Shown here: piece by piece, positions 1 through 64,000 of the stretch
How positions within the stretch are numbered: position 1 is the stretch's first letter
How the letters are laid out: the number at the start of each line of letters is the position of its first letter
Source of the DNA: Gemmiger sp. An120
Lineage (GTDB): Bacteria; Bacillota; Clostridia; Oscillospirales; Ruminococcaceae
Length of the DNA: 64,000 bases
Direction: 5' to 3'
NCBI RefSeq assembly: GCF_002160955.1
Contig: NZ_NFLN01000004.1
Span: 124,001 to 188,000, forward strand
Program-made: the position numbers and the translations under genes
Notes under the pieces: generated by a model
Database searches by the model: none
What the model was told of the DNA's origin: nothing
The model's input: the letters and a program-made list of their open reading frames with translations, nothing else

Positions 1-1
1 C

Positions 2-889
2 AACGAACTGTTCCCCCTGCTGCTGTTCATCGGCATCGGCGCTATGATCGATTTCGGGCCTCTGCTGCAGAACCCCAAGCTGCTGGTGTTCGGCGGCGCG
101 GCCCAGTTGGGCATTTTCCTGACCCTGAGCCTGGCCTGCCTGTTCGGCTTTGACCTGCAGGATGCCGCCAGCATCGGCATCATCGGCGCGGCCGACGGCC
201 CCACCGCCATCTTCGTGTCCCAGTGGTACGGTTCCAGCTACACCGGCGCCATCATGGTGGCGGCCTACAGCTACATGGCTCTGGTACCGCTGGTACAGCC
301 GGTGGTAATCCGCGCCCTGACCACCAAAAAAGAGCGGCTGATCCGCATGCCCTATCAGCCTGCCAAGGTCAGCCGCACCACCCGTATCCTGTTCCCCATC
401 CTGGTGACCATCGTGGCCGGCCTGATCGTGCCCCGCAGCGTAGCGCTGGTCGGTTTCCTGATGTTCGGCAACCTGCTGCGTGAATGCGGCGTGCTGAACA
501 GCCTGTCCGAGACTGCCCAGAACGTACTGGCCAACCTGATCACCATCTTCCTGGGCATCACCATTGCCAGCCGGATGCAGGCTGAGCAGTTCCTCTCGCC
601 GGACACCCTGCTGATCCTGGCCCTGGGCCTGCTGGCTTTCGTCTTCGATACCGCCGGCGGCGTGATCTGCGCCAAGATCATCAACATCTTTGCCCGCACC
701 AAGGTCAACCCGATGATCGGCGCCTGCGGCATCTCGGCCTTCCCCATGTCCAGCCGTGTGGTGCACAAGATGGGCCTGAAGGAAGATCCGCAGAACTTCC
801 TGCTGATGCACGCGGCCGGTGTGAACGTGGGCGGCCAGATCGCCTCGGTGATTGCCGGCGGCCTGCTGCTCAACCTGATTGCCCGCTGA
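2..889 (+). CDS. Sodium-pumping decarboxylase beta subunit (OadB/GcdB/MmdB family), 5' truncated by window
   Basis: This is the membrane subunit of a biotin-dependent Na+-translocating decarboxylase (oxaloacetate, methylmalonyl-CoA or glutaconyl-CoA type). It takes the carboxyl group from carboxybiotin and couples decarboxylation to Na+ export. The open frame runs in from position 2, and the residues before the first in-window Met (NELFPLLLFIGIGAMIDFGP) match the conserved family core, so the real start lies upstream of the window. Visible family signatures are the GIIGAADGPTAIFVS segment and the C-terminal GVNVGGQIASVIAGG segment, with several hydrophobic helices. A 42-residue membrane peptide gene follows 15 bp later, as in other clostridial decarboxylase operons. 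The substrate cannot be told from this subunit alone. Confidence 0.93.
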   Translation, partial: NELFPLLLFIGIGAMIDFGPLLQNPKLLVFGGAAQLGIFLTLSLACLFGFDLQDAASIGIIGAADGPTAIFVSQWYGSSYTGAIMVAAYSYMALVPLVQPVVIRALTTKKERLIRMPYQPAKVSRTTRILFPILVTIVAGLIVPRSVALVGFLMFGNLLRECGVLNSLSETAQNVLANLITIFLGITIASRMQAEQFLSPDTLLILALGLLAFVFDTAGGVICAKIINIFARTKVNPMIGACGISAFPMSSRVVHKMGLKEDPQNFLLMHAAGVNVGGQIASVIAGGLLLNLIAR

Positions 890-904
890 TCGAAAGGAGA
901 GGTA

Positions 905-1033
905 ATGATGCTGAATACCGCGCTGTTTCTGGAAAGCCTGCTCTATCTGGGCAAGGGGATGCTGGGCATCCTGATCGTGATGCTGCTGCTGGCCGGCTGC
1001 ATCGCCCTGCTGAACCGGGTTTTCCACGACTAA
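905..1033 (+). CDS. OadG-related small membrane subunit, 42 aa
   Basis: This tiny gene starts at tandem ATGs (905 and 908) behind a clear AAGGAGAGG site at 895-903. It encodes a single hydrophobic helix (GILIVMLLLAGCIALL) ending in a short polar tail. Its size and position directly after the beta subunit fit the very short gamma-like subunits that anchor or stabilise Na+-pumping decarboxylases. Assignment rests on context and membrane topology, because the sequence is too short for a firm family match. Confidence 0.75.
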   Translation: MMLNTALFLESLLYLGKGMLGILIVMLLLAGCIALLNRVFHD

Positions 1034-1037
1034 AGGC

Positions 1038-1066
1038 TTGCAATCCCGGCCGGGATACGGTATACT
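1038..1066 (+). promoter_or_regulatory. Promoter of the fluoride-riboswitch transcript
   Basis: A near-consensus sigma-70-type promoter: TTGCAA at 1038-1043, a 17-nt spacer and TATACT at 1061-1066. Transcription would begin a few bases before the riboswitch aptamer at 1077. Confidence 0.8.
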
Positions 1067-1076
1067 GTTTGCCAGT

Positions 1077-1176
1077 GGGAATGAAGTCCTCCCCCGCCCG
1101 GTCTTCGGCCGGTGCAAACCGCCCAAAGTTTTTTGAGCTGATGACTTCTGCCGCCTTGCGCGCAGAAGCCATCGGC
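1077..1176 (+). ncRNA. Fluoride riboswitch (crcB motif) with intrinsic terminator
   Basis: The aptamer shows the fluoride riboswitch landmarks in order: a GGGAATGAAGTCCTCCC hairpin at 1077-1093, the conserved AACCGCC strand near 1117-1123 and the CTGATGACTTCTGCC segment near 1138-1152. The last segment also pairs with GCAGAAGCC (about 1162-1170) to form a hairpin followed by a T-run, so aptamer and terminator overlap. Transcription should therefore stop without fluoride and continue when fluoride stabilises the aptamer. It precedes a cation:proton antiporter gene, a known gene class in this regulon. Confidence 0.88.
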
Positions 1177-1222
1177 TTTTTTGTTTTGCGGGGCGATACC
1201 AAACACTGTGGAGGAATGTTGT

Positions 1223-2410
1223 ATGTTGTTGAGTTTGGCTTGGATCTTTCTGCTGGGCCTGGCGCTGGGCGGGCTGATGCAGAAGCTGGGGCTTCCCAGC
1301 CTGCTGGGCATGCTGCTGACCGGCATCCTGCTGGCCCAGCTGGGGGCCATCGACGCCTCGCTGCTGGATATTTCGTCTTCTCTGCGGGAGATCGCCCTGG
1401 TGATCATCCTGCTGCGGGCGGGGCTGAACCTGTCGGTACAGGACCTGAAACGGGCGGGGCGCCCGGCCGTGCTGCTGTGCTTTCTGCCCGCCGTGTGCGA
1501 GATCGGCGGAATTCTGCTTCTGGCCCCGCCGCTGCTGGGCTGCACCCGTCTGGAAGCGGCCATTCTGGGCAGTACTCTGGCGGCGGTATCTCCGGCCGTG
1601 ATCGTGCCCCGGATGCTGCGCCTCATGGAGGAGGGCTGGGGTAAAACCAGGGCTATTCCCCAGATGATCATGGCGGGCGCTTCGGTGGACGACGTATTCG
1701 TCATTGTGTTGTTTACCGCTTTCACCGGTCTGGCGCAAGGCGGCGGTTTTTCTCCGGTGCAGCTGGCCCGTATCCCCACCTCCATCCTGCTGGGGGTGGC
1801 CGTGGGCATTGTGTGTGGTCTGGCACTGAACCAGCTGTTCCGGCGGATCCACCTGCGGGACAGCGCCAAGGTTCTGATCATGCTGAGCGCCGCCTTTTTG
1901 CTGGTAAGCGCCGAAGATGCCTTTACAGGGCCGGTTGGCTTTTCCGGCCTGCTGGCGGTGATGGCCATGGGCGCCTCGCTGCAGGCTAAGTACGGGTTAG
2001 TTGCCGGGCGGCTGAGCAGTAAATTCGGCAAGCTGTGGGTAGCGGCAGAGGTGCTTCTGTTTGTTCTGGTAGGCGCAGCGGTGGATCCGGCCTACCTGCT
2101 CAAGGCGGGTCCTGCCATGCTGGCCGTGATTGTGGGGGCTCTGGCGGTGCGGATGCTGGGCGTGGCCCTGTGCGTGGCCGGTACCCGGCTGACCCGGAAA
2201 GAACGCCTCTTCTGCGCCATCGCCTACTGCCCCAAAGCCACGGTGCAGGCGGCGATCGGGCCGCTGCCTCTGGCCATGGGCCTTGCCTGCGGGCCGATGG
2301 TACTTACCGGGGCTGTGCTGGCCATCCTGCTTACCGCGCCGCTGGGTGCGCTGGCCATCGACCACACCTACAAACGGCTGCTGCGCCGGGATGAGGGATT
2401 CGTGGCATAA
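1223..2410 (+). CDS. Fluoride-controlled cation:proton antiporter (CPA family), 395 aa
   Basis: This is an integral membrane antiporter of the monovalent cation:proton antiporter superfamily. The protein is hydrophobic throughout with about 11-12 membrane segments. It has family-like features: LGLPSLLGMLLTGILLAQLG near the N-terminus, the AAILGSTLAAVSPAVIVPRM segment and an ASVDDVFVIVLFTAF segment carrying paired acidic residues. ATG 1223 is chosen because GGAGG lies 8 nt upstream; an in-frame ATG at 1181 would lie too close to the riboswitch terminator. The riboswitch implies induction by fluoride, so the physiological role is probably fluoride tolerance, either by export or by ion/pH compensation. 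The transported ion cannot be read from sequence. Confidence 0.85.
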   Translation: MLLSLAWIFLLGLALGGLMQKLGLPSLLGMLLTGILLAQLGAIDASLLDISSSLREIALVIILLRAGLNLSVQDLKRAGRPAVLLCFLPAVCEIGGILLLAPPLLGCTRLEAAILGSTLAAVSPAVIVPRMLRLMEEGWGKTRAIPQMIMAGASVDDVFVIVLFTAFTGLAQGGGFSPVQLARIPTSILLGVAVGIVCGLALNQLFRRIHLRDSAKVLIMLSAAFLLVSAEDAFTGPVGFSGLLAVMAMGASLQAKYGLVAGRLSSKFGKLWVAAEVLLFVLVGAAVDPAYLLKAGPAMLAVIVGALAVRMLGVALCVAGTRLTRKERLFCAIAYCPKATVQAAIGPLPLAMGLACGPMVLTGAVLAILLTAPLGALAIDHTYKRLLRRDEGFVA

Positions 2411-2422
2411 CCGGCTCAGAGC

Positions 2423-2473
2423 TTGACAATGGTATGATTTCGTACTATACTCTTTGTACGAAATCATACCATT
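2423..2473 (+). promoter_or_regulatory. MarR-MATE operon promoter embedded in an 18-bp inverted repeat
   Basis: TTGACA (2423-2428), a 17-nt spacer and TATACT (2446-2451) form a near-perfect promoter. An inverted repeat with 18-bp arms (2428-2445 and 2456-2473, core GGTATGATTTCGTAC) brackets the -10 element, so a bound dimer would occlude polymerase. This is the expected layout for an autorepressing MarR protein. The palindrome is followed by a T-run, so it may also terminate upstream transcription. Confidence 0.85.
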
Positions 2474-2490
2474 TTTTATTGGAGGTTCTT

Positions 2491-2985
2491 ATGAGCCATA
2501 CCGTTTCACAGGAGCTCAAGCGATTCAACTACCTGTTGGGAGAAACCAGCATGGTCTATCATGAGATCAACCGGAAACTGGGCCTGTCGGACAGCACGTC
2601 CTCGATCCTGTATGCCCTGTTGGAAGAAGGCGGCAGCCGTCTGCTGAAGGATATCTGCCGGTTTTCCGGATTGAGCAAGCAGACCGCCAACTCGGCAATC
2701 CGCAAGCTGGAGCAGGAGGGCATCCTGTATCTGCAGCCGGCAGACGGAAAGAACAAGCTGGTTTGCCTGACCGAAGCGGGAAAGGAACTGGCGCAGCGGA
2801 CGGTCGGGCAGGTCCTGACCATGGAAGACGAGATCTTTGCCGCCTGGCCGCGGGAGGATGTACAGCGGTATTTTGCCCTGGCCGCCGCCTTTTTGCTGGA
2901 CCTGCAGAAGAAAGCGGACGCCCTTCCCGACGCGCCCCCGGCCGTTTCGTCTGAAAACACATCTGATCAATATATGCATCTATGA
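2491..2985 (+). CDS. MarR-family transcriptional regulator, 164 aa
   Basis: A winged-helix repressor of the MarR family, predicted to control itself and the MATE pump gene it overlaps. The helix-turn-helix core lies around residues 45-85 (LLKDICRFSGLSKQTANSAIRKLE), followed by the wing (ADGKNKLVCLTEAGKEL) and a C-terminal dimerisation helix. ATG 2491 sits directly after GGAGG (2481-2485). An upstream in-frame ATG at 2434 is rejected because it lies within the promoter and operator. The stop codon overlaps the start of the next gene (ATGA), implying translational coupling. The inducing ligand is unknown, probably a pump substrate. Confidence 0.9.
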   Translation: MSHTVSQELKRFNYLLGETSMVYHEINRKLGLSDSTSSILYALLEEGGSRLLKDICRFSGLSKQTANSAIRKLEQEGILYLQPADGKNKLVCLTEAGKELAQRTVGQVLTMEDEIFAAWPREDVQRYFALAAAFLLDLQKKADALPDAPPAVSSENTSDQYMHL

Positions 2986-4319
2986 ATCAGCAGCATCTTC
3001 CCTTGGCACAGTACTTCGGCTACGGCCGGCTGCTGCGCTACACCTTTCCTGCCATCGTGATGATGGTAATAACCTCTGTCTATACGGTGGTGGACGGCTT
3101 TTTTGTCTCCAACTTTGTAGGAAAAATATCCTTTGCTGCCGTTAATTTTGTGTTCCCGGTAATCATGATCCTGGGCTCGATGGGCTTCATGTTCGGTACC
3201 GGCGGCGGCGCCCTGATTGCCAAGACCCTGGGCGAGGGAAACCACGAACGGGCCAACCGGCTGTTTTCTCTGGTGGTTTTCGCCGCGCTTCTCTGCGGTG
3301 TGATCCTGGCTGCTGCGGCTCTGGTATTTCTGCGGCCTCTGCTGGCACTGCTGGGTGCACAGGGCCAGTTGCTCCACGACAGTGTGGTTTACGGCACCAT
3401 TCTGCTGCTGGCACTGCCCTTTTTCATTCTGCAGTACGAATTTCAATGCCTGTTTGCCACCGCCGGCAAACCCAAACTGGGCCTTGTTGTTACCCTGGCT
3501 GCCGGTCTCACCAATATGGTGCTGGATGCCTTGTTTGTAGTGGGGCTCCGCTGGGGGCTGGCAGGTGCCGCAGGCGCTACCGCTTTCAGCCAGCTGGTAG
3601 GCGGTCTGATCCCGGTCCTCTACTTTGCCCGGCCAAACCGCAGCTGGCTGCGGCTGGGCCGATTCGTACCCGAGCGGAAAGCGCTGGCTGTTGTCTGCAC
3701 CAATGGCGCATCGGAATTGCTGAGCAATATCTCCTCCTCCCTTGTGAGCCTGCTGGTTAATCTGCAGCTCATCCGATACGCGGGTGAAAACGGCGTTGCC
3801 GCCTATGGTGTGCTTATGTACGTAAGCATGATCTTTCAGTCGGTATTTCTTGGGTATTCGGTGGGCGTGGCCCCGGTGATCGGCTATCAATACGGTGCGC
3901 AGAACCGGCAAGAACTGCGCAGCCTGCGAAAGAAAAGCCTTCGGCTGATCACTGTTTTCTCACTGGGAATGTTTAGTTTCAGCCAGTTTCTGGCCCGGCC
4001 GCTTGCCCTGATCTTTGTAAGTTACGATCCGGAACTTCTGGCCATGACGATTCACGCACTGGTGCTGTTCTCCACATCGTTTTTGCTCTGCGGCATCGGA
4101 ATTTTCGGCTCCGCTTTCTTTACGGCGCTGAACGACGGGTTCACCTCTGCGCTGATCTCTTTTTTGCGAATTCTGGTGTTCCAGTGTCTGGCCGTCCTGC
4201 TGCTGCCCCGGCTGTGGGGCCTGGACGGAATCTGGCTGTCGGTAACAGCGGCAGAAATCCTGGCGGCCGTACTGACAGGCTTACTGATTTTCTTCAAAAA
4301 GAAGCGGTTTGGATATTAA
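2982..4319 (+). CDS. MATE-family multidrug efflux transporter, 445 aa
   Basis: A 12-helix cation-coupled drug/organic-cation exporter of the MATE superfamily, at the usual family length. It has two homologous six-helix halves. Recognisable segments are VDGFFVSNFVGKISFAAVNF in helices 1-2 and GYSVGVAPVIGYQYGAQNRQELR in the second half. The start codon overlaps the MarR stop (ATGA), so pump and regulator are made from one message. A strong terminator follows at 4340-4380. Confidence 0.93.
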   Translation: MNQQHLPLAQYFGYGRLLRYTFPAIVMMVITSVYTVVDGFFVSNFVGKISFAAVNFVFPVIMILGSMGFMFGTGGGALIAKTLGEGNHERANRLFSLVVFAALLCGVILAAAALVFLRPLLALLGAQGQLLHDSVVYGTILLLALPFFILQYEFQCLFATAGKPKLGLVVTLAAGLTNMVLDALFVVGLRWGLAGAAGATAFSQLVGGLIPVLYFARPNRSWLRLGRFVPERKALAVVCTNGASELLSNISSSLVSLLVNLQLIRYAGENGVAAYGVLMYVSMIFQSVFLGYSVGVAPVIGYQYGAQNRQELRSLRKKSLRLITVFSLGMFSFSQFLARPLALIFVSYDPELLAMTIHALVLFSTSFLLCGIGIFGSAFFTALNDGFTSALISFLRILVFQCLAVLLLPRLWGLDGIWLSVTAAEILAAVLTGLLIFFKKKRFGY

Positions 4320-4338
4320 CGCAAATTCATAGTAACCG

Positions 4339-4380
4339 GAAAAGCCGGCGACAGACTGTAGCTCTGCCGCCGGCTTTTCT
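4339..4380 (+). terminator. Intrinsic terminator of the MarR-MATE operon
   Basis: Perfect 11-bp arms AAAAGCCGGCG (4340-4350) and CGCCGGCTTTT (4368-4378) enclose a 17-nt loop. The A and T tracts make it usable from both sides. Confidence 0.88.
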
Positions 4381-4492
4381 ATTGAGGCTTCATTCCGAGT
4401 GCTAAGAAATTGTCGCACCCCAAAACTGGTCTTTATTTATGGCACTTTCTGCACATCATTTTACACGGATTTCGCCATAAGTCTTCTTTGGA

Positions 4493-4513
4493 ACCACTCG
4501 CCTAGCGAGTGGT
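4493..4513. terminator. Bidirectional terminator-like hairpin
   Basis: ACCACTCGC and GCGAGTGGT form a 9-bp stem with a CTA loop, followed by TTTT on the plus strand. It lies in the ancestral 3' flank of the tRNA-Pro site. Confidence 0.55.
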
Positions 4514-4523
4514 TTTCGATGCA

Positions 4524-4556
4524 CAAAAAAGCACCAGCCTTTCGGCTGGTGCCTTT
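4524..4556 (-). terminator. Displaced terminator of the original tRNA-Pro gene
   Basis: GCACCAGCC-TTTC-GGCTGGTGC with A and T tracts on either side. It abuts the truncated tRNA 3' end exactly as the hairpin at 51790-51820 abuts the intact tRNA. It is therefore inferred to be the original chromosomal terminator, moved to the far end by island insertion. Confidence 0.7.
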
Positions 4557-4601
4557 GGTCCGAGTGGCGAGAGTCGAACTCACGGCCTCTTGAACCCCAT
4601 T
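4554..4601 (-). repeat. Left attachment-site copy: 3' fragment of tRNA-Pro (48-bp direct repeat)
   Basis: These 48 bases are identical to 51818-51865, the 3' half of the intact tRNA-Pro gene (T arm, variable loop and 3' anticodon stem). Similarity ends abruptly at 4602 inside the anticodon loop region. A tRNA 3' fragment facing an intact tRNA 47 kb away in direct orientation is the classical footprint of integrase-mediated insertion. The fragment cannot fold as a tRNA. Confidence 0.9.
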
Positions 4602-4637
4602 TTATGCGATGGGTGGTATAGGCGAATGCCCCGTCAA

Positions 4638-4686
4638 AAAAGCGCGGAAACAAGCCATTTTTCAGCAGGCTTGTTTCCGCGCTTTT
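4638..4686. repeat. Dispersed hairpin repeat, copy 1
   Basis: Perfect 19-bp arms (AAAAGCGCGGAAACAAGCC at 4638-4656 and its complement at 4668-4686) form a strong bidirectional terminator-like stem. A diverged copy starting with the same CGTCAAAAAAGCGC occurs at 27731-27786, so this is a dispersed element rather than a unique terminator. Confidence 0.7.
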
Positions 4687-4701
4687 GGTATGAAACAGGG
4701 T

Positions 4702-4722
4702 CATTCATTACGCATTCATTAC
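4702..4722. repeat. Island-end motif ATTCATTACGCATTCATTA, left copy
   Basis: A 19-base sequence containing the octamer ATTCATTA twice. The same 19 bases occur at about 51673-51691 near the right end, in the same orientation and preceded in both cases by CAGGG. Paired octamers near both ends resemble integrase arm-type sites, which is an inference. Confidence 0.5.
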
Positions 4723-4840
4723 GGGTCTTGAATGGACAATTGTTCGGGGCTATTTTGGTACGAGATCAAGGCTCTCCCACGGTATGAGTGAAGGAACGTT
4801 AATGAGTTGAAAATAGGCTTTTGGAACCTTCGCCACCGCC

Positions 4841-5113
4841 AAAACCGGTGTACCGATGTGAGCTGCTACACTCCAAAATTGGTGTGCGTTTGTGACGCTT
4901 CTGCCAGTAACCGAATCCACCTGTCCGGCAATGCATACAGCCAGTAAAATCGATGTGCAGTTGCGAAGTCCTTTCGGACGCCCTTATTGTACCAGATTTA
5001 AAGCTCCAGATAAATCCATAAAACATTAAAATCGATGTGCAGTTGTGGCATTTCTGCGCACATTGATTCATACCGATTTTGCCGGTTCTATACTAGTGCC
5101 GCACATCGATTTT
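4841..5113. repeat. Iterated AAAATYGRTGTGC motif cluster
   Basis: This gene-free stretch carries degenerate copies of one motif: AAAACCGGTGT at 4841, AAAATTGGTGTGC at 4875, AAAATCGATGTGC at 4946, another AAAATCGATGTGC near 5030, and an inverted copy GCACATCGATTTT at 5101. Iterated directional sites next to an attachment site suggest binding sites for an integrase, excision factor or replication protein. No protein-coding signal is seen here. Confidence 0.5.
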
Positions 5114-5239
5114 AACAAGCTCTCAGACACACAGCCGTGAACCTGACATGCAAGCTATTCGACTGATGATCTTGAGGTTTCGGATTGGTAGTCAGCTAAA
5201 CATATATTGCCCCCAATGAGTAATGTTACCTGTCAATCA

Positions 5240-5395
5240 GATATAATACTGCTTGCTGACTAAGATAGTCCTGGCTTCCACATCGAAGTCATTCCAGGGA
5301 AGTACCACCAACTCGCCTTTCCGCAATCCGCTCACCAGTTCCAGATAGGACATCAAAATACGTCGGATTGCTTCCCATTCTAAAACAACATTTTA
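5240..5395 (-). pseudogene. Remnant of a Tn916-type tyrosine integrase
   Basis: Translation of the minus strand gives VLEWEAIRRILMSYLELV, then SGLRKGELVVLPWNDFDVEA, then RTILVSKQYYI and a stop. This matches the box I region (the TGLRxGEL motif with its catalytic Arg) of Tn916-like tyrosine recombinases. No start codon, N-terminal domain or box II (HxxR, Tyr) is left, so it is a fragment of about 50 codons. Its location just inside the tRNA-derived left end suggests it is what remains of the integrase that installed the island. Confidence 0.75.
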
Positions 5396-5953
5396 TCGAT
5401 ATATTTTTCTAGCATGCCACTCCTGATAGAGTCCATAAATCTGTGTGATTCCACGCTCATCTGGCACAATCCGAAAATTCTCATAATGCTTAGACTTGTT
5501 TTTGTAAAGATGCTCGCGCAAGAAAATGCACTGTCTCTCATAGAGTTCTTCGTTCAGCCTTTCAATTTTGTCCAAAGCTTGCGATCTTGCCGCATCAGTA
5601 AGTCGAGAAAGACTGCGCTTAGCGTCTGCCAACTCTTTTCTCATATTCACCACCGGGACAAGGCAGCTATGCAGCCTGTTGGCCAAAGAAATGTCTTCTG
5701 CTCTGCAGGTGAAAAGCAATGTCCTCACTTGAGATGCATATATTTCAAACCGACTCTTATAGGCAATCCTGTAGTTTGGGCCAACAGAACGACCGTCTGA
5801 CATATGCATTCCTATCGTTTTAGACGATTCCTCGTCTGTGCAAACACGGAAGCATTGAACTTTCCCGTTCTGGCGACCTATGCAGACCGCAGTAAGACGA
5901 ACACCATATGAATCGAATCGAAAAACAGTACCTGTTGAACACTCGGCTTTCAT
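5393..5953 (-). CDS. Uncharacterised protein, 186 aa
   Basis: No family is recognised. The protein is basic, without signal peptide or membrane helix. It has an Arg/Lys-rich helical stretch around residues 105-150 (MRKELADAKRSLSRLTDAAR followed by LNEELYERQCIFLREHLY) that could form a coiled coil. ATG 5953 is chosen because AAAGGAG lies about 11 nt upstream; the longer frame from 5989 would overlap the preceding gene. It lies 19 bp downstream of the 125-aa gene and is probably cotranscribed with it from the promoter at 6382-6422. Its neighbours suggest a defence-island accessory protein, but function is unknown. Confidence 0.65.
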   Translation of the reverse strand: MKAECSTGTVFRFDSYGVRLTAVCIGRQNGKVQCFRVCTDEESSKTIGMHMSDGRSVGPNYRIAYKSRFEIYASQVRTLLFTCRAEDISLANRLHSCLVPVVNMRKELADAKRSLSRLTDAARSQALDKIERLNEELYERQCIFLREHLYKNKSKHYENFRIVPDERGITQIYGLYQEWHARKIYR

Positions 5954-5972
5954 GTTATGTATGCTCCTTTTC

Positions 5973-6350
5973 TTACACATCTTGCCCACAGTTGAAATCG
6001 TATTGCTGCGCCTTTGTCATCCAATCTTCAGGAAAGCCGTATAACTTAAAGTATTTTTTTGGGTGCCGAACTCGTTCCTTACCCCGCTTGATTGGTTTAT
6101 GCTGCAGATAGCAGGGCATATCCAGCACAGTAACACACCTGTCTTGCGCAAATACAAAACAATGGTCTTGATATAAAATGGGAGCGTACCCCGGTGATGT
6201 TTTGTATTTCAAATAGTTTCGTTGGCCGAAAATCGGAGCATTTTCAGCCGTAAATCCCCTCTCTAATGCATTGTTTACAATCCGTTCAGCCGTAGTTCCA
6301 CGGTACCCCATACGTTCTTTCATGCGTTTCTGGCTGTGCTTAGTCATCAT
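5973..6350 (-). CDS. Uncharacterised small basic protein, 125 aa
   Basis: It begins MMTKHSQKRMKERMGY and continues with TAERIVNNALERG. This opening resembles the HxxxRMxxRGI ... ALExG pattern of DUF4258-like and other small RNase/toxin-fold proteins, but the match is weak. The rest is rich in basic and aromatic residues. AAAGGAG precedes the tandem ATGs at 6350/6347. Its promoter carries the same 16-bp box as the kinase-STAND gene, so the two transcripts are probably coregulated. A toxin-like or nucleic-acid-binding role is only a guess. Confidence 0.65.
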   Translation of the reverse strand: MMTKHSQKRMKERMGYRGTTAERIVNNALERGFTAENAPIFGQRNYLKYKTSPGYAPILYQDHCFVFAQDRCVTVLDMPCYLQHKPIKRGKERVRHPKKYFKLYGFPEDWMTKAQQYDFNCGQDV

Positions 6351-6381
6351 AGAAATGAGCTCCTTTCGATTTGATGACTTC

Positions 6382-6422
6382 AGTATAATCCCTCAAATAT
6401 TGCAGCTGTAATTTTCGTTGCG
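6382..6422 (-). promoter_or_regulatory. Promoter with shared 16-bp box, copy 1
   Basis: On the minus strand the box CGCAACGAAAATTACA (6422-6407) is followed after exactly 19 nt by TATACT (6387-6382). The box end TTACA overlaps the expected -35 position. The identical box and spacing recur at 9296-9336. Confidence 0.7.
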
Positions 6423-6427
6423 CAGCC

Positions 6428-6475
6428 AAAAATGGCGAACGCACTACCTTGATCGGTAGTGCGTTCGCCATTTTT
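6428..6475 (-). terminator. Terminator of the kinase-STAND gene
   Basis: Perfect 21-bp arms, from AAAAATGGCGAACGCACTACC at 6428 with its complement ending at 6475, enclose a 6-nt loop. It lies just past the stop codon at 6483 and could also act on the plus strand. Confidence 0.9.
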
Positions 6476-6482
6476 CGATGTA

Positions 6483-9248
6483 TTACTGGTCCCACTTAAA
6501 ATCCGAAGGAAACTCCGAGGGACGATATTCCCAAAGCTCTTGCGGTGTCAAATTCTGACGGCAATACAATTTGTCGGAATTAAGATACATGGAACTATCC
6601 TGGCCCACATCCTGAAAGGCATCAACGAGCCAGCGCATTCGCTCCTCAATTTCTCCCCTCTCCGAATTTAGGTCAAAGCAGAATGCATGTGCCCAGCAAT
6701 GCTTCAATTGCTCGTATTTTAGGCAATACAATTTGTGCAGCGCCGGCGTGTTCGGAATAATGTACTGCCCATCCACATGAAATGCAGCATCCACCACATC
6801 ATCGAGCGCTTCTTTCGCGGTTGGCGAAGCATTTTTACTCTCCGCTAAATATTCCTGATACATCTTCGCAAACAATTCTGCCGCAGCATTTATCGCGCGC
6901 CTCAGTTCGAAGAACTCTTTATCTTGAGCTTCCCAGGTAAACATATATTCATAGGCGATCATGGTCCGGCAGTATTGTGCCATCACCATCAACCCATCGA
7001 GTAAAAATTGATGTCGCTTTTGCTTTACAAATTCGACCAACGGCTCAAAAAGAACTACCGGGGACGGTTCCTGTCCACACTCAAACAGGCTGTTCCACAA
7101 TTCTTCTTCATTTTCGCTTTTGTACTGATCAAACAAGCTGATAAACCTTTTCGCCGCGAAAGTTGCCCAGATTCCTCCATTTCTTTGAATTGCCCACCGC
7201 GAATATATCCACAGCACAATACGGGGGTCATAATTCCATTTTCCCCGTTCTTCATCGTATCGTGGGGATATACCACAGATATGGTTCACCATTCCTCGGC
7301 AACTATCCCTGTTGGGCTTCAACTGCTGCTGAACCATTTCAAAAATGAGAGGGTGAAGATCCAGCGAGCCTTTTTCACCGCTTTCTTGTACCCACCCCAA
7401 ATGAATCAGCCGATTCAAAGTATTTAAATCAGCCGAACTAGTCCAGTGACGATAGTCCTGTTTTTGCACGCCTATCCCACTCAGAGTCCAGACATAGCGC
7501 ATCGCATTTTGTTCTTCGGATGTGAATCTTGCCATGGAAAAAAGGGCTTCAAGGCCCTGACGGATCGTTTCCGCATTGGTCCGCCCATCCTTTTGATAAC
7601 GGATGATCTCTTTCTGATCGAACAGGTTCGCTTTCATCTGCTCCACAGAGATGCCGGATGCAGCCAACTGTTTGCCCAACAGTTCCGTCATCAAAGTGTG
7701 ATAGCCAACTGCTCCCAGTACATCATGCAAAACGTGCGCATCTGTTTCGTCAAGATGGGTTCCCGCATTTTTCTCAAACAACTGGAAGAGCTCAGGCTCT
7801 TCCAACACATCTACATTATACTGCACAACTTGTTGCTCACCAGCCCAGTCGGAAAAATCTGTGCGAGTGGTCACCAGTACATGACAAGGCAAACTCATCA
7901 GCTTCTCCCAATCTTCGCCGGGCAAATCCACATCGTAATTGTCCAGGATCAACAAGGTATGTTCGTTCATCGCAGAGCATACAGCACGAAAGCGTTTTGT
8001 TGTTTTGCCTGTCTGCGACTGGGTATCCTGCTCTGACTGTGTGTCCATCTCCGCGTTTTGCAGCGGTAAATCAGCAAGCAAACCATTGATACTGGCAAGC
8101 TTTCGATAGCGGCAGAAAGACACCGTATCATAAAGCGCATGAGGGCCATAATTCTCCCACGCATATTGCTTGGCTAGCGTGCTTTTTCCGATGCCACCAA
8201 AGCCAGAAAGAATCACGACCTTTTTCCCATTTACAAAGCTCGCCCGGATCCGCTCCAGTTCCTTTTCCCGTCCGATAAACCGGGCCACGTGCTCCACGTT
8301 GGACAAAAGGTATGGTTTTTTCTCGCGAACAAGCTTCAGTGCCTCATCCAATTTCTCTGTCAGTGTATCAGCATTTTCAAACCTGCATGCCACTCTGCAG
8401 CACAATGTATGGTGGAAGATATGGCGAAGGGCCCGCTTTAATTGGGGATTTTGGCTGTTAAAAAGTGGCCCTTCAAATTCCCATTCCGCAAAGATGCTCC
8501 GATCATCACAGCCCGGTTCTCTGCCCATGACCATCCAAAATAAAACGGCCCCTATTGAATAGATATCCGTTTGTTCGCTGATTTGAGAAATCATTTCTCC
8601 CCGAAGTTCTGGTGCAGCCCAGCGGGGGGAGTACGAGAGCACCGGAAGCGTTCCCTCCTGAATATCTTTTTTGCAGACCACACTATCCAAATCAAATAAC
8701 TTAATCGCATTGGGCGCTTCCCGCAGCACCAGAATATTCTCAGGTTTGATGTCCAAATGCAGGAATCCGAGGCTATGATACCTACCAATAGTACCGGCAA
8801 GTGCTTTTGTGATTGCGAAAGCTTCTTCGAGTGTTGACACCTTATATCGATCCAGCGTCTTGCCGTAGTCCAACTCCATGATCATGTAGTGGGTATTGTT
8901 GGCCTCGCACATTTCCAGAGGCATATGAATAGCTGCATTCCCGGTTTCTTCCACACTTTGGAAGTGTCTCTGACGATTGAAGCCCTCTTGAAAGTGCTCT
9001 AATGCTTTTTCTCGTTGGCTTTCGTCCAACCATCTCAATTCCTGACCCTCACGGATCGGCGCTTGCCGGGCCGGATAGCACTCCTTAATCCGCACGCGAT
9101 GTTTGGGAGAGCCGTCACGATATGCCTCATAAACCAAGCAGTTTGCCCCTTGCCCAATTTGCTGGCCGATAATAAACGCATACTGATTTTTGCTGGCGAG
9201 TTCCGTCACCAAAAGCTTTGTGCCACTACGCAAAAAGACTCGTTCCAT
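6483..9248 (-). CDS. Protein kinase-STAND NTPase fusion, 921 aa (probable antiviral sensor)
   Basis: The N-terminal half is a Hanks-type Ser/Thr kinase. It has a glycine loop at 31-38 (IGQGANCL), Lys55 in RIKECYP, a catalytic loop HLDIKPEN at 164-171, DLD in place of DFG at 186-188, and APE at 212-214. A STAND/NB-ARC-type ATPase follows, with Walker A GFGGIGKST near 349-357, Walker B LLILDNYD near 432-439 and a TTRTD sensor near 460-464. The C-terminal 400 residues look alpha-helical and probably serve as the sensor. ATG 9248 has GGAG upstream; the longer frame to 9317 would start upstream of the promoter. STAND proteins with kinase effectors are known in bacterial immunity, and the surrounding CRISPR and nuclease genes fit that role. 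The trigger and phosphorylation target are unknown. Confidence 0.85.
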   Translation of the reverse strand: MERVFLRSGTKLLVTELASKNQYAFIIGQQIGQGANCLVYEAYRDGSPKHRVRIKECYPARQAPIREGQELRWLDESQREKALEHFQEGFNRQRHFQSVEETGNAAIHMPLEMCEANNTHYMIMELDYGKTLDRYKVSTLEEAFAITKALAGTIGRYHSLGFLHLDIKPENILVLREAPNAIKLFDLDSVVCKKDIQEGTLPVLSYSPRWAAPELRGEMISQISEQTDIYSIGAVLFWMVMGREPGCDDRSIFAEWEFEGPLFNSQNPQLKRALRHIFHHTLCCRVACRFENADTLTEKLDEALKLVREKKPYLLSNVEHVARFIGREKELERIRASFVNGKKVVILSGFGGIGKSTLAKQYAWENYGPHALYDTVSFCRYRKLASINGLLADLPLQNAEMDTQSEQDTQSQTGKTTKRFRAVCSAMNEHTLLILDNYDVDLPGEDWEKLMSLPCHVLVTTRTDFSDWAGEQQVVQYNVDVLEEPELFQLFEKNAGTHLDETDAHVLHDVLGAVGYHTLMTELLGKQLAASGISVEQMKANLFDQKEIIRYQKDGRTNAETIRQGLEALFSMARFTSEEQNAMRYVWTLSGIGVQKQDYRHWTSSADLNTLNRLIHLGWVQESGEKGSLDLHPLIFEMVQQQLKPNRDSCRGMVNHICGISPRYDEERGKWNYDPRIVLWIYSRWAIQRNGGIWATFAAKRFISLFDQYKSENEEELWNSLFECGQEPSPVVLFEPLVEFVKQKRHQFLLDGLMVMAQYCRTMIAYEYMFTWEAQDKEFFELRRAINAAAELFAKMYQEYLAESKNASPTAKEALDDVVDAAFHVDGQYIIPNTPALHKLYCLKYEQLKHCWAHAFCFDLNSERGEIEERMRWLVDAFQDVGQDSSMYLNSDKLYCRQNLTPQELWEYRPSEFPSDFKWDQ

Positions 9249-9295
9249 AATTGTCTCCTTTTCTACTAAAGAGTTTTGGGAAAGCTTCCAGGCGC

Positions 9296-9336
9296 AGTAT
9301 AGCAAGCGGCCTTGCAATGTTGTAATTTTCGTTGCG
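9296..9336 (-). promoter_or_regulatory. Kinase-STAND promoter with shared 16-bp box, copy 2
   Basis: CGCAACGAAAATTACA (9336-9321), a 19-nt gap and TATACT (9301-9296) match the promoter at 6382-6422 in both sequence and spacing. The box begins directly after the stop codon of the upstream gene at 9337. Confidence 0.72.
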
Positions 9337-10530
9337 TCAGAGTTCTTCGTCCTCCATTGCCTCTGCTAAAATTTCACGAAAACAGTCAAGCGGGTTGTCT
9401 TCCTTCGCCGAAAAGAGAAACAGCCAGTCAAATGGATTTCCATAATAAAGGGGTGGTAATCCAGCCGTATTCAACCGGTCATTCATTTCCTGAATATAGG
9501 CATCCAGTTCCAACATTTTGCCGGTTCGTTTTGCCTGCCGCCACAGGTAATATGAGCCAAGCAAAATGATCATTTTACGCAGTTCTTCAAAGCTCGGATT
9601 TTTCTTTGAGAAAACAGATGCTTCCGGAAAATTGGTTCGTATCTCGCTGGGGAGGCAAGTATCTTTTATGATGGAACGTTTTCCTTTATTGCCGTTCTTC
9701 GCCTTCGGATCGATGTCAGTAATCACACAGACCATTGCCTCATTGGTATCATGAGGACGTCGCCGTTCTTCATTCAGATCCGCATCTTTATTCCCACGGG
9801 ACTTTCGTGGACCTGTATTCAGAATACTGCTCCAATCAGGTCGTTCTGCGATTTCCCTGTCTACTTCTCCGGTTTTTTCCGCGTTCCCCTTTACTTTTTG
9901 AATAAGGTCTTGCAAGACTTCTCTGGCAGACTTGTTTTGTACTGTAAAATTGTAAAAATGCCTTTTCCAGTATTCTTTCAGTTCATCAGATGTTTTTATA
10001 TCATCCAAGTTTTGTTGCAACACCCGCGTATAGACAGTCTGCTCGTCGGTTCCTTCTGCAGAAGGATATTGTTTCAACAAGCTTTGCCAAACTGTCCAGC
10101 TCAATCCTTCTTTCAGGCAAAATTCCGCCGTATACTCTTCCAGCCGGCGTGGATACAAGCCACGATCCAGATATACTTTTTGAAAAAGCCGATTTGTTTG
10201 CTCCACATTCAAATGAAGAGCAAATGCTACGCGAAGCATAAGATCCCGGCTATGCTCTCCCTTTTTAGGGCCAGCTTTAGAAAACCAATTTCGTACCGTA
10301 TTCGGATTGATGTCAATACCCTCCGCTCGGCATCTATCTTTCAAGTATTGTGACGCACCGCTTTCACTAATGCCACATTCCTCCGCAATAAATCGCGATA
10401 GACGCGCACCGAAGGCCGCCTTTCCAGAACGCTTCTGCAAGAATTCAAGAACTTTTTCCCCAACGTCGTTCTCGCTTCCATCCAACTCCCACAATCCGTT
10501 TTCCCAGACTTGTGTACGGTTGTCCTCCAT
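9337..10530 (-). CDS. Uncharacterised putative DNA-binding protein, 397 aa
   Basis: No named family is recognised. The first 130 residues look like a DNA-binding region: helical, with EECGISESGASQYLKDR and NTVRNWFSKAGPKKGE, resembling a helix-turn-helix followed by a basic turn. The middle (about residues 205-275) is charged and low in hydrophobics, probably a flexible linker. The C-terminal 110 residues (FEELRKMIILLGSYYLWRQA followed by NPFDWLFLFSA) form a second, aromatic-rich helical domain. AAAAGGAG precedes ATG 10530. It lies between the WYL protein and the kinase-STAND gene on the same strand, so a regulatory role in the defence block is plausible but unproven. Confidence 0.7.
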   Translation of the reverse strand: MEDNRTQVWENGLWELDGSENDVGEKVLEFLQKRSGKAAFGARLSRFIAEECGISESGASQYLKDRCRAEGIDINPNTVRNWFSKAGPKKGEHSRDLMLRVAFALHLNVEQTNRLFQKVYLDRGLYPRRLEEYTAEFCLKEGLSWTVWQSLLKQYPSAEGTDEQTVYTRVLQQNLDDIKTSDELKEYWKRHFYNFTVQNKSAREVLQDLIQKVKGNAEKTGEVDREIAERPDWSSILNTGPRKSRGNKDADLNEERRRPHDTNEAMVCVITDIDPKAKNGNKGKRSIIKDTCLPSEIRTNFPEASVFSKKNPSFEELRKMIILLGSYYLWRQAKRTGKMLELDAYIQEMNDRLNTAGLPPLYYGNPFDWLFLFSAKEDNPLDCFREILAEAMEDEEL

Positions 10531-10549
10531 TGTGTACTCCTTTTACTTT

Positions 10550-10561
10550 TTGTTCCAACAA
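10550..10561. promoter_or_regulatory. Candidate TTGTTCCA operator upstream of the 397-aa gene
   Basis: TTGTTCCAACAA is a near-palindrome 20 bp upstream of the start at 10530. Related GGAACAA motifs occur at 12391-12410 and 12444-12452 before the RHH-WYL gene, suggesting a common regulator, possibly that protein itself. Confidence 0.4.
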
Positions 10562-10727
10562 TGTTTTGAAATTTGACAGCCACAGTTCCGCATTGGATTA
10601 CTTTTCTTATTGATCATTTCCATCATTTTGAATTCAACTTTACACCGAGCCTATTTTCAAGGCTCACGCGTTTCCGGATTCCGCCCGCAGTACAAAACAC
10701 TCGGACGGTTGCTCCGCACTGAACTGC

Positions 10728-11138
10728 TTATCTTTTTCCCTGCCAAGATGTACGCCGTTTGGATAGGTCAGAATAACCGCCACAAATCTTCCGTTTCCAA
10801 TGGGAACTCAAGCGTTTTTTGCGCACCACGCAAAGGTGTGTCGCTCGGCTTGACAACAAACCTTCTTCCGCCGTCTTTCGGCAAAGCGCAAAACCGTCCT
10901 CCTCCCTGTCCCATCCAGAAGCGTTCGGAGCACAAAGTACAATCTCATCGCTGAGCGTCCACTGTGCTGCGTTTGACTGTTTCTGTGAACTTTCCTCAAT
11001 ATTCTCTGGTGGCAGACTCATCTGCGGTTCCGGTTCGGATAAGAAGTCGAGTACCGTGTCCCCCGTAGTCTCGGCAGTTGCGGACCGCGGTACTGCGGCA
11101 GTTTCTGGCTTCGCAGCAGGAGCTGGAGCAGATTTCAA
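10728..11138 (-). CDS. Doubtful small ORF downstream of the WYL gene, 136 aa
   Basis: The frame starts at TTG 11138 with GGAAGA upstream and encodes a Pro/Ala-rich N-terminal stretch, then an acidic region and a basic tail (KKRLSSHWKRKICGGYSDLS). No family is recognised. The same frame continues upstream through a single TAG at about 11164 into a 38-codon ORF (MPQSNMGAELQSRRKKTANI...) that overlaps the 3' end of the WYL gene. It may therefore be a longer gene broken by a nonsense codon, or simply a chance frame. The opposite strand also carries a long frame here, so coding status is uncertain. Confidence 0.35.
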   Translation of the reverse strand: MKSAPAPAAKPETAAVPRSATAETTGDTVLDFLSEPEPQMSLPPENIEESSQKQSNAAQWTLSDEIVLCAPNASGWDREEDGFALCRKTAEEGLLSSRATHLCVVRKKRLSSHWKRKICGGYSDLSKRRTSWQGKR

Positions 11139-11253
11139 ATCTTCCAGCCCCGCGGCAAAGGCCTACGATAATTTGAAAGCGATCAAAACCATACTCTGTA
11201 TGTTGCCTGTGATATTTTGGATGTTCGCTGTCTTTTTTCTTCTGCTTTGCAGT

Positions 11254-12378
11254 TCAGCGCCCATATTGCTCTGCGGCATGTCTGTATCGCTCCGCAAAAT
11301 TTTCTGCCAGGTTAGAGGGCGCCAAAATTCGCGCCTCCTCTCCAAACTGAAAGAAATAGACTTTTGCTTGTTGTTGCGTGCAAGAAAACTCAAAGGTATT
11401 GTTGTCCAATTCCACGCGGCGTTCTGGCCGCAAATGAAGGATTGTGTCATACAGGCTTTTGCCTGTTTCCGTCAAATAGACCGTAACTTTTTCTTCCCTG
11501 TTTACATCAAACAGATACGGAACCCCTTTATTTTCGATCGCATTCCTGATTTCTGCACATTCCTCTTTTGTCAAGCCCCCGCTTTCTCTTAAAAATGAAA
11601 ACTTCGCTATACGACTAAGTCGCAGGGACGCTATTCGCCATTCTTTTTCGTTGATGCGCCGACTTTTTACTACCAGATAGTTATATAAGTGTTCCGAATC
11701 CAAACAATGACCGTAAGGTTTGATATAAAGCGTATAGTTTTCCTCTTTGTTTTTTATTTGGATTTTCATTTGGCAGCGGTCTTTCATAGCCTGTTCAAAT
11801 TGATCCAGAAGCTCCCTCCAGTAAATGCGTTCTCTCTGATGATAAGGATAGGTGGCATACTCTTCAAGCAGTGCGTTCATGTAACGCCTTACGTTGCCTT
11901 TGTAATATTCACTTTCCATCTGGCCCTCTTCAGATGCCAGATAGTCCAAGTTTTCCTTGTTTACACGTATCTGAAAACTCTTTTTCGGTTCCTTCACAGC
12001 AATTCTATCCACTGTCTTTTCATTGGCGGACAGATCCAACGAATCAATTTCTTCCTGTTGATCGATCTCTTGTAAAGCGCGAATCAACGCTTCTGCTATG
12101 GCTTCTCCCCCCGCAATCTGCTCTAAAGCCTTTTCCAGCCGTTGCTTTTTTTCATTTTGAATTCGACCAACAGAAGCCTGAGCGATCCCGTACAGGTTCA
12201 GCAGTAAACGATTTACAAAGCCGGAACCCAGTTCTTTCGTTCCGGTAAAGCGTTCTGCATCCTGCAATAAGACATCATACGCACGTCTGCTCAAACAAAT
12301 CCTCTGTTTGTTTTCGAACCGATTGGAGGGATCCTCCAACTGCTGCTTATATTCTTTTTTTACATCTTTAAACTGCAC
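11254..12378 (-). CDS. Ribbon-helix-helix plus WYL domain protein (WYL1-like CRISPR accessory), 374 aa
   Basis: The N-terminus (about residues 22-70, KQRICLSRRAYDVLLQDAER ... FVNRLLLNLYG) resembles a ribbon-helix-helix DNA-binding fold. The second half carries a WYL domain (about 235-290, LYIKPYGHCLDSEHLYNYLV) and a WCX-like C-terminal tail. RHH-WYL proteins (WYL1) accompany type VI-D CRISPR loci and bind RNA or modulate Cas13d; no Cas13 is seen here, but a III-D-like locus begins 1.5 kb away. It starts at GTG 12378 with GAAGGTG upstream. The promoter carries GGAACAA motifs, including a palindrome between promoter and start, which suggests autoregulation. A role in sensing ligand or nucleic acid to control the defence block is an inference. 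Confidence 0.72.
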   Translation of the reverse strand: MQFKDVKKEYKQQLEDPSNRFENKQRICLSRRAYDVLLQDAERFTGTKELGSGFVNRLLLNLYGIAQASVGRIQNEKKQRLEKALEQIAGGEAIAEALIRALQEIDQQEEIDSLDLSANEKTVDRIAVKEPKKSFQIRVNKENLDYLASEEGQMESEYYKGNVRRYMNALLEEYATYPYHQRERIYWRELLDQFEQAMKDRCQMKIQIKNKEENYTLYIKPYGHCLDSEHLYNYLVVKSRRINEKEWRIASLRLSRIAKFSFLRESGGLTKEECAEIRNAIENKGVPYLFDVNREEKVTVYLTETGKSLYDTILHLRPERRVELDNNTFEFSCTQQQAKVYFFQFGEEARILAPSNLAENFAERYRHAAEQYGR

Positions 12379-12390
12379 AAAATCACCTTC

Positions 12391-12452
12391 TTGTTCCAGT
12401 GCTGGAACGAAATATATCTAATATTATCATTTTTCTTGCTAAATTGGAACAA
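12391..12452 (-). promoter_or_regulatory. RHH-WYL gene promoter with GTTCCAG palindrome
   Basis: On the minus strand, TTGTTC (12452-12447), an 18-nt spacer and GATAAT (12428-12423) form the promoter. TTGGAACAA covers the -35, and the palindrome GTTCCAG-TG-CTGGAAC (12393-12408) lies between -10 and start codon. The pair looks like an autoregulatory operator set. Confidence 0.5.
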
Positions 12453-12568
12453 ATCGCTCATTAATACTCCCCCTACAAATTCCATCAGCCGTGCTGTACA
12501 ATGAACTTGCAATAGGGAAACACACCATCCAAGATGCCCCAGCCATAGAGGCAGAAAGAGAGGGAACC

Positions 12569-12949
12569 ATGAGCCGTATGACCAGCCAGCAGCGAGCTCA
12601 ATGCCACGCCATCATTCATGCAGCCAGCGCCGGATGCGCTGTAGTAGGCGCCGGTTTGGCCCAAATCCCGATGGCCGACCGTTTCGCCATCACTCCCGTG
12701 CAGATCACCATGACCATCGCGCTCGGACGGGTGTTTAACGTCGAGCTGAGCAGAAGCGCGGCCGCTTCCCAGATCCTGTCCGCCATGGGCACCAACCTTG
12801 GACGCGGGGTTTCACAGGTGTTGGTCGCACGAATCCCGGTCATGGGCAATGTCGTGAATGCCGCTACGGCTGCCACCGTGACCGAGATGCTGGGCTGGGC
12901 GGTAGCGGAAAACTTCGCCAAAGCATACGCCCGGGAACTGGCCGTATAA
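12569..12949 (+). CDS. Small hydrophobic DUF697/YcjF-like protein, 126 aa
   Basis: First gene of a three-gene plus-strand operon between the WYL gene and CRISPR array 1. After a short polar start it consists of glycine/alanine-rich amphipathic or membrane helices (IHAASAGCAVVGAGLAQIPM, ALGRVFNVELSRSAAASQIL, NAATAATVTEMLGWAVAENF). The pattern resembles the colicin-like DUF697 domain found in YcjF and GTPase-associated proteins: ADxxAITPVQxxM followed by a short loop and a glycine-rich helical hairpin. ATG 12569 follows GAGAGGGAACC. DUF697 proteins associate with membranes, so a membrane-perturbing effector is imaginable, but nothing in the sequence demonstrates it. Confidence 0.65.
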   Translation: MSRMTSQQRAQCHAIIHAASAGCAVVGAGLAQIPMADRFAITPVQITMTIALGRVFNVELSRSAAASQILSAMGTNLGRGVSQVLVARIPVMGNVVNAATAATVTEMLGWAVAENFAKAYARELAV

Positions 12950-13050
12950 GGAAGATCCCCATCAGGCATGCCCCTCATACAGGGGGCAATATTTCAATCC
13001 ATCGAATGAAATATCCAACCGTAAAAACAGCCAAAACAGGAGGAAAAAGT

Positions 13051-13281
13051 ATGCAAATCGAGAAGCTGAAAGTGGCCGAAGTAGGCAGCATGGTGGGAGC
13101 GATTGCTCTCGGAGCAGTGCACATTGGGCTGCGTTTGCAGCGGGATCCGGATGGACTTTCCCGTGCCGTGGACACGCTGCAAAAAGGAATGCAGTTTGCG
13201 GGCCAGATAGCGAACAACTTCTGCACGGCAACGGGTGCCGAACTGGCAGAAAGTGTATCGCTCGGAGAATTGGTGCAGTGA
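13051..13281 (+). CDS. Uncharacterised small protein, 76 aa
   Basis: This starts at ATG 13051 behind a strong CAGGAGG site, 100 bp after the DUF697-like gene. It begins with a charged stretch (MQIEKLKVAEVG), then a short hydrophobic glycine-rich helix (SMVGAIALGAVHIGL), a charged segment and a second amphipathic helix. No family is recognised. Cotranscription with its neighbours and similar amphipathic character suggest a membrane-associated partner of the 126-aa protein. Confidence 0.6.
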   Translation: MQIEKLKVAEVGSMVGAIALGAVHIGLRLQRDPDGLSRAVDTLQKGMQFAGQIANNFCTATGAELAESVSLGELVQ

Positions 13282-13336
13282 TCCGGACCCTGCGCAGATC
13301 CACAAAACCAGTATCAAACGCTCGGGGGGTGCTGTT

Positions 13337-13699
13337 ATGAAAAAAGTACTGTGGGTATCCAGGCACCAGATGACGCCGGAACAACTTGCGGATCTGGAGC
13401 GGGTAATGCAGGATCAGGTCGAGTTGCTGCAATACAAGGACACTTTAAAAACTGTAGACGAACTGAAGCCCCTTCTGCCGCAAGTGCAGGCGATTGCTGT
13501 TGTTCTGCCTCTGGAAATGGTTGCTCAGTTAATGCCGCTGGCGGGCGATCGTCCTGTGCTGCAATCCGTTTCACGGCGTATTCCCTCGGGGCGGATGCTC
13601 CACCTGGCAGACGGCAGGGCCGAAGAAGAATTTGTGTTTGAGCATAATGGCTGGCAGCAAATCGTACATCTGCAACTTCAGCTGAAGTTGCTAAGTTAA
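13337..13699 (+). CDS. Uncharacterised Rossmann-like small protein next to CRISPR array 1, 120 aa
   Basis: It begins MKKVLWVSRHQMTPEQLADL, giving a beta strand, a short loop and a helix. It continues with alternating strands and helices (VQAIAVVLPLEMVAQLMPL) and a final beta-rich part. The opening resembles the small Csx20-like and other CRISPR/ICE-linked proteins beginning with KxLLxxxHxxTPEQ, but identity cannot be established by eye. Start ATG 13337 follows GGGGGGT. It is the last gene before a terminator and array 1. A nucleotide- or ligand-binding function is only a fold-level guess. Confidence 0.6.
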   Translation: MKKVLWVSRHQMTPEQLADLERVMQDQVELLQYKDTLKTVDELKPLLPQVQAIAVVLPLEMVAQLMPLAGDRPVLQSVSRRIPSGRMLHLADGRAEEEFVFEHNGWQQIVHLQLQLKLLS

Positions 13700-13813
13700 A
13701 GCGCTTATATCTGACAGGTGTACGCACTCCGTTTAACAAACAGAAGCATATGCCAGACAGCAACAACATCGTTTTGAACATTCTCTCGAGCATCGGCGCC
13801 AGACAAAAAGGTT

Positions 13814-13868
13814 AAAAAGAAAGCTATCCATTGTACGAATATTGCACAATGAATAGCTTTTCTTTTTT
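13814..13868. terminator. Bidirectional terminator between the small-gene operon and CRISPR array 1
   Basis: AAAAAGAAAGCTATCCATTGT pairs with ACAATGAATAGCTTTTCTTTTT with few mismatches, with A and T tracts on both sides. It would end the rightward three-gene operon and also the leftward array 1 transcript. Confidence 0.8.
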
Positions 13869-14444
13869 GTTTCCTGTGAGGGGTGTGGGGCGCATCTTAG
13901 ACCATCAAGACAAGGTAGCGCAAAGACAAGACGAGTTACTGTCCCCGTGAGGGGTGTGAAGCGCATCATCCCGAGGTAGATATTGTCGCGTGCTTCTTCC
14001 GTTACTGTCCCCGTGAGGGGTGTGGAGCGCATCCCAAAACTTCGGCACCCTCCACCGGCACCTGTCCGGGTTACTGTCCCCGTGAGGGGTGTGGAGCGCA
14101 TCATTGCCGGATCCATCGCAAAGGGGCAGGAATTCAAGGTTACTGTCCCCGTGAGGGGTGTGAAGCGCATCGAGGGATTCGAATTAAGATTCCAATTTCC
14201 TGCGGGTTACTGTCCCCGTGAGGGGTGTGAAGCGCATCTGGTGATGATTGGGTACACTTTACTTGCGAACTTAGGTTACTGTCCCCGTAAGGGGTGTGAA
14301 GCGCATCTCAAATAAGCGAGACAAACCTTCTTGTGCGGGCGAGTTACTGTCCCCGTGAGGGGTGTGAAGCGCATCCCGGCACCGACGGCGCGGTGAACGG
14401 CACCGCCGGTTGTTACTGTCCCCGTGAGGGGTGTGAAGCGCATC
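13864..14444 (-). CRISPR. CRISPR array 1: nine 33-nt repeats, eight spacers, read on the minus strand
   Basis: On the plus strand repeats begin GTTACTGTCCCCGTGAGGGG and end with GTGAAGCGCATC. They start at 13935, 14001, 14070, 14139, 14206, 14275, 14343 and 14412; a ninth, degenerate copy occupies 13864-13896. Spacers are 33-38 nt. In crRNA sense (minus strand) repeats end in ACAGTAAC, which would be the 8-nt 5' handle, and contain the stem CCCC-TCAC-GGGG. The degenerate copy marks the leader-distal end at the left, so the leader is at the right next to cas10. Two repeats carry GTGGAGC and one GTAAGGGG variants. Confidence 0.96.
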
Positions 14445-14650
14445 AGCAAATTTACACAAAAGCATTCTGTTGTGTTTGTGAAAACCTTCTGATTCTTACT
14501 TATTAGAATAGCACACATTGTATCTGCGTGCAAGACAATTTTGTTGAAACATGACAAAACTGCTCCTTACTGTTTGGAATGCGAATGGTGCGAACCCATG
14601 TTTTTTCTACTTTATAAAAGGGTAAAAATTGAAGCTTCGCACCAGATAAT
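14445..14650 (-). promoter_or_regulatory. Leader and promoter of CRISPR array 1
   Basis: On the minus strand a promoter TTGCAC-17 nt-TATTCT lies about 70 nt before the first repeat, and the leader ends TTTTGTGTAAATTTGCTGATGC at the repeat junction. A 9-bp inverted repeat TGGTGCGAA/TTCGCACCA (14586-14594 and 14636-14644) lies 141 nt from the first repeat. The same promoter layout, junction and inverted repeat occur in the leader of array 2. Confidence 0.75.
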
Positions 14651-14785
14651 CGCTACCAATTACGAATCCATAGTACTTTTCAAATCAGAAAATTCAAAAC
14701 AAAAAAACGTCAAAGCTCTGTCACAAATCGTGAAATATGCTACAATAAGGACATCAGCCGCCAGTATTCGGGGAGGATATTACGT

Positions 14786-16276
14786 ATGCAAAAGACTCTG
14801 ATGATCATGGAAGTATCGCAAAAGCAAGCCTATATCTTTGCCAGCCAAAAGCTGCAGCAAAATGCCCTGCGCTCAGCACAGATCAACTATGTGACCAGCG
14901 AGGAGTTTTTTCTTAGCGCCGCGCCGGAGATTTACCATCCAGAAAACATGGTGTATGCCGGTGGTGGGCATACGGTTCTCCAGTTTGACGATTCTCAGCA
15001 GGCACAACAGTTTGCTGCCCGTGTGACAAAAACCGCAATGATGCGTTTCCCGGGAATTGAGATGTTCGTTCGGAAAATACCCTATAATCATGCCAAAACA
15101 CCCCGCGAAAACTTGTGTGAATTAACGCGGCAGCTTGAAGAGAAGAAAGCAAGACGTGCCGGTGCATTTTTCCATCAGGCATTCGGTGTTGAAACACTGG
15201 ACCCGGTGGATTTCAGCCCCAGGCAAAAAAACAGTGTTGCTGAGTGCAGTGTAGGTATCATTATGCCCGAACCGCCACAGGGGGCCGAATTTGCCAGCGA
15301 TTTTTCCGAGCTTGCCCAGACGCAGGGTGATAATTTTCTGGCGGTAGTTCACGTCGACGGTAATGCTATGGGCAATCGTGTGAACTCCATCTACCAATCG
15401 GCTCAGAACGACTGGGATCTTTGCTGCAGCAGCCTTCGCGCATTCAGCGAAAGCATTCAAAAGGATTTTGAAGCCGCCTTTCAAGAGATGTTACAGCAGG
15501 TACAGCAAGCTTTTCCTCAACAGAAACTGCTGCCGGTGCGTCCAGTGATTCTCGCGGGTGATGATGTTTGTTTTGTGACAACAGGCTCAATCGGCTTAGA
15601 AGCTGCCCGCATCTTTCTGCAACAGCTCGCCCAAAAAGTGAACGATCAAGATAAAAAGCCCTATGCGGCATGTGCAGGCATTGCTCTGGTACACACCAAG
15701 TTCCCCTTTTATCAGGCCTACGAGCTGGCTGAAGAGCTGTGCAGCAACGCTAAGAAATTCGGCGCTTCTTTAGATGCTTCCAAGCGTATCTGCGCTATGG
15801 ACTGGCACATCGCTTTCGGCCAGCTAAAAAATGATTTGGCGCAGATCCGAGAAGATTATGCCACCGAAGACGGCGGCCGGTTAGAATTACGGCCGGTGAC
15901 GGTAGTCATCCCGCCAGAGTGTGCTAAACAACCGCAAGAGTTGGACCTGCGCTCCTATGCATTTTTCCGAGATCTTTGCCTGCGTGTGAAGAGCGGAGCA
16001 GTTCGCAGCAAGGTAAAAGCGCTGCGCAATGCGTTCAAACAGGGTGAACTGGAAAGCACGTTCTTTTTGCAGGACAAGCAAATTCATGACTTTTTGTATT
16101 GCGGCGTGGATGCAGAATACGCCGAACCGGACAAGCAGCAAACAAAATTCGAGCAGATCATCCGGCACGGGGACACCTTTGAAAAGAGCGCATTCCGCAG
16201 CATTCAGGGGGAACGGCGCTGCATTTTCTTTGACGCCATAGAAATGGTCGATCATTTTGAAAAGCTGGGGGAATGA
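14786..16276 (+). CDS. cas10: Cas10, HD-less type III large subunit, 496 aa
   Basis: Large subunit of a type III effector complex; when target RNA is bound, the palm domain makes cyclic oligoadenylate. Visible features are an N-terminal palm-like part with the YAGGGHTVLQF segment (about 57-67), the metal-binding strand VVHVDGNAMGNRV (about 187-199) and AGDD at 257-260 in place of GGDD, keeping both aspartates. At 496 residues it is far shorter than usual Cas10 and lacks an N-terminal HD nuclease domain and its HD motif. DNA cleavage by this subunit is therefore unlikely, while cyclase activity is plausible and matches the CARF-HEPN gene downstream. A TACAAT -10 lies at 14741-14746. The next gene starts 4 bp after the stop. 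Confidence 0.9.
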   Translation: MQKTLMIMEVSQKQAYIFASQKLQQNALRSAQINYVTSEEFFLSAAPEIYHPENMVYAGGGHTVLQFDDSQQAQQFAARVTKTAMMRFPGIEMFVRKIPYNHAKTPRENLCELTRQLEEKKARRAGAFFHQAFGVETLDPVDFSPRQKNSVAECSVGIIMPEPPQGAEFASDFSELAQTQGDNFLAVVHVDGNAMGNRVNSIYQSAQNDWDLCCSSLRAFSESIQKDFEAAFQEMLQQVQQAFPQQKLLPVRPVILAGDDVCFVTTGSIGLEAARIFLQQLAQKVNDQDKKPYAACAGIALVHTKFPFYQAYELAEELCSNAKKFGASLDASKRICAMDWHIAFGQLKNDLAQIREDYATEDGGRLELRPVTVVIPPECAKQPQELDLRSYAFFRDLCLRVKSGAVRSKVKALRNAFKQGELESTFFLQDKQIHDFLYCGVDAEYAEPDKQQTKFEQIIRHGDTFEKSAFRSIQGERRCIFFDAIEMVDHFEKLGE

Positions 16277-16279
16277 ACT

Positions 16280-18277
16280 ATGCCGGAACGGATATGGCTG
16301 AATGTTACAATGACGCTGTTGTCGGATGCCATTTTTGGCGCCGGGTACAGCATTCCGGGCGGAGAGGATATTGCTGTCTGCAAAAACGAGCAGGGCTTGC
16401 CTTATCTGAAAGGCTCCACTCTTAAAGGCTTGCTGCGAGAAAGCGTTGAAAACCTGGTCGAATGGACCGGACTCTCAGCGAGTCTTCCCAAAGAACTGTT
16501 TGGCGCGGAAGACTGGGAAGGCGTGACAGATGAACGGCGGATTCTGTTTTCCTCGCTTCAGTTGCTCCATGCTCCGAAAGATCCGCAGGAATGCTACCAG
16601 AACCGGGTATTTACCGCACTTGAGCAAGGAACTGTGAAGAACGGAACCCTGCGAATGGCCGCTTGCATCCGCGCCGGGCTGGTATTTGGCGGACGAGTAT
16701 GCTGCGCAAAAGAGGACGAAGAATTGGTGCGGCAGGCTTTTGCCGGTATTAAATGGCTGGGCACTCTGCGCAGCCGCGGGTTCGGACGTGTGGATTTCCG
16801 GCTGGAAAGCACCGAATCAACTCAGTCCCAAAAGAGTGCTCTGCATGCGAAATGTCTACGCTATCGTCTGCGAACGATTCTGCCGGTCATGGTACCAAAT
16901 CTGAGCAAAAGTCACGGAAATAGCAGCGAAACCCGCGGATATTTGCCTGGCTCTGTCGTCCGAGGAATGGTGCTTTCTCAGTTGGCGCAGCAGCAGCCGG
17001 AATGGTTCGAGCAGAATCGTCGTGTCCTGCTTTCCGATGAGATGCGCTTTCTGAACGCGGAGCCGACGGGCGCTCCCGGTGTTCTGCCTGCCATTATGAG
17101 CTTTTATGATGACAAAACCGACAATGGCGAAGTCGGCAACAAAGTGGTCAGTGTACTGAATAATGATGTAATGGGAAGTAAGCGTGCAAGCCTTGGAAGC
17201 AATTGTAGCTTGAACGGCGACACCGTCTATTATTGGAGCAGCCGCACCAGCAGTGCTATGCGCCTGAATCAGCGGGCTGCGGATTCCAAAGACGGCAAGG
17301 CACTGTTTCAGGTGCGGTATCTGGAACAAGGGCAGAATTTTGAGGGTTACATCGTTCTCCCGGAGCCTTCTTTTGCCGAAGCAATCAGTGAAGTTCTCCA
17401 GGGCCGCGTATGGATTGGCGCAGATCGCTATCAAGGATTTGGCGAATGCGAGGTGGAAGAACTGGAAGCTGTTGATCAGCCTGACTGGGTACAGCAATAC
17501 GGATACCGTCAGCAAAATGAGATAGGGACAACGCTGTATCTTCTGCTGATGTCCCCTACTGCAATGCGTGACGACTGGGGCGAAAACCGTGGGTTGGATT
17601 TGGAGCAGCTGAAAGAGCAGTTGGGGCTAGAAAACCTGGAAATACTGGCTTGCAGTACATCCATTGCGGTCTTTGGCGGTTACAATCGCATGTGGAAATG
17701 CCGTACGGAATGGGAACGCATGTATGATCGCGGCTGCATCTTTAAACTTGATTGCAAGGGTGAATCTCCCAAGCTGGAGGCCCTGCAAAGGATCCAGGCG
17801 CAAGGGCTTGGAATACGTCGCGGGGAAGGATACGGTCAAGTACTCTTCCTTCGCCCGGAGTTGTTTGAGGCGATCCGGAAAAGAGCACCTCTTGAAAGGA
17901 CAAACGATACAGAACAGCAGTCGCAACAGCAACTTGTTCGCCGCGCAAAGTACCAATGGATCATGGATCAAAGCCAGACGCTGTATAAAAACGGCTTTTC
18001 TAAAAGTCAGGGCGGCATGCTTCAGGCCCTTTGCGAAAAAGCCAAACGGCAGCATGGCGATTGTACCGAGTTGAACGCACATCTTGAGAAAAACCTTACC
18101 GCCCGCGGGCCCGCATTTCGAAAACGATACATGCATGTTGATGCTCTGGTGCGGTCTGTGCTGAATGCTCCGCTTTCCGAAACGCTTTCTCTGGCCGCAG
18201 TGCCGGACTCTATGGAAGAGCGTCTTCAGCTTTTGATCATGCTGTTTGATCACAGCCGCAAGGCAGTTCAGGAATAA
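16280..18277 (+). CDS. csx10: Csx10-type RAMP protein (type III-D Cas5/Cas7-like), 665 aa
   Basis: A long RAMP protein with several ferredoxin-like domains. It opens with the typical LLSDAIFGAGYSIPGGEDIA and GLPYLKGSTLKGLLRE pattern. A second unit begins near residue 205 with ETRGYLPGSVVRGMVLSQL, and FLNAEPTGAPGVLPAIMSFY follows near 253. GADRYQGFGECEVEE (about 380) and GLGIRRGEGYGQVLF (about 510) are glycine-rich RAMP loops. The size and order match Csx10, which in III-D effectors caps the crRNA 5' handle in the Cas5/Csm4 position. It follows cas10 by 4 bp in one operon. The last 120 residues are helical and charged. Confidence 0.85.
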   Translation: MPERIWLNVTMTLLSDAIFGAGYSIPGGEDIAVCKNEQGLPYLKGSTLKGLLRESVENLVEWTGLSASLPKELFGAEDWEGVTDERRILFSSLQLLHAPKDPQECYQNRVFTALEQGTVKNGTLRMAACIRAGLVFGGRVCCAKEDEELVRQAFAGIKWLGTLRSRGFGRVDFRLESTESTQSQKSALHAKCLRYRLRTILPVMVPNLSKSHGNSSETRGYLPGSVVRGMVLSQLAQQQPEWFEQNRRVLLSDEMRFLNAEPTGAPGVLPAIMSFYDDKTDNGEVGNKVVSVLNNDVMGSKRASLGSNCSLNGDTVYYWSSRTSSAMRLNQRAADSKDGKALFQVRYLEQGQNFEGYIVLPEPSFAEAISEVLQGRVWIGADRYQGFGECEVEELEAVDQPDWVQQYGYRQQNEIGTTLYLLLMSPTAMRDDWGENRGLDLEQLKEQLGLENLEILACSTSIAVFGGYNRMWKCRTEWERMYDRGCIFKLDCKGESPKLEALQRIQAQGLGIRRGEGYGQVLFLRPELFEAIRKRAPLERTNDTEQQSQQQLVRRAKYQWIMDQSQTLYKNGFSKSQGGMLQALCEKAKRQHGDCTELNAHLEKNLTARGPAFRKRYMHVDALVRSVLNAPLSETLSLAAVPDSMEERLQLLIMLFDHSRKAVQE

Positions 18278-18290
18278 GGTGGTGAATCTT

Positions 18291-19559
18291 ATGGGAGCAA
18301 AGTTCGATTGTGCCGCGCTGTACTCAGTAAAGGCATGCTGCAAAAGTCCGCTGCGCACGGGCGGCGAAGATAATGACATGGAGTCTGTGCTGCGCTATGC
18401 AGATGGCCGTGCCTTTGTGCAGGGAACATCGCTGGCAGGTGCTCTGCGTGATTGGCTGGAGCAACAGAATGCGGCCATGGCTGATCAGCTGTTCGGCAGC
18501 CAAAAACAACCTGGGCAACTGGTAGTGTCCGACGGAATATTTGCAGAAAATGAGCAGCAGATTATGCGTCCCCGACTGAAACTCAATGGCAAGACAGGTA
18601 CTGCCAAAGATGGTGGAAAATTCGATGTTGCCGCAATCGGTACCGGTGCATGCTTCACCTTTGAACTGGTTTGGATGGGATGGCAGGCGCAGCAGGATGC
18701 GCTGAATTGGATTGAGCAGATGCTTGCTGCGCTGCACCAGCAAGAGATCAGCCTGGGTGCGCAGAAAAGTAACGGGTTTGGCGCAGTCTCTCTAACAGTA
18801 AAGAAACGCATATTCCAAATGCGCGATGCAGTTGACCGGGCAGCTTGGCTGGAGAATCGCCCGGCCGAGCAGGAGATTTCTCTCCCTCAAGTACAGTGCC
18901 AGGGATTTGTCAAGTTCACGGTAAAGGCCAAAGCTGAACGGATTCTGGTTATGGCGGCAGAGCGGGAACTGCGAGAAAACAATCAAGCTGTCACCGTAAA
19001 TATTTCGGAAAACGGCGAGGCAATCATCCCAGCGTCTTCTTTGAAAGGCGCCGTTCGAGCAAGAGCACAGCTGATCGCCCATCATCTGGGCTGTGACCCA
19101 CTGGCAGAAAAGCTGTTCGGTAACTCCGCTGATGAATATGGGAATGAATTGCAAGCGGGAAGCGTGATTTTCCAAGATGCAAAGTTCTCCCGGACGATAC
19201 GGCAGGAGGTCAAGCGAATCCGGATCAACAAATTCACAGGCGGTGTGATTCAGCGTGGCCTGCTGACGCAGGAGCCAGTCAGCGGTGAAATTCAGTTTGA
19301 AATAAAGATACCGGCAGAACAATCAGAAGGGTGCGGGCTTTTGCTGTTTGCTCTCCGTGATCTTGGCATAGGGCTTTACAACATCGGCAGCGGCGGCTCG
19401 ATCGGACGCGGGTATCTGGATGTTCACACCGTGGAAGTAAAAGCACCGAAAGGCCGGACAGGCCGGATAGAGTTTTCGCAGGAGCACACCTGTGTCCTGA
19501 CTGATCCTGACAAGATACTGGAAGGCTGGATTCAGGCCGTGGGGAGGAAAACCGAATGA
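18291..19559 (+). CDS. Fused double Cas7/Csm3-like RAMP backbone protein, 422 aa
   Basis: Two Csm3-like RAMP units in one chain. Unit 1 (about 1-200) has the early CCKSPLRTGG loop, AFVQGTSLAGALRDWLE, QLFGSQKQPGQLVVSDGIF and the terminal ISLGAQKSNGFGAVSLTVK glycine loop. Unit 2 (about 210-410) has IIPASSLKGAVRARAQL, EKLFGNSADEYGNELQAGSV and IGSGGSIGRGYLDVHTVEV. Such proteins form the crRNA-binding backbone, and a conserved Asp in the thumb loop of each unit cuts target RNA; VVSDGIF and IFQDAKF are the equivalent regions. ATG 18291 is chosen, with GGTGGTG upstream; the longer frame from 18246 overlaps csx10. Its stop overlaps the csx19 start (ATGA). Confidence 0.87.
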   Translation: MGAKFDCAALYSVKACCKSPLRTGGEDNDMESVLRYADGRAFVQGTSLAGALRDWLEQQNAAMADQLFGSQKQPGQLVVSDGIFAENEQQIMRPRLKLNGKTGTAKDGGKFDVAAIGTGACFTFELVWMGWQAQQDALNWIEQMLAALHQQEISLGAQKSNGFGAVSLTVKKRIFQMRDAVDRAAWLENRPAEQEISLPQVQCQGFVKFTVKAKAERILVMAAERELRENNQAVTVNISENGEAIIPASSLKGAVRARAQLIAHHLGCDPLAEKLFGNSADEYGNELQAGSVIFQDAKFSRTIRQEVKRIRINKFTGGVIQRGLLTQEPVSGEIQFEIKIPAEQSEGCGLLLFALRDLGIGLYNIGSGGSIGRGYLDVHTVEVKAPKGRTGRIEFSQEHTCVLTDPDKILEGWIQAVGRKTE

Positions 19560-19924
19560 AATTTGAAAAGTTAACCGTGGAGCAGGCGCTGCACGACGGG
19601 CACGCGCTTCCCTTTGTATTTGCACGGTGTCTGAGCGAAGTTAAATTCGGAATCAACACTGAACTGCCAGCCTCCGAGGAACTTCTGGAAGTGCGTTTTT
19701 TTAATAGCGAGAAGGAGATCCGGCTGTTCAGGCGGCAGGGGCGTTTGGAAGCCGTTTGTCTGACACAAGAGCCCGAAGACGATTGTCTCGAGGAAGAATA
19801 TGAGATTGCGAATCCTTCGCTTTTCGGCACCAGCTTCACACTCAGCAAACTTCTGGATGTGGACGAGGACGGCCAAACTTTTGTAAAAGCTACTCGTTTG
19901 ACCGGTTGGAAAGGAGGAAAGTAA
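19556..19924 (+). CDS. csx19: Csx19-like type III-D subunit, 122 aa
   Basis: A short protein between two RAMP genes, as in III-D loci. The pattern LLEVRFFNSEKEIRLFRRQGRLEAV, followed by a very acidic segment (EPEDDCLEEEYEI) and a closing LFGT motif, matches the Csx19 family as remembered. Csx19 is a small structural subunit of III-D complexes with no known catalysis. The start overlaps the previous stop by four bases and the ribosome-binding site for the next gene lies in its 3' end, so translation is tightly coupled. Confidence 0.72.
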   Translation: MKFEKLTVEQALHDGHALPFVFARCLSEVKFGINTELPASEELLEVRFFNSEKEIRLFRRQGRLEAVCLTQEPEDDCLEEEYEIANPSLFGTSFTLSKLLDVDEDGQTFVKATRLTGWKGGK

Positions 19925-19926
19925 CC

Positions 19927-21768
19927 ATGGCCGAAAACCAAAAAGTAACGGCTCGAGCGCCCTACAATTTTGTTCCATTTTCGTCCAAGGTGTTGATTCG
20001 CTATGAAAATGCAGATCAGCTTCCTCCCCATGATCGAATCGACCCTGCATTAAAGACAGGCGAGATTCATGTGACAATCAAGGCAGAAACTCCCATTTTC
20101 ATATCGGACGGAAACCGTAATCCCGACTTTTTCCGCAATGCGGAAGGTAAGTTTGCCATTCCGGGTTCCAGCGTGCGCGGCCTGCTGCGACAGAACATGA
20201 TGATTCTCGGGTATGGCTTGCCCAGACCCGGAGAGGATCTGGAGGATTATCAAGTTTATTTTCGGGATATGACTGCCGCCAAAAAGTCTGTTGCGAATGC
20301 TCGCCGTGAGTATTATAAAGCAGCACTGAATATTGTAACGGAACAGCATAACCAAAAGCCAGTCAGCAAGCCGAAAAACGTACAAGCCGGTTATCTGCAT
20401 AAAGAAAACGGAAAATATTATATTCAGCCCATAGCGGGAGAGGTTTTCCGCGTTCCGCGCAGCCATCCGGATCTTGCACAGTTTCCGAGCCGGGATGCCA
20501 GCACCTGCTTTGTATCTTACACCGCTTCGAGCGACACGGTGAAAGAAATCAAGCCCGCGGGGACAGCCGGAATGCAGTCCGGTATGCTTCTCTACACAGG
20601 AAAGCATGTTGGTCAGAAAGCGAACCCTGTCTATCTGTTTCCACAGGAAGATCCAAGCCAGCCGGCTATTCAGCCAAGCGAATGGGATGTGCTGTCCTAT
20701 GAGGTTGATTACAAGAGTCGAGCCAATTCTCTGAGAGAAAACAAATCCTTCTGGGCATTACCGGATGAAGGCAAGATGAAGCCGGTTTTTTATTGCGCAC
20801 TGGACGGCCACATCTACTTTGGCATGACGCGATTTTTGCGGATCGGCTATAAACATTCTCTGCTGGAAGGTCTTCCGAAAAAACACAAAGAACTTCTGAA
20901 TGAAGACCCCTTTGTCCTGGACTACCCTTCGGCCATTTTCGGATACGCTCGAAAAGCCGGAAGAAATCAGCAATCGTATCGTTCTCGGGTTTCCGTGGGT
21001 GATTTTGTTCTGTGCACAAGCGCAACACAGATGCAGGACATCACCACCGTGTTGGGAGAGCCAAAGCCCAGTTATTACCCCGGCTATGTTGTGGACGGAA
21101 AAGACTATAATCAGGATGATTTCCGTCTTCGCGGTTATAAGCAGTACTGGATGAAGCCTGCTCAAGCACAGCAATCAGCCAATCCAAACGAAAATGTTCA
21201 AACTAGATTAAAGCCACTAAAAGAAGGCTGTGCATTTCGCGGAGTAATACGATACAAGAATCTCTCAGATGATGAACTGGGGCTTTTGCTCTGGACGCTG
21301 AAACTGGAAGAAGGCTGCTTCCAAAGTCTTGGAATGGGAAAACCTTATGGCTATGGAAGGGTGACCGTATCAGTAGATAAATTGACCAGTCTGGATCTGG
21401 ATAGCCTGTACACCTTACAGGGCTTTTGCAGCGATGCAAGGGACGAAACCACAGAAATTGACCGCTATATCCGCTGTTATGACGAATATGCCTCCAAACG
21501 TTTGGATGTCAAAAAAGGGAAGAAAAGTGTCTCGATCCGTTCGATGCGTGAGATAGAAGACTTTTTCTTCATGAAAAAGCCCGTACAAGAGCCCGTTCAG
21601 GCATCTTATATGGAATTGAAAGAATTCAAAGATATCTCTGCCCCTTTGCCGGATGTAACACAGCTGCGGAAAGAAACAGTGGAAAGTGCCCCTAAGAAAG
21701 CAGATTCAGAAATTGATCCTTTTGAAAAGTTGCTTGCGATGTATGGTTCCAAAAATAAACGGAGGTAA
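19927..21768 (+). CDS. TIGR03986-type CRISPR RAMP protein, 613 aa
   Basis: The opening TARAPYNFVPFSSKVLIRYE ... LPPHDRIDPALKTGEIHVTI is characteristic of the TIGR03986 RAMP family found in type III-D loci. Further RAMP elements are ETPIFISDG, FAIPGSSVRGLLRQNMMILG (about 78-97), SAIFGYARKAGRNQQSYRSR (about 340) and the late glycine loop LGMGKPYGYGRVTVSV (about 480). The tail is charged and probably flexible. GGAGGAAAG precedes ATG 19927. It is expected to be a Cas7-like backbone subunit that binds crRNA and may cleave target RNA. Confidence 0.85.
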   Translation: MAENQKVTARAPYNFVPFSSKVLIRYENADQLPPHDRIDPALKTGEIHVTIKAETPIFISDGNRNPDFFRNAEGKFAIPGSSVRGLLRQNMMILGYGLPRPGEDLEDYQVYFRDMTAAKKSVANARREYYKAALNIVTEQHNQKPVSKPKNVQAGYLHKENGKYYIQPIAGEVFRVPRSHPDLAQFPSRDASTCFVSYTASSDTVKEIKPAGTAGMQSGMLLYTGKHVGQKANPVYLFPQEDPSQPAIQPSEWDVLSYEVDYKSRANSLRENKSFWALPDEGKMKPVFYCALDGHIYFGMTRFLRIGYKHSLLEGLPKKHKELLNEDPFVLDYPSAIFGYARKAGRNQQSYRSRVSVGDFVLCTSATQMQDITTVLGEPKPSYYPGYVVDGKDYNQDDFRLRGYKQYWMKPAQAQQSANPNENVQTRLKPLKEGCAFRGVIRYKNLSDDELGLLLWTLKLEEGCFQSLGMGKPYGYGRVTVSVDKLTSLDLDSLYTLQGFCSDARDETTEIDRYIRCYDEYASKRLDVKKGKKSVSIRSMREIEDFFFMKKPVQEPVQASYMELKEFKDISAPLPDVTQLRKETVESAPKKADSEIDPFEKLLAMYGSKNKRR

Positions 21769-21774
21769 AGTCAA

Positions 21775-23088
21775 TTGGCAAAGAAAATACTGCTGTTCGT
21801 CAGTGGGAATATAGGCCAGGAGGCGGAAGAGTATATTTGCCCGGATGGTACTGTGGTGCAAGGCGGCTTGACTAACGAAGCACCGGTAAAATACTTGCTC
21901 AAAACATATCCGAATGTCCAAGAATTGATCTGCGTTGTCACTCCGGAGGCAAAAAATGCATATCAAGAATTGAAAAAACGCCTGAATATGGTAGCTACTG
22001 GTTTGTCGTATGTGGAGGTTCCGTTTCAGGAATCCATGAGTATCGAGCAATGTCTTCCTGGTATCATGGAAAACATCAAGCAGAATGACGAGATCCTGCT
22101 GGAAACCACCGGCGGTTTCCGTAATGCGGTCATGTATATGATGCTGCTCAGCCGGCTACTTCTGTATGTGGATTCCCCGATTGTTCAGGCCGTATATTCC
22201 CGCCGGCCAGCGCCCGGGAAACAGGGCAGCATCGAAGATGTATCCAAAATTATCCGTCTGTTCGATCTGATTAATGGAATGCAGGAGTTGAGCTCTTTTG
22301 GTAGTGTCCGAACGCTGCGGCAATACTACGGGCAGGCGCCGGAAGACGCTCGGATCGCCAGCTTCCTGGAATCAATGGAACAGCTGAACGAATCGATTCT
22401 GCTGTGCCGGGTAAAGCAGATCTCTGAAAATCTGAAAAATTTTCAAACCAGTTTGATCGAACTGAAAAATTGCAGCGACCCAATCATGCAGGCACTGCTC
22501 CCTGCTTTCAGAAAAAAATTCAACGGAAAGCTGAAAACAATTGACCTGATTCGGTGGTATCTGGAAAGCGATATGCTGCCGCAGGCTCTGACTCTGTACA
22601 CGGAAAAAATCCCCGAGCGTATCTTGGGCAAGAACCGGCCCCTGGAAACACGCGAAGGGCAGAGCCCTTGGCGTGTGAAACCGGAACATGCGTATCGCGA
22701 TGAAGCAACAGATGAATTGCTCGAGAACGTGTTTATGCTGTCGTGGAAAAGCCAGAAAATTAATCCATATCAAACCGAGAAGAGTCATGGAAAATACAAA
22801 CAAGATTGGTACCCTTGGACATTGAAACACCTGAAAAAGCTGTTGCCGAATGAGCAGTATGACGTGAATTGTAGCATGGAAAAGCTGCACCAGATTTTGT
22901 GCGATTATTTGTACATCAAGGCTCTTCGCAACTTGACCAATCACGCCAGTGAAACAGTGGACTCATTCAAGAAAGAGCAGGAAGAGTATCTGTGCGAGCA
23001 GGGGTATCCCGCACTGAACGATGTGACATTGCCGCAAGTTAAGAAAATCATGTTCAAAGCATTGGCGCGGTTGTCTACCATCCGGTAA
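21775..23088 (+). CDS. CARF-HEPN ribonuclease (Csx1/Csm6-like), 437 aa
   Basis: Ancillary ribonuclease predicted to be switched on by cyclic oligoadenylate from Cas10. The N-terminal CARF domain shows KKILLFVSGNIG at the start and LLETTGGFRNAVMYMMLLSR near 108-128, the ligand-binding (D/E)xTxGxR signature. The C-terminal HEPN domain contains RNLTNH at about 385-390, matching the catalytic RxxxxH motif. It starts at TTG 21775 behind GGAGG, which may keep its level low. It follows the RAMP gene by 6 bp and precedes a hairpin and cas6. It would degrade RNA non-specifically during infection. Confidence 0.86.
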   Translation: MAKKILLFVSGNIGQEAEEYICPDGTVVQGGLTNEAPVKYLLKTYPNVQELICVVTPEAKNAYQELKKRLNMVATGLSYVEVPFQESMSIEQCLPGIMENIKQNDEILLETTGGFRNAVMYMMLLSRLLLYVDSPIVQAVYSRRPAPGKQGSIEDVSKIIRLFDLINGMQELSSFGSVRTLRQYYGQAPEDARIASFLESMEQLNESILLCRVKQISENLKNFQTSLIELKNCSDPIMQALLPAFRKKFNGKLKTIDLIRWYLESDMLPQALTLYTEKIPERILGKNRPLETREGQSPWRVKPEHAYRDEATDELLENVFMLSWKSQKINPYQTEKSHGKYKQDWYPWTLKHLKKLLPNEQYDVNCSMEKLHQILCDYLYIKALRNLTNHASETVDSFKKEQEEYLCEQGYPALNDVTLPQVKKIMFKALARLSTIR

Positions 23089-23096
23089 TTTGCCAG

Positions 23097-23132
23097 CCAG
23101 GCGAAAGCGGAGCGCAATTCGCTTTCGCCTGG
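23097..23132 (+). promoter_or_regulatory. Hairpin between the CARF-HEPN gene and cas6
   Basis: Perfect 13-bp arms CCAGGCGAAAGCG (23097-23109) and CGCTTTCGCCTGG (23120-23132) without a following T-run. It could be a partial terminator or an RNA-stability or processing element that separates cas6 expression from the effector genes. Confidence 0.55.
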
Positions 23133-23189
23133 CGATTGTAATTGTGGCAAAATTAACTCTCGTATAAAAGGCAGAAAGAAGCAAAGATT

Positions 23190-23933
23190 ATGGCAGCCAT
23201 GACACGATATCAGATTGAATTAACACCCAGCTGCGGATGCAAGCTGGATATAGGATGGGCCTATCGACTGTATGCGGCGCTTCTGGAGCAGCTTTCTCCT
23301 GAGCAGGCGCAGCAGATTCATGAAGCTCCTGTAGCGCCGTTGGGACAGCATTTAAGATTTGAGGCTGGCCGATGGATCTGGGAAATCGGCCTGCTGGGTG
23401 AGCAGGGAGAGCAGTTCCTGCGCCCTGTTCTGGAACAAACAGACGTTTATTCTCTTAAAGACGGTGCAATTAAACTGCGTGCGAAAATTTTGCAGCAAGA
23501 AACAATTGACAGCCTGGAAAACCTTCTCGAAATCAGCCCCGCAAAGGGGTGTCAGCATGAACTTTATTTTCGTACGCCAACGGCTTTCAAAAGCCAAGGT
23601 GAATACCTGAATCTTCCCAGCGCCAAATTGTTGCTTCAAAGCCTTGTAAAAAAGTGGAACGGCAATTTCCCAGAATGTCAAATAGAGGACACTGACGGGG
23701 AAGGTCTGGTGGTGATGTCCCATAGGTTGCATTTCCAGGTTTTTTCGCTAAAAAGTCAACGGTTTTGGCTGAAAGGAAAAGCCGTTACAGGCTTCACGGG
23801 AAAAATTGTTCTGGAGGACAGGAACCAGGGGTTTCATTCGGAACTGGTAAACGCGCTCCTGTATTTTTCGCAATTCAGTGGAATAGGAATAAAAACCGCA
23901 CTCGGTATGGGCGGAGTGGAATATCGCCGGTAA
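23190..23933 (+). CDS. cas6: Cas6 crRNA-processing endoribonuclease, 247 aa
   Basis: Cas6 cuts the repeat of the pre-crRNA to leave the 8-nt 5' handle, here ACAGTAAC. Length and architecture fit: two ferredoxin-like halves and the diagnostic C-terminal glycine-rich loop FSGIGIKTALGMGGVEY. A catalytic His cannot be fixed by eye; His residues lie in QLSPEQAQQIHEAPVAPLG, a typical position. The start may be ATG 23190 or ATG 23202 (MTRYQIELTP), as the ribosome-binding site is weak. It is the last gene of the operon and sits beside the leader of array 2. Confidence 0.87.
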   Translation: MAAMTRYQIELTPSCGCKLDIGWAYRLYAALLEQLSPEQAQQIHEAPVAPLGQHLRFEAGRWIWEIGLLGEQGEQFLRPVLEQTDVYSLKDGAIKLRAKILQQETIDSLENLLEISPAKGCQHELYFRTPTAFKSQGEYLNLPSAKLLLQSLVKKWNGNFPECQIEDTDGEGLVVMSHRLHFQVFSLKSQRFWLKGKAVTGFTGKIVLEDRNQGFHSELVNALLYFSQFSGIGIKTALGMGGVEYRR

Positions 23934-24201
23934 GAATAACGGCCAATCTCTTTAATTGAGAGTTTTCTCTCCGGCGAATCCAGCAGGACGCGCATCACGG
24001 TCTTGGTGCGAAGCTCTTTTTTCTCACTGCTGTCTCGTGGCTTAAAACATGGGGTTCGCACCAGACATCGTTCAAATATTATCGCTTTTTTCTGGGATTT
24101 CTCACAAAACCAACTTGTGTTCAAGTAAAAAGTCTGCTAATATAATAGCAAGACTTGGAAAGTCTATTAAATGCATCGATAAATTTTTGTGCAATTTTGC
24201 C
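23934..24201 (+). promoter_or_regulatory. Leader and promoter of CRISPR array 2
   Basis: Promoter TTGTGT-17 nt-TAATAT lies about 60 nt before the first repeat. The leader ends TTTTTGTGCAATTTTGCCGATGC, closely matching the array 1 junction. The inverted repeat TGGTGCGAA/TTCGCACCA (24004-24012 and 24055-24063) lies 138 nt from the first repeat, against 141 nt in array 1. No protein-coding signal is seen in this stretch. Confidence 0.75.
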
Positions 24202-24651
24202 GATGCATCCTACACCCCTCACGGGGACAGTAACGTGGTAGCAGTGGTCAGAGCAATGTTCTTTGCGGATGCATCCTACACCCCTCACGGGGACAGTAAC
24301 GTGATGCAACGGAGAAAATCGTCCTCACAATTTCGAGATGCATCCTACACCCCTCACGGGGACAGTAACATAAACTTTTCTCCGCTTTTTTACGACAGAA
24401 TATCCAAGATGCATCCTACACCCCTCACGGGGACAGTAACCTCTCGCAGAAAAACAGCTCTCGACCCAGCCGACTGGGATGCATCCTACACCCCTCACGG
24501 GGACAGTAACTGGATCGAGGCAGTGGTGTTGGATTCATCCACATCCGGATGCATCCTACACCCCTCACGGGGACAGTAACCCCTTCTTCCTCAAACTTCA
24601 GATGCCGTTTATCCCAGCGATGCATCCTACACCCCTCACGGAGTCAGTAAC
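24202..24651 (+). CRISPR. CRISPR array 2: seven 33-nt repeats, six spacers, read on the plus strand
   Basis: Repeats start at 24202, 24268, 24337, 24408, 24478, 24548 and 24619, beginning GATGCATCCTACACCCC and ending CACGGGGACAGTAAC. Spacers are 33-38 nt. The last copy is degenerate (GGAGTCAGTAAC), marking the leader-distal end at the right. The repeat differs from array 1 only in its first third (GATGCATCCTA against GATGCGCTTCA) and keeps the stem and the ACAGTAAC handle, so one Cas6 can process both. Confidence 0.96.
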
Positions 24652-24844
24652 CCAGCAAAACGCTCTGTTTGGTGATCGTGCTGTTGATACATTCCACACC
24701 TACTGTTGAAACACTAACAGGGCATTTCACAAGATCAATAGTACTCGGATTGCGGTGTACCTGATTCCTTTTCCCGAGCAGGATAAGGTTTCTTGTGCCA
24801 TCTATATTTCATAATAAGTTCAGTGAAAGAACTGTTACTTTTCT

Positions 24845-24875
24845 GGTCGGCAAACTTCAGTTGCCGGCCTTTTTG
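24845..24875 (+). terminator. Terminator downstream of CRISPR array 2
   Basis: GGTCGGCAA (24845-24853) and TTGCCGGCC (24861-24869) enclose a 7-nt loop and are followed by TTTTT. The rest of 24652-25065 contains no gene; a possible promoter TTGTCT-16 nt-TACAGT and a small inverted repeat ACAGGGG/CCCCTGT lie just before the next gene. Confidence 0.85.
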
Positions 24876-25065
24876 ATTTTCGCGCTCTCCTGCCTCTTCC
24901 CCCTCGCAAAGAAGAATCTTAGGCTTCCATTTCAAATAGCGATGTTTGGGGACAAATTCTGCACATCTTTCTGATGATGGACATTTGTCTGTCCAAGGCG
25001 TAATGGTACAGTACCCTTATAAATACAGGGGCAACGTTTCCCCTGTAAAAAGGAGGAACGATCAT

Positions 25066-26352
25066 ATGCCTTTTTGCCAACGCTGTGGTTGCAAGCTGGA
25101 AGACACGGCGCGTTTCTGCCCCTCCTGCGGGCAGGCCGTCGCTTCCGGCAAAGAAATGCCCGCAAACATCGAAGAAAAAATCAAAGGATTTTTGCAGATT
25201 ACCCCCGAGATGGAACAAGAACAAATGGAGGCGTGGGAAAACCCGGCGCCCCCTGCCGGAAATTTGAAAAACCGGCATTTTCGGGAGCAATTTGCGCGGA
25301 TCAATGCAGGCAAACCGCTGGAACTCAAGTACAACCTTTTTTCGATGGTCTTTGGCCCGTTCCAGCAGCTCTATCACAAAAGCTATTCTCTTTTTGCCAA
25401 AACTTATCTGCCGGTTATGCTGCTGCTTGCGATCGACGCCGGTCTGTCCGCCTATGCGGGTCTGACTTTTGATCCCACACTGCTGACCATTTCCCTCGCA
25501 TTGAATGGCATCGGACTTTTTTGGGGCTTAGGAGTAGCAATTTTGAACGGGAAGAACTATGTCCATGCTCTATATAAACAAACAGACGGCAATGCTGACG
25601 CGATTCCAGCTTCACCTCTCTCGGTGGTTCTCGGCTGCGTCATTTTGGCAGCATCGATAGGGCTTAGCAACTGGTTAGGATACTCCCTCGCAATGGAACA
25701 ATGGGAGGATGAGCTGCAAAACTTCCCGGCCTACACCGATCAGGAAACCATGCCGCAAGATGGATGGAGCGAGGATGCACTTATCGCCACCACAATAATC
25801 ATGCCAAACGACTATGTGGTAGCGCCTGCCGAAACACCTTGGTACGGCGTATGGCAGGACCCTGTGCGAGGCTACCGGTTCACCTACGAGGAAAGCCTGA
25901 ACTATTGCAGCGAACAGGCCCAGCAGTTGGAAGGCGGAAGCTACCAAATCCGTCAAACGGACAACTATGATGACTCTCTTTTCGCCCAATATATCTGCGC
26001 AGCGGATGGCACAACTTTGGAAGAATATGATGCGGCCGGCACATTTTTAACCAGTTATTCTCGGCCTGATGCTCCTGATGGTACTTCCCTTCCCCGGGAC
26101 TGGTGGGGTATTTATACTCTCGTCAGTGATTCTTCCGGACTGGCATCAAGCACCCTCACCATCGACGCATACCAGTTTGGCGGTTATCTCTACACCGAAC
26201 TTGAACAGCTTGATGATCAGACTTTCAAATTCTTCCAGAGCGTGGCACCGGATGGCTGGTACGAAACCGCCCGGTATGACGCAGCGGAACAAACTATCGC
26301 CCTCTTGGACGATACGGGGACAGTGTACGCCTTGTACCATAAGGCAACGTAA
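25066..26352 (+). CDS. Zinc-ribbon membrane protein with DUF2628-like domain, 428 aa
   Basis: The N-terminus is a zinc ribbon with two CxxC pairs (CQRCGCKLEDTARFCPSCGQ, residues 4-23). A charged linker leads to a membrane region of about three helices (approximately 85-215: FSMVFGPFQQLYHKSYSLFA, LPVMLLLAIDAGLSAYAGL, VVLGCVILAASIGLSNWLGY) that resembles DUF2628 proteins. The remaining 200 residues are acidic and rich in aromatics and beta strand, probably an extracytoplasmic domain. ATG 25066 has AGGAGG upstream. Such zinc-ribbon membrane proteins are common in clostridia and mostly uncharacterised; a sensory or envelope role is possible. Confidence 0.65.
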   Translation: MPFCQRCGCKLEDTARFCPSCGQAVASGKEMPANIEEKIKGFLQITPEMEQEQMEAWENPAPPAGNLKNRHFREQFARINAGKPLELKYNLFSMVFGPFQQLYHKSYSLFAKTYLPVMLLLAIDAGLSAYAGLTFDPTLLTISLALNGIGLFWGLGVAILNGKNYVHALYKQTDGNADAIPASPLSVVLGCVILAASIGLSNWLGYSLAMEQWEDELQNFPAYTDQETMPQDGWSEDALIATTIIMPNDYVVAPAETPWYGVWQDPVRGYRFTYEESLNYCSEQAQQLEGGSYQIRQTDNYDDSLFAQYICAADGTTLEEYDAAGTFLTSYSRPDAPDGTSLPRDWWGIYTLVSDSSGLASSTLTIDAYQFGGYLYTELEQLDDQTFKFFQSVAPDGWYETARYDAAEQTIALLDDTGTVYALYHKAT

Positions 26353-26392
26353 TTGGGGGTACAGGCGCAAAGTAGAAATACATTAATTCAAG

Positions 26393-26464
26393 TTGAAGCT
26401 CTTGTCCAAGAAGGAGTATAATAAACATGCTGACGGAATGCCTGATTTTATATTCAGGCATTCC
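26393..26464 (+). promoter_or_regulatory. Promoter and leader hairpin of the WYL regulator gene
   Basis: TTGAAG (26393-26398), an 18-nt spacer and TATAAT (26417-26422) form the promoter. A hairpin with arms GGAATGCCTGA (26435-26445) and TTCAGGCATTCC (26453-26464) lies in the 5' leader; it may be an attenuator or regulator-binding site. Confidence 0.65.
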
Positions 26465-26493
26465 CTTTATACAGATGAAACGGAGGAGTTGCC

Positions 26494-27435
26494 GTGTCTG
26501 CCAGTCGTGTAGATCGTTTGCTGTGGATGCAGCAAAAACTTATCGAGAACGGCGTCCTTTATAAACGCCAGTGCGCCGAGCGGTTTTCGATCACCCCAAA
26601 GACTGTCCAGCGGGATATTGACACTCTTCGAGGATATTATAGTGAAAGCGGGAAGGATCTGTCCTACGACCGCAGTGCAGATGGTTACAAACTGACGGAC
26701 ACCGACGCCATGCGTCTGACTAACAGCGAAGTTTTAGCTGTTTGCAAAATCCTCTTGGAAAGCCGTTCTCTGGTAGAAGCTGAAATGGATCCTATCCTTG
26801 ACAAACTAATTGCTTGCTGCTCTCCCCGCACCAGTATGAAGGCCGTAGAAGAACTGGTGGCAAACGAGCGGTTCCACTATGTTCCGCCCCATCATGGCCG
26901 TAAGTTCGTTGACAAATTATGGGATTTGGGGCAGGCAGTTCAGCACCATCAGGTGTTAGAAATCGAGTATCGTGGCACCCATGATCACACTGTACGCCAC
27001 CGCCGGGTGCAGCCTGTCGGCATCCTGTTCAGCGAGTACTATTTCTATCTGGCAGCTTTCATCGAAGGCATTGATCGAAAAACACATTATGACAACCCGG
27101 AAGACAAATCCCCTACGATTTATCGAGTGGACAAAATTGAAGTCTATCACCTAACTGACGAGCATTTTTCTGTCCCATACAGGGATCGCTTTCAGGAAGG
27201 AGAAATGCGCAAGCGAATCCAGTTCATGTATGGCGGTAAACTACAAAAAATTCGCTTTTTGTATACCGGACCTAGTCTGGAGGCTGTACTGGATCGGCTT
27301 CCCACTGCACGAATCACCGGCGCAGCGCCCGATGGAATGGGCAGCTGGATCGAAGCAGAGGTATTCGGCAGCGGCATTGATATGTGGTTGCGAAGCCAAG
27401 GTGAATATATAACCCGGTTGGAAAAACGAGGATAA
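26494..27435 (+). CDS. HTH-WYL transcriptional regulator, 313 aa
   Basis: An N-terminal winged helix-turn-helix (about 5-60, KRQCAERFSITPKTVQRDID) is followed by a WYL domain (about 135-215, HRRVQPVGILFSEYYFYLAA) and a WCX-type C-terminal domain. This is the common YafY/PafC-like arrangement, in which the WYL domain senses a ligand, possibly nucleic acid, and alters DNA binding. It starts at GTG 26494 behind CGGAGGAG. It stands alone, so its targets may be elsewhere in the defence-rich island. Confidence 0.85.
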   Translation: MSASRVDRLLWMQQKLIENGVLYKRQCAERFSITPKTVQRDIDTLRGYYSESGKDLSYDRSADGYKLTDTDAMRLTNSEVLAVCKILLESRSLVEAEMDPILDKLIACCSPRTSMKAVEELVANERFHYVPPHHGRKFVDKLWDLGQAVQHHQVLEIEYRGTHDHTVRHRRVQPVGILFSEYYFYLAAFIEGIDRKTHYDNPEDKSPTIYRVDKIEVYHLTDEHFSVPYRDRFQEGEMRKRIQFMYGGKLQKIRFLYTGPSLEAVLDRLPTARITGAAPDGMGSWIEAEVFGSGIDMWLRSQGEYITRLEKRG

Positions 27436-27730
27436 GATCTGAGGCCGCTATTTGTTTATTCATTGTTAAGTCGGTTTCACATCTGATATTAAAAGATAAC
27501 CGGTGTGTATGCCCAGACATTTCGTTGTTTAGATTCAATATTCACACCTATTCTTTACTATCTACTAACAGATGGAAGGTATGAGACACTGTATGAAACA
27601 GATTGCTCATACCCTCTATCTCTTATTTGGGTAACTGATGTTTTGTTGGCGTTCAGCTGAAATAACCCGCCATTTGGGGACATCTTGCTACAAAAACATT
27701 CTATCTGATAGATGATATTAAGTGAAAGTA

Positions 27731-27786
27731 TCGTCAAAAAAGCGCAGAAACAAGTCGTTTTGAACTGACTTGTCTCCGCGCTTTTT
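27731..27786. repeat. Dispersed hairpin repeat, copy 2
   Basis: CGTCAAAAAAGCGCAGAAACAAGTC pairs imperfectly with GACTTGTCTCCGCGCTTTTT. It is a diverged copy of the hairpin at 4638-4686. Confidence 0.65.
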
Positions 27787-27986
27787 GTATAGGTCAGACC
27801 ATACGCGTTTATTTATGAGTTTTGGATGGAGAACTATTTCAGACCGTCGTGTTACAAAGATAGTATCAACAATTTTGGCAAATTGGTTTAGCGTCATTAA
27901 TGTACGTTGCTCGTCATGCGTAAAACGAGTATACCATGGGACAAGCTCCCCGTGCTCGGCCCTTCGTAGGTTGATAAACAGAGAGG

Positions 27987-28047
27987 TCGAAATAGCAGAG
28001 CAGAATGCTGCGGAATAATGGTAAAGGCGCATGCCTCAATTTGAAAC
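27987..28047 (-). repeat. 60-bp dispersed repeat, copy A (inverted)
   Basis: On the minus strand this reads TTTCAAATTGAGGCATGCGC, then CCTTTACCATTATTCCGCAG, and so on. The plus strand at 33325-33385 carries a clearly related sequence with the same ATTATTCCGCAG core. The two face each other across the int/xis module. Confidence 0.6.
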
Positions 28048-28116
28048 ATGCGTCTTTATTATGAAAGCCTTGCAACAGCACAATACACACTAAAGGTAAG
28101 ACATCTTATATAGAAA

Positions 28117-28401
28117 TTACTGGGGAATCGACAGCTTTTCGCCCAACGACTGGGCTTCTTGAATAAGGAGCAGCCCAGCGGCAAAGCCGCTGCAGAAGTG
28201 AGACTGGCACTCCAGGCTGTGCTGTTCAAAAATCTTTTCGGTAAGCTGGTCTACCAGCAGGTAATCTTCCGTGTCCAAACGCCGCTTCAGCTCATCGCGC
28301 AGTTCGCCGATTTCCTTGCCCAGATCCCAGCTACCGGGAATATCATCCACACAGGTCTCACTGGGGCGGAAATTACCGCTATAAATTGCTTCCATCATCA
28401 T
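28117..28401 (-). CDS. DUF6809-family small protein, 94 aa
   Basis: MMMEAIYSGNFRPSETCVDD followed by EIGELRDELKRRLDTEDYLL matches the general pattern of DUF6809 proteins (short helical proteins starting with an LYxGNxxPSE motif and ending in a GFxxGxxLxxE helix; here FCSGFAAGLLLIQEA). These are frequent on clostridial mobile elements and have no known function. Start ATG 28401 is chosen to keep the motif at the N-terminus and avoid overlap with the upstream gene, which ends at 28427; GAAAGGA lies about 15 nt upstream. Confidence 0.7.
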   Translation of the reverse strand: MMMEAIYSGNFRPSETCVDDIPGSWDLGKEIGELRDELKRRLDTEDYLLVDQLTEKIFEQHSLECQSHFCSGFAAGLLLIQEAQSLGEKLSIPQ

Positions 28402-28426
28402 TGGTGTATGACACATCCTTTCAAAA

Positions 28427-29998
28427 TCATACAAGCTGCTTTTCAGCATGAGTAGCCAAACTAAAGTTATAAGGGGCACTGGGTGACCCGTCAGGGAAAA
28501 GAGGCGCAGGCAATGCGTTCATCAAGGGCAGCATCGCCGCCATGTGTTCGGCAAAGCCGGCGGCCAGCAGTACGCCCCGGGTGGGCTGCACACCGCTCAG
28601 CACTAGGCCGTCCCAGTACATCCGCAACTGATACAAATCCTGCGGTTCGCCCTTGCCCGCCTTGAGTTCGTAGATATCGCACTTGCCAGACTTCGTCCGA
28701 TCAGTCACGTCGATGCGGGTGCCGGTGGGCCAGACAGTCACCTCGCCGGTCACATCGTCTTCGGGATTGGTTGCTTTCAGCATCTGCATCCAGCGCAGGC
28801 GCAATTCCTTTTCTCCGGCCGACTGGGCATTCTTTACCGGCGGATAAGCTGCCAAAGCCTCAAATACCTTGTCCCAATCCGGATCGGTACGATCGATGCC
28901 GGTCTTGTTGGTGAGGGTCGAAAGCACTCCCCTGGGCAACTCGGGGATCAGCAGTTCGCCCACAAAGTCATTGTAAGCGTTATGGCGGCTTAAAGCTGAA
29001 CCGTCCTCTTTGCGCCAAATTTCGCCGAGTTGGGCCGTTGCAATTACCCGCTTGCCCAGCCGGATGTCGATGCCCTGCGTAGGCTGAGATCCCTGGTAGT
29101 AGTAGCGCACCTTTCCGCCCTGTACCAGATGATCCCGCATAGAGCGATCCAGCAGACCGTACACGTAGGTCAAGGTTACGATCTGGCCACCCAGTTCGAC
29201 CTGGAAGTGCTCCGTGTGCGTCATCATCATCGGAACATGAATCGGAGGCACCAGCACAGCGGAATCGCCAACCGTTACTACGATCTTCGCGCTGGGTTCC
29301 AAGGTTTCGCTGTCCAGAGCCAAAAAGCCGCGATATGCAACTCCCAGATGTTCGATGAGCCAAGTGCGCATTGTAGCCAAATCAGTGAGCCGACGGTTGC
29401 CCTGCCGCTGCATAGTACGGGCAATGGTCATGGGTACCCGAACACAGACTACAGTAGAGGGATCGGCCCAGTGCAAATTCAGCCCCGATGCCAGGTCCAG
29501 CGTATCCACCTGTTCGACAATCATGGTGAGGTCGAAGGGACCGCTAACCCTGTAGTAGTTGCCGGGCTGGCTGCGGGTATAGATACACCAATCGCCGGTG
29601 CCACCGGAGAGACAGGCCAGCGCGTTGAGAAGTCCGAAGCCATGCTCATTCAGCCGGTTGGTACCCGTGGGCAGACTGCCAAGCTGCAAGGCATTTGTAA
29701 GAGCGTCCAGGTCCATGCCCCGGCCCCAGTCTGCGACCGCCAGATTCAGATAGTTCTGGTCGTTATCCGGGGCCAGCGCGATGCAGATACGGGCCTTATC
29801 TCCGGGCAGCGCGGCAGCCAGAGCGTTGTCAACGACCTCGCAATTGCCCTGCGGAAAGGTCATTCCCTGACGGGCCAGTCCGTCAAAGGCTTTATTGGTA
29901 ATGTTGATGTGAATCTCGTGCCGATCCGGGGAAGAATCAGCCGACGGAAGTTTCGGCAGGGGGGCGGGTACGGTGTTTGTAAGATTCATTTCATTCAT
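28427..29998 (-). CDS. GHKL ATPase fused to a PD-(D/E)XK nuclease-like domain, 523 aa (probable defence gene)
   Basis: The N-terminal 200 residues form a GHKL ATPase: N-box CEVVDNALAA (53-62), DWGRGMD (90-96) and HGFGLLN (119-125), as in MORC, MutL and Hsp90-type ATPases. The middle (about 210-400) is a beta-rich transducer-like region. The C-terminal part contains RIDVTD, then CDIYELKAGKG (Asp441, Glu444, Lys446) and DLYQLRMY, the pattern of a PD-(D/E)XK nuclease core. ATP-gated dimer clamping coupled to DNA cleavage is a plausible mechanism. GAGG precedes ATG 29998. It sits beside an integrase, a typical place for defence cargo. The exact system is not recognised. Confidence 0.78.
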   Translation of the reverse strand: MNEMNLTNTVPAPLPKLPSADSSPDRHEIHINITNKAFDGLARQGMTFPQGNCEVVDNALAAALPGDKARICIALAPDNDQNYLNLAVADWGRGMDLDALTNALQLGSLPTGTNRLNEHGFGLLNALACLSGGTGDWCIYTRSQPGNYYRVSGPFDLTMIVEQVDTLDLASGLNLHWADPSTVVCVRVPMTIARTMQRQGNRRLTDLATMRTWLIEHLGVAYRGFLALDSETLEPSAKIVVTVGDSAVLVPPIHVPMMMTHTEHFQVELGGQIVTLTYVYGLLDRSMRDHLVQGGKVRYYYQGSQPTQGIDIRLGKRVIATAQLGEIWRKEDGSALSRHNAYNDFVGELLIPELPRGVLSTLTNKTGIDRTDPDWDKVFEALAAYPPVKNAQSAGEKELRLRWMQMLKATNPEDDVTGEVTVWPTGTRIDVTDRTKSGKCDIYELKAGKGEPQDLYQLRMYWDGLVLSGVQPTRGVLLAAGFAEHMAAMLPLMNALPAPLFPDGSPSAPYNFSLATHAEKQLV

Positions 29999-30030
29999 AG
30001 GTGATTACCTCGTTTCTTGTAGTAGATTGG

Positions 30031-31146
30031 TCACACAATGGATTCCAGCGCAGCCACAGCGTCTGCCAGGCTGTCGTCGGAGATATGCAAATAATGGTCG
30101 GTGGTTTTGATGTCGGTGTGTCCGGTGAGCCGTGCAATGGTCTCCATGGGCACACCCTGGCTCTGCAGCAGTGTTACATAAGTGTGCCGGCAGCAGTGTG
30201 GAGAGGGGGAACGAACATTGGGGTATTGGGCCAGCAGCTTATAGTACTTACGCCGCACGGTGTAGGTGGCGTAGAGCAGGCTGTCCCGGCGGGGCGCGCA
30301 CCAGAGAAATGCCTGGCCGCCGTTCTCCCGCAGCCACAGCGGGATGTGGCGGTATTTTTGTGCAACGGGGACCACCCGGCGGCTGGTATAGCTCTTGGGC
30401 GAGCCAAGCTTAGGGATGCCGTCTACCATCTTGACGGCCTTGTTCACGCGCACCACGCTTCCGTCCGCGGCAATGTCTTTGGGGGTCAGTGCCAGCAGCT
30501 CCTGCATACGTAGGCCGGTAACGAGCATCAGTCGGATGCTGTTGCCCAGCAGGTCATTCGGCAGGTCTTTTAAAAGAATCTCAACCTCTTCAACAGTGAA
30601 CGCATCCTTTTGATGGGTCCGCTGGCTTTTGCTGAGCCGCTTGGTGGTGCGGAAGGCCCGGCGGGCATAGTTTTTAATGACCAAGTCGTCGGCCTCGGCT
30701 ACATCCAGGATCTGGATGAGCAGTGAGCGGCACTTGCTGATTTGAGAGGCGGAATATCCACAGGATTCCAGCTCATTGATGAACCGGTTGATCTGAACGG
30801 TCTTCACAGCGGTAAGCCGCAGATGACCGAAGGCCTTGTTCAGCAGTTTGATGGTGTAGCGATAATTGCACCAGGTGGATTCCTCTACCTGTGAGCGGTA
30901 AGACTCATACCAAAGGTTGGCATAGTCGGCGAACAGTGGCACTTCCTGCGCCTCGACGCTGCCGGGTTCAGGTTTGTTCAGAAGATACTCCCGCATACGG
31001 GCCAGAGCCTCCGCTCGGGTAGGGGCGGTAAAACTCACGATGTGTCGCTTGCCCTCGTCGGTGAAGCCGTCCATGATCTGACTCTGCCAGCTGCCGCTGG
31101 GCAGCCGGTGGACGGAGCCTTCACCCTTGCCGCGCTTACCCGACAC
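30031..31146 (-). CDS. int: Tyrosine integrase (Tn916-type), 371 aa
   Basis: Site-specific recombinase of an integrative element. An N-terminal AT-rich arm-binding part (GEGSVHRLPSGSWQSQIMDG) and a SAM-like core-binding domain (about 70-165) are followed by the catalytic domain. The catalytic residues are visible: Arg213 in TGLRMQEL, His317-CC-Arg320 in box II, His343 in LTGHTDIKTT and Tyr352. It starts at GTG 31146, overlapping the end of the excisionase-like gene, whose 3' end supplies AAGGAGG. It looks intact, but neither flank shows a matching attachment site, so it may belong to a nested element or act on the tRNA-Pro sites in place of the decayed integrase at 5.3 kb. Confidence 0.92.
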   Translation of the reverse strand: MSGKRGKGEGSVHRLPSGSWQSQIMDGFTDEGKRHIVSFTAPTRAEALARMREYLLNKPEPGSVEAQEVPLFADYANLWYESYRSQVEESTWCNYRYTIKLLNKAFGHLRLTAVKTVQINRFINELESCGYSASQISKCRSLLIQILDVAEADDLVIKNYARRAFRTTKRLSKSQRTHQKDAFTVEEVEILLKDLPNDLLGNSIRLMLVTGLRMQELLALTPKDIAADGSVVRVNKAVKMVDGIPKLGSPKSYTSRRVVPVAQKYRHIPLWLRENGGQAFLWCAPRRDSLLYATYTVRRKYYKLLAQYPNVRSPSPHCCRHTYVTLLQSQGVPMETIARLTGHTDIKTTDHYLHISDDSLADAVAALESIV

Positions 31147-31375
31147 GGAGACCTACCTCCTTATCCGCGGTACGCAGGTCGGCCGGCATACGGGTGTGCT
31201 TGTCCACCCAGGCCAGAAACGGCTTCGTGGGGATGCGGATGGAGTTCCCCAGCCGGCAGACCGGGAAGTCCTTGCGGTGGGTAAGCTCATAGGCTGCGGT
31301 GGAACTGATACACAGATAGCTCTTCACGTCAGCCACGGTGAGGTAGTTCTTTTCAAACGAGATATCCTTTTTCAT
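31136..31375 (-). CDS. Excisionase-like helix-turn-helix protein, 79 aa
   Basis: A MerR-like winged helix of the AlpA/Xis type: YLTVADVKSYLCISSTAAYE followed by FPVCRLGNSIRIPTKPFLAW. The pattern of a turn, a recognition helix and an arginine-rich wing is standard for excisionases and DNA-binding adaptors of clostridial integrative elements. It overlaps the integrase start by 11 bp, as in Tn916-like xis-int pairs. AAGGAG precedes ATG 31375. It probably directs integrase toward excision. Confidence 0.85.
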   Translation of the reverse strand: MKKDISFEKNYLTVADVKSYLCISSTAAYELTHRKDFPVCRLGNSIRIPTKPFLAWVDKHTRMPADLRTADKEVGLRVG

Positions 31376-31862
31376 GTCAGTTCTCCTTTATATAAGATAA
31401 GGTGTGGGTTTTGAGAACTGCCCTTTTCGGCTTGTGCAGTACAGGCCAGTGTGGTATGATGAAAGGGCAGAACGGACTTGTTTGGTTTCGGGTCGGTTTT
31501 GCGTTTGCCGTGTCCGGGTGGCCGCCCGGATGCGGCTTTTTGTTTGTATATCTGGGGGGCGCGTGGGCTCTTGATAGCAATACGATTGGCGCGATGGGCG
31601 AAGCGCTCACTGCGGTGAATGCTAATGCTGCCGGCACTGTAGATGTATTGAGTGCGTTTCATGCTTTCGCCTCCTTTGTCTGTGTCGTTGTATATAGTAT
31701 ACACCAAAATAAGTGTACATTTCAACGGTGCATATTCACAAATATTTGTGCATATGCGCTACTGGAATTTGCTGATGTGCACAAATGCCCCTGAAGTCGA
31801 TATACACTTGACATGGTGCAGAGGGCACCCGTATACTAACAAGTAGAAGGAAGGTGTATGTT
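31376..31862. promoter_or_regulatory. Divergent control region between xis-int and the XRE regulator
   Basis: No gene is supported here. Toward the XRE gene, TTGACA (31808-31813), an 18-nt spacer and TATACT (31832-31837) form a strong promoter, with a GTGC/GCAC inverted repeat in the spacer. Further left there are palindromic AT-rich sequences (GTATATAGTATAC near 31690-31702 and GTGCATATTCACAAATATTTGTGCAT near 31727-31752). These look like paired operators for the XRE protein, suggesting a lysogeny-type switch over xis-int. Confidence 0.65.
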
Positions 31863-32075
31863 GTGCCGATAAAATATGATAAGTTGTTTTCCTTGCTCAA
31901 GAAAAAAGGATATACGACCTATCGCATACGCAAAGAGGGGCTCCTTGGACAAGGAACTCTGACTGCATTGAAAAATGGTAAAGGTGGATTGACGGAGAAG
32001 TCCATTGAACGGCTTTGTCAAGTTCTGGAATGCCAGCCTGGTGATTTAATGGAGTTTGTTCCCGATGAAAAATAA
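31863..32075 (+). CDS. XRE/Cro-type helix-turn-helix repressor, 70 aa
   Basis: A minimal Cro/CI-type DNA-binding protein: KYDKLFSLLKKKGYTTYRIR, LLGQGTLTALKNGKGGLTEK and IERLCQVLECQPGDLMEFVP. This is the usual form of single-domain regulators on clostridial integrative elements. GTG 31863 is chosen because GAAGGAAGG lies about 7 nt upstream. It is transcribed divergently from xis-int and probably represses it through the palindromes between them. Confidence 0.88.
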   Translation: MPIKYDKLFSLLKKKGYTTYRIRKEGLLGQGTLTALKNGKGGLTEKSIERLCQVLECQPGDLMEFVPDEK

Positions 32076-32119
32076 GTCGTTTTCTGACTGAAAGCATATC
32101 CAGATGAGCAACATAGGAT

Positions 32120-32486
32120 GGCATAGTCAAGGCTCCGCAGATAAAAACCTCAAAGCTGTTTTACCCTGCGCCTGCGGCCTGACCAAAGAGGAACTGGATG
32201 AGGATTACAAGAAGAACACCGGCAAGGTAATCGTGGAGACCTTCACGGGCCGGCGCATTGACCCGGTGCATCTGCCCGCGGTCATCTGCCGCAGTCACGG
32301 GCTTTTACCTGGGGCAAAACGGCGGCCCAGGCGGTGTATCACGCGGTGGTGCTGGAGGAGGTGGCCAAGATGGCCGCCTATACCCGCCTGGTCAGCCCGG
32401 GCGCGCCCCCCGCTCCCGCCCATGGGTGGAAAAGCACTTCATGCGCAAGCATGGGCCCAATGCATATTACGGGCAGAAGAAATATA
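32120..32486 (+). pseudogene. araD: Decayed L-ribulose-5-phosphate 4-epimerase (AraD-like) C-terminal fragment
   Basis: Segments in three frames join to an AraD-like C-terminus: LTKEELDEDYKKNTGKVIVE and [14 protein letters not shown] in one frame, [20 protein letters not shown] in the next, then [16 protein letters not shown] in the third. At least two frameshifts and a missing N-terminal half show it is not functional. The normal enzyme interconverts L-ribulose-5-phosphate and D-xylulose-5-phosphate in pentose catabolism. Confidence 0.82.
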
Positions 32487-32488
32487 CA

Positions 32489-33139
32489 ATGCGTTTTTTC
32501 CATTGATACCGCCAATGTGGACGAGATCCGCGCTGCCAACAATATGGGCGTGATCGCGGGCGTTATTACTAACCTCAGTCTCATCACCAAGGAGGACCGG
32601 GACTACGCCGAGGCCCTGAAAGAGATCGCCACCATCGTGGACGGCCCCATCTCCGGCGAGGTGAAGGCCACCACCACCGACGCAGCGGGCATGATCAAGG
32701 AAGAGCGCGCTATCTATGCGCTGGACCCGAAACACATGGTGTGAAGATCCCCATGACCGCCGAGGGGCTGAAGGCCATCAAGGTGCCTTCCGCCGAGGGC
32801 ATCCCCACCAACTGCACGCTGATTTTCTCCGCCAACTAGGCGCTGCTGGCAGCGAGGGCGGGCGCGGCCTATGTGTCGCTCTTCCTGGGGCGGCTGGATG
32901 ACATCAGCCAGCCAGGCATCGACCTCATCCAGACCATCAGCGCCATCTTTAATAACTACCCCGACCTGCACTGCGGAATTATCGCGGCCAGCGTGCGCAA
33001 CCCCATCCATGTGACCGACTGCGCTCTGGTGGGTGCGGACATCGCCACCGTGCCCTACAAGGTCATCCGAAGCACCCACTAACCGATTCCGGCATTGAAA
33101 AGTTCAAAGCAGACTATGTAAAGGTGTTTAGCATGTAAA
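32489..33139 (+). pseudogene. Decayed transaldolase/fructose-6-phosphate aldolase-like gene
   Basis: From ATG 32489 (MRFF, then a frameshift) the frame gives [20 protein letters not shown] and [20 protein letters not shown]. After further frameshifts and a TAG near 32839 come [20 protein letters not shown] and [19 protein letters not shown], then a TAA inside the conserved HPLTDxGIxKFxxDY end. This is a transaldolase-family (TalC/FSA-like) gene with several lesions. It follows the araD remnant closely, so a former pentose operon has decayed. Confidence 0.85.
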
Positions 33140-33324
33140 TGAGTAGGTCTGCTGTTTACTAAGGCAGGCAGTATATAAAACATCCCGAGCATTGAGGATC
33201 GTTTTGGTTGACCCAGTTTGTAACAGATTCAGCAGAGTCGTGTGTACATATACACATGGCTTTTTGCATCCTACCATATAACTGAGTGCCGACAGTATCA
33301 TCTTTACCGCAGTGTATAAAAGCC

Positions 33325-33385
33325 GTTTCAAATTGAAGCATGCACCTTTACGATTATTCCGCAGTATTCTACCCTGCCGTCTCAA
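33325..33385 (+). repeat. 60-bp dispersed repeat, copy B
   Basis: GTTTCAAATTGAAGCATGCAC, CCTTTACGATTATTCCGCAG and following bases match the minus strand at 27987-28047 with scattered substitutions. The surrounding 33140-33588 has no supported gene. Confidence 0.6.
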
Positions 33386-33588
33386 TCTTTCTCGGCTTAT
33401 CCCACAATTTTGCATGTTCTTCGCTGGCACACCACCATTCACCACTTAGAACGTGTTCATTGGATACCAACAAGAAGAAAACGACAGGCTTGCGATTTTC
33501 CTTCTACGCTGGCCACACCAACAGATACGGGATACACAGCGCCAATTCTATGGTATAATGACAATTAAAGAGAAAAGGGGGTGCGCTA

Positions 33589-34671
33589 ATGGACTGGATT
33601 TTACTGAACAAAGATACGCCATTTCTGAAATTCTCCACCTATCAGAACGAATTTGGCGATGTTTCAGCCCAGGAAACGGCCTGGATTTCTCCCTTGCGGC
33701 CCATCGGATACAGATCTCTTTTGGGTTTCCTAGAAGGGCGACGCGCTCCCAAGCATCGAAAACACATTGAACAACTTCTTGCGCAATACGGCTGCCTCAC
33801 ACTGGACGGTTTTTTGCAGGTCAGCCACGCGCTTTCCCTCAATGATACCTTTTGGGTAAAACAGGAAGATTCGCCGTTGTGCTGGCAGGCTGTGTCCCTG
33901 TATCAGAATGACTTTGATGAGATCATCGCCGAGGCCGCGCTGAACGGCTCCTTCAGCGAGCAAAGCCTTTCTTCCACTTCGCCGGAATTTGCTACAGACG
34001 GGTATTATGCCAAGTGCTGGAAACGGGAGCAAGACGGCATCTATCTCTATAAAGCCGGCAGCGCCACCTATGAACTGGAGCCATTATCTGAATATCTGGC
34101 TGCTCAGCTTTCGGGTATCCTGTGCCCTGGTGCAGTTCCGTATGATATGCGATTTCATCATGGGCGACTGGTATCTACCTGTCCCCTGTTCACCAGCGAA
34201 TCTGTCGGCCTTGCCAAAATAGCTGCCATTGCCCGTGAAGACCGGTCTATATCCGGCTTACTGGAGTATTTCCGTTCGATCGGCAGTGAGGACGCCTTCC
34301 GCCGCATGATGGTTCTGGACGCCATTATCCTGAACACAGACCGGCATCTAGGAAACTTCGGTGTACTGTTTGACACGGATACCATGCAGGTGAAAACCAT
34401 GGCGCCGGTATTTGACAATAACCGTAGTTTGCTGTTTGATTTGGATTCTGATCAATTGAATCACGCAGAGTGGTATATAGCCCATCTTACCCCACGGCTG
34501 GGATCGGACTTTATTGCCCCAGCGAGGGCCTTGATGACAGAAGATATCCGCAGTGACCTGAAAAACCTGTATGGCTTTGCGTTCCGGGAACATCCGCAGA
34601 TTCCGGTGACGGATGACCGGCTTGAGAAGTTGAGTACAGTTGTGAACAATCAGATTCAGCAGTTGCTATGA
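33589..34671 (+). CDS. HipA-like Ser/Thr kinase, 360 aa
   Basis: The C-terminal part has the HipA/PI3K-like kinase signature: LDAIILNTDRHLGNFGVLFD (NTDRHLGN at 249-256, catalytic Asp251 and Asn256) and APVFDNN (272-278, metal-binding Asp276). A lysine in YLYKAGS (about 155) fits the ATP site. The first 110 residues are not the usual HipA N-subdomain. Solo proteins of this kind, without a HipB antitoxin next door, occur widely on clostridial elements and may act as toxins or phage-response kinases. GGGGGTG precedes ATG 33589; a strong terminator follows. Confidence 0.8.
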   Translation: MDWILLNKDTPFLKFSTYQNEFGDVSAQETAWISPLRPIGYRSLLGFLEGRRAPKHRKHIEQLLAQYGCLTLDGFLQVSHALSLNDTFWVKQEDSPLCWQAVSLYQNDFDEIIAEAALNGSFSEQSLSSTSPEFATDGYYAKCWKREQDGIYLYKAGSATYELEPLSEYLAAQLSGILCPGAVPYDMRFHHGRLVSTCPLFTSESVGLAKIAAIAREDRSISGLLEYFRSIGSEDAFRRMMVLDAIILNTDRHLGNFGVLFDTDTMQVKTMAPVFDNNRSLLFDLDSDQLNHAEWYIAHLTPRLGSDFIAPARALMTEDIRSDLKNLYGFAFREHPQIPVTDDRLEKLSTVVNNQIQQLL

Positions 34672-34720
34672 TCTTTTGAAACGTGTAAGGCTTTTTCTTT
34701 CGCAAATATCCTGCAATATA

Positions 34721-34777
34721 AAAGAGTCATTTGGTGTTACCGCATCTTTGCGGCTTTACACCGGATGACTCTTTTTT
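34721..34777 (+). terminator. Terminator of the HipA-like gene
   Basis: AAAGAGTCATTTGGTGT pairs with ACACCGGATGACTCTTT around an inner GCATCTTTGCGG loop and is followed by a T-run. The remaining gap to 34953 holds only a small AAATGGCTT/AAGCCATTT hairpin (34821-34842). Confidence 0.85.
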
Positions 34778-34953
34778 CATTAAAGGGCCATCGTTGCAGC
34801 TCACAGGTGCAAAGTCATTCAAATGGCTTTATGAAGCCATTTCCAGGCGTTTTTGAAATAATACGAATTGTAATATTTTTATGAACACGTGGACATTTCA
34901 ATTCCTGTGCGTACTAATATAAATAAGGGGCAAAAAATAGGAGGTACAAAAAC

Positions 34954-36579
34954 ATGGCTCATTCTCACAACGATTTTCCCATTTCCGGGTACTGGGGCCG
35001 ACAGAAAGTTCACCACAATACAAATCGGAACAAGATGCAATACGACGCCCGCTATATGCTCAAAAACCCTGCCACAAAAAAGGTCTACACCAATGCACAA
35101 ATACTGACAGACCTTACACGGCGCAAGAAAGAGTATCCCGGTCTAGCTCTTTTGCTGGAGCCATGGATTGCGGAAATTACTTCCCGCGCCCAGAAAAATC
35201 CTGATGCGGAATTCTCCCTGCACTGCAGTGATTCCACCGAAGAACGCGCACTGGCCCGTTTGAAAAAGATGCGCTGGAACGAGTTGGAAACCTTGGCACA
35301 GCTGCTTTATCGCCCGCTGTACGAGCGCAATCTGAAATACGGTGATGTGACGGTACGTGACTTTGTGACGTACCAGGCCAATACACTGTATGCCGGAGAA
35401 ACGCCCACCACGCGTACTCGTCTGATTGGTTCCTTAAAAAACTATATTCTACCTGAGATTGGGGAGAGCAAACTGAACACATTGGATGCCGGTCGCCAGA
35501 AAAAAGCCCTGGAGACTGTCAACAAGAAACTGTCCGTCGGCAAAACTACCCGCAATACCATTATGAGGGCGTATCGGGGTCTCATTCTGGCGTTCGAAAG
35601 CAGCGGCTGGACAGGCTGCTCCGCCGGTCTGCGGCTGGTTGACCTGCTCAAAGGTCCCACCGATCCGAACAACGCTATCATCAGAAGCTGCCGTGTCGCT
35701 CACTTGGACGATACTCAGCGTACGGCGCTGTTCCAGCTGCTTTCTGATTCGGCACATCTGTATGACCTGTTCTGGATCGCGCTGCTCTACTCTGGAATGG
35801 ACCCGGCCGACATCGCCGGACAGACCTACGGCGATATTGAGGAGCTGACCATGCAGGATGGAAGCTGCTGCTATACCGTCCTGATCAGCCACCGGGTGCG
35901 AAAGTTGAGCGACCGATATTCCACGCTGCAAGCAACCAATGAGAACTTCCCTATTTATAAGTTTCGCCGTCTCGTGCTCACTCCCTGGGCCGGACAAGTG
36001 CTACTGCGCCGACTGGAACAGCTGCGCGGCCTCGGGTTTTCCACTGACCAGATCCGGGAAATGCGCCTTTCTGCCGAAAAGCCTGGCGACGCCATCGTCG
36101 GGCCGGATGAGCTCGCCAAGCGCCTGCGACCGCTTTTGCAGCAGGCAGGCATCCCGGATATTTCTCCCACCCGTACCGATAAAAAGGGGCGTGCTTATCG
36201 CCAAGTCATTAAAGAAGATATAAACCTGTTACTGCGGGATGTCCGCCACCTGGCAAAGCAGTGCGGCGCCGATGATGTAATGCTGCATACCATGTTTGGC
36301 GAGCAATGGTCGGATACAGACGAAGAGGCATATCTGGATTTGCTGGGTGATTCATACGCTGTAGCTCGCTGGCAGCGACTGCGACGCTGGTCTCCCCTTG
36401 CGCCGACTCCCCTGTCTACTACCGGCAAAGGATGTCTGGCGGGCTATACCCATGTGCCTGCCCGCCACATTCTACAGGTAATCAACTCCACCGGCCATCC
36501 GGTGACATTGACCCTGCGTGCCCCCTATGCGCTTAGTGCGTACTGGGCCCGCAACGAAAAAGAAAGGAACGCATCATGA
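34954..36579 (+). CDS. Degenerate tyrosine-recombinase-like protein A, 541 aa
   Basis: The fold outline of a phage-type integrase is visible: a core-binding helical region (about 125-230, VTVRDFVTYQANTLYAGETP) and a catalytic-like domain with FWIALLYSGMDPADIAGQTY where active enzymes have TGLRxxEL. Here the catalytic Arg is replaced (GMD). Box II is LLLRDVRHLAKQCG followed by LHTMFGEQWSDTDEEAYLDL, lacking the LGH element. It is therefore probably catalytically dead and acts as a partner of the next protein. A beta-rich C-terminal tail follows. AGGAGGT lies at 34939-34945; the stop overlaps the next start by four bases. Confidence 0.75.
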   Translation: MAHSHNDFPISGYWGRQKVHHNTNRNKMQYDARYMLKNPATKKVYTNAQILTDLTRRKKEYPGLALLLEPWIAEITSRAQKNPDAEFSLHCSDSTEERALARLKKMRWNELETLAQLLYRPLYERNLKYGDVTVRDFVTYQANTLYAGETPTTRTRLIGSLKNYILPEIGESKLNTLDAGRQKKALETVNKKLSVGKTTRNTIMRAYRGLILAFESSGWTGCSAGLRLVDLLKGPTDPNNAIIRSCRVAHLDDTQRTALFQLLSDSAHLYDLFWIALLYSGMDPADIAGQTYGDIEELTMQDGSCCYTVLISHRVRKLSDRYSTLQATNENFPIYKFRRLVLTPWAGQVLLRRLEQLRGLGFSTDQIREMRLSAEKPGDAIVGPDELAKRLRPLLQQAGIPDISPTRTDKKGRAYRQVIKEDINLLLRDVRHLAKQCGADDVMLHTMFGEQWSDTDEEAYLDLLGDSYAVARWQRLRRWSPLAPTPLSTTGKGCLAGYTHVPARHILQVINSTGHPVTLTLRAPYALSAYWARNEKERNAS

Positions 36580-38252
36580 CCAAAAAATCCCCTCCCCCAA
36601 AAGAATTCTCGTATCAAGGCGTAGATTTTCGTATTTGTTATGCATATCCATCGGCAGACAAACACAAGGACGCCCCCTGCCGCGGCCGCATTAATCCGTT
36701 GGACCCTATGACCGGCAAGTGCCTTACAAAGCGGCAGTTGTTCGGCAAAGATAGCGACTCGCCAGTTAATCACATCGTACATGGCAAAGACCCCTGGGAC
36801 ATCTACAACAATCGAGAGAAGGAAGCCAGCTATCTGCTTTCCATGATGACGCAGTGCGGTTTACTGGTCGGTGTTGCCGTGGCGGATCCCTCCGCGGTCG
36901 CTGATCTCGCCGAATTGGCCCGGAAGTACAAACAGACCCTCTTTGAAATGCATTCAAAATGGGCAAAGTCCACTGTGAAAAGTTATAGTGGTCAATACGA
37001 CTCGCTTGTGGAGGAGATGACCGGCCTGCGCGCCGGCGACCTGGATGATGCCGCTTACAAGCAGCTCCAGAATAAAATCTGCCGCAACGCAGCGCAAAAG
37101 GCTCTCAAACACCACACGTGGGCATATGGTGAAACCCCACCTCCCTCTGCCCAGAGACGGTTGAGCCTGTTGTATGATCTGATCCGCTGTCTGAAGGCAG
37201 AAGGCGTGTCCATTCCAGTGGTGCCGTTTCCGTACAACGGAAAGCCTTCCCGCCAGATGCTGCTTCTGGACCGGACTGACCACGCCCGCGCAATTCCGGA
37301 TGGAATCCTCCGTGCCATCTGTGCCGACCCGGTCATCCAGGGCCAGGCAGAAATTCTGGCTGACGCTGGTCTGCGGATTGGCGAATGTACTGGTCTTTTG
37401 TTTGATTCCTTGCGCTGGCTGGACACCTCGCAGGGCCGGATGTATTATCTGGACATCAGCGGCCAGGTAGATGATGACGGCAAGCGCACCGAGCTGCCTA
37501 AAACCAAAGATTCCTACCGGGTGGTTCCTCTCTCTCGGGAGCTGGGAGAGGCTCTTGCGCGCTATCGGAACGAGATGGAAACGAAGTATGGCGACCTTTC
37601 CCTGCGTCTTATGTGCGGACAAGCCGACGAAAACGGGTTTGACGACAGTCCCGCCAAAGCAGCCGCCTGGGAAGCGCAGGTGCGCGCACGAATCTCGATG
37701 CTGCTGCGTAAGTCCTCCGCCTTCCAGGCGATCGCTGCCAATCGCGTTTATCTTTTCGACAAACAAGCCCAAGATGCTGAGCTGTACTCCCAGCTTTTCG
37801 CTCATTCATGGCGGCGCAATTTCTGTACCGAGTTATATTGCTCCAGCGGACTGAATTCGTCGAAGATTCATCGGCGGATGGGGCATGTCTACAAGCCCCT
37901 TCCTCCCCAAAAGGCCAGCGGCCTCAATCCAACAGAGCTGTGCCTAATGTGTCTCGAAAAGCATGTGAGCCCCACGCTCTATCATCCGGCCAATCCTCTT
38001 CGCTATGATGCGGACGGGCCTTTCCAGGCCACTGAGGTGCCCTCCTGTTGCATCGAGTTGACCTTGAAGCCGGGCGATTCCGTTGAGCTGACGGTGGAGG
38101 ACACCGAGCCGGGCACCGTAACCCGCATTTCCGGTGAGGGATTGACCATTCAGCGCTTGCGTCGTGATGAGCGCCGTAATGTTACTTACGATTATGGCCT
38201 TCTGTCGTCTGCTGAAACCATCACCGTTGTGAAAAAGCGTAACTTGGTATAA
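36576..38252 (+). CDS. Large tyrosine-recombinase-like protein B, 558 aa
   Basis: It overlaps the preceding gene by four bases (ATGA), implying joint synthesis. The core-binding region (about 125-200) is followed by ILADAGLRIGECTGLLFDSL (catalytic Arg present), then HSWRRNFCTELY (HxxR) and IHRRMGHVYK (GH). The nucleophilic Tyr is not in the usual position; TLYHP or the Tyr after GH are candidates. Inserted before the tail is a Cys-containing segment (NPTELCLMCLEKH). The tail (ELTLKPGDSVELTVEDTEPG and beyond) is a beta-rich module whose decayed duplicate lies directly downstream. Pairs of unequal recombinases are known to work together; the target site of this pair is unknown. Confidence 0.78.
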   Translation: MTKKSPPPKEFSYQGVDFRICYAYPSADKHKDAPCRGRINPLDPMTGKCLTKRQLFGKDSDSPVNHIVHGKDPWDIYNNREKEASYLLSMMTQCGLLVGVAVADPSAVADLAELARKYKQTLFEMHSKWAKSTVKSYSGQYDSLVEEMTGLRAGDLDDAAYKQLQNKICRNAAQKALKHHTWAYGETPPPSAQRRLSLLYDLIRCLKAEGVSIPVVPFPYNGKPSRQMLLLDRTDHARAIPDGILRAICADPVIQGQAEILADAGLRIGECTGLLFDSLRWLDTSQGRMYYLDISGQVDDDGKRTELPKTKDSYRVVPLSRELGEALARYRNEMETKYGDLSLRLMCGQADENGFDDSPAKAAAWEAQVRARISMLLRKSSAFQAIAANRVYLFDKQAQDAELYSQLFAHSWRRNFCTELYCSSGLNSSKIHRRMGHVYKPLPPQKASGLNPTELCLMCLEKHVSPTLYHPANPLRYDADGPFQATEVPSCCIELTLKPGDSVELTVEDTEPGTVTRISGEGLTIQRLRRDERRNVTYDYGLLSSAETITVVKKRNLV

Positions 38253-38266
38253 TACGGAGGTTTCTG

Positions 38267-38477
38267 CCTGCGAACTCAAATTGACCTTTCCGCCGAATTT
38301 TTGCTTTGAATTGATTGTTGAGGATATCGAACCGGATACTGTGTAACCCATGTTCTCCGCAAGGGGTTGTCTATCCATCATATATGTCCTGAAGAACGCT
38401 ATGCCCCGACCTACAGCTACAGTCTGCTGACGGTGGAAAACTTTGCTGTTGTGAAAAAGCATAAATTGTTAGACTAA
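38267..38477 (+). pseudogene. Decayed duplicate of the recombinase B C-terminal tail
   Basis: The frame after the stop of recombinase B gives CELKLTFPPNFCFELIVEDI then EPDTV and a stop. After a shift it continues with KGLSIHH, EERYAPTYSYSLLTVENFAV and VKKHKLLD. This parallels the tail of recombinase B (ELTLKPGDSVELTVEDTEPG ... YDYGLLSSAETITVVKKRNL). It is an out-of-frame tandem copy of the last 65 codons, diverged enough to be old. Confidence 0.7.
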
Positions 38478-38527
38478 GGAATTCCATGGTATAAAAGGAG
38501 CTGATGCAAAATAGCCAATCCTAAAAA

Positions 38528-38775
38528 TAGTCAGGACCCCCGGCTAAGCCAGGGGCTTGAGTAAGCCCTGGAAGGGCATCGTACCGGCAAGCCTCTCAAG
38601 AGGCACTGAATTATCCACCTCTTGCATCACTTGCACGGCAGCCCGTAAACGGGCGTTGCTTTTCCAAAAATCAACTTTCGGGCAACCATAACGTTGCTGT
38701 TCTTTTCTCGCTTCGCTCGGTACTTGAAGCTAAAGCTTTTTGACACGCCCCGGCAGAGCCGGGGGTTGCCTTTGC
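38528..38775. mobile_element. Structured short element with GC-rich terminal hairpins (possible non-autonomous IS200/IS605-like or RNA element)
   Basis: This 250-bp stretch has no protein gene. It starts with the hairpin CCCCCGGC-TAA-GCCAGGGG and ends with CCCCGGC-AGA-GCCGGGG; the two hairpins are near copies. Between them are several short stems (GGCTTGAGTAAGCC, AGCCTCTCAAGAGGC, GCCCGTAAACGGGC). Terminal subterminal hairpins with a structured interior are typical of IS200/IS605-derived MITEs and of the RNAs they encode (omega/HEARO-type). No transposase or TnpB/IscB is present, so the call is tentative. Confidence 0.45.
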
Positions 38776-38780
38776 GCTTA

Positions 38781-38852
38781 AGCAAACAATGCAAAAACTG
38801 ACCTCAAAAGAAGTGTTTAGGCTGCTTTTGAGGTCAGTTTTAGTTGTTTGCT
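38781..38852. repeat. Long palindrome or bidirectional terminator
   Basis: AAAACTGACCTCAAAAG (38794-38810) pairs perfectly over 17 bp with CTTTTGAGGTCAGTTTT (38825-38841), and the flanks AGCAAACA/TGTTTGCT extend the stem. The stretch from 38853 to 39445 has no gene I can support. Confidence 0.7.
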
Positions 38853-39446
38853 TTCTCCATTTTTGTGTAGGCTACTATTGTGGTTTCATTTTGCAACATT
38901 CCTCTTTTGTATACCAAAACACCAGTTTTGTGTAGCTTTAGAAGCATGGTAAAGTCCCGCAACCAGCTTGAACAAATCCCATAGAAATAGCTAGCAACAA
39001 AAATCCAACTGCTGTAGAAAAGCGGACTACAGCAGAGAAACTTGCCATGAAGAAGCAAAATCATGCACATATTCAAGTACTATTGCCAGGGAGTAAAACC
39101 ATGCTGGTAGAGGAGACCACAGCGGGAAGTTTCAGAATGTTAGAGTTTTTCAAGATAAACAGGTGATAAAAGGCTACTTGCGTGTGAGGAGAGGAAAGGA
39201 CGAAAGCTGGAAGCCTAGACCTGTCCACAACCGCAAGGACGACCAAGAAAAGCCGCTGCGCTAAGTAACATTGCAACAGGGCAGGCCTATTAGCTCCAAC
39301 TGCTTCATATGAAAATAGGCAAATGTATCACCTATTACTGATGGGCTAAACAGATATGGAGAACGCTATCCCTCGTCCGGTGCCGGAGCTACCGGAACGT
39401 TTTCTCCGAGAGCGGCCACCCCACAATACACTGTCTATCCAAACAT

Positions 39447-39480
39447 AATCAGGCCCCCGGCTGAGCCAAGGGCCTGACTG
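39447..39480 (-). terminator. Terminator-like hairpin downstream of the sulfatase operon
   Basis: CAGGCCC-CCGGCTGAGCCAA-GGGCCTG, lying just past the stop of the leftward sulfatase gene. Its core CCCCCGGCTRAGCCA also occurs at the start of the element at 38528, so it may be a related repeat. Confidence 0.6.
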
Positions 39481-39541
39481 TATGGCTATTCAGGAATCCA
39501 AATGGAGCAACTCGCGATTTCTGATGGAGTGGTGTCTACTG

Positions 39542-40969
39542 TCAGCAGGGCAGTACGCCCTGCAACTCCTGCTCAGCCCAGCGGGCGAAGCCGGGGTTTT
39601 CCTGCCGCAGATGCTCCATAAGCAGTTCATGCAAAGCAACAGCTCGGGACGTCCAGACGGCAGCCTTGAGATTCAAAGGCTTTTTTTGCTCCGGGTCCTG
39701 CAAGCGGTCGTAGAGCAAGATCTGGCTTTCCTCACCCGGCATATATCCTCGCACGATCACATAGGTCCAGCGGTCATCCCGGACGGCCCGCCATCCCACA
39801 TCCACCGGTAGGACACCGATAGCACGGAAGGCCTCGATGAAGATGTCCCTGCTGACATAACCGGCGATGAAGCTGTAGTTTTCAGTCACCGTCTGACAGG
39901 CGGCTAAATCAGCGGCAATGTCCCGGCTTTCCTGCCATTCCGGCGGACGGATATCTAGCAGGGAGAGCAGGGTGGGCATCAACTGTACGGTACTAATGCA
40001 GCTTTCGTTGCGGTGGGGTATCAGCTTGGGTGGGAAGCGCAGCAGCATCGGCACGTTCACCGATTCTTCGTACCAAGTATGTTTGCCCACCAGCCCGTGG
40101 GAACCCAAATGTTCCCCGTGATCCGCGGTCAGCAGGATCAGTGTGTCATCGTACAGGCTCTTTTTCCGCAGATAGGCAGTCAGGCGACCAAACTGCTCAT
40201 CCAGGCCGGACACACAGGCGTAGTATTGGCGGGTCTTTTCCTGCATAAGTTCCCGCCCCGCAAAGCCCTGTTCGCCGGTATGGTTTGTATATTTGTCCGT
40301 TTCCACATTCTCCATTCGCAGAGTCCGGCCCTGGTACAGGTCCAGATACTTTTGCGGCACCTGGTCAAAGGGAGTATGGGGCGGATTCCAGGCTAGGAAC
40401 AGCGCAAAGGGACTACCGGCACTGCGCTCGATAAACTGGAGCGCCCGGTCGGTCTCGTGGATGGGTGACCATTCTTCCGCCTGGATCTTGCGAGGGGTGT
40501 CCTCCCAGTAATGCTGGTGCATATGCTCATTCCAGGCATTATAGGCATGCCAGTAGTCGATGTGGTGTCTGCGGGGGCCCGGCGGGGTATAAGCGTCCCA
40601 TCCGGACGCGCCAGACTCCGGCGCGTCGCAGTAGTTCAGCTCTGGCTCGTCCAGATGCCACTTACCGATGTAGGCCGTAGCGTAGCCGTTGCGTGCCAGC
40701 ACGTCGGTGAGGCATTCCTCCTCTTCCTGCAGGGCGATGTTGTAGCCTGTCATGCAATTGCCGTATACGCCGTTCTGCACCGGGTACTTGCCGGTGAACA
40801 GAGCCGCTCGGCAAGGTGAACAGAGCGGGCAGACAGTCACCGCATTTTGGAAGGAAACGCTATCCTGGTAAAACGCGTCAAAATTGGGGGTGATGACTTG
40901 GGGATTGTTGTAACCGATGGTCTTGTTCCGCCACTGGTCCACCAGGATCACTATCAGATTCTTTTTCAT
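39542..40969 (-). CDS. Sulfatase, Cys-type, 475 aa
   Basis: A sulfate-ester hydrolase of the alkaline phosphatase superfamily. The signature PLCSPCRAALFTGKYP contains C50-S-P-C-R54; Cys50 would be converted to formylglycine. The fourth position is Cys rather than the usual Ser or Ala. Metal ligands include Asp11 (VILVDQWR) and the TADHGEHLGSHG segment. No signal peptide is seen, so the enzyme is probably cytoplasmic and acts on imported sulfated oligosaccharides. GAGGAGG precedes ATG 40969. It is the last gene of the leftward glycan operon. The maturase (FGE or anSME) is not in the window. Confidence 0.92.
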   Translation of the reverse strand: MKKNLIVILVDQWRNKTIGYNNPQVITPNFDAFYQDSVSFQNAVTVCPLCSPCRAALFTGKYPVQNGVYGNCMTGYNIALQEEEECLTDVLARNGYATAYIGKWHLDEPELNYCDAPESGASGWDAYTPPGPRRHHIDYWHAYNAWNEHMHQHYWEDTPRKIQAEEWSPIHETDRALQFIERSAGSPFALFLAWNPPHTPFDQVPQKYLDLYQGRTLRMENVETDKYTNHTGEQGFAGRELMQEKTRQYYACVSGLDEQFGRLTAYLRKKSLYDDTLILLTADHGEHLGSHGLVGKHTWYEESVNVPMLLRFPPKLIPHRNESCISTVQLMPTLLSLLDIRPPEWQESRDIAADLAACQTVTENYSFIAGYVSRDIFIEAFRAIGVLPVDVGWRAVRDDRWTYVIVRGYMPGEESQILLYDRLQDPEQKKPLNLKAAVWTSRAVALHELLMEHLRQENPGFARWAEQELQGVLPC

Positions 40970-40982
40970 AGCGCATACCTCC

Positions 40983-42905
40983 TCAGGATTGGCTGATGAG
41001 CAGCAGTTTCAACTCCAGCGGATGCAGACAGAACTGACCGTCGATCCGGGCACCGTCGGTCTGGCGCAGGACATGGCGGGTCTCCACCGTGACCAGTTCC
41101 TCGTCCAGGCCGGTGTTCAGCAAAGCCAGCAGCCCCTGCTCCCCGTCCTCGTAGTAGAAAGGCGCCACGTTCACCCCGTCCTGCAAGGTAAAGGGCTGGC
41201 CGTCCCGCCACAGATACCGCAGGATGTTCCGCAACAGGAAGGCCCGGCTGCGGTGAGCGAAAGTCCAGGCGCTGATCTGCCCGGACAGCACCGCCACTCG
41301 ACCCCTCAGCTCGTTTTCATACAGGCAGGCGCCACAACCGATGGGTTGGTATTCCACGTCCAGGATCTCGGTGAGCGGGCGGGCCTCCGGCCGGGGGATG
41401 AGCAGAGGCAGATGGATATTGCGCAGCCCCAGGCGCAGCCAGTCAGTGGGGAGCAAATTGCCGGTGAAATCGCCACAGAAGTCCCGGTCGGTCAGACGCT
41501 CGGCGGACACTTCCTCCAGCGTCTTCTCACTGCGGCATCCCAGATAGCGGCCAAAGCCGCGCCGGGTTAGGCAGTCAAAGCCCTCCGCGTCCAGCAGCAG
41601 GCCACCCTTCAACAATTCGGTGATCTGCCTGTCAGACAAGGTTTCAGCCACACTACCGGTCAAAAAATTGACCTGCTGGGCTGAAAAAGCGGTGGGGATG
41701 CCCAGCAGCGGGAACAGCACGTCCCCCTCTCGGCGGGGAATCATTCCCTCGGCAGTGTGGGTGGAATTATGCTGAGTTTGGGCGGATTCCGAACTCCAAA
41801 GCAGCCCCAATCCCGTCGCCTGTTTGCCCCGGCGCAACGCTGCGATCTGTTCTAGTTCCGGGCGTAGGTCGCGGATCAAATCGCAATAGCCCTGCTCCTG
41901 CTCATAAGGGGTGCCCATGAAGTCGAAGATGTTCATGGTGATCCCATCTGCCCCCGCCAGCATATGCAACTTCATCTGCAGGGCAGTCATACGCAGCCCC
42001 TTGGTGTAGCGGGTATGGGGCCAGTTTTCCACCTCGCTGACGATTTCAGCATTTTCCAACTGGGCCATACTCAGCGCCATACCCTGGTGGATTGCCACCA
42101 GTTCGCCATGCAGACAGTCGCCGTAGGCCCCGCCCAACGGGCGGGACAGCGGGCGAGTATCCCCCGCGAAGGCCCGCAGCAACTGCGGCATATCCCGCCC
42201 CTGCACCGAGTGGTTTGGTTCACCGGAGTTCATCAGCCCCACCCGTATGGCGGGATTCACCGCATGAACGGCCTGTTCGATCCCCCGGGCGGCCTTGAGC
42301 TGCCCAGCAAAGTTGATCCTTCGCCAGGCGGCACGCACTTGTTTGTCTTGTTCAGAATTACCCAGCACATGGTCCCGCAGACTCTGCGCGGTCAGGGACA
42401 GGCCGCACTCCCGGGCGGTCTGCTCCACATGCAGAGGGCAGAAGCACCCCAGGTAGCCGCTGTGGTTGAGGGAACGGAAATCGTCATCCACAAAAATAGC
42501 CTCAGGCCCGCTTTGGGCGTACAGACGCACTACCTCCCTGGCGTAGGCTTGCCAACCCTCGTCCAGAAGGCAGTAGGTGGAATGGTTGGGCTGCAGGCTC
42601 TCGCTCACAAATTTCGTGTAGGGCAGGGTCAGGGCTGGGGGTAGCTTTGCGTCACAGTGGCCCGCGATGGTGGCCAGGTTGATTCCAAAGCCGATACCCT
42701 CTCGGCGCAAGCGCTCACCGATCTTTGTATAGATGGCTGCCATACGTCGGTATTTTTCCAACGGGAAGGGGGACATCAGGATCTGGTGGCACTGTTCCTT
42801 GAGCAGCACCCGCTCGATACCGGCATACCGGCACAGGGCGACAATGTCTTCCAGCTGGCGCTCCCATTCAGGCTCATGGATGACAACGCGTAGAATATAG
42901 TTCAT
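40983..42905 (-). CDS. Putative cytoplasmic glycoside hydrolase (TIM-barrel, family unassigned), 640 aa
   Basis: A large soluble protein between a sulfatase and sugar-permease genes. The first 400 residues look like a TIM barrel: LCRYAGIERVLLKEQCHQIL, GFGINLATIAG, EAIFVDDDFRSLNHSGYLGC, IRVGLMNSGEPNHS, AEIVSEVENWPHTRYTKGLR and GADGITMNIFDFMGTPYEQE. Acidic residues at the ends of strands (VDDDF, SEVEN) could be catalytic. The C-terminal part is beta-rich, as in GH42-like trimming enzymes. The exact family cannot be named by eye. GGAGG precedes ATG 42905. Context implies removal of a sugar from a sulfated or desulfated oligosaccharide. Confidence 0.65.
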   Translation of the reverse strand: MNYILRVVIHEPEWERQLEDIVALCRYAGIERVLLKEQCHQILMSPFPLEKYRRMAAIYTKIGERLRREGIGFGINLATIAGHCDAKLPPALTLPYTKFVSESLQPNHSTYCLLDEGWQAYAREVVRLYAQSGPEAIFVDDDFRSLNHSGYLGCFCPLHVEQTARECGLSLTAQSLRDHVLGNSEQDKQVRAAWRRINFAGQLKAARGIEQAVHAVNPAIRVGLMNSGEPNHSVQGRDMPQLLRAFAGDTRPLSRPLGGAYGDCLHGELVAIHQGMALSMAQLENAEIVSEVENWPHTRYTKGLRMTALQMKLHMLAGADGITMNIFDFMGTPYEQEQGYCDLIRDLRPELEQIAALRRGKQATGLGLLWSSESAQTQHNSTHTAEGMIPRREGDVLFPLLGIPTAFSAQQVNFLTGSVAETLSDRQITELLKGGLLLDAEGFDCLTRRGFGRYLGCRSEKTLEEVSAERLTDRDFCGDFTGNLLPTDWLRLGLRNIHLPLLIPRPEARPLTEILDVEYQPIGCGACLYENELRGRVAVLSGQISAWTFAHRSRAFLLRNILRYLWRDGQPFTLQDGVNVAPFYYEDGEQGLLALLNTGLDEELVTVETRHVLRQTDGARIDGQFCLHPLELKLLLISQS

Positions 42906-42918
42906 GGAGAACCTCCGG

Positions 42919-43746
42919 TCAGTTTTTCATGCCGCTGGTGGCGATACCCTGCACAAAGAACCGCTGAGCAAAGACGAATACCAGCAGAACTGGGATTAGC
43001 ACCAGGGTGGCGCCGGCCATCAGCAGGCCGTAGTCCACCGCGTTGCTTACCTGAAACATCTTCATACCGACCGACAGCATCTGCTTTTGGGGGTCGGAGA
43101 TGAAGATGTAGGGGCTCATGTAATCGTTCCAAGCCCAGATAAAGGTAAAAACGATGACGGTAGCGATGGAGGGCCCCGCCATGGGCAGCACGATGCGGGA
43201 ATATATGCGGAAATGGCCGCAGCCGTCAATGATGGCTGCCTCGGACAGTTCGTTGGGGATGGAGATGAACGCCTGGCGTAGCATAAACACGAAGAACACG
43301 TCAAAGATTGCCGGCAAAATTAAGCTCCACATGGTATCGGTGAGGTGCAGGCTTTTGAAAATCACATATTTGGGGATGATGACCGCATCCGGCGGGATCA
43401 TCATAGAGGAGAGCAGCACCAGGAACAGGGTATCCCGCCCTTTGAACCGCATTTTGGCAAAGGCGTAGGCAGTGATGGTGACTATGAACAGCTTGAGCGC
43501 GATGTTGGTCACGACCATGACCCCAGTGTTGATGTACCAGCGGATGAAACTGTACTGCTCGGAAAACAGCTCGGTGTAGTTGGACCAGATAAAAGTTTCT
43601 GGGATGAGCTTGATGGGATAGGTAAAGATCTGGTTCAGCGGCTTAAAGGAAGAGGACAGCATAAAGATAAAGGGAAAAATATTGGCCAGCCCCAGCAGAA
43701 TCAGCACGATGGTCCAGATAATGCGGGGCAGCTTCTTTTTATCCAT
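42919..43746 (-). CDS. Carbohydrate ABC transporter permease, MalG type, 275 aa
   Basis: Inner-membrane subunit of a sugar importer of the CUT1 class. Six helices, with the EAA loop NELSEAAIIDGCGHFRIYSR near residues 180-200 and the typical C-terminal LVLIPVLLVFVFAQRFFVQG segment followed by GIATSGMKN. AAGGAGGG precedes ATG 43746, 12 bp after the partner permease. No ATPase gene is nearby, so a shared MsmK/UgpC-type ATPase elsewhere is presumably used, as is usual for CUT1 systems of Firmicutes. Confidence 0.93.
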   Translation of the reverse strand: MDKKKLPRIIWTIVLILLGLANIFPFIFMLSSSFKPLNQIFTYPIKLIPETFIWSNYTELFSEQYSFIRWYINTGVMVVTNIALKLFIVTITAYAFAKMRFKGRDTLFLVLLSSMMIPPDAVIIPKYVIFKSLHLTDTMWSLILPAIFDVFFVFMLRQAFISIPNELSEAAIIDGCGHFRIYSRIVLPMAGPSIATVIVFTFIWAWNDYMSPYIFISDPQKQMLSVGMKMFQVSNAVDYGLLMAGATLVLIPVLLVFVFAQRFFVQGIATSGMKN

Positions 43747-43758
43747 GGAAAACCCTCC

Positions 43759-44667
43759 TTAATCCACATATTTTTTCTGCAGCTTCCACTGCACGGCGGT
43801 GACCACCATCACGATCACGAACATGACCATCGCCTGGGCGCTGGCATACCCCATCCGCATGGTGGAAAAGGCGGTGTTGATGATATTCAGTGGTAGCACC
43901 GTGGTGGCGTTGCCGGGGCCGCCCGCCGTCATGACTTGGATGATGGTGAAGTTTTTGAGCGAACCGATGATGGAGGTGATGGTGAGCAAGAAGGTGGTGG
44001 GCAGGATACTGGGCAGCGTCACATGGAAAAAGATTTGCCGGGTGTTGGCGCCATCGATGCTGGCGGCCTCCTTCAGCTCCACCGGCACGTTTTGCAGCGC
44101 CGCCAGGTAGGTGATGAACTGCAGGCCCACCCCTTGCCAGATCGCGATCATGGCCACGGTGGGCAGGGCGCTGTCCGAACTCATCAGCCACATGGGCGGG
44201 TCCGCGATGCCCAGCGCCTTGAGGGTCATATTGATCGGGCCGCTGATCGGGTCCAGCAGGATGGACCAAACCACCGCCACCGCCACCATGTTGGACACAT
44301 AGGGCATAAAGATCATGCTGCGGATTAAATTGCGGGCGTACAGCTTTTTGTTGACTAACACCGCCAGCGCCAGACCCACCACCAGGATGAAAGGCACATA
44401 CATCAAGGTGAACAGGACACTGTTCCAGAGCGAGCCCAGGAACATCTCGTCGCCAAACATCTCGGTGTAGTTGGACAGGCCGATGAACTTGACCTTATCC
44501 AGGCGGCTGATGTATTTCAAGTTGGTGAAGCTCATGAGGAAGGACATCACGAGCGGCAGAAAATGGAACAGAGTGTAGCCAATGAGATACGGCGTGATAA
44601 AAAGCCAGGCCAGGCGTGTTTCCCGCGCATTGTACAGCCGGGGGACCGGTTGAGATAATTGTTTCAC
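43759..44667 (-). CDS. Sugar ABC transporter permease, MalF/UgpA type, 302 aa
   Basis: Partner permease of the importer. It has an N-terminal LAWLFITPYLIGYTLFHFLP helix, six membrane segments and the EAA loop PVELKEAASIDGANTRQIFF. GTG 44667 is chosen because CGGAGGG lies just upstream; the longer frame from 44688 has no ribosome-binding site. A hairpin at 44695-44719 separates it from the binding-protein gene. Confidence 0.92.
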   Translation of the reverse strand: MKQLSQPVPRLYNARETRLAWLFITPYLIGYTLFHFLPLVMSFLMSFTNLKYISRLDKVKFIGLSNYTEMFGDEMFLGSLWNSVLFTLMYVPFILVVGLALAVLVNKKLYARNLIRSMIFMPYVSNMVAVAVVWSILLDPISGPINMTLKALGIADPPMWLMSSDSALPTVAMIAIWQGVGLQFITYLAALQNVPVELKEAASIDGANTRQIFFHVTLPSILPTTFLLTITSIIGSLKNFTIIQVMTAGGPGNATTVLPLNIINTAFSTMRMGYASAQAMVMFVIVMVVTAVQWKLQKKYVD

Positions 44668-44694
44668 AGAAAGCCCTCCGATCTTCATAAATAC

Positions 44695-44719
44695 AGGCTG
44701 CAGCGTATGGCTGCAGCCT
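44695..44719 (-). promoter_or_regulatory. Intercistronic hairpin after the binding-protein gene
   Basis: AGGCTGCAG (44695-44703) and CTGCAGCCT (44711-44719) form a perfect stem without a T-run. Such stems commonly stabilise the binding-protein mRNA and reduce permease expression. Confidence 0.65.
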
Positions 44720-44739
44720 GCGCTTGTTAGGTTGTTTGT

Positions 44740-46083
44740 TTACTGTTCGGCCGTATCCTGAATGGCTTTGTCCGCACGTGCTTTGATGTTGGCCATGGTG
44801 GTATCCAGGTCCTGCTCGCCGATTGCATACAAACCGCCCTCATCCATGAACGCTTTGTTAATATCGGCTGCGGCAGCACCCACGACCTTCTCGTCAAAGG
44901 GCCGTATCTCCGGGTTGAACCAGGCGGCGCGGATTTCCTCCACCGTAATGCCGTCATTGGCCAGAGAGGGAGCCAGGCTGCTCTCAATGTAGCTGTTGAT
45001 CTCCTCGTCGGTGAGATCGACCCGGGCGGGAACACGGCCGCCGCCCATCAGGTACATATTCTCCGCAAACAGCGCAGCGCACTGGAACGCCAGCTCTTTC
45101 TGCTCCGAAGTGGCAGGCACATAGAAGTTGGACACGACCACGCTGGTGGAGGGTTTCTCTCCTTCCGGATAGGGCATGGGCAACATACCAGCCTTCCAGT
45201 CGCGGGGGTACTTCTCGGTATCAGTCAGCCAGACGGTGGTCCAGCCGCCGGCCACGCTCATGCCGATGTTACCGGAGGTGAAATAGTCCAGTGGCATCTG
45301 CTTGCTCTTCTGAACCAGATACTCTGGATTCACGTGCTCCACATTACCCAAGTCATAGTAGAATTTCAGCGCCTCTTTGAACAGAGGATCATCGTAGTTG
45401 GAGGTGCCGTCCGCCTTGTAGTGCTCGGCGCCCTTCTGCATGGCGTACATGTAATTGTAGTGGGCCCACAGCGGGTTGAAAGCGCCGTAGATGCCCTCCG
45501 CCTCGTTGGTCAGCTGCTTGCCGACACGGATGAATTCTTCCCAGGTCCAATTTTCTGCGGTGGGATAGGGAATACCAGCCTTGTCGAACAGCGCCTTGTT
45601 GTACAGGGTGACCGCGGTGTCCACAAAAGCAGGCATACCGTACAGCTGGTCGTCAAAGCGGGCGGGATACTGGCCAAAAGTCTTTTCCACGTCGTAGCCG
45701 GCCTGTTCGGCATAACTATCCAGCGGCTCCAGCACGCCGGCATTGTAGTAGGGGATGGCATTGGCGTAGGCGGTCATGAACAGATCGAAGCTCTCGCCGC
45801 CCATCAGGGAGATCAACAGCTTGTCCGCCTCACCGGCAGCCGGATCCGGCAGCACAACCGTTTCCACCTGAATACCGTTCTCCGCAGCCAGATCAATCAG
45901 ATTTTGAATCTCTTGACGCCCCGCCTCCGAGGCCTTGATGGCCCAGCGCAGCGGCTTGGTTTGGCCGGAGCCCGCGGATGTTGGGGTGCTGCCCACCTGT
46001 GAAGAAGAGTTGGCGCCGCCACAGGCCGTCAGCATTGTCAGTGCCAAACAGAGGCACAATACAATAGCTACTAACTTTTTCAT
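44740..46083 (-). CDS. Extracellular sugar-binding lipoprotein of the ABC importer, 447 aa
   Basis: A family 1-type solute-binding protein. The lipoprotein signal MKKLVAIVLCLCLALTMLTA with CGG gives a lipobox (LTAC) and lipidated Cys21. GIPYPTAENWTWEEFIRVGK and GNIGMSVAGGWTTVW are typical motifs of oligosaccharide-binding proteins. ATG 46083 follows CAGGAGG; the longer frame from 46185 would spoil the signal peptide. It would catch the (sulfated) oligosaccharide outside the membrane. It heads the transport operon, immediately downstream of the regulator pair. Confidence 0.93.
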   Translation of the reverse strand: MKKLVAIVLCLCLALTMLTACGGANSSSQVGSTPTSAGSGQTKPLRWAIKASEAGRQEIQNLIDLAAENGIQVETVVLPDPAAGEADKLLISLMGGESFDLFMTAYANAIPYYNAGVLEPLDSYAEQAGYDVEKTFGQYPARFDDQLYGMPAFVDTAVTLYNKALFDKAGIPYPTAENWTWEEFIRVGKQLTNEAEGIYGAFNPLWAHYNYMYAMQKGAEHYKADGTSNYDDPLFKEALKFYYDLGNVEHVNPEYLVQKSKQMPLDYFTSGNIGMSVAGGWTTVWLTDTEKYPRDWKAGMLPMPYPEGEKPSTSVVVSNFYVPATSEQKELAFQCAALFAENMYLMGGGRVPARVDLTDEEINSYIESSLAPSLANDGITVEEIRAAWFNPEIRPFDEKVVGAAAADINKAFMDEGGLYAIGEQDLDTTMANIKARADKAIQDTAEQ

Positions 46084-46220
46084 GGTAATTCCTCCTGTTC
46101 GATTTCTCCGGGCTGAGCCCAGTATGAGGGTCGTTCTTTCTGTATCCAGCATACCGCAAGCGAACAGGCGGTGTCTATCTGACAAAATTTTGGTTTATGG
46201 TGTTTTTTTACGAAAGGACC

Positions 46221-48017
46221 TTATACCGGCTGCACCGGGATCCGGATCTCAGTGCAGGTTCCTTGGCCTAGGCTACTTTGGATGGTCACACCATACCGAT
46301 TACCATAGTACAGCCGCAGGCGCTGGTGCACGTTCACGATCCCGATGCCGTTGCCCTGGCACTTCTCCCGCTCCGCCCCTTCTCTATCATACATCACAGA
46401 CGGATCTTCTAGCTTGCGGACAAGACTACACAGCTGCTCCGGCTCGATGCCGTTTCCGTCATCCTCCACATAAAAGACTAACCCGTCCCCTTCCTGCTCC
46501 ACATGGATATAGATAGTTAGGATGCCCTCTGCGGGCGGCATCCCGTGCAGGATGGAGTTTTCCACCACCGGCTGCAGGATTAGTTTTAGGGTCCGGCAGA
46601 CCAGCAGAGCCTCGTCATCCCAAGATATCTTCAGTCGGATACGGTCGTTATACCGCATATTTTGTAGATTCACATACATCTGCACGTGTTGCAGTTCCTT
46701 TTCGATGGACATCATGGGCTTTCCCTTGTTGACTGTCAGATTAAACAGCTCGCCCAGATAGTGAGCCATATCCGCCACCCGGGGCACCCCGGCTGCCCGA
46801 GCCTGCCATACGATGGATTCCAGCGTATTGTACAGGAAGTGTGGGTTGATCTGGGTGACCAGTGCGTCCATTTCCGCTTGCTGCTTCTGTCGGCTAACCT
46901 CGTATTCTCGGTAGATCAGATCATCCACGTCGGACAGCAGCGAATTATAGTTGCCGATCAGGCGGGACACATCCTTGGTGCCCTGCTCTGGGATATGACC
47001 GGAGAAATCCTTGTGGGAGGCCCGGCTCATGCTGGCCATCAAAGTATACAGTGGTCCAGTGATAGCGTTGGCAGCAAAGGTCACTACCAAGCAGATTACC
47101 GCCAGAAGTCCACCTATCCAGATCGCGTCCTGCGCAGCCTTCCGCCCGACTCCCTCCTCAATGGTGGCCAGGGACGCCTCGCACACCAGCGTCCAGCCGT
47201 TGACCCCGATAGCCGACCGCCCGGTGTAGGTCTTTTGTCTGTCATCCAGCCCCGGCGGCGGCGGACTCTCCTGATTCCAAGCGGTCAGGTCGGAGCAGGA
47301 AATCTGCCGCCCCTGTTCGTCGATCAACCAGATGCGGCTGTTTTTCGCCAACTCGCTGGCGTTGTACAGTGCGAACAGTTGCTCCTCCGGCAGCAGAAAG
47401 ATCTGCTTACCATAGAGTTTTTGGGTCAGAGGGGAAATGATGTTCCGGGTCACTGGTATTACCATATTGCTCCTGGAACCGGCGTATGGGCTTTCCAACG
47501 GGTTTTCCACCGGCGGATACCAGTGAAAGCGGATGGTCCAGTCATCCTCGTTTTTGCATAGCCCACTTACCCAGGGATTATCCCGCCCCAGCACCTGGAT
47601 AGGATAGGCCAGGTTGAAGCACTCACCCCGCTCATTCATCAGAAGCGCCAGGTGCATATCCATCACACCGTAGTTGGCCATTCCCTCCAGATGTCGATTT
47701 AGCAGGTATTCCCGGGCCATGTACTCCCACCGGAGGGCCTCCGGCGTTTCGCCGGCGGGCAGATCGGCGTTCAGCAGCGTATGGAATTCCGCGTCGTACA
47801 AAAGGGCCTCGGAGATAGCCAAGATATTGGCGTTCAGGTAATTGTCGATGGAATCCGCAATCCGCACCAGCTCGTTGTTCACATAGGAGATATAGTCCTG
47901 CAGCATTCGCTGCTTATACTGGTGAGTCAAGCTCACCGAGATTACCACCGAGGGTAGGCAGATACCCAACACCGCCAACAAAAGTAGAATAGTACGCAGC
48001 CGAAAATGCTTCATCAT
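46221..48017 (-). CDS. Membrane sensor histidine kinase, YesM/LytS type, about 598 aa
   Basis: A sugar-responsive sensor: an N-terminal membrane helix (TILLLLAVLGICLPSVVISV), a large extracytoplasmic domain (about 35-290), a second membrane helix (IWIGGLLAVICLVVTFAANA), a HAMP linker and the His_kinase motif QINPHFLYNTLESIVWQ. The GHKL ATP domain shows VVENSILHGM and VEDDGNGIE. It overlaps the response regulator's stop (TGATG), so the two are coupled; the start may be ATG 48017 or ATG 48014. It likely senses the glycan or the loaded binding protein. Confidence 0.92.
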   Translation of the reverse strand: MMKHFRLRTILLLLAVLGICLPSVVISVSLTHQYKQRMLQDYISYVNNELVRIADSIDNYLNANILAISEALLYDAEFHTLLNADLPAGETPEALRWEYMAREYLLNRHLEGMANYGVMDMHLALLMNERGECFNLAYPIQVLGRDNPWVSGLCKNEDDWTIRFHWYPPVENPLESPYAGSRSNMVIPVTRNIISPLTQKLYGKQIFLLPEEQLFALYNASELAKNSRIWLIDEQGRQISCSDLTAWNQESPPPPGLDDRQKTYTGRSAIGVNGWTLVCEASLATIEEGVGRKAAQDAIWIGGLLAVICLVVTFAANAITGPLYTLMASMSRASHKDFSGHIPEQGTKDVSRLIGNYNSLLSDVDDLIYREYEVSRQKQQAEMDALVTQINPHFLYNTLESIVWQARAAGVPRVADMAHYLGELFNLTVNKGKPMMSIEKELQHVQMYVNLQNMRYNDRIRLKISWDDEALLVCRTLKLILQPVVENSILHGMPPAEGILTIYIHVEQEGDGLVFYVEDDGNGIEPEQLCSLVRKLEDPSVMYDREGAEREKCQGNGIGIVNVHQRLRLYYGNRYGVTIQSSLGQGTCTEIRIPVQPV

Positions 48018-49624
48018 CACACATCACCAAATTTCACGGCACTGTCCCGGTATTCCTTGGGGCTCAGGCCTACGTGCTTTTTGAACACCTTGATAAAATA
48101 CGAGCAATCCGCGTACCCCACTTCTTCCGCAATCCGGTAGGTCTTATGGCTGGTGGTGCGCAACAGCTCCTTGGCGTATTCAATCCGTCGAGCCACGATC
48201 ACATCGTTGATGTTCCGGTCGGTCTCCTGCTTGTACAGGCTGGAGATATACGCCGGAGAGCGGCCCACCGCCTCGCTGACAAAGGACAGGGACAGCTGCG
48301 TGTTGGCAAAGTTCTCGTCGATGACCCGATTGATCCGCTTGACCAGCTTGGCCCGGTTGTCGGTGCGCTCCCCTTCGGCCAGGCACTGCAGGCCCTGCAG
48401 CACCTGGGTGAAAAACCGCCGCTTTTCCTCCAGCGGCAGGATCTCGGTGATGATGGCGTGGAAGTTTTCCGGCTCGGCAAACTGCTGCACGATGCTTTGC
48501 AGCCGGCTGATGGCCGCAAAATACAGATTGTTGCAGATGCAGTCTATGTAGTCGTAATCGCTGGCCACCCGGCCGGCACAGCCCGCGAACACCGTGTCCA
48601 CCTCGGCCCGCCACCGGTCGTCCAGCGCGAAAAACAGCGAATTCAGGATAACGGCCTGGTCAAAATCCACCTTTTCGATCTGAGGCATCCCGGGCATATC
48701 CCGGTAGGCCAGGGCGGCCTGCCCGTGCAGATAGGTGATCTGGCGCATGGCGATGTAGGCCTGGCGGTAAAAGTACCCGCACTCGGCCAGGGTGGGGCTT
48801 TTTTTGCTGATCCCGGCAAAGATGCGCCCGCCGGTCTGGGCGGGAAAATCCGCAAAAGCCTGTTCCAGCCGCCGGCGCAGCGATTCCTCTCCGTCGGCGT
48901 TGCACAGGCAGACGATCTCCCGGTCCCGGTAGGCGCCCGCCAGGTGCGGCAGATCCTGCACGGCGCTCTCCACCGCTTCCAGCGCCGCCTGCTGCCAAAA
49001 GCCGGGCTGCCGGCGGCCTCCCTCATCCGCGGATGTCCCCGCACAGAAGGCCGCGCCGATCACATATACCCCCTCCTGCTCCAGCGCCGAGCCCCTGGCC
49101 CGCAGCTCACCGCGCAGTTCCGGCCAGGAAAACCGCCCCTGCAGGATGGTGCCGAGGCAGCCCTGGGCCTGCCGGGGGTCGCCCCGCCGGGCCATCCTTT
49201 CCAGCAGCTGCAGCCGTTTTTGCTGCAGCCGTTCCTCGTCCAGCTCCTTTTTCAGCTTGCCGAACACCCGTTGGAAATCCTCCAGGCAGGTGGGTTTCAG
49301 GATAAAGTCAAACACCTTGTATTCCAGCGCTTTTTTGTAGTATTCGATATCGCTGTACCCGCTTACCAACACAATCTTGATGCGCGGATAAGCCACCGAC
49401 AGAAAGCGGATCATCTCCAGTCCGTCCATGATATTCATCCGGATGTCGGTCAGGATCGCATCCGGCGGCTGCTGTTCCACCTTGTGGATAGCCTCCAGGC
49501 CGTTTTCGGCCTGATCCACCGGAAAAAAGCCCAGGCTTTCCCAGTTTACCCCCTGGAACATACCCATGCGTACGTCCCGGTCGTCGTCCACGATCAAAAG
49601 TTTCAGCAATTCCTGGTTCTCCAT
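48017..49624 (-). CDS. AraC-type response regulator, YesN type, 535 aa
   Basis: An N-terminal receiver domain (LLIVDDDRDVRMGMFQGVNW, phosphoacceptor Asp60 in AILTDIRMNIMDG, and LKPT) is joined through a 250-residue middle region to a C-terminal pair of AraC helix-turn-helices (LSLSFVSEAVGRSPAYISSL and TYRIAEEVGYADCSYFIKVF). ATG 49624 lies behind GGCAGGAGG. It is divergently transcribed from the second sulfatase gene and is expected to activate both the sulfatase and the transport operon. Confidence 0.93.
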   Translation of the reverse strand: MENQELLKLLIVDDDRDVRMGMFQGVNWESLGFFPVDQAENGLEAIHKVEQQPPDAILTDIRMNIMDGLEMIRFLSVAYPRIKIVLVSGYSDIEYYKKALEYKVFDFILKPTCLEDFQRVFGKLKKELDEERLQQKRLQLLERMARRGDPRQAQGCLGTILQGRFSWPELRGELRARGSALEQEGVYVIGAAFCAGTSADEGGRRQPGFWQQAALEAVESAVQDLPHLAGAYRDREIVCLCNADGEESLRRRLEQAFADFPAQTGGRIFAGISKKSPTLAECGYFYRQAYIAMRQITYLHGQAALAYRDMPGMPQIEKVDFDQAVILNSLFFALDDRWRAEVDTVFAGCAGRVASDYDYIDCICNNLYFAAISRLQSIVQQFAEPENFHAIITEILPLEEKRRFFTQVLQGLQCLAEGERTDNRAKLVKRINRVIDENFANTQLSLSFVSEAVGRSPAYISSLYKQETDRNINDVIVARRIEYAKELLRTTSHKTYRIAEEVGYADCSYFIKVFKKHVGLSPKEYRDSAVKFGDV

Positions 49625-49825
49625 GTTTCCTCCTGCCGCGCCGGCCGGCGCCTTTGCACACACTCACCCCCTTATTATCGCGCCTGCACGGGGAAATTAC
49701 AACCGCCAGCCCCCGTTCCCTAAAAATCCACCCGCAACCGAAAAAAAGTCCTATTCCGTCCCGCGGCTTTTTGGCTATCATTGAATAAAACGCTGCCGGT
49801 GTTACCAAGTTACAGGAGGTGCCCT

Positions 49826-51292
49826 ATGGAACAAAAGCCCATGAATTTTATCTTCTTTTTCCCTGACGAAATGCGCGCGGACGCGCTGCCCTGCTACGGC
49901 GCCCCCGTTACCCAGGCCCCCCACTACGACCGGCTGTGTGCCGAGGGAGTGACCTTTGAACAGTGCCATGCGCAAAACCCGGTGTGCTCGCCCTCTCGCT
50001 GTACCCTGGCCACGGGCCGTTACCCCCACTGCGACGGCCACCGCAGCCTGTGGAACCTGCTGAAAGAGCATGAAGCCAACCTGTTCCGTTACCTCAAAGA
50101 GGGCGGCTATGACGTGCGGATCTTCGGCAAGAACGACCTGTTTTCCAGCCAGGCAGCGCCGCTGAGCTGCACCGAGATGCGGCTGGGCACCGACTCCTTC
50201 CCTGCTCCGATCCGGCCGATACAGAAGTTCGGCCAGCCGGGCTGCTACAACTTTTTATATGAGCCAGTGCCAGGCCGAGTGGAGGACACCGCCGACTGGA
50301 AAAGCGTGGAGCGCGGGGTGCAGTTCCTGCACAGCCGCCGGAAGGATGACAAGCCTTTTTTCCTCTTTCTGCCCTTGATGTACCCCCACTGCCCCTACAC
50401 TGCACCAGAGCCCTATTACAGCATGTATCTGGATCAAAAGGAGAAATTTGCTCTGCGCCCCCCCTGTCAGGGCAAGCCCGCCTACCACGAGCTGATCCGC
50501 CGTTACCGGCAGACCGATTCGGACAGCTGTCGCACCATCCGGGCTGTCTACGCTGGGATGATCAGCTTTACCGATAGCCTGCTGGGACGCATCATGGATG
50601 TGGTGGAAGAGTGTGGACTGGGCGACAGCACCACACTGATCGCCGCCTCGGACCATGGAGACTATGCTGGCGACTACGGCTTGGTAGAGAAATGGCCTAA
50701 CGGCTGCGAAGATGTGCTGACCCATGTACCACTCATCATTCGCACCCCAGGCGGGAAGGCAGGCCATCGGGTATCGACCTGTACCGAGCTGTTCGACGTA
50801 ATGCCCACGGTGCTGGAACTGGCCGGTATTCCCGTGCGGGAGCGCATCTTTGCCCGTTCGCTGGTGCCGCAGCTATGGGGTGAAGTTGGTGATGCCAGCC
50901 GCACCGTATACTGCGAGGGCGGCTACGGTACCGGCGAGTCTCAGTGTTCAGAAGGGGTCGATAAGCCGGAAACTATCTGGATGCAAGACCCCTCTAACAT
51001 CTATTATCCCAAGTATCGCCAGCAGAAAGAGCATCCCGCCAGCGTGGATCGGGCAGTGATGGCCCGGAACAGTCACTACAAGTTGGTGCGGCGGGCCAGC
51101 GGCGAGCATGAATTCTATGACTTGGTCGCCGACCCTGGGGAGCTTCATAACCTGTACGGCAACGATAGGTACACCAAAGTCTGCCGTCAAATGGAACAGC
51201 AGATGCTGGACTGGTATCTGCGTACCGCCGACACTGCTCCTATCCAGTCCGACGCCCGAATCACTGAGGATATCTTAACACCGCCCCCTTGA
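49826..51292 (+). CDS. Sulfatase, classical CxPSR Cys-type, 488 aa
   Basis: The signature PVCSPSRCTLATGRYP has C54-S-P-S-R58, the formylglycine site. Asp14 in FFPDEMR and the ASDHGDYAGDYG segment are metal ligands. The C-terminal region (HEFYDLVADPGELHNLYGND) is typical of choline- or glycan-sulfatase-like enzymes. No signal peptide is seen. ATG 49826 follows CAGGAGG. It is transcribed away from the regulator genes. With the first sulfatase this gives two different activities, suggesting a multiply sulfated substrate such as mucin glycans or glycosaminoglycans; the choice is an inference. Confidence 0.93.
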   Translation: MEQKPMNFIFFFPDEMRADALPCYGAPVTQAPHYDRLCAEGVTFEQCHAQNPVCSPSRCTLATGRYPHCDGHRSLWNLLKEHEANLFRYLKEGGYDVRIFGKNDLFSSQAAPLSCTEMRLGTDSFPAPIRPIQKFGQPGCYNFLYEPVPGRVEDTADWKSVERGVQFLHSRRKDDKPFFLFLPLMYPHCPYTAPEPYYSMYLDQKEKFALRPPCQGKPAYHELIRRYRQTDSDSCRTIRAVYAGMISFTDSLLGRIMDVVEECGLGDSTTLIAASDHGDYAGDYGLVEKWPNGCEDVLTHVPLIIRTPGGKAGHRVSTCTELFDVMPTVLELAGIPVRERIFARSLVPQLWGEVGDASRTVYCEGGYGTGESQCSEGVDKPETIWMQDPSNIYYPKYRQQKEHPASVDRAVMARNSHYKLVRRASGEHEFYDLVADPGELHNLYGNDRYTKVCRQMEQQMLDWYLRTADTAPIQSDARITEDILTPPP

Positions 51293-51817
51293 AATCAAAC
51301 GGAGAATGGGTAAAGCCTTGCACTGTCACTGTTTACCCGAAATATCCAGGCAGAATGCACCAACGCAGACAATGTGGTTGGGTTTAGATTATCAATGTCT
51401 TACTCGCCACCTCTTCTATTCATTATGAAACTCTCTGAAAATATGTTTCATTGACATTAAAACGTATTCCTCGATAGTTCCAACCATTCTTTGGAACGAT
51501 ATCTCGCATTTAGCCGTCTTTCCAGGTTCAAAAGGGCCCAAACGCAGGCGCTATGCACAAATTTTATCTCGCAAATTTTATGTTTTGACGAAGCTATTTT
51601 GTGGCGATTTCGAGTTGTTTTATCGATTATTGTTGCAGGATATGCCTATCCCACCAGCCTGTTTCAGGGCTTATTCATTACGCATTCATTATGAAGCGCA
51701 ACAAGGGCCCCTTTTCAGGTGGTTTCCCCCACCCGGAAAGAGGCCCTGTTATTGTACTGGTATGCCCGCAAACCCGCATAAACAAAGAAAAATCCCTCGA
51801 CCTTTCGGTCGAGGGAT
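51293..51817. other. Gene-free right end of the island
   Basis: No gene is supported in these 525 bp. It holds the right copy of ATTCATTACGCATTCATTA (about 51673-51691), an AGGGCC/GGCCCT hairpin near 51702-51749, and the tRNA terminator. Confidence 0.6.
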
Positions 51818-51820
51818 TTT
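51790..51820 (-). terminator. Terminator of tRNA-Pro
   Basis: ATCCCTCGACC-TTTC-GGTCGAGGGAT with A and T tracts on both sides, abutting the tRNA 3' end. By position it came in with the island. Confidence 0.85.
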
Positions 51821-51865
51821 GGTCCGAGTGGCGAGAGTCGAACTCACGGCCTCTTGAACCCCATT
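51818..51865 (-). repeat. Right attachment-site copy (48-bp direct repeat within tRNA-Pro)
   Basis: Identical over 48 bases to 4554-4601. Here it is part of a complete tRNA, so the island restored the 3' half of the gene on insertion. Confidence 0.9.
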
Positions 51866-51898
51866 CAAGCGCGCTACCAAACTGCGCTACACCCGGAC
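51822..51898 (-). tRNA. tRNA-Pro (anticodon GGG)
   Basis: On the minus strand the acceptor stem GTCCGGG pairs with CTCGGAC (one G-U). The anticodon stem CTTGA/TCAAG carries the loop ATGGGGT with anticodon GGG, and the T arm is GTGAGTTCGACTCTCGC. CCA is not encoded. It is preceded by a perfect promoter and followed by a terminator. Confidence 0.95.
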
Positions 51899-51920
51899 GT
51901 CACTCTTGGCGACAGGTAAT

Positions 51921-51949
51921 ATTATATCGTGCCGGGTGGGTTTTGTCAA
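51921..51949 (-). promoter_or_regulatory. tRNA-Pro promoter
   Basis: On the minus strand TTGACA (51949-51944), a 17-nt spacer and TATAAT (51926-51921): a consensus promoter 23 bp before the tRNA. Confidence 0.92.
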
Positions 51950-52002
51950 CACTTTTTTCGATCTTTTTTAAATAATTTTTTGAGGCCTTTTTCGGGCCGG
52001 AT

Positions 52003-53055
52003 TTACCGGTAAAGAAGCAGCACGTTGGCGGGGGCGATGCCGAATTCTTCGGGGAATTGGGCGGGGCGGCGATCCTTGGGGACGCGCCACCAGAGCGGGG
52101 CGGCGTCCGGCGCCTGATCGCGCCAGCGGAACTCCACGATCCACTCAAAGGGTTCCTCCATTTCCCGCAGGTATTCCACGGGTGCCCGGTTCTGGGCGGT
52201 GCGGGGATTGAAATAGTGGGCGCGGATACCCACCGCCCGGATGTTCTCGCCCACCGGCTGGGCGGTTTGCAGGCGCAAACCCCAGGCGGGCACCTCCACC
52301 TCGTACTCGCCCACCTTACGGGCGGCGGCAATATTCTTGCAGCCGGTCAGGCTGGCGGCGCAGATACTGCCCGGATCGGCAAACAGCTGCTTGGTCTCCT
52401 TGAGGGCCAGCAGACTGCCCTCCTCCAGCACCGCGATGCGGCGGCACAAATGATAGGCTTCGTCCCGGCTGTGGGTGACCAGCAGCACCGTATGGCCGAA
52501 CTCCGCCAGCACCTGCCGCAGCTGCAGCTGCAGCTTGTCCCGCAGGTGGCTGTCCAGGGCACTGAACGGCTCGTCCAGCATGAGCAGGCGCGGCTTGTTG
52601 ACCAGGATACGCCCCAGCGCCACCCGCTGGGCCTGCCCGCCGGACAGCTGGTGGGGACGGTGGTTTTCCAGCCCTTCCAGCTGCAGCATGGCCATCACCC
52701 GGCGCAGCTCCTGCTCGCGCACGGTTTTGTCCTTTTCCCGGTGCAGGCCGCACAGGATGTTCTGCCGCACAGTCATGTTGGGGAACAAAGCATAGTTCTG
52801 GAACAGGTATCCCACCTGCCGCTTCTGGGGCGGCAGGTCGATGTGCCGCTCCGAGTCAAACAGGGTCACCCCGTCCAGCACAATCCGGCCGCTGTCCGGT
52901 GTTTCGATGCCGGCGATGCATTTAAGGGTATAGCTTTTGCCGCAGCCGGATGCCCCCAGCAGACCCAGCACCTCCGGGCCGTCGGTGCGGGTCTCAAAGG
53001 TCACGTCCAGGGTGAACGCGCCCAGCTTTTTATGAATCTGTACCTGCAGGCTCAT
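52003..53055 (-). CDS. modC: Molybdate ABC transporter ATP-binding protein ModC, 350 aa
   Basis: The ATPase of the molybdate importer: Walker A GASGCGKS (about 35-42), Q-loop LFQNYALFP, signature LSGGQAQRVALGR, Walker B LLMLDEPFSALD and the H-loop VTHSR. The C-terminal extension (about 230-350) replaces the usual MOP/TOBE domain with a divergent one. Its start overlaps the modB stop by four bases. It is the last gene of the molybdenum cluster. Confidence 0.93.
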   Translation of the reverse strand: MSLQVQIHKKLGAFTLDVTFETRTDGPEVLGLLGASGCGKSYTLKCIAGIETPDSGRIVLDGVTLFDSERHIDLPPQKRQVGYLFQNYALFPNMTVRQNILCGLHREKDKTVREQELRRVMAMLQLEGLENHRPHQLSGGQAQRVALGRILVNKPRLLMLDEPFSALDSHLRDKLQLQLRQVLAEFGHTVLLVTHSRDEAYHLCRRIAVLEEGSLLALKETKQLFADPGSICAASLTGCKNIAAARKVGEYEVEVPAWGLRLQTAQPVGENIRAVGIRAHYFNPRTAQNRAPVEYLREMEEPFEWIVEFRWRDQAPDAAPLWWRVPKDRRPAQFPEEFGIAPANVLLLYR

Positions 53056-53720
53056 CGTTTCACCGCCTTTTTCTGCCGGTCCTCCAGCAGGTTTACTACC
53101 AGCAGCACCACCGCGCTGATCCCCAGGTTCACCAGCACCCAGCGGAACGCACCCACCTCATCGTTGGTGCGCCAGAGCTGGTACACGGTGGTGGAGATAG
53201 TGGCGGTTTTGCCGGGGGTGTAGCCGATCAGCATACTAGTGGCGCCGTACTCCCCCAGCGCCCGTGCAAAGGCCAGCACCGCCCCCGCCAGAATACCCTG
53301 GCGGCAGGCCGGCATGCGGACCCGCCAGAAAATCCAGGTATTGGACAGGCCCAGCGTCTGGCCGGAATAGGCCAGATTCATATCAAAGCTTTCAAACGCG
53401 CCGCGGGCGGTGCGGTACATCAGCGGGAACGCTACCACCACCGACGCCAGAATGCCCCCGTACCAGGTCATGACAAACTTGATGCCGAACTGGGCCAGAA
53501 ACTCGCCCAGCGGCCGCTTGACACCGAAGATCAGCAGCAGAAAATAGCCGCAGACGGTGGGCGGCAGCACCATGGGCAGGGTGAGCACCACATCCAGCAC
53601 CCCTTTGATCGCCCGGGGCAGCCGGGCCGCGTAGTAGGCGCAGAAAATACCGCTGAAGAACACCACCACGCTGCTGATCGCCGCAATGCGCAGTGAGTTC
53701 CAGAGAGGATACCAATCCAT
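53052..53720 (-). CDS. modB: Molybdate ABC transporter permease ModB, 222 aa
   Basis: Membrane channel subunit. It starts WYPLWNSLRIAAISSVVVFF and contains the typical ModB features LPMVLPPTVCGYFLLLIFGV and the ARALGEYGATSMLIGYTPGK loop that contacts ModC. Five or six membrane helices fit the family. A hairpin (53748-53778) lies between it and modA. Confidence 0.95.
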   Translation of the reverse strand: MDWYPLWNSLRIAAISSVVVFFSGIFCAYYAARLPRAIKGVLDVVLTLPMVLPPTVCGYFLLLIFGVKRPLGEFLAQFGIKFVMTWYGGILASVVVAFPLMYRTARGAFESFDMNLAYSGQTLGLSNTWIFWRVRMPACRQGILAGAVLAFARALGEYGATSMLIGYTPGKTATISTTVYQLWRTNDEVGAFRWVLVNLGISAVVLLVVNLLEDRQKKAVKR

Positions 53721-53747
53721 ATTGCAGATTCCTTTTGAACCGATGGC

Positions 53748-53778
53748 GCACCGGCGGGGCTACAGACACCGCCGGTGC
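53748..53778 (-). promoter_or_regulatory. Intercistronic hairpin between modA and modB
   Basis: Perfect 10-bp arms GCACCGGCGG and CCGCCGGTGC. It has no T-run; it probably tunes binding-protein versus permease expression. Confidence 0.65.
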
Positions 53779-53811
53779 GTACTGCACGGTTTATTGTATG
53801 GGTTTATGCGG

Positions 53812-54714
53812 TCACGCCACGGGCGAGAAGCCCACCGTCTCAAACACGGCCATGGCCTCGTCGGTGGTCAGGTAGTCCAGGAACGCCTGGGCGGCGTCGT
53901 GGTTCGGGGCGTTCTTGAGCACGGCGGCGGGATAGATCACCTGGCCGCACATCTCCTCAGTGGCGCTGTCCACCACCTTCAGTTCGGCGCTGAACGCGTC
54001 GGTGCAGTAGATCACGCCGCAGTCCACGCTGCCTTCCTTGACCTGGGTGGTGACCTCCTTGACGTTGGAGCCGTAGGTGATCAGGCCCTCATTGGCCAGG
54101 GCGGTCTCGTCCAGGCCGTAGCAGGCCAGGATCTTCTGGGTGTACTGGCCCACCGGCACATCGCTGTTGCCCATGCAGAACAGCACGTCCCCGGCCTGGA
54201 AGGCTTCGGCCAGGTCGTCAAAGCTCTCGATGCCCTTCGGGTTATCGTCCGGCACGCAGAGGGTGACCTTGTTTTCCAGCAGGTTCAGCCGGGTGGCACT
54301 ATCCACAAAGTCCAGGCCGTCGGTGTTGACCGAAGGGTCGGCCTCTATGTCCAGCTGGTTCATCTGGGTCTGACCGGCCGAGATGAACAGGTCACAGTCC
54401 GCGCCTTCCTCGATCTGGGTCTTGAGGGTGCCGGAGGAATCAAAGTTGTAGGTGATGGTCACGCCGGGATGGGCGTCCTCGTAGATGGTCTTAATCTCGT
54501 TCAGGGTCTCGGTCATGGAGGCCGCGGCAAAGACGATGATCTCCCCCTCCGGTTCCTGCTCGTCGGGCGTGGAAGCCGCCGGGGACGGCGCGCTGCTTTC
54601 CGGTGCGCTGCTTTCGGGCACAGAGGAAGAGCTGCCGCCCGTACTGCCGCAGGCGGTGAGGGACGCTGCCAGCACACCGGCCAGCAGCAGCGCAAGAAGT
54701 TTCGTGTGTTTCAT
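53812..54714 (-). CDS. modA: Molybdate-binding lipoprotein ModA, 300 aa
   Basis: A lipoprotein signal (MKHTKLLALLLAGVLAASLTACG) ends in the lipobox LTAC. A Ser/Pro-rich linker follows, then the ModA fold: IIVFAAASMTETLNEIKTIY, YNFDSSGTLKTQIEEGADCD and VDSATRLNLLENKVTL. The conserved Ser/Thr residues that hold the oxyanion are in AAASMTET and DSSGTL. AAAAGGAG precedes ATG 54714. A palindromic operator-like element lies just upstream. Confidence 0.95.
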   Translation of the reverse strand: MKHTKLLALLLAGVLAASLTACGSTGGSSSSVPESSAPESSAPSPAASTPDEQEPEGEIIVFAAASMTETLNEIKTIYEDAHPGVTITYNFDSSGTLKTQIEEGADCDLFISAGQTQMNQLDIEADPSVNTDGLDFVDSATRLNLLENKVTLCVPDDNPKGIESFDDLAEAFQAGDVLFCMGNSDVPVGQYTQKILACYGLDETALANEGLITYGSNVKEVTTQVKEGSVDCGVIYCTDAFSAELKVVDSATEEMCGQVIYPAAVLKNAPNHDAAQAFLDYLTTDEAMAVFETVGFSPVA

Positions 54715-54752
54715 GGTTTACTCCTTTTCCCCGTGTTACGGGGCAGTATATT

Positions 54753-54780
54753 TTATAAACGTGGATTTACACGCTTATAA
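54753..54780. promoter_or_regulatory. Palindromic operator candidate upstream of modABC
   Basis: TTATAAACGTG-GATTTA-CACGCTTATAA: 11-bp arms with one mismatch, between the MOSC-MogA gene and modA. A ModE-like DNA-binding domain is encoded at 60361-61284 and is the obvious candidate binder. The sequence is not the E. coli ModE consensus. Confidence 0.6.
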
Positions 54781-54797
54781 CCATGGAGAAAAAAGAA

Positions 54798-55733
54798 TCA
54801 ATGGCGGGCGCAGTCGCCCACTTCGCCGCGCAGCAGGCCCATGGCGTGGGGGATGGTGTCCATAAACACATCCATGCACTCCATGCAGGCCTTGGGGCTG
54901 CCGGGCAGGTTGATGATCAGGGTCTTGCCCCGGATGGCCGACGCGGCGCGGGACAGCATAGCACGAGGGGTGATGGCCAGCGACGCGGCCCGCATCGCCT
55001 CCGCGATGCCCGGCGCGGTGCGATCGGCCACCGTCAGGGTGGCTTCCGGCGTGATATCCCGGGGACTGAATCCGGTACCGCCGGTGGTGAGGATCAGGTC
55101 CAGCTTGCGCTGGTCGGCCAGGCGGATCAGCTGGGTGCGCAGCGGCGCGGCTTCGTCCGCCAGCAGCAGCTGTTCCACCACCTCGTAACCGGCCTCCTGC
55201 AGCCGTTTGGCGATGGCAGGGCCGCTCTCGTCCACCCGTTCGCCCCGCGCGCCCTTGTCGCTCAGGGTAATGACTGCCGCCTGCCAGGGACGGGGCGCGG
55301 TGCGCGGTTCCAGGGTCATCTCGTCCCCTACCTTGATCTCGCCGGGCACCAGGACACGGGCAAACACGCCCTCCCGGGGCATGATGCACTCGCCCATCTT
55401 TTTGTAGATCTCGCAGTGGCTGTGGCACTCCTTGCCGATCTGGGTCATTTCCAGCAGCACGCCGCCGCACCGCAGCAGGGTGCCCACCGGCAGGCTGCGG
55501 AAGTCGATGCCTTCCACCACCAGGTTTTCCCCGAACGCGCCGGGCTTTACGTCCGCGCCCCGGGCGTTGAACGCCTCGATCTTATCCGCCGACAGCAGGC
55601 TGACCTGCCGGTGCCAGTTGCCGCCGTGGGCGTCCCCCACCACGCCCCAGTCCACCGTGAACCGGGCCGCGGGCACCGGCTGTTTCTGGGTGCCCCGGGC
55701 GGGGCTGGTGCAAATCGCAATGACCTTTCCCAT
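54798..55733 (-). CDS. MOSC domain-MogA fusion, 311 aa
   Basis: Residues 1-145 form a MOSC domain (VVGDAHGGNWHRQVSLLSAD, GAFGENLVVEG, IGKECHSHCEIYKKMGECIM), which may carry sulfur or bind molybdopterin. Residues 150-311 form a MogA/MoaB domain (AAVITLSDKGARGERVDESG, LILTTGGTGFSPRDITPEAT, LIINLPGSPKACMECMDVFM) that adenylylates molybdopterin before metal insertion. The fusion is known in clostridial molybdenum clusters. It lies 5 bp from moaA in the leftward operon. Confidence 0.92.
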   Translation of the reverse strand: MGKVIAICTSPARGTQKQPVPAARFTVDWGVVGDAHGGNWHRQVSLLSADKIEAFNARGADVKPGAFGENLVVEGIDFRSLPVGTLLRCGGVLLEMTQIGKECHSHCEIYKKMGECIMPREGVFARVLVPGEIKVGDEMTLEPRTAPRPWQAAVITLSDKGARGERVDESGPAIAKRLQEAGYEVVEQLLLADEAAPLRTQLIRLADQRKLDLILTTGGTGFSPRDITPEATLTVADRTAPGIAEAMRAASLAITPRAMLSRAASAIRGKTLIINLPGSPKACMECMDVFMDTIPHAMGLLRGEVGDCARH

Positions 55734-55738
55734 TTGTG

Positions 55739-56707
55739 TTATCCTCCGATCTCACTCATCTTTTTTTGTTCGGTGATGGCCGCCGCGTCGTCAAAGCAAT
55801 GGGCGCGGGGCTTGTTCCAGATCGCCTGTTGCAGCGCTTCGGTCAGGGTGTCCAGATCGTTTTTCCCGCCGCGCAGCAGCGCCCGCAGGTCGGTGCCCTC
55901 CCCGTAGCACAGGCAGGGTTTGAGCAGGCCGGTGCTGGTCAGCCGCACCCGGTTACAGCGCTCGCAGAATTTATGGCTGACCGCGTCGATCAGGCCGATG
56001 CGGCCGGTAAGCCCCCCGGAAGCGTAGTAGTGGGCCGGGCCGTTGCCCCGGATCTCCTCCACCGGATGCAGGTCGGGCCAGCGTTCTTTCAGGATGTGAA
56101 GAACGGCCTCCCGGTCCGGCCCGGGGGTGCGGGCCCCCTCCCCGATGGGCATGACCTCGATGAACCGCACGTCCACCGGGCGATCCTGGGCAAAGCGGGC
56201 CAGTGTCAGCACACGGCCCTCGCAGCCGGGCAGCAGCACGCAGTTCAGCTTGGTTTTGAGCCCGGCGGCCAGGCTGGCCTCCAGCCCTTCCAGCACGCGG
56301 GCGTACTGGTCAAAGCCGGTGATGGCGGTGAAGTCCGCCGGGTCGGCGGCGTCCAGGCTGATGTTCACCCCGTCCAGGCCCAGCGCCGCCAGCCGGGGCG
56401 CCAGCGGGGCCAGCAGCACCCCGTTGGTGGTGAGGGTGACCTGCTCCACCCCGGGCAGGGATTTCAGCCGGGCGATAAACTCAGTACAGCCCCGGCGCAC
56501 CAGCGGTTCCCCGCCGGTGACCTTGAACCGGGTGATTCCCAGCCGCACCGCCGCGGCAGCCACCTGCAGGAACTCCTCGTAGGTGAGCAAATTCTCATGC
56601 CGTTCCAGGCCTACCCCGTCCGGCATACAGTAGCGGCAGCGCAGGTTGCACCGGTCGGTGATGGAAAAACGTATGTAGTCAATGCCGCGTCCGAACCGGT
56701 CTTTCAT
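55739..56707 (-). CDS. moaA: GTP 3',8-cyclase MoaA, 322 aa
   Basis: A radical-SAM enzyme for the first step of molybdenum cofactor synthesis. The N-terminal cluster motif is [10 protein letters not shown] (Cys24, 28 and 31 by position), with the SAM-binding GGEPLVRRG. The C-terminal cluster ligands are in [20 protein letters not shown]. The C-terminal GG tail found in active MoaA is present (ISEIGG ending). Its ATG overlaps the moaC stop by four bases. Confidence 0.95.
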
Positions 56708-57189
56708 GCCTTGTCCTCAAAGCGGAAATCCCCGCTTTTGCCCCCGTGTTTTTCGATCAGGTGAATATCCGACAGCACCATCCGCTTGTCCACCGCCTTG
56801 CACATGTCGTAGACGGTGAGCAGCGCCGCCGACACGCCGGTGAGCGCTTCCATCTCCACGCCGGTTTTGCCGTCGCAGCTGACGGTGCAGCGGGCCAGGA
56901 TGGCGTTCTGTTCCGACAGCAGGGTGAACTCCACCCCGCTTTTGGTCAGGTTGAGCAGATGGCACAGGGGGATGATCTCGGAGGTGCGCTTGGTGGCCAT
57001 GATGCCGGCCACCTGGGCCACACCCAGCACGTCCCCTTTCTTGGCGCGGCCCTCGGCCACCATGGCAAAGCATTCCGGGCTCATGGTGATGGTGCCCTCG
57101 GCCACTGCGGTGCGGTGGGTGATCTCCTTTCCGCTTACGTCCACCATGCGGGCGTTGCCCGCCGGGTCGATATGGGTAAATTCGCTCAT
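56704..57189 (-). CDS. moaC: Cyclic pyranopterin monophosphate synthase MoaC, 161 aa
   Basis: The second enzyme of cofactor synthesis. Family motifs are visible: [56 protein letters not shown] and the [20 protein letters not shown] end with the catalytic Lys/Asp. Length is normal. It lies 4 bp from the MoeA-like gene and overlaps moaA. Confidence 0.96.
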
Positions 57190-57193
57190 GGGT

Positions 57194-58219
57194 TTACACT
57201 CCTTTGCCGAAGCCGCAGTTGGGGAAATGACATTCCGGGCAGTTCAGGCACAGGCCGCCGTTGCCCAGGCCCGCCAGCCACTGGGTGGTGACCGGCACAT
57301 CCGCCAGCAGGCGGGGCAGCGCCAGATCAAAGACGGTGCGCTTGGCGTACATGACACAGCCGGGCAGGCCGCAGACCGGGCGTCCGTCCTCGTTATACGC
57401 AACCAGGAACATCGCACCCGGCAGAACAGGCGCGCCGTAGCTGACCACCTTGGCCCCGGCGTTGCGGATGGCCAGCGGGGTGCGGTCGTCCGGGTCAACG
57501 CTCATACCGCCGGTGCAGAGGACCATCTCACAGCCCGCGTCCAGCATACGGCGGATGGCGGCGGTGATGGCCTCGCTGTCGTCCCCCAGCACCTCATGGG
57601 CCACCATTTCGCAGCCGTATTCGGCCAGCTTCTGCTGGATGACCGGGGTAAACTTGTCGGTAATGCGGCCGTAGAACACCTCGTTGCCGGTGGTGACCAC
57701 GCCGTATTTCTTGGGTTTCAGCGGGGCCAGCTGCAGCAGCGGCTCGCTGCCGGCGGCCTGTTTGGCCCGCTCCATTTTTTCCTTTTCGATCACCAGCGGG
57801 ATCACCCGGGTGCCGCAGAGCTTATCGCCCTTTTTCACCACAAAGCCGCTGGGACGGGTGGCGATCATCATTTCGCCCAGGCTGTTCACCGCCCGCAGCC
57901 GGTCGATGTCCGCCAGGAACAGGCCGTCGCAGTCGGCGATCAGCTCGATCTTACCCTCCTTGGGTTCGGTGGCGTGCATGTTCGGGCCCTGGCACAGGTC
58001 CCGCAGGATCTCCGCCGCCTCGTTTTCATGCAGCTTGGTTTCGTCGTTTTCCCACACATACAGATGGTCCTTGCCCACGCTCAGCAGCACGGGGATGTCC
58101 TCCGGCTGCACGATGTGCCCCTTGCGGAACACCGCGTCCTTGGTCACCCCGGGGATGATCTGGGTAATGTCGTGGCAGAGCACCTGCCCCACCGCGTCCT
58201 CTGTGCGGATCAGTTTCAT
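57194..58219 (-). CDS. MoeA-like molybdopterin-binding protein with Cys-rich tail, 341 aa
   Basis: This carries the MoCF/MogA-like fold of MoeA ([80 protein letters not shown]). The N-terminal part ([17 protein letters not shown]) resembles the molybdopterin-binding proteins of clostridial hydroxylase clusters. The C-terminal [15 protein letters not shown] could hold a metal or Fe-S centre. It probably inserts molybdate into adenylylated molybdopterin. The Cys tail is not typical of E. coli MoeA. Confidence 0.85.
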
Positions 58220-58274
58220 GGTCGTTTCCTCCTTGTATCGGTACAGCGCGGCTCCCCGCGCCGGACTGGCTTGG

Positions 58275-59240
58275 TTATTCCGCGGCGCGCCGCGCGGCCC
58301 GGACCTGGATCATCTGGGCCAGGATGCTCACGGCGATCTCCTCGGGGGTCTCGGCCCCGATGGACAGGCCGATGGGGGTGGTGATGCGGGCGATATCCGG
58401 ATCGGTAAAGCCCTCTTCCCGCAAACGCTGGGCCGATGCGGCGGCTTTGCGGGCACTGCCGATCACCCCGATGTAGCAGGCGGGGGTGCGCAGCATCTGC
58501 CGCACCACCTCATGGTCGTGCCGGTGGCCGTGGGTCATGACGCAGACGTAATCGTCGGGGGTGATGCGGGCGCAGACCTCTTCCAGGCGTTCCAGGTCTG
58601 CCTGCCGCACCTCGGCCGCGGTGGGGAAGGCCTCCGGCCGGGCATACTCCGCCCGGTCGTCCAGCACATGGCAGGAAAAGCCCACCCCCGCCAGGCCGGG
58701 GGCCAGCGCCTGGGCCACATGTCCCGCGCCGAAGATATACACCGTGTCCTGCGCGGTCAGACATTCCAGATACCGGTAGCCGCCCTCGGGGGTATCGGTG
58801 AACCGTCCGCCGCCGCAGATCCGCCGGCCGCCTTCCAGCTCCCGGGCCGTGCACAGGCGTGCCTTGCCCTGACCGGTCTTGTCCTGCTCCAGCAGCAGCC
58901 AGAGCAGCGGCCCCTCAGGGCTTTGCTCCAGCACAGCCCCGGGCAGGTACTGGAACCAGACCGTGACGTCGCCGCCGCAGACCATGCCCAGATCCCCCGC
59001 CCCCTGAGGGCGCAGTTCAAACCGTTCCACCGCGCAGCGGCCCGCCGCCAGCAGTTCCCGGGCGCGGGCTTCGCAGCTGTATTCCAGCTGCCCGCCGCCG
59101 ATGGTGCCCCAGGCACGGCCGGTTTCGGTCACCAGCATTTTGGCCCCGGACGCGCCGGGGGTGGAACCGTCCCGCTCCACCGCCAGCACCAGCATCACGT
59201 CCTGCCCGGCCAGTTTATTCAGTTGTTCCTGCCATTCCAT
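58275..59240 (-). CDS. xdhC: XdhC-family molybdenum hydroxylase maturation protein, 321 aa
   Basis: XdhC proteins bind the cofactor, help sulfurate it and pass it to xanthine-dehydrogenase-like enzymes. Visible are the N-terminal XdhC_CoxI domain (VLAVERDGSTPGASGAKMLV, GTIGGGQLE, GMVCGGDVTVWFQY) and the C-terminal Rossmann domain (TVYIFGAGHVAQALAPGLAG, YVCVMTHGHRHDHEVVRQML, IGVIGSARKAAASAQRLREE, IGLSIGAETPEEIAVSILAQ). Length and order are standard. A hydroxylase client is expected outside the window beyond the FAD subunit at the right edge. Confidence 0.94.
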   Translation of the reverse strand: MEWQEQLNKLAGQDVMLVLAVERDGSTPGASGAKMLVTETGRAWGTIGGGQLEYSCEARARELLAAGRCAVERFELRPQGAGDLGMVCGGDVTVWFQYLPGAVLEQSPEGPLLWLLLEQDKTGQGKARLCTARELEGGRRICGGGRFTDTPEGGYRYLECLTAQDTVYIFGAGHVAQALAPGLAGVGFSCHVLDDRAEYARPEAFPTAAEVRQADLERLEEVCARITPDDYVCVMTHGHRHDHEVVRQMLRTPACYIGVIGSARKAAASAQRLREEGFTDPDIARITTPIGLSIGAETPEEIAVSILAQMIQVRAARRAAE

Positions 59241-59261
59241 CCGTATGTACCTCCCTTTTGG

Positions 59262-60344
59262 TTACAGGGCGCCGCCTGTGCGGGCCCGGCAGATCTGCTC
59301 CAGCCGCAGCGCCCGGTTCAGCCGCCGCTCGTGAGCGGCCAGAGCCTCGGGTGTGCGGCATTTATCCCGGCTTTTGGCAAAGCGGGCCAGGATGGTGGTT
59401 TCTTCGCATTCCTGCACCAGCTTGTCCGCCAGGAACACCAGCCCTTCCTCGTTGGGTTCGTGCCAGTCGTCTCCCTCCTCATGAAGCGCCACCACCGCCG
59501 CCAGACGGAAATATCCGCTGCGGCGCAGCAGCCGGGCGGCCGCCTGCGGATGGTGGGGCTGATGGCGGCACAGATCGTGCAGCAGCGCCGCGGTGCGGAC
59601 CAGATCCTCGTCCAGCACCAGGCCCGCCGCTGCCAGACGGCGGCAGATCCGCACTGCCACCCGGGCCACCGTCTCCCCATGCAGCCGGGCGGGTTCCCCC
59701 GCGCCGCAGGCCCGCCAGAGCGCCTCGATGGCGGGTGGATCGGGCAACTGGCTGGCCGGTACGCCTGCCTGCAGGCAGCGCCAGCCCGCCGGGCCGTATT
59801 CCACCGCGCAGATACCGCCGTAGGGCAGCGCCAGGCGGCGGTTCTGCCGGTAGGGCAGGCCGGTGATCCGGCACAGAAACGCCCGGATCGCCCCGCTGTG
59901 GCTGACCACCACCCGTTCCTCCTGCTCGTTCAGCGGCGCGGCGATGGCGGCCAGGGTGCGGCTCATGCGGGCCGCTGCCGCCGGGAAGCTCTCCGCCCCC
60001 GGCGGCATCAGGGCCTGATTCTCCCCCCGGGCGGCGTACAGTTCCGGGTACTGCGCCCGGATATCGGCAAACCGCTTGCCGTCCCACTCGCCCATGTCCA
60101 GTTCCCGCAGCGCCCGCCGCACCCGGATCTCCCCGTCCGGGCCGGCCAGCAGCCGGGCTGTTTCCCGGCTGCGGCGCAGGGGGCTGGCATACACCGGGGC
60201 GGGCCGCATTCCCTGCACCCAGGCGCGGGCAGCCCGGGCCTGGGCCTGCCCCTCCGCGGTCAGGGGGCCGTCGGTGCGGCAGCCCGCGCAGAACGAACCC
60301 GCCGGTTCCGCCATGGCATGCCGCACCAGATACAGACAGGCCAT
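59262..60344 (-). CDS. Histidine phosphatase-HD domain fusion, 360 aa
   Basis: Residues 1-185 are a phosphoglycerate-mutase-like histidine phosphatase: LVRHAMAEP with the RHG-like catalytic His (here RHA), LDMGEWDGKRFADI and the second His in VVVSHSGAIRAF. Residues 215-330 are an HD phosphohydrolase: TAALLHDLCRHQPHHPQAAA gives the HD pair and VVALHEEG a further ligand. This fusion is recurrent in clostridial molybdenum-hydroxylase clusters, but its substrate is not established. Confidence 0.85.
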   Translation of the reverse strand: MACLYLVRHAMAEPAGSFCAGCRTDGPLTAEGQAQARAARAWVQGMRPAPVYASPLRRSRETARLLAGPDGEIRVRRALRELDMGEWDGKRFADIRAQYPELYAARGENQALMPPGAESFPAAAARMSRTLAAIAAPLNEQEERVVVSHSGAIRAFLCRITGLPYRQNRRLALPYGGICAVEYGPAGWRCLQAGVPASQLPDPPAIEALWRACGAGEPARLHGETVARVAVRICRRLAAAGLVLDEDLVRTAALLHDLCRHQPHHPQAAARLLRRSGYFRLAAVVALHEEGDDWHEPNEEGLVFLADKLVQECEETTILARFAKSRDKCRTPEALAAHERRLNRALRLEQICRARTGGAL

Positions 60345-60360
60345 CCCTCTCCCCTCCGTT

Positions 60361-61284
60361 TCACAGACGGCTGCCGAAGTATTTCTCCAGCAGCCTGTCG
60401 GTTTGCTGCTTCAGTTCCCGCTGCATGCCCCGGTAAGCGGCCAGAAGCGCCCGGCCTTTTTCGGTAAGCAGGGTGTAGCCGCCCTCGCTGCCGCCGTTCA
60501 CCCGGACCACCACCTTCTCCCCCAGTTCTTCCTCCACCCGGTTGAGCATCTTCCAGGCCTTGGTGTAGGACATGTGCATGGCCTCGCAGGCGGCGCTGAT
60601 GGTACCGGTCAGATCGATCATTTCCAGCAGCTGGGCGGTGCCGGGGCCAAAGAATAACGTGTCGGTGCCCAGCACCAGCTGGTTGCGCACCCGGATGTGC
60701 CGGTCCCCTTTTTTGTGGAGCAGGGCCTCGTAATCCTGCGGGGTGTCCATGTCCAGTATCGTGCCCTCGTCCTCTACTTCCACGTCCCGGATGGTCAGGC
60801 CCGCCTCCCCGATGGCGCCCCGCAGCCCGTCCTCACCGGAACAGGCAAGCAGCGCGGGCACCACCGAACGGTGCAGCAGCAGCGGATGGCCGGGCTGCCC
60901 GTGATACAACGGGCGGACGCAGTCCCCGCTTTGGGCCAGCAGGGTGCGCACCGTGTCCGGCTGCACCAGCGGCACGTCCGCCGGGGTCAGCAGGATCTTC
61001 TCGCAACTGTCCCCCATGGCAGCCAGGCCCAGCCGCACCGAATCAAACATTTGGGTCTGGGCAAACCGTTCGTTATGTACAAACATAACGCCCGTATGAG
61101 CGAGGTGCTCTTGGAGCACCTCGCTTTGATACCCGGTGACCACCAGGATACGGCTTACACCCGCGGTCTGCAGCACCCGGACCACGTTCCGGATGACCGT
61201 TTCCTCCCCCATGGGCAGCAGGGGTTTGAACTCTCCCATGCGGGACGAGATCCCCGCTGCCAGGATCACAGCACCATGCGGCAT
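60361..61284 (-). CDS. Molybdopterin nucleotidyltransferase (MocA-like) fused to a ModE-type HTH, 307 aa
   Basis: The N-terminal 195 residues are a MobA/MocA nucleotidyltransferase (VILAAGISSRMGEFKPLLPM, KILLTPADVPLVQPDTVRTL, GTILDMDTPQDYEALLHKKG), which would attach CMP to molybdopterin for hydroxylase-type enzymes. Residues 200-307 are the ModE/LysR-like winged helix (FGPGTAQLLEMIDLTGTISA, MSYTKAWKMLNRVEEELGEK, VVVRVNGGSEGGYTLLTEKG). Synthesis and transcription control are thus joined in one chain. The palindrome upstream of modA is a plausible target. Confidence 0.9.
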   Translation of the reverse strand: MPHGAVILAAGISSRMGEFKPLLPMGEETVIRNVVRVLQTAGVSRILVVTGYQSEVLQEHLAHTGVMFVHNERFAQTQMFDSVRLGLAAMGDSCEKILLTPADVPLVQPDTVRTLLAQSGDCVRPLYHGQPGHPLLLHRSVVPALLACSGEDGLRGAIGEAGLTIRDVEVEDEGTILDMDTPQDYEALLHKKGDRHIRVRNQLVLGTDTLFFGPGTAQLLEMIDLTGTISAACEAMHMSYTKAWKMLNRVEEELGEKVVVRVNGGSEGGYTLLTEKGRALLAAYRGMQRELKQQTDRLLEKYFGSRL

Positions 61285-61313
61285 ATCGTTTCCTCCGTTT
61301 CCAGGCGCGGCAG

Positions 61314-61337
61314 CCGCGAAGGTTGGCCCTTCGCGGC
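61314..61337. promoter_or_regulatory. Hairpin between the oxidoreductase-like and MocA-ModE genes
   Basis: CGCGAAGG-TTGG-CCCTTCGCG with a one-base bulge. No T-run; probably an intercistronic stability element. Confidence 0.45.
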
Positions 61338-61359
61338 GCCGGGTATCTCTGATTTTCTG

Positions 61360-62916
61360 TCAGCCCCGCGGCAGACCGGCCAGGCACTGCCGGAGCAAGG
61401 CCTCCATGGCCGCGGGCTTTTCTGTGTTGTTTGCGGTGGGGCAAAGCTGGGGACGGATGGTCTCCAGCACCGCCGCCGCGTCGGTCTGCGGGTCCAGGGC
61501 GGTAATCTCCCGGTGTTCCAGCCGGCGCTCCCCCTGCGCCAGCCGCACCGGAACCGGCGCAATGCCGCCGAATACCAGCCGGGCGATCTGCACCCGGCCG
61601 CCCGCCAGCAGAAACGCGTAGCTCAGGGTGATCTCCCCCTGCCGCAGGCAGCCGCTGTGGAAATCCCCGCTCATGGGGATCTCCAGCGCCGCGGGCGTTT
61701 CCCCGGGCTGGAAGGTCTGCCAGGGCGTGATCTGAGCAAAATAGTCCTGGGCGCGGATGGTGCGCCGGTCGGTGACAAGGGCGGTTTCCAGCATGTACAG
61801 AGCGGTGCAGGCGCTGGAGGCTGCCACCCCCAGGCAGCTGCAGTTCAGGCAGCGGGAGGCCTCCCGCAGAGCGGATACCTGCTGATCGGCTGCCTGCCAG
61901 TCCGCGGGGGGCTGGGTCAGGCCGTAGCGGTCAAAGGTGCAGAAATCGCCGCCCGGTTCCAGGAAAGACTTGAGACCGAAATCCAGGTTGATGCGGCGGG
62001 CCTCCTCCCGGCCCTGCCGGATGGAGTCCAGCACATCCTCCAGATCGTGGCTGCCGGGGCCCTGCAGATCCAGCGTCAGCGCAAAGGCGGGGCGGTCTGC
62101 GGGTGCATCCGGGCTGTCGGGGGTGAACTCCACCCCCATATGGGCCAGGTTCTGCCGGTAGGTTTCCAGCGGCCCGGCCATAACGCCGGCCAGGTCGGCC
62201 CCATAGGGGGCCAGAACATCCGCGGCGGGCTTGTCCCGGAACACCACCACATGGTTGCCCATCCGCCGCAGGTAATAGGCGGCGGCCAGCGACGCGAGGG
62301 TGGGATGGGCCAGGGCGATCCACTTGCGGCTGTCGCCCCGGGGCGGGACAAAGAAGATCTCCGGCTGGGCGCTGATGGTCTGCCCCATCCAGTGGATGAT
62401 CCGGTGCACCGCCACCGGCGCGTCCTCAGCGCTGCGCACACAGCCGCCGGTGCACCGGCCGCAGGCCTGGCAGACCGTATCGGCCATGGGCAGATACTTC
62501 ATCAGGGTGCGCCGGGCCTCCAGCAGAGAGCCCTCCCGCAGCAGCTGCAGGATACCGGGCAGATCCGCCGAAAGCGGACAGACCGCCTGGCACCGGGGAC
62601 TGGCCGGGCTGCGGCCGCCCAGCACCGATACTTCGGCGGGGCCGCCCTCCCGGATGGCGGGGCAGGTGCTGCCGCCGTCCCGCAGACAGGGTTCGCCCTG
62701 GCCCCGGCAGGGGCAGAGCAGATCCTGCCGCAGCAGGTCAGCCGCTGTTTCGCTGCCGGCAAGCAGGCCCGCCTGCCGGTCCAGAGCCAGACCCTGGGCT
62801 ACGGCGGGGGCTTCCTGGCGCAGCAGGGGCGACGCCAGCAGTTCGTCCACTGTTGTGTCCCCGCTGATCCGGAGCACATCGTCCAGCGGGGTGATCCCGC
62901 CGCTTGGTTGTTGCAT
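61360..62916 (-). CDS. Divergent FAD/Fe-S oxidoreductase-like subunit with eroded nucleotide-binding site, 518 aa
   Basis: A paralogue of the neighbouring gene at 63062. Cys clusters near 68-85 (CPCRGQGEPCLRDGGSTC), 109-113 (CQAVC) and 149-159 (CQACGRCTGGC) resemble the Fe-S N-terminus of GltD-like proteins. The expected GxGPAG flavin motif is replaced: IALAHPTLASLAAAYYLRRM (200-219) has no glycine pattern. The C-terminal part (LVFGGIAPVPVRLAQGERRL) is a CODH FAD-binding C-terminal domain. It is probably a structural or electron-transfer partner of the hydroxylase that has lost flavin binding in its middle domain. Confidence 0.75.
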   Translation of the reverse strand: MQQPSGGITPLDDVLRISGDTTVDELLASPLLRQEAPAVAQGLALDRQAGLLAGSETAADLLRQDLLCPCRGQGEPCLRDGGSTCPAIREGGPAEVSVLGGRSPASPRCQAVCPLSADLPGILQLLREGSLLEARRTLMKYLPMADTVCQACGRCTGGCVRSAEDAPVAVHRIIHWMGQTISAQPEIFFVPPRGDSRKWIALAHPTLASLAAAYYLRRMGNHVVVFRDKPAADVLAPYGADLAGVMAGPLETYRQNLAHMGVEFTPDSPDAPADRPAFALTLDLQGPGSHDLEDVLDSIRQGREEARRINLDFGLKSFLEPGGDFCTFDRYGLTQPPADWQAADQQVSALREASRCLNCSCLGVAASSACTALYMLETALVTDRRTIRAQDYFAQITPWQTFQPGETPAALEIPMSGDFHSGCLRQGEITLSYAFLLAGGRVQIARLVFGGIAPVPVRLAQGERRLEHREITALDPQTDAAAVLETIRPQLCPTANNTEKPAAMEALLRQCLAGLPRG

Positions 62917-63013
62917 AGTGTTTCCTCTCTTTATTGCCCGAATTGCACCGAAAGGGCTCCGGCCCGGGCACTGGCCCGCCGGAACCCTGTTCTTTTTGCC
63001 CGGTGCGAAAAAC

Positions 63014-63053
63014 AGCCGTTCGGGGCGGCCGGTTTACGCCGGCCGTCCCGAAC
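63014..63053 (-). terminator. Hairpin downstream of the oxidoreductase gene
   Basis: GTTCGGGGCGGCCGG pairs with CCGGCCGTCCCGAAC; on the minus strand GGCTGTTTTT follows. It is a probable partial terminator inside the molybdenum cluster. Confidence 0.65.
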
Positions 63054-63061
63054 CGATCTGT

Positions 63062-64000
63062 TTACAGTTCCAAAGAACGTACGATCTGGGCTTTGACTTC
63101 CTGCAGTTTGTAGGCGTTTTCCTTCATGGGCTGGGCGTCCTTCATCGCGGCGGCGAAGGCTTCCTGCGCCAGCTCAGCGGATTTCTTCTTGCCGATGAGC
63201 ACCTGCTCGGCAGCGGTCAGACGGACCGGTACCGGCGCGATACCGCCAGCCACCAGACGGGCGTCCACGATCACGCCGTCCTCCTCTTTGTAGGCGTAGG
63301 CCAGAGCGGTGACGGCAAAGTCGATGGCTTCGCGCAGACGCATCTTCAGATAGCCGGTGCGGTAGCCGGGCATCTTGGGCACCTGGATCTCGGTGACCAG
63401 CTCGCCGGGCTTCAGCTGATCCACGGAGTGCATCACGCTGAAGAAGTCGGCCGCCTTGAAGGTCTGCTCGGTGGTGTGGATCTCGGCGTCCAGCGCCACC
63501 ATCACGGTGGCCATATCGGAGGCGTTGACCGAGTAGCAGCCGCAGTTCATGCAGCGGCCGGCCTCGGCGCGGGCTTCTTCCATGGTCAGGCTGGTGGAGT
63601 CTTCCTTGTCCAGGCAGCGCTCGGCCACCGGGGTGTCCTTCTCCACAGCGCCCTTGGTGATGTAGATGCGCTCGGCATCGAACTTGGTGAAGCCCTTGTC
63701 GCGGGCGGGAACTTCCGGCTCAAAGCCCATGTAGCGGCTCATGCTGCGGGCCGCGATACCGCCGTCGCGGATGGCCTTGATGGCAACCGACGGGCCGTAG
63801 GCCGCGTCGCCGCCGGCGTAAATGCCGGGGGCCCGGGTATCCCGGTGCTCGCCAACCTCGATCAGGCCGCGGGCGCTCTTGAGCTCTTCCCGGTACTTCT
63901 CGCCCAGGAAGTCGATGTCCACCTTCTGGCCGGTAGCCAGGATGATGCAGTCGGAGGAGAAGACGCGGGTCTCCTCACCGTAGCTGGGATTGAAGCGGCC
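63062..64000 (-). CDS. FAD-dependent oxidoreductase-CODH FAD domain subunit, 5' truncated by window
   Basis: The frame is open to the window edge, so the N-terminus is missing. The visible 312 residues start inside a GltD-like pyridine-nucleotide oxidoreductase domain (SSDCIILATGQKVDIDFLGE, APGIYAGGDAAYGPSVAIKA). CMNCGCYSVNASDMATVMVA follows, then a CODH/xanthine-dehydrogenase FAD-binding domain (KPGELVTEIQVPKMPGYRTG, LREAIDFAVTALAYAYKEED, LVAGGIAPVPVRLTAAEQVL). It should pass electrons between NAD(P)H and a molybdenum hydroxylase. The hydroxylase large subunit is expected upstream of the window edge. Confidence 0.9.
   Translation of the reverse strand, partial: GRFNPSYGEETRVFSSDCIILATGQKVDIDFLGEKYREELKSARGLIEVGEHRDTRAPGIYAGGDAAYGPSVAIKAIRDGGIAARSMSRYMGFEPEVPARDKGFTKFDAERIYITKGAVEKDTPVAERCLDKEDSTSLTMEEARAEAGRCMNCGCYSVNASDMATVMVALDAEIHTTEQTFKAADFFSVMHSVDQLKPGELVTEIQVPKMPGYRTGYLKMRLREAIDFAVTALAYAYKEEDGVIVDARLVAGGIAPVPVRLTAAEQVLIGKKKSAELAQEAFAAAMKDAQPMKENAYKLQEVKAQIVRSLEL

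Follow-up and report, generated by a model that had tools for sequence, protein, structure and literature searches.

A fusion of a MORC-type GHKL ATPase with a predicted NucS/EndoMS-like nuclease beside integrase genes, a candidate single-gene defence protein

In the window analysed here, a 64,000-nucleotide stretch of contig NZ_NFLN01000004.1 from Gemmiger sp. An120, a gene that joins a GHKL ATPase to a PD-(D/E)XK nuclease follows the genes for a tyrosine integrase and an excisionase, and the locus raises the question of whether such a fusion is defence cargo of a mobile element, as a sequence-only reading of the same DNA had proposed. That reading had also placed GHKL and nuclease motifs in one chain, int and xis beside it and a small DUF6809 gene after it. 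All three observations stand: the motifs lie at the assigned residues of a single 523-aa frame, and the neighbouring genes carry matching Pfam domains. The four genes run in the order xis, int, GHKL-nuclease, DUF6809, all on the (-) strand.

31136..31375, (-): excisionase-type HTH protein (xis), 79 aa; HTH_17 3.9e-8, and NCBIfam 'excise' TIGR01764 at 9.4e-5, below its own cut-off
30031..31146, (-): tyrosine integrase (int), 371 aa; Phage_integrase PF00589 1.7e-15, PF14659 2.3e-12, phrog_1 integrase 6.8e-62
28427..29998, (-): GHKL (MORC-type) ATPase–PD-(D/E)XK nuclease fusion gene, 523 aa, ATG at 29998; open reading frame, Shine-Dalgarno sequence, Pfam/NCBIfam, 36 aligned homologues
28117..28479, possibly 28117..28401, (-): DUF6809 gene; PF20648 2.1e-12

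The fusion gene, present in a single copy in its own genome, starts 32 nt behind the integrase gene, which is apparently intact, and its ATG is preceded by a GAGG at 30011-30008, 9 nt upstream. At its other end, the DUF6809 ORF call shares 53 nt with it. Because the DUF6809 domain begins only at codon 28, where ATGATGATG is found at 28401-28393, the true start may lie there, 25 nt beyond the GHKL stop; the ribosome site at this position is weak.

Homologues were collected with an alignment query, which found 33 loci in genome contigs of 31 genomes and 4 more in viral contigs. The window protein and 36 of these 37 loci make up a 37-row alignment (L033, with unclear start and frame, was left out), in which the ATPase and transducer half can be followed motif by motif.

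29504..29923, (-): GHKL/HATPase_c domain, about residues 26-165; HATPase_c match at 54-145, AlphaFold2 model, MORC3 match from residue 32
29825..29839, (-): N-box E54-V-V-D57-N58; E54 in 36/37 rows
29711..29731, (-): ATP-binding motif D90-W-G-R-G94-M-D96; D90 and G94 in 37/37
29624..29653, (-): ATP-lid motif LNEHGFGLLN, residues 116-125; L116, E118, G120 and G122 in 37/37
28847..29461, (-): S5/transducer domain, about residues 180-384, with G309-(x7)-R317 and NK365T; conservation, and fold match to MORC3/MORC2/SMCHD1 up to about residue 395

Pfam HATPase_c matches the 523-aa protein at E 2.8e-6, and since its 28.2 bits clear the gathering cut-off of 26.4, the GHKL motifs are more than a chance resemblance. 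In the GHKL family, the N-box residues provide the general base and a Mg ligand. E54 is missing only in L019, which apparently lacks its N-terminus, and the N58 column holds Asn in 29, Asp in 7 and Thr in 1 of the 37 rows; the closest relative has Asp, which is unusual for an N-box and counts against the explanation favoured below. In the transducer, K365 occurs in each of the 36 rows that extend this far, G309 is invariant and R317 is found in 90% or more. The AlphaFold2 model of the whole protein (mean pLDDT 88.7, pTM 0.73) resolves residues 1-383 into a low-confidence start, with residues 1-22 below 50, followed by the ATPase and transducer. Its top Foldseek match is mouse MORC3 (3.9e-13), and a second structure comparison, covering the 1000 chains ranked highest by Foldseek and treating Z values within 1 as tied, aligned residues 32-395 with MORC3 (5ix2_B, Z 23.9, rmsd 3.2, 290 residues), MORC2 (23.1), MORC4 (23.1), SMCHD1 (22.7) and Hsp90 (20.6 at best), so that MORC3, MORC2 and MORC4 tie as the nearest solved fold of the model, ahead of Hsp90. 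A whole-model search of BFVD returned mainly phage RIIA, topoisomerase and Hsp90-like proteins, which match through the ATPase part.

The protein hence resembles MORC ATPases in its closest solved fold over residues 32-395, in its GHKL motifs and basic S5 residue (K365) and in the G-x7-R spacing of the S5 motif. The strict S5 motif described for MORC proteins, GhXhhpXXRhl, is followed in part: in the window sequence, GIDIRLGKRVI, the G, the R and the hydrophobics that flank them conform, and the R at position 5 and the L at position 6 deviate. Unlike MORC, the window protein shows no CW zinc finger in Pfam and carries a nuclease fused at its C-terminus. The MORC-like clamp suggested by the sequence-only reading gains support from the modelled MORC fold and the conserved transducer lysine.

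The remainder of the chain is the predicted nuclease.

28430..28849, (-): NucS/EndoMS-type PD-(D/E)XK nuclease domain, residues 384-523; NucS profile 3.5e-6, AlphaFold2 pLDDT 93.5, EndoMS Z 12.1
28616..28711, (-): nuclease active-site cluster D430, E444-L-K446, Q457-xxx-Y461; alignment columns, match to P. abyssi NucS

D430, E444, K446 and Q457 are found in 36/36 rows that reach them, Y461 in 35/36 and D463 in 34/36, and E396, located in the first helix of the domain, is conserved in 90% of rows or more. The search with the whole model placed residues 32-395 only, leaving the nuclease aside, and the C-terminal domain was then modelled alone. The last 140 residues are predicted with a pLDDT of 93.5 in the alpha-beta-beta-beta-alpha-beta order typical of PD-(D/E)XK enzymes, so the objection that the C-terminus might have no nuclease fold falls away as far as confident prediction goes. 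Foldseek gives EndoMS/NucS at ranks 1-4 (4.4e-5 to 9.7e-4), followed by the Shedu protein SduA (8ps5, 1.0e-3), and the Z values follow a similar order: EndoMS 12.1 (rmsd 4.2, 116 residues), NucS 12.0 (3.2, 113), AF1548 11.0, FokI 10.0 and SduA (8ps4) 7.9.

Sequence profiles point the same way. Against 177,635 PDB sequences, the nuclease family profile matched NucS 2vld at 3.5e-6 and EndoMS 5gke at 0.009, with nothing else below E 0.3, and in the profile alignment the family D, ExK and QxxxY coincide with those of P. abyssi NucS, positions that we take to include the NucS catalytic residues. The single protein is a poorer probe, scoring 13.6 bits against Pfam NucS_C (cut-off 24) and 18.5 bits against NCBIfam NucS (cut-off 216), and phmmer against the PDB yielded weak matches only (best E 0.92). 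Among the 37 members, Pfam at E<=0.1 reports HATPase_c in 36, NucS_C in 5 (best 0.013), Cas_Cas4 in 3, PDDEXK_1 in 2 and SduA_C in none. By profile and by modelled fold, the C-terminal domain thus appears nearest to NucS/EndoMS, with which it has in common the catalytic residues D, ExK and QxxxY. In NucS itself the N-terminal domain binds DNA and the C-terminal one is the nuclease, which also occurs in other architectures (PMC5290159); unlike NucS/EndoMS, the window protein is devoid of that N-terminal domain and has the ATPase-transducer module in its place.

The pairing of a MutL/MORC-class ATPase with a nuclease that most resembles the mismatch endonuclease EndoMS invites an explanation in DNA repair, in which a MutL-type clamp would allow a NucS-type nuclease to act where bases mismatch or forks are damaged. 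The absence of the DNA-binding domain described for NucS (PMC5290159) speaks against it, as does a sporadic, mobile distribution where a core repair gene would be expected, and we regard a repair role as rather improbable.

A closer precedent is VcSduA, the GHKL-Shedu protein (Shedu type I-D) of the Vibrio cholerae WASA lineage, described as a validated single-gene defence protein in which mutation of either the glutamate of the GHKL site or the lysine of the nuclease removes protection against phage, and for which growth curves of infection at all tested multiplicities were read by its authors as direct restriction with host survival (PMC12137116). Like VcSduA, the window protein has an N-terminal GHKL ATPase, a middle clamp-like domain and a C-terminal PD-(D/E)XK nuclease in one chain, and it could be supposed to be a divergent GHKL-Shedu protein, and hence already described. 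In the comparison, VcSduA was represented by L085 and L086, of the same class and with a C-terminal SduA_C match (L085 passes the SduA_C cut-off only with its neighbours in frame, and L086 falls below it), together with plasmid relatives. The ATPase-transducer parts of the two groups match with profile probabilities of 93.9 (E 1.6e-7) and 87.6, and the general nuclease fold is shared with SduA, as the Foldseek and Z values above indicate. The nuclease alone, however, reaches a probability of only 17.7 over 44 columns, in which the D, ExK and Q columns align; the VcSduA nuclease domain (DUF4263/SduA_C, PF14082) is matched by 0/37 members at E<=0.1, and NucS is nearer in both sequence and fold. 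An SduA_C (PF14082) search of the window's own genome gave no match. Furthermore, the comparators that could be read over their full length measure about 590-670 aa, against mostly 490-550 aa in the window family, and four of the five annotated plasmid comparators (L087, L088, L091 and L092, but not L090) adjoin a cytosine methylase, whereas the window family has no fixed partner. Membership of GHKL-Shedu is therefore most improbable; judged by the sequences of these comparators, the family would follow the VcSduA plan with a different nuclease branch.

The same plan had been anticipated. Iyer, Abhiman and Aravind (2008) predicted a paraMORC3 architecture of GHKL, S5 and C-terminal RE-fold with E-D-ExK (PMC2292703), to which E396, D430 and E444xK446 correspond here, and the two groups are alike in being sporadic and partly stand-alone. 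In the text description, which is the only basis of this comparison, paraMORC3 matches RecB-family nucleases and is prevalent in proteobacteria and bacteroidetes. Another paraMORC-related family has been described near R-M genes (Bellieny-Rabelo et al. 2021; PMC8011034). In the titles and opening abstract lines of the best-ranked open-licence PubMed Central papers, no description of a MORC-NucS fusion was found. This well-conserved, mobile family joins two modules already known, in an arrangement that comes close to a validated defence protein but is distinct from it.

The distribution of the family is broad and sporadic. With the single protein as tblastn query, one phage-record relative (28% identity over 94% of the query) and four plasmid relatives (25-29% over 85-86%) were recovered; a single-protein scan of viral contigs gave no match, but the alignment query, built from these five and the window protein, did match there. 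These five plasmid and phage-record homologues (L002-L006) were kept out of the structure alignments and included in a 42-row tree. The 36 aligned homologues, at identities of 21-74%, and these five all have the same domain plan, mostly in 490-550 aa. The tree takes in Bacillota, Actinomycetota, Pseudomonadota, Bacteroidota, Chloroflexota and Planctomycetota, and further members come from Zixiibacteriota, WOR-3, UBP15, Saccharibacteria, Thermoplasmatota and haloarchaea; many of these genomes are metagenome-assembled and some bins may be wrong. Since both active sites are kept across such highly diverged homologues, ATPase and nuclease appear to be held in one chain by selection.

The nearest kin of the window protein, L040, lies on a viral contig and is 74-75% identical (253/343 residues), ending with the contig before the nuclease half; the pair has a dN of 0.19 and a dS of 1.46, the latter near saturation, which indicates purifying selection. 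Next, at 42-48% identity, are six proteins whose hosts belong to Zixiibacteriota, Chloroflexota, UBP15, WOR-3, Bacteroidota and, in one case, Bacillaceae; members from Clostridia and Negativicutes are only 23-26% identical. The single protein found no match in 294 other sampled genomes of its own order, its own genome being the sole match (1/295). Such distant nearest kin, together with the absence from its own order, are the mark of a gene that moves. A GHKL-nuclease search of its own class tallied 110/391 genomes; beyond the window gene itself, most rows matched the GHKL part only and nine the nuclease end only; 11 ORFs from this search were set aside as non-members after inspection by eye (one MutL, three sensor histidine kinases and seven other GHKL proteins). 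L006 and L043 stand on a long branch of the tree and may represent another paraMORC family. Some genomes hold extra copies (G709:C11:89037-90338; three copies in G712), and one haloarchaeal copy is a 995-aa frame that matches profile positions 7-407 only, possibly with another C-terminal domain. On the contig of L040, positions 653-3535 hold a large helicase-like gene with, by eye, an N-terminal primase-like part, possibly resembling TOTE conflict systems.

The genomic surroundings support mobility more directly. In at least 7 of the 31 genomes (G703, G705, G708, G713, G715, G716 and G718; neighbour tallies were counted by hand from match lists that were cut, which makes seven a lower bound), a homologue has a tyrosine recombinase no more than 9 kb away, against 1.1 expected under uniform placement with one copy per genome; with 1.3 expected, an estimate that allows for the genomes with extra copies, the Poisson chance of seven or more is 4e-4. 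The largest common cluster of neighbours, from five loci, was likewise read as tyrosine recombinases. This excess is evidence of mobility and not of defence, because any gene of a mobile island would show it. Homologues are also carried by four plasmids, one phage record and four viral contigs, including L041, which lies between two large serine recombinases, and L042, on a 156 kb contig of putative viral origin, where one of six neighbours matched PHROGs, with function unknown.

These carriers, together with the int-xis pair directly adjacent to the window gene, fit inter-element competition, in which the gene would mainly serve its own integrating element by cutting other plasmids, phages and related elements instead of guarding the host. 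Several homologues, however, sit on chromosomes among ordinary genes, and the mechanism would be the same as in host defence, so that genomics does not separate the two; we consider competition of this kind unlikely, though with a real share of the probability.

The ends of the element are less clear. Direct repeats that might serve as att sites were sought and none was convincing: a 20-nt pair at 85% (28013/31970) would put int in the middle and is probably due to chance. A 68-nt inverted pair at 82% (27980-28047 and 33325-33392) brackets the int-xis-GHKL segment and may be a remnant common to two genes or an insertion mark. In an empty-site search among congeners, G668 and G669 match one flank each and gave no clear empty site. 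Beside the element, at 32104-32744 (+), lie partial sugar genes that occupy different frames: araD (L-ribulose-5-phosphate 4-epimerase) and fructose-6-phosphate aldolase.

The sequence-only reading had also called for a survey of homologues near defence genes, and restriction genes were found at a minority of loci, with no conserved operon partner among them. DUF6809 was considered as a partner and rejected: it occurs in 5/32 genomes, the window's own included, yet never on the homologue's contig in the 31 homologue genomes, which makes the DUF6809 gene a hitchhiker rather than a partner. Restriction proteins of the Sau3AI/MutH family lie near L005 (1-1452), L006 (15376-16935) and L016 (11271-12704, by BLAST clustering); they cluster together, in an echo of the MutL-MutH pairing. 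Little weight attaches to the dcm/SNF2 genes around L006, given its long branch in the tree. A DNA methylase gene ends where the L035 homologue starts, a YhcG-type nuclease lies near L023 and a ResIII-PLD helicase near L038. Among the neighbours that were read, many have housekeeping roles (EF-Tu, EF-G-type, DNA polymerase I, UvrB, transporters).

The restriction genes near some homologues, and the report that paraMORCs occur mostly in restriction-modification operons (PMC2292703), would accommodate the gene as one component of a restriction-modification system with its other parts elsewhere, as proposed for MORC/paraMORC operons. ResIII (PF04851) is indeed near at least 4/31 homologues where 1.3 would be expected; this excess is weak and includes UvrB. 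A C5 methylase (PF00145), however, is within 9 kb in only 1/31 genomes (0.26 expected), and among the scanned genes adjoining the window gene Pfam, PADLOC and NCBIfam reveal no methylase or helicase. A restriction-modification component is accordingly very improbable.

On balance we lean towards reading the gene as a single-gene, ATP-gated, NucS-type nuclease of a small integrating element, most likely acting in defence against phages or competing mobile DNA. Its architecture, predicted fold, conserved active sites, mobile context and spread are established here, and we infer dimerisation, ATP gating, double-strand cleavage and the defence role. GHKL proteins have ATP-dependent clamp cycling and dimerisation in common (PMC12733681). 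By this scheme, the GHKL and transducer domains would form a homodimeric clamp of the MORC/MutL type, which ATP binding would close on DNA. The ATP-driven clamp probably pairs two nuclease sites, a role suggested by the lack of the N-terminal domain of NucS in this nuclease, and only the closed dimer on the right DNA would nick both strands. By analogy with VcSduA, the protein would most likely protect host and element from phages or competing mobile DNA.

For the proposal that the gene is defence cargo, the mobile location, the sporadic spread, the shared plan with VcSduA (PMC12137116) and the restriction genes near a minority of loci make a plausible case. No link to catalogued defence emerged: the window protein has no match in PADLOC at E<=0.01, nor in PHROGs, and no conserved restriction partner or methylase accompanies the family. 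These points, the many housekeeping neighbours and the unexplained discrimination between self and non-self count against the favoured reading.

A more specific version of the defence reading, which we offer tentatively and hold to be doubtful, is that the family is a defence family that has no curated model of its own in the searched libraries and uses a MORC/MutL-type clamp where NucS/EndoMS has its DNA-binding half. Clamp closure would then switch on a mismatch-type nuclease that senses DNA structure (mismatches, forks, ends or the topology of replicating foreign DNA) and not sequence. If true, a single immune protein would unite the two chemistries known from mismatch repair.

Eukaryotic MORC ATPases are described as repressing transposons and as having roles in plant immunity, while their prokaryotic relatives have been little tested. 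With an ATP clamp and a nuclease in one compact gene, the family allows a direct test of how closure of a GHKL clamp licenses DNA cutting, and it points to reuse of the NucS/EndoMS catalytic domain, here controlled by ATP, in a role other than mismatch repair. Pfam and NCBIfam see the nuclease half below their cut-offs only.

Other features of the window lie near this gene. A Type III-D CRISPR locus at 14786-24579 (+), about 4 kb away, encodes Cas10d and Cas7/Cas5 III-D proteins, a Csx1-type CARF-HEPN protein (21775-23088), Cas6 (23190-23933) and a repeat-bearing ORF (24049-24579); Tandem Repeats Finder reported no array at 13900-24900, although a motif recurs within the ORF at 24049. On the other side, 33589-38252 (+) holds a HipA-like kinase related to PADLOC PDC-M03A models (4.3e-14), followed by two adjacent large ORFs, the second of which has a weak tyrosine recombinase match (2.2e-5, below cut-off).
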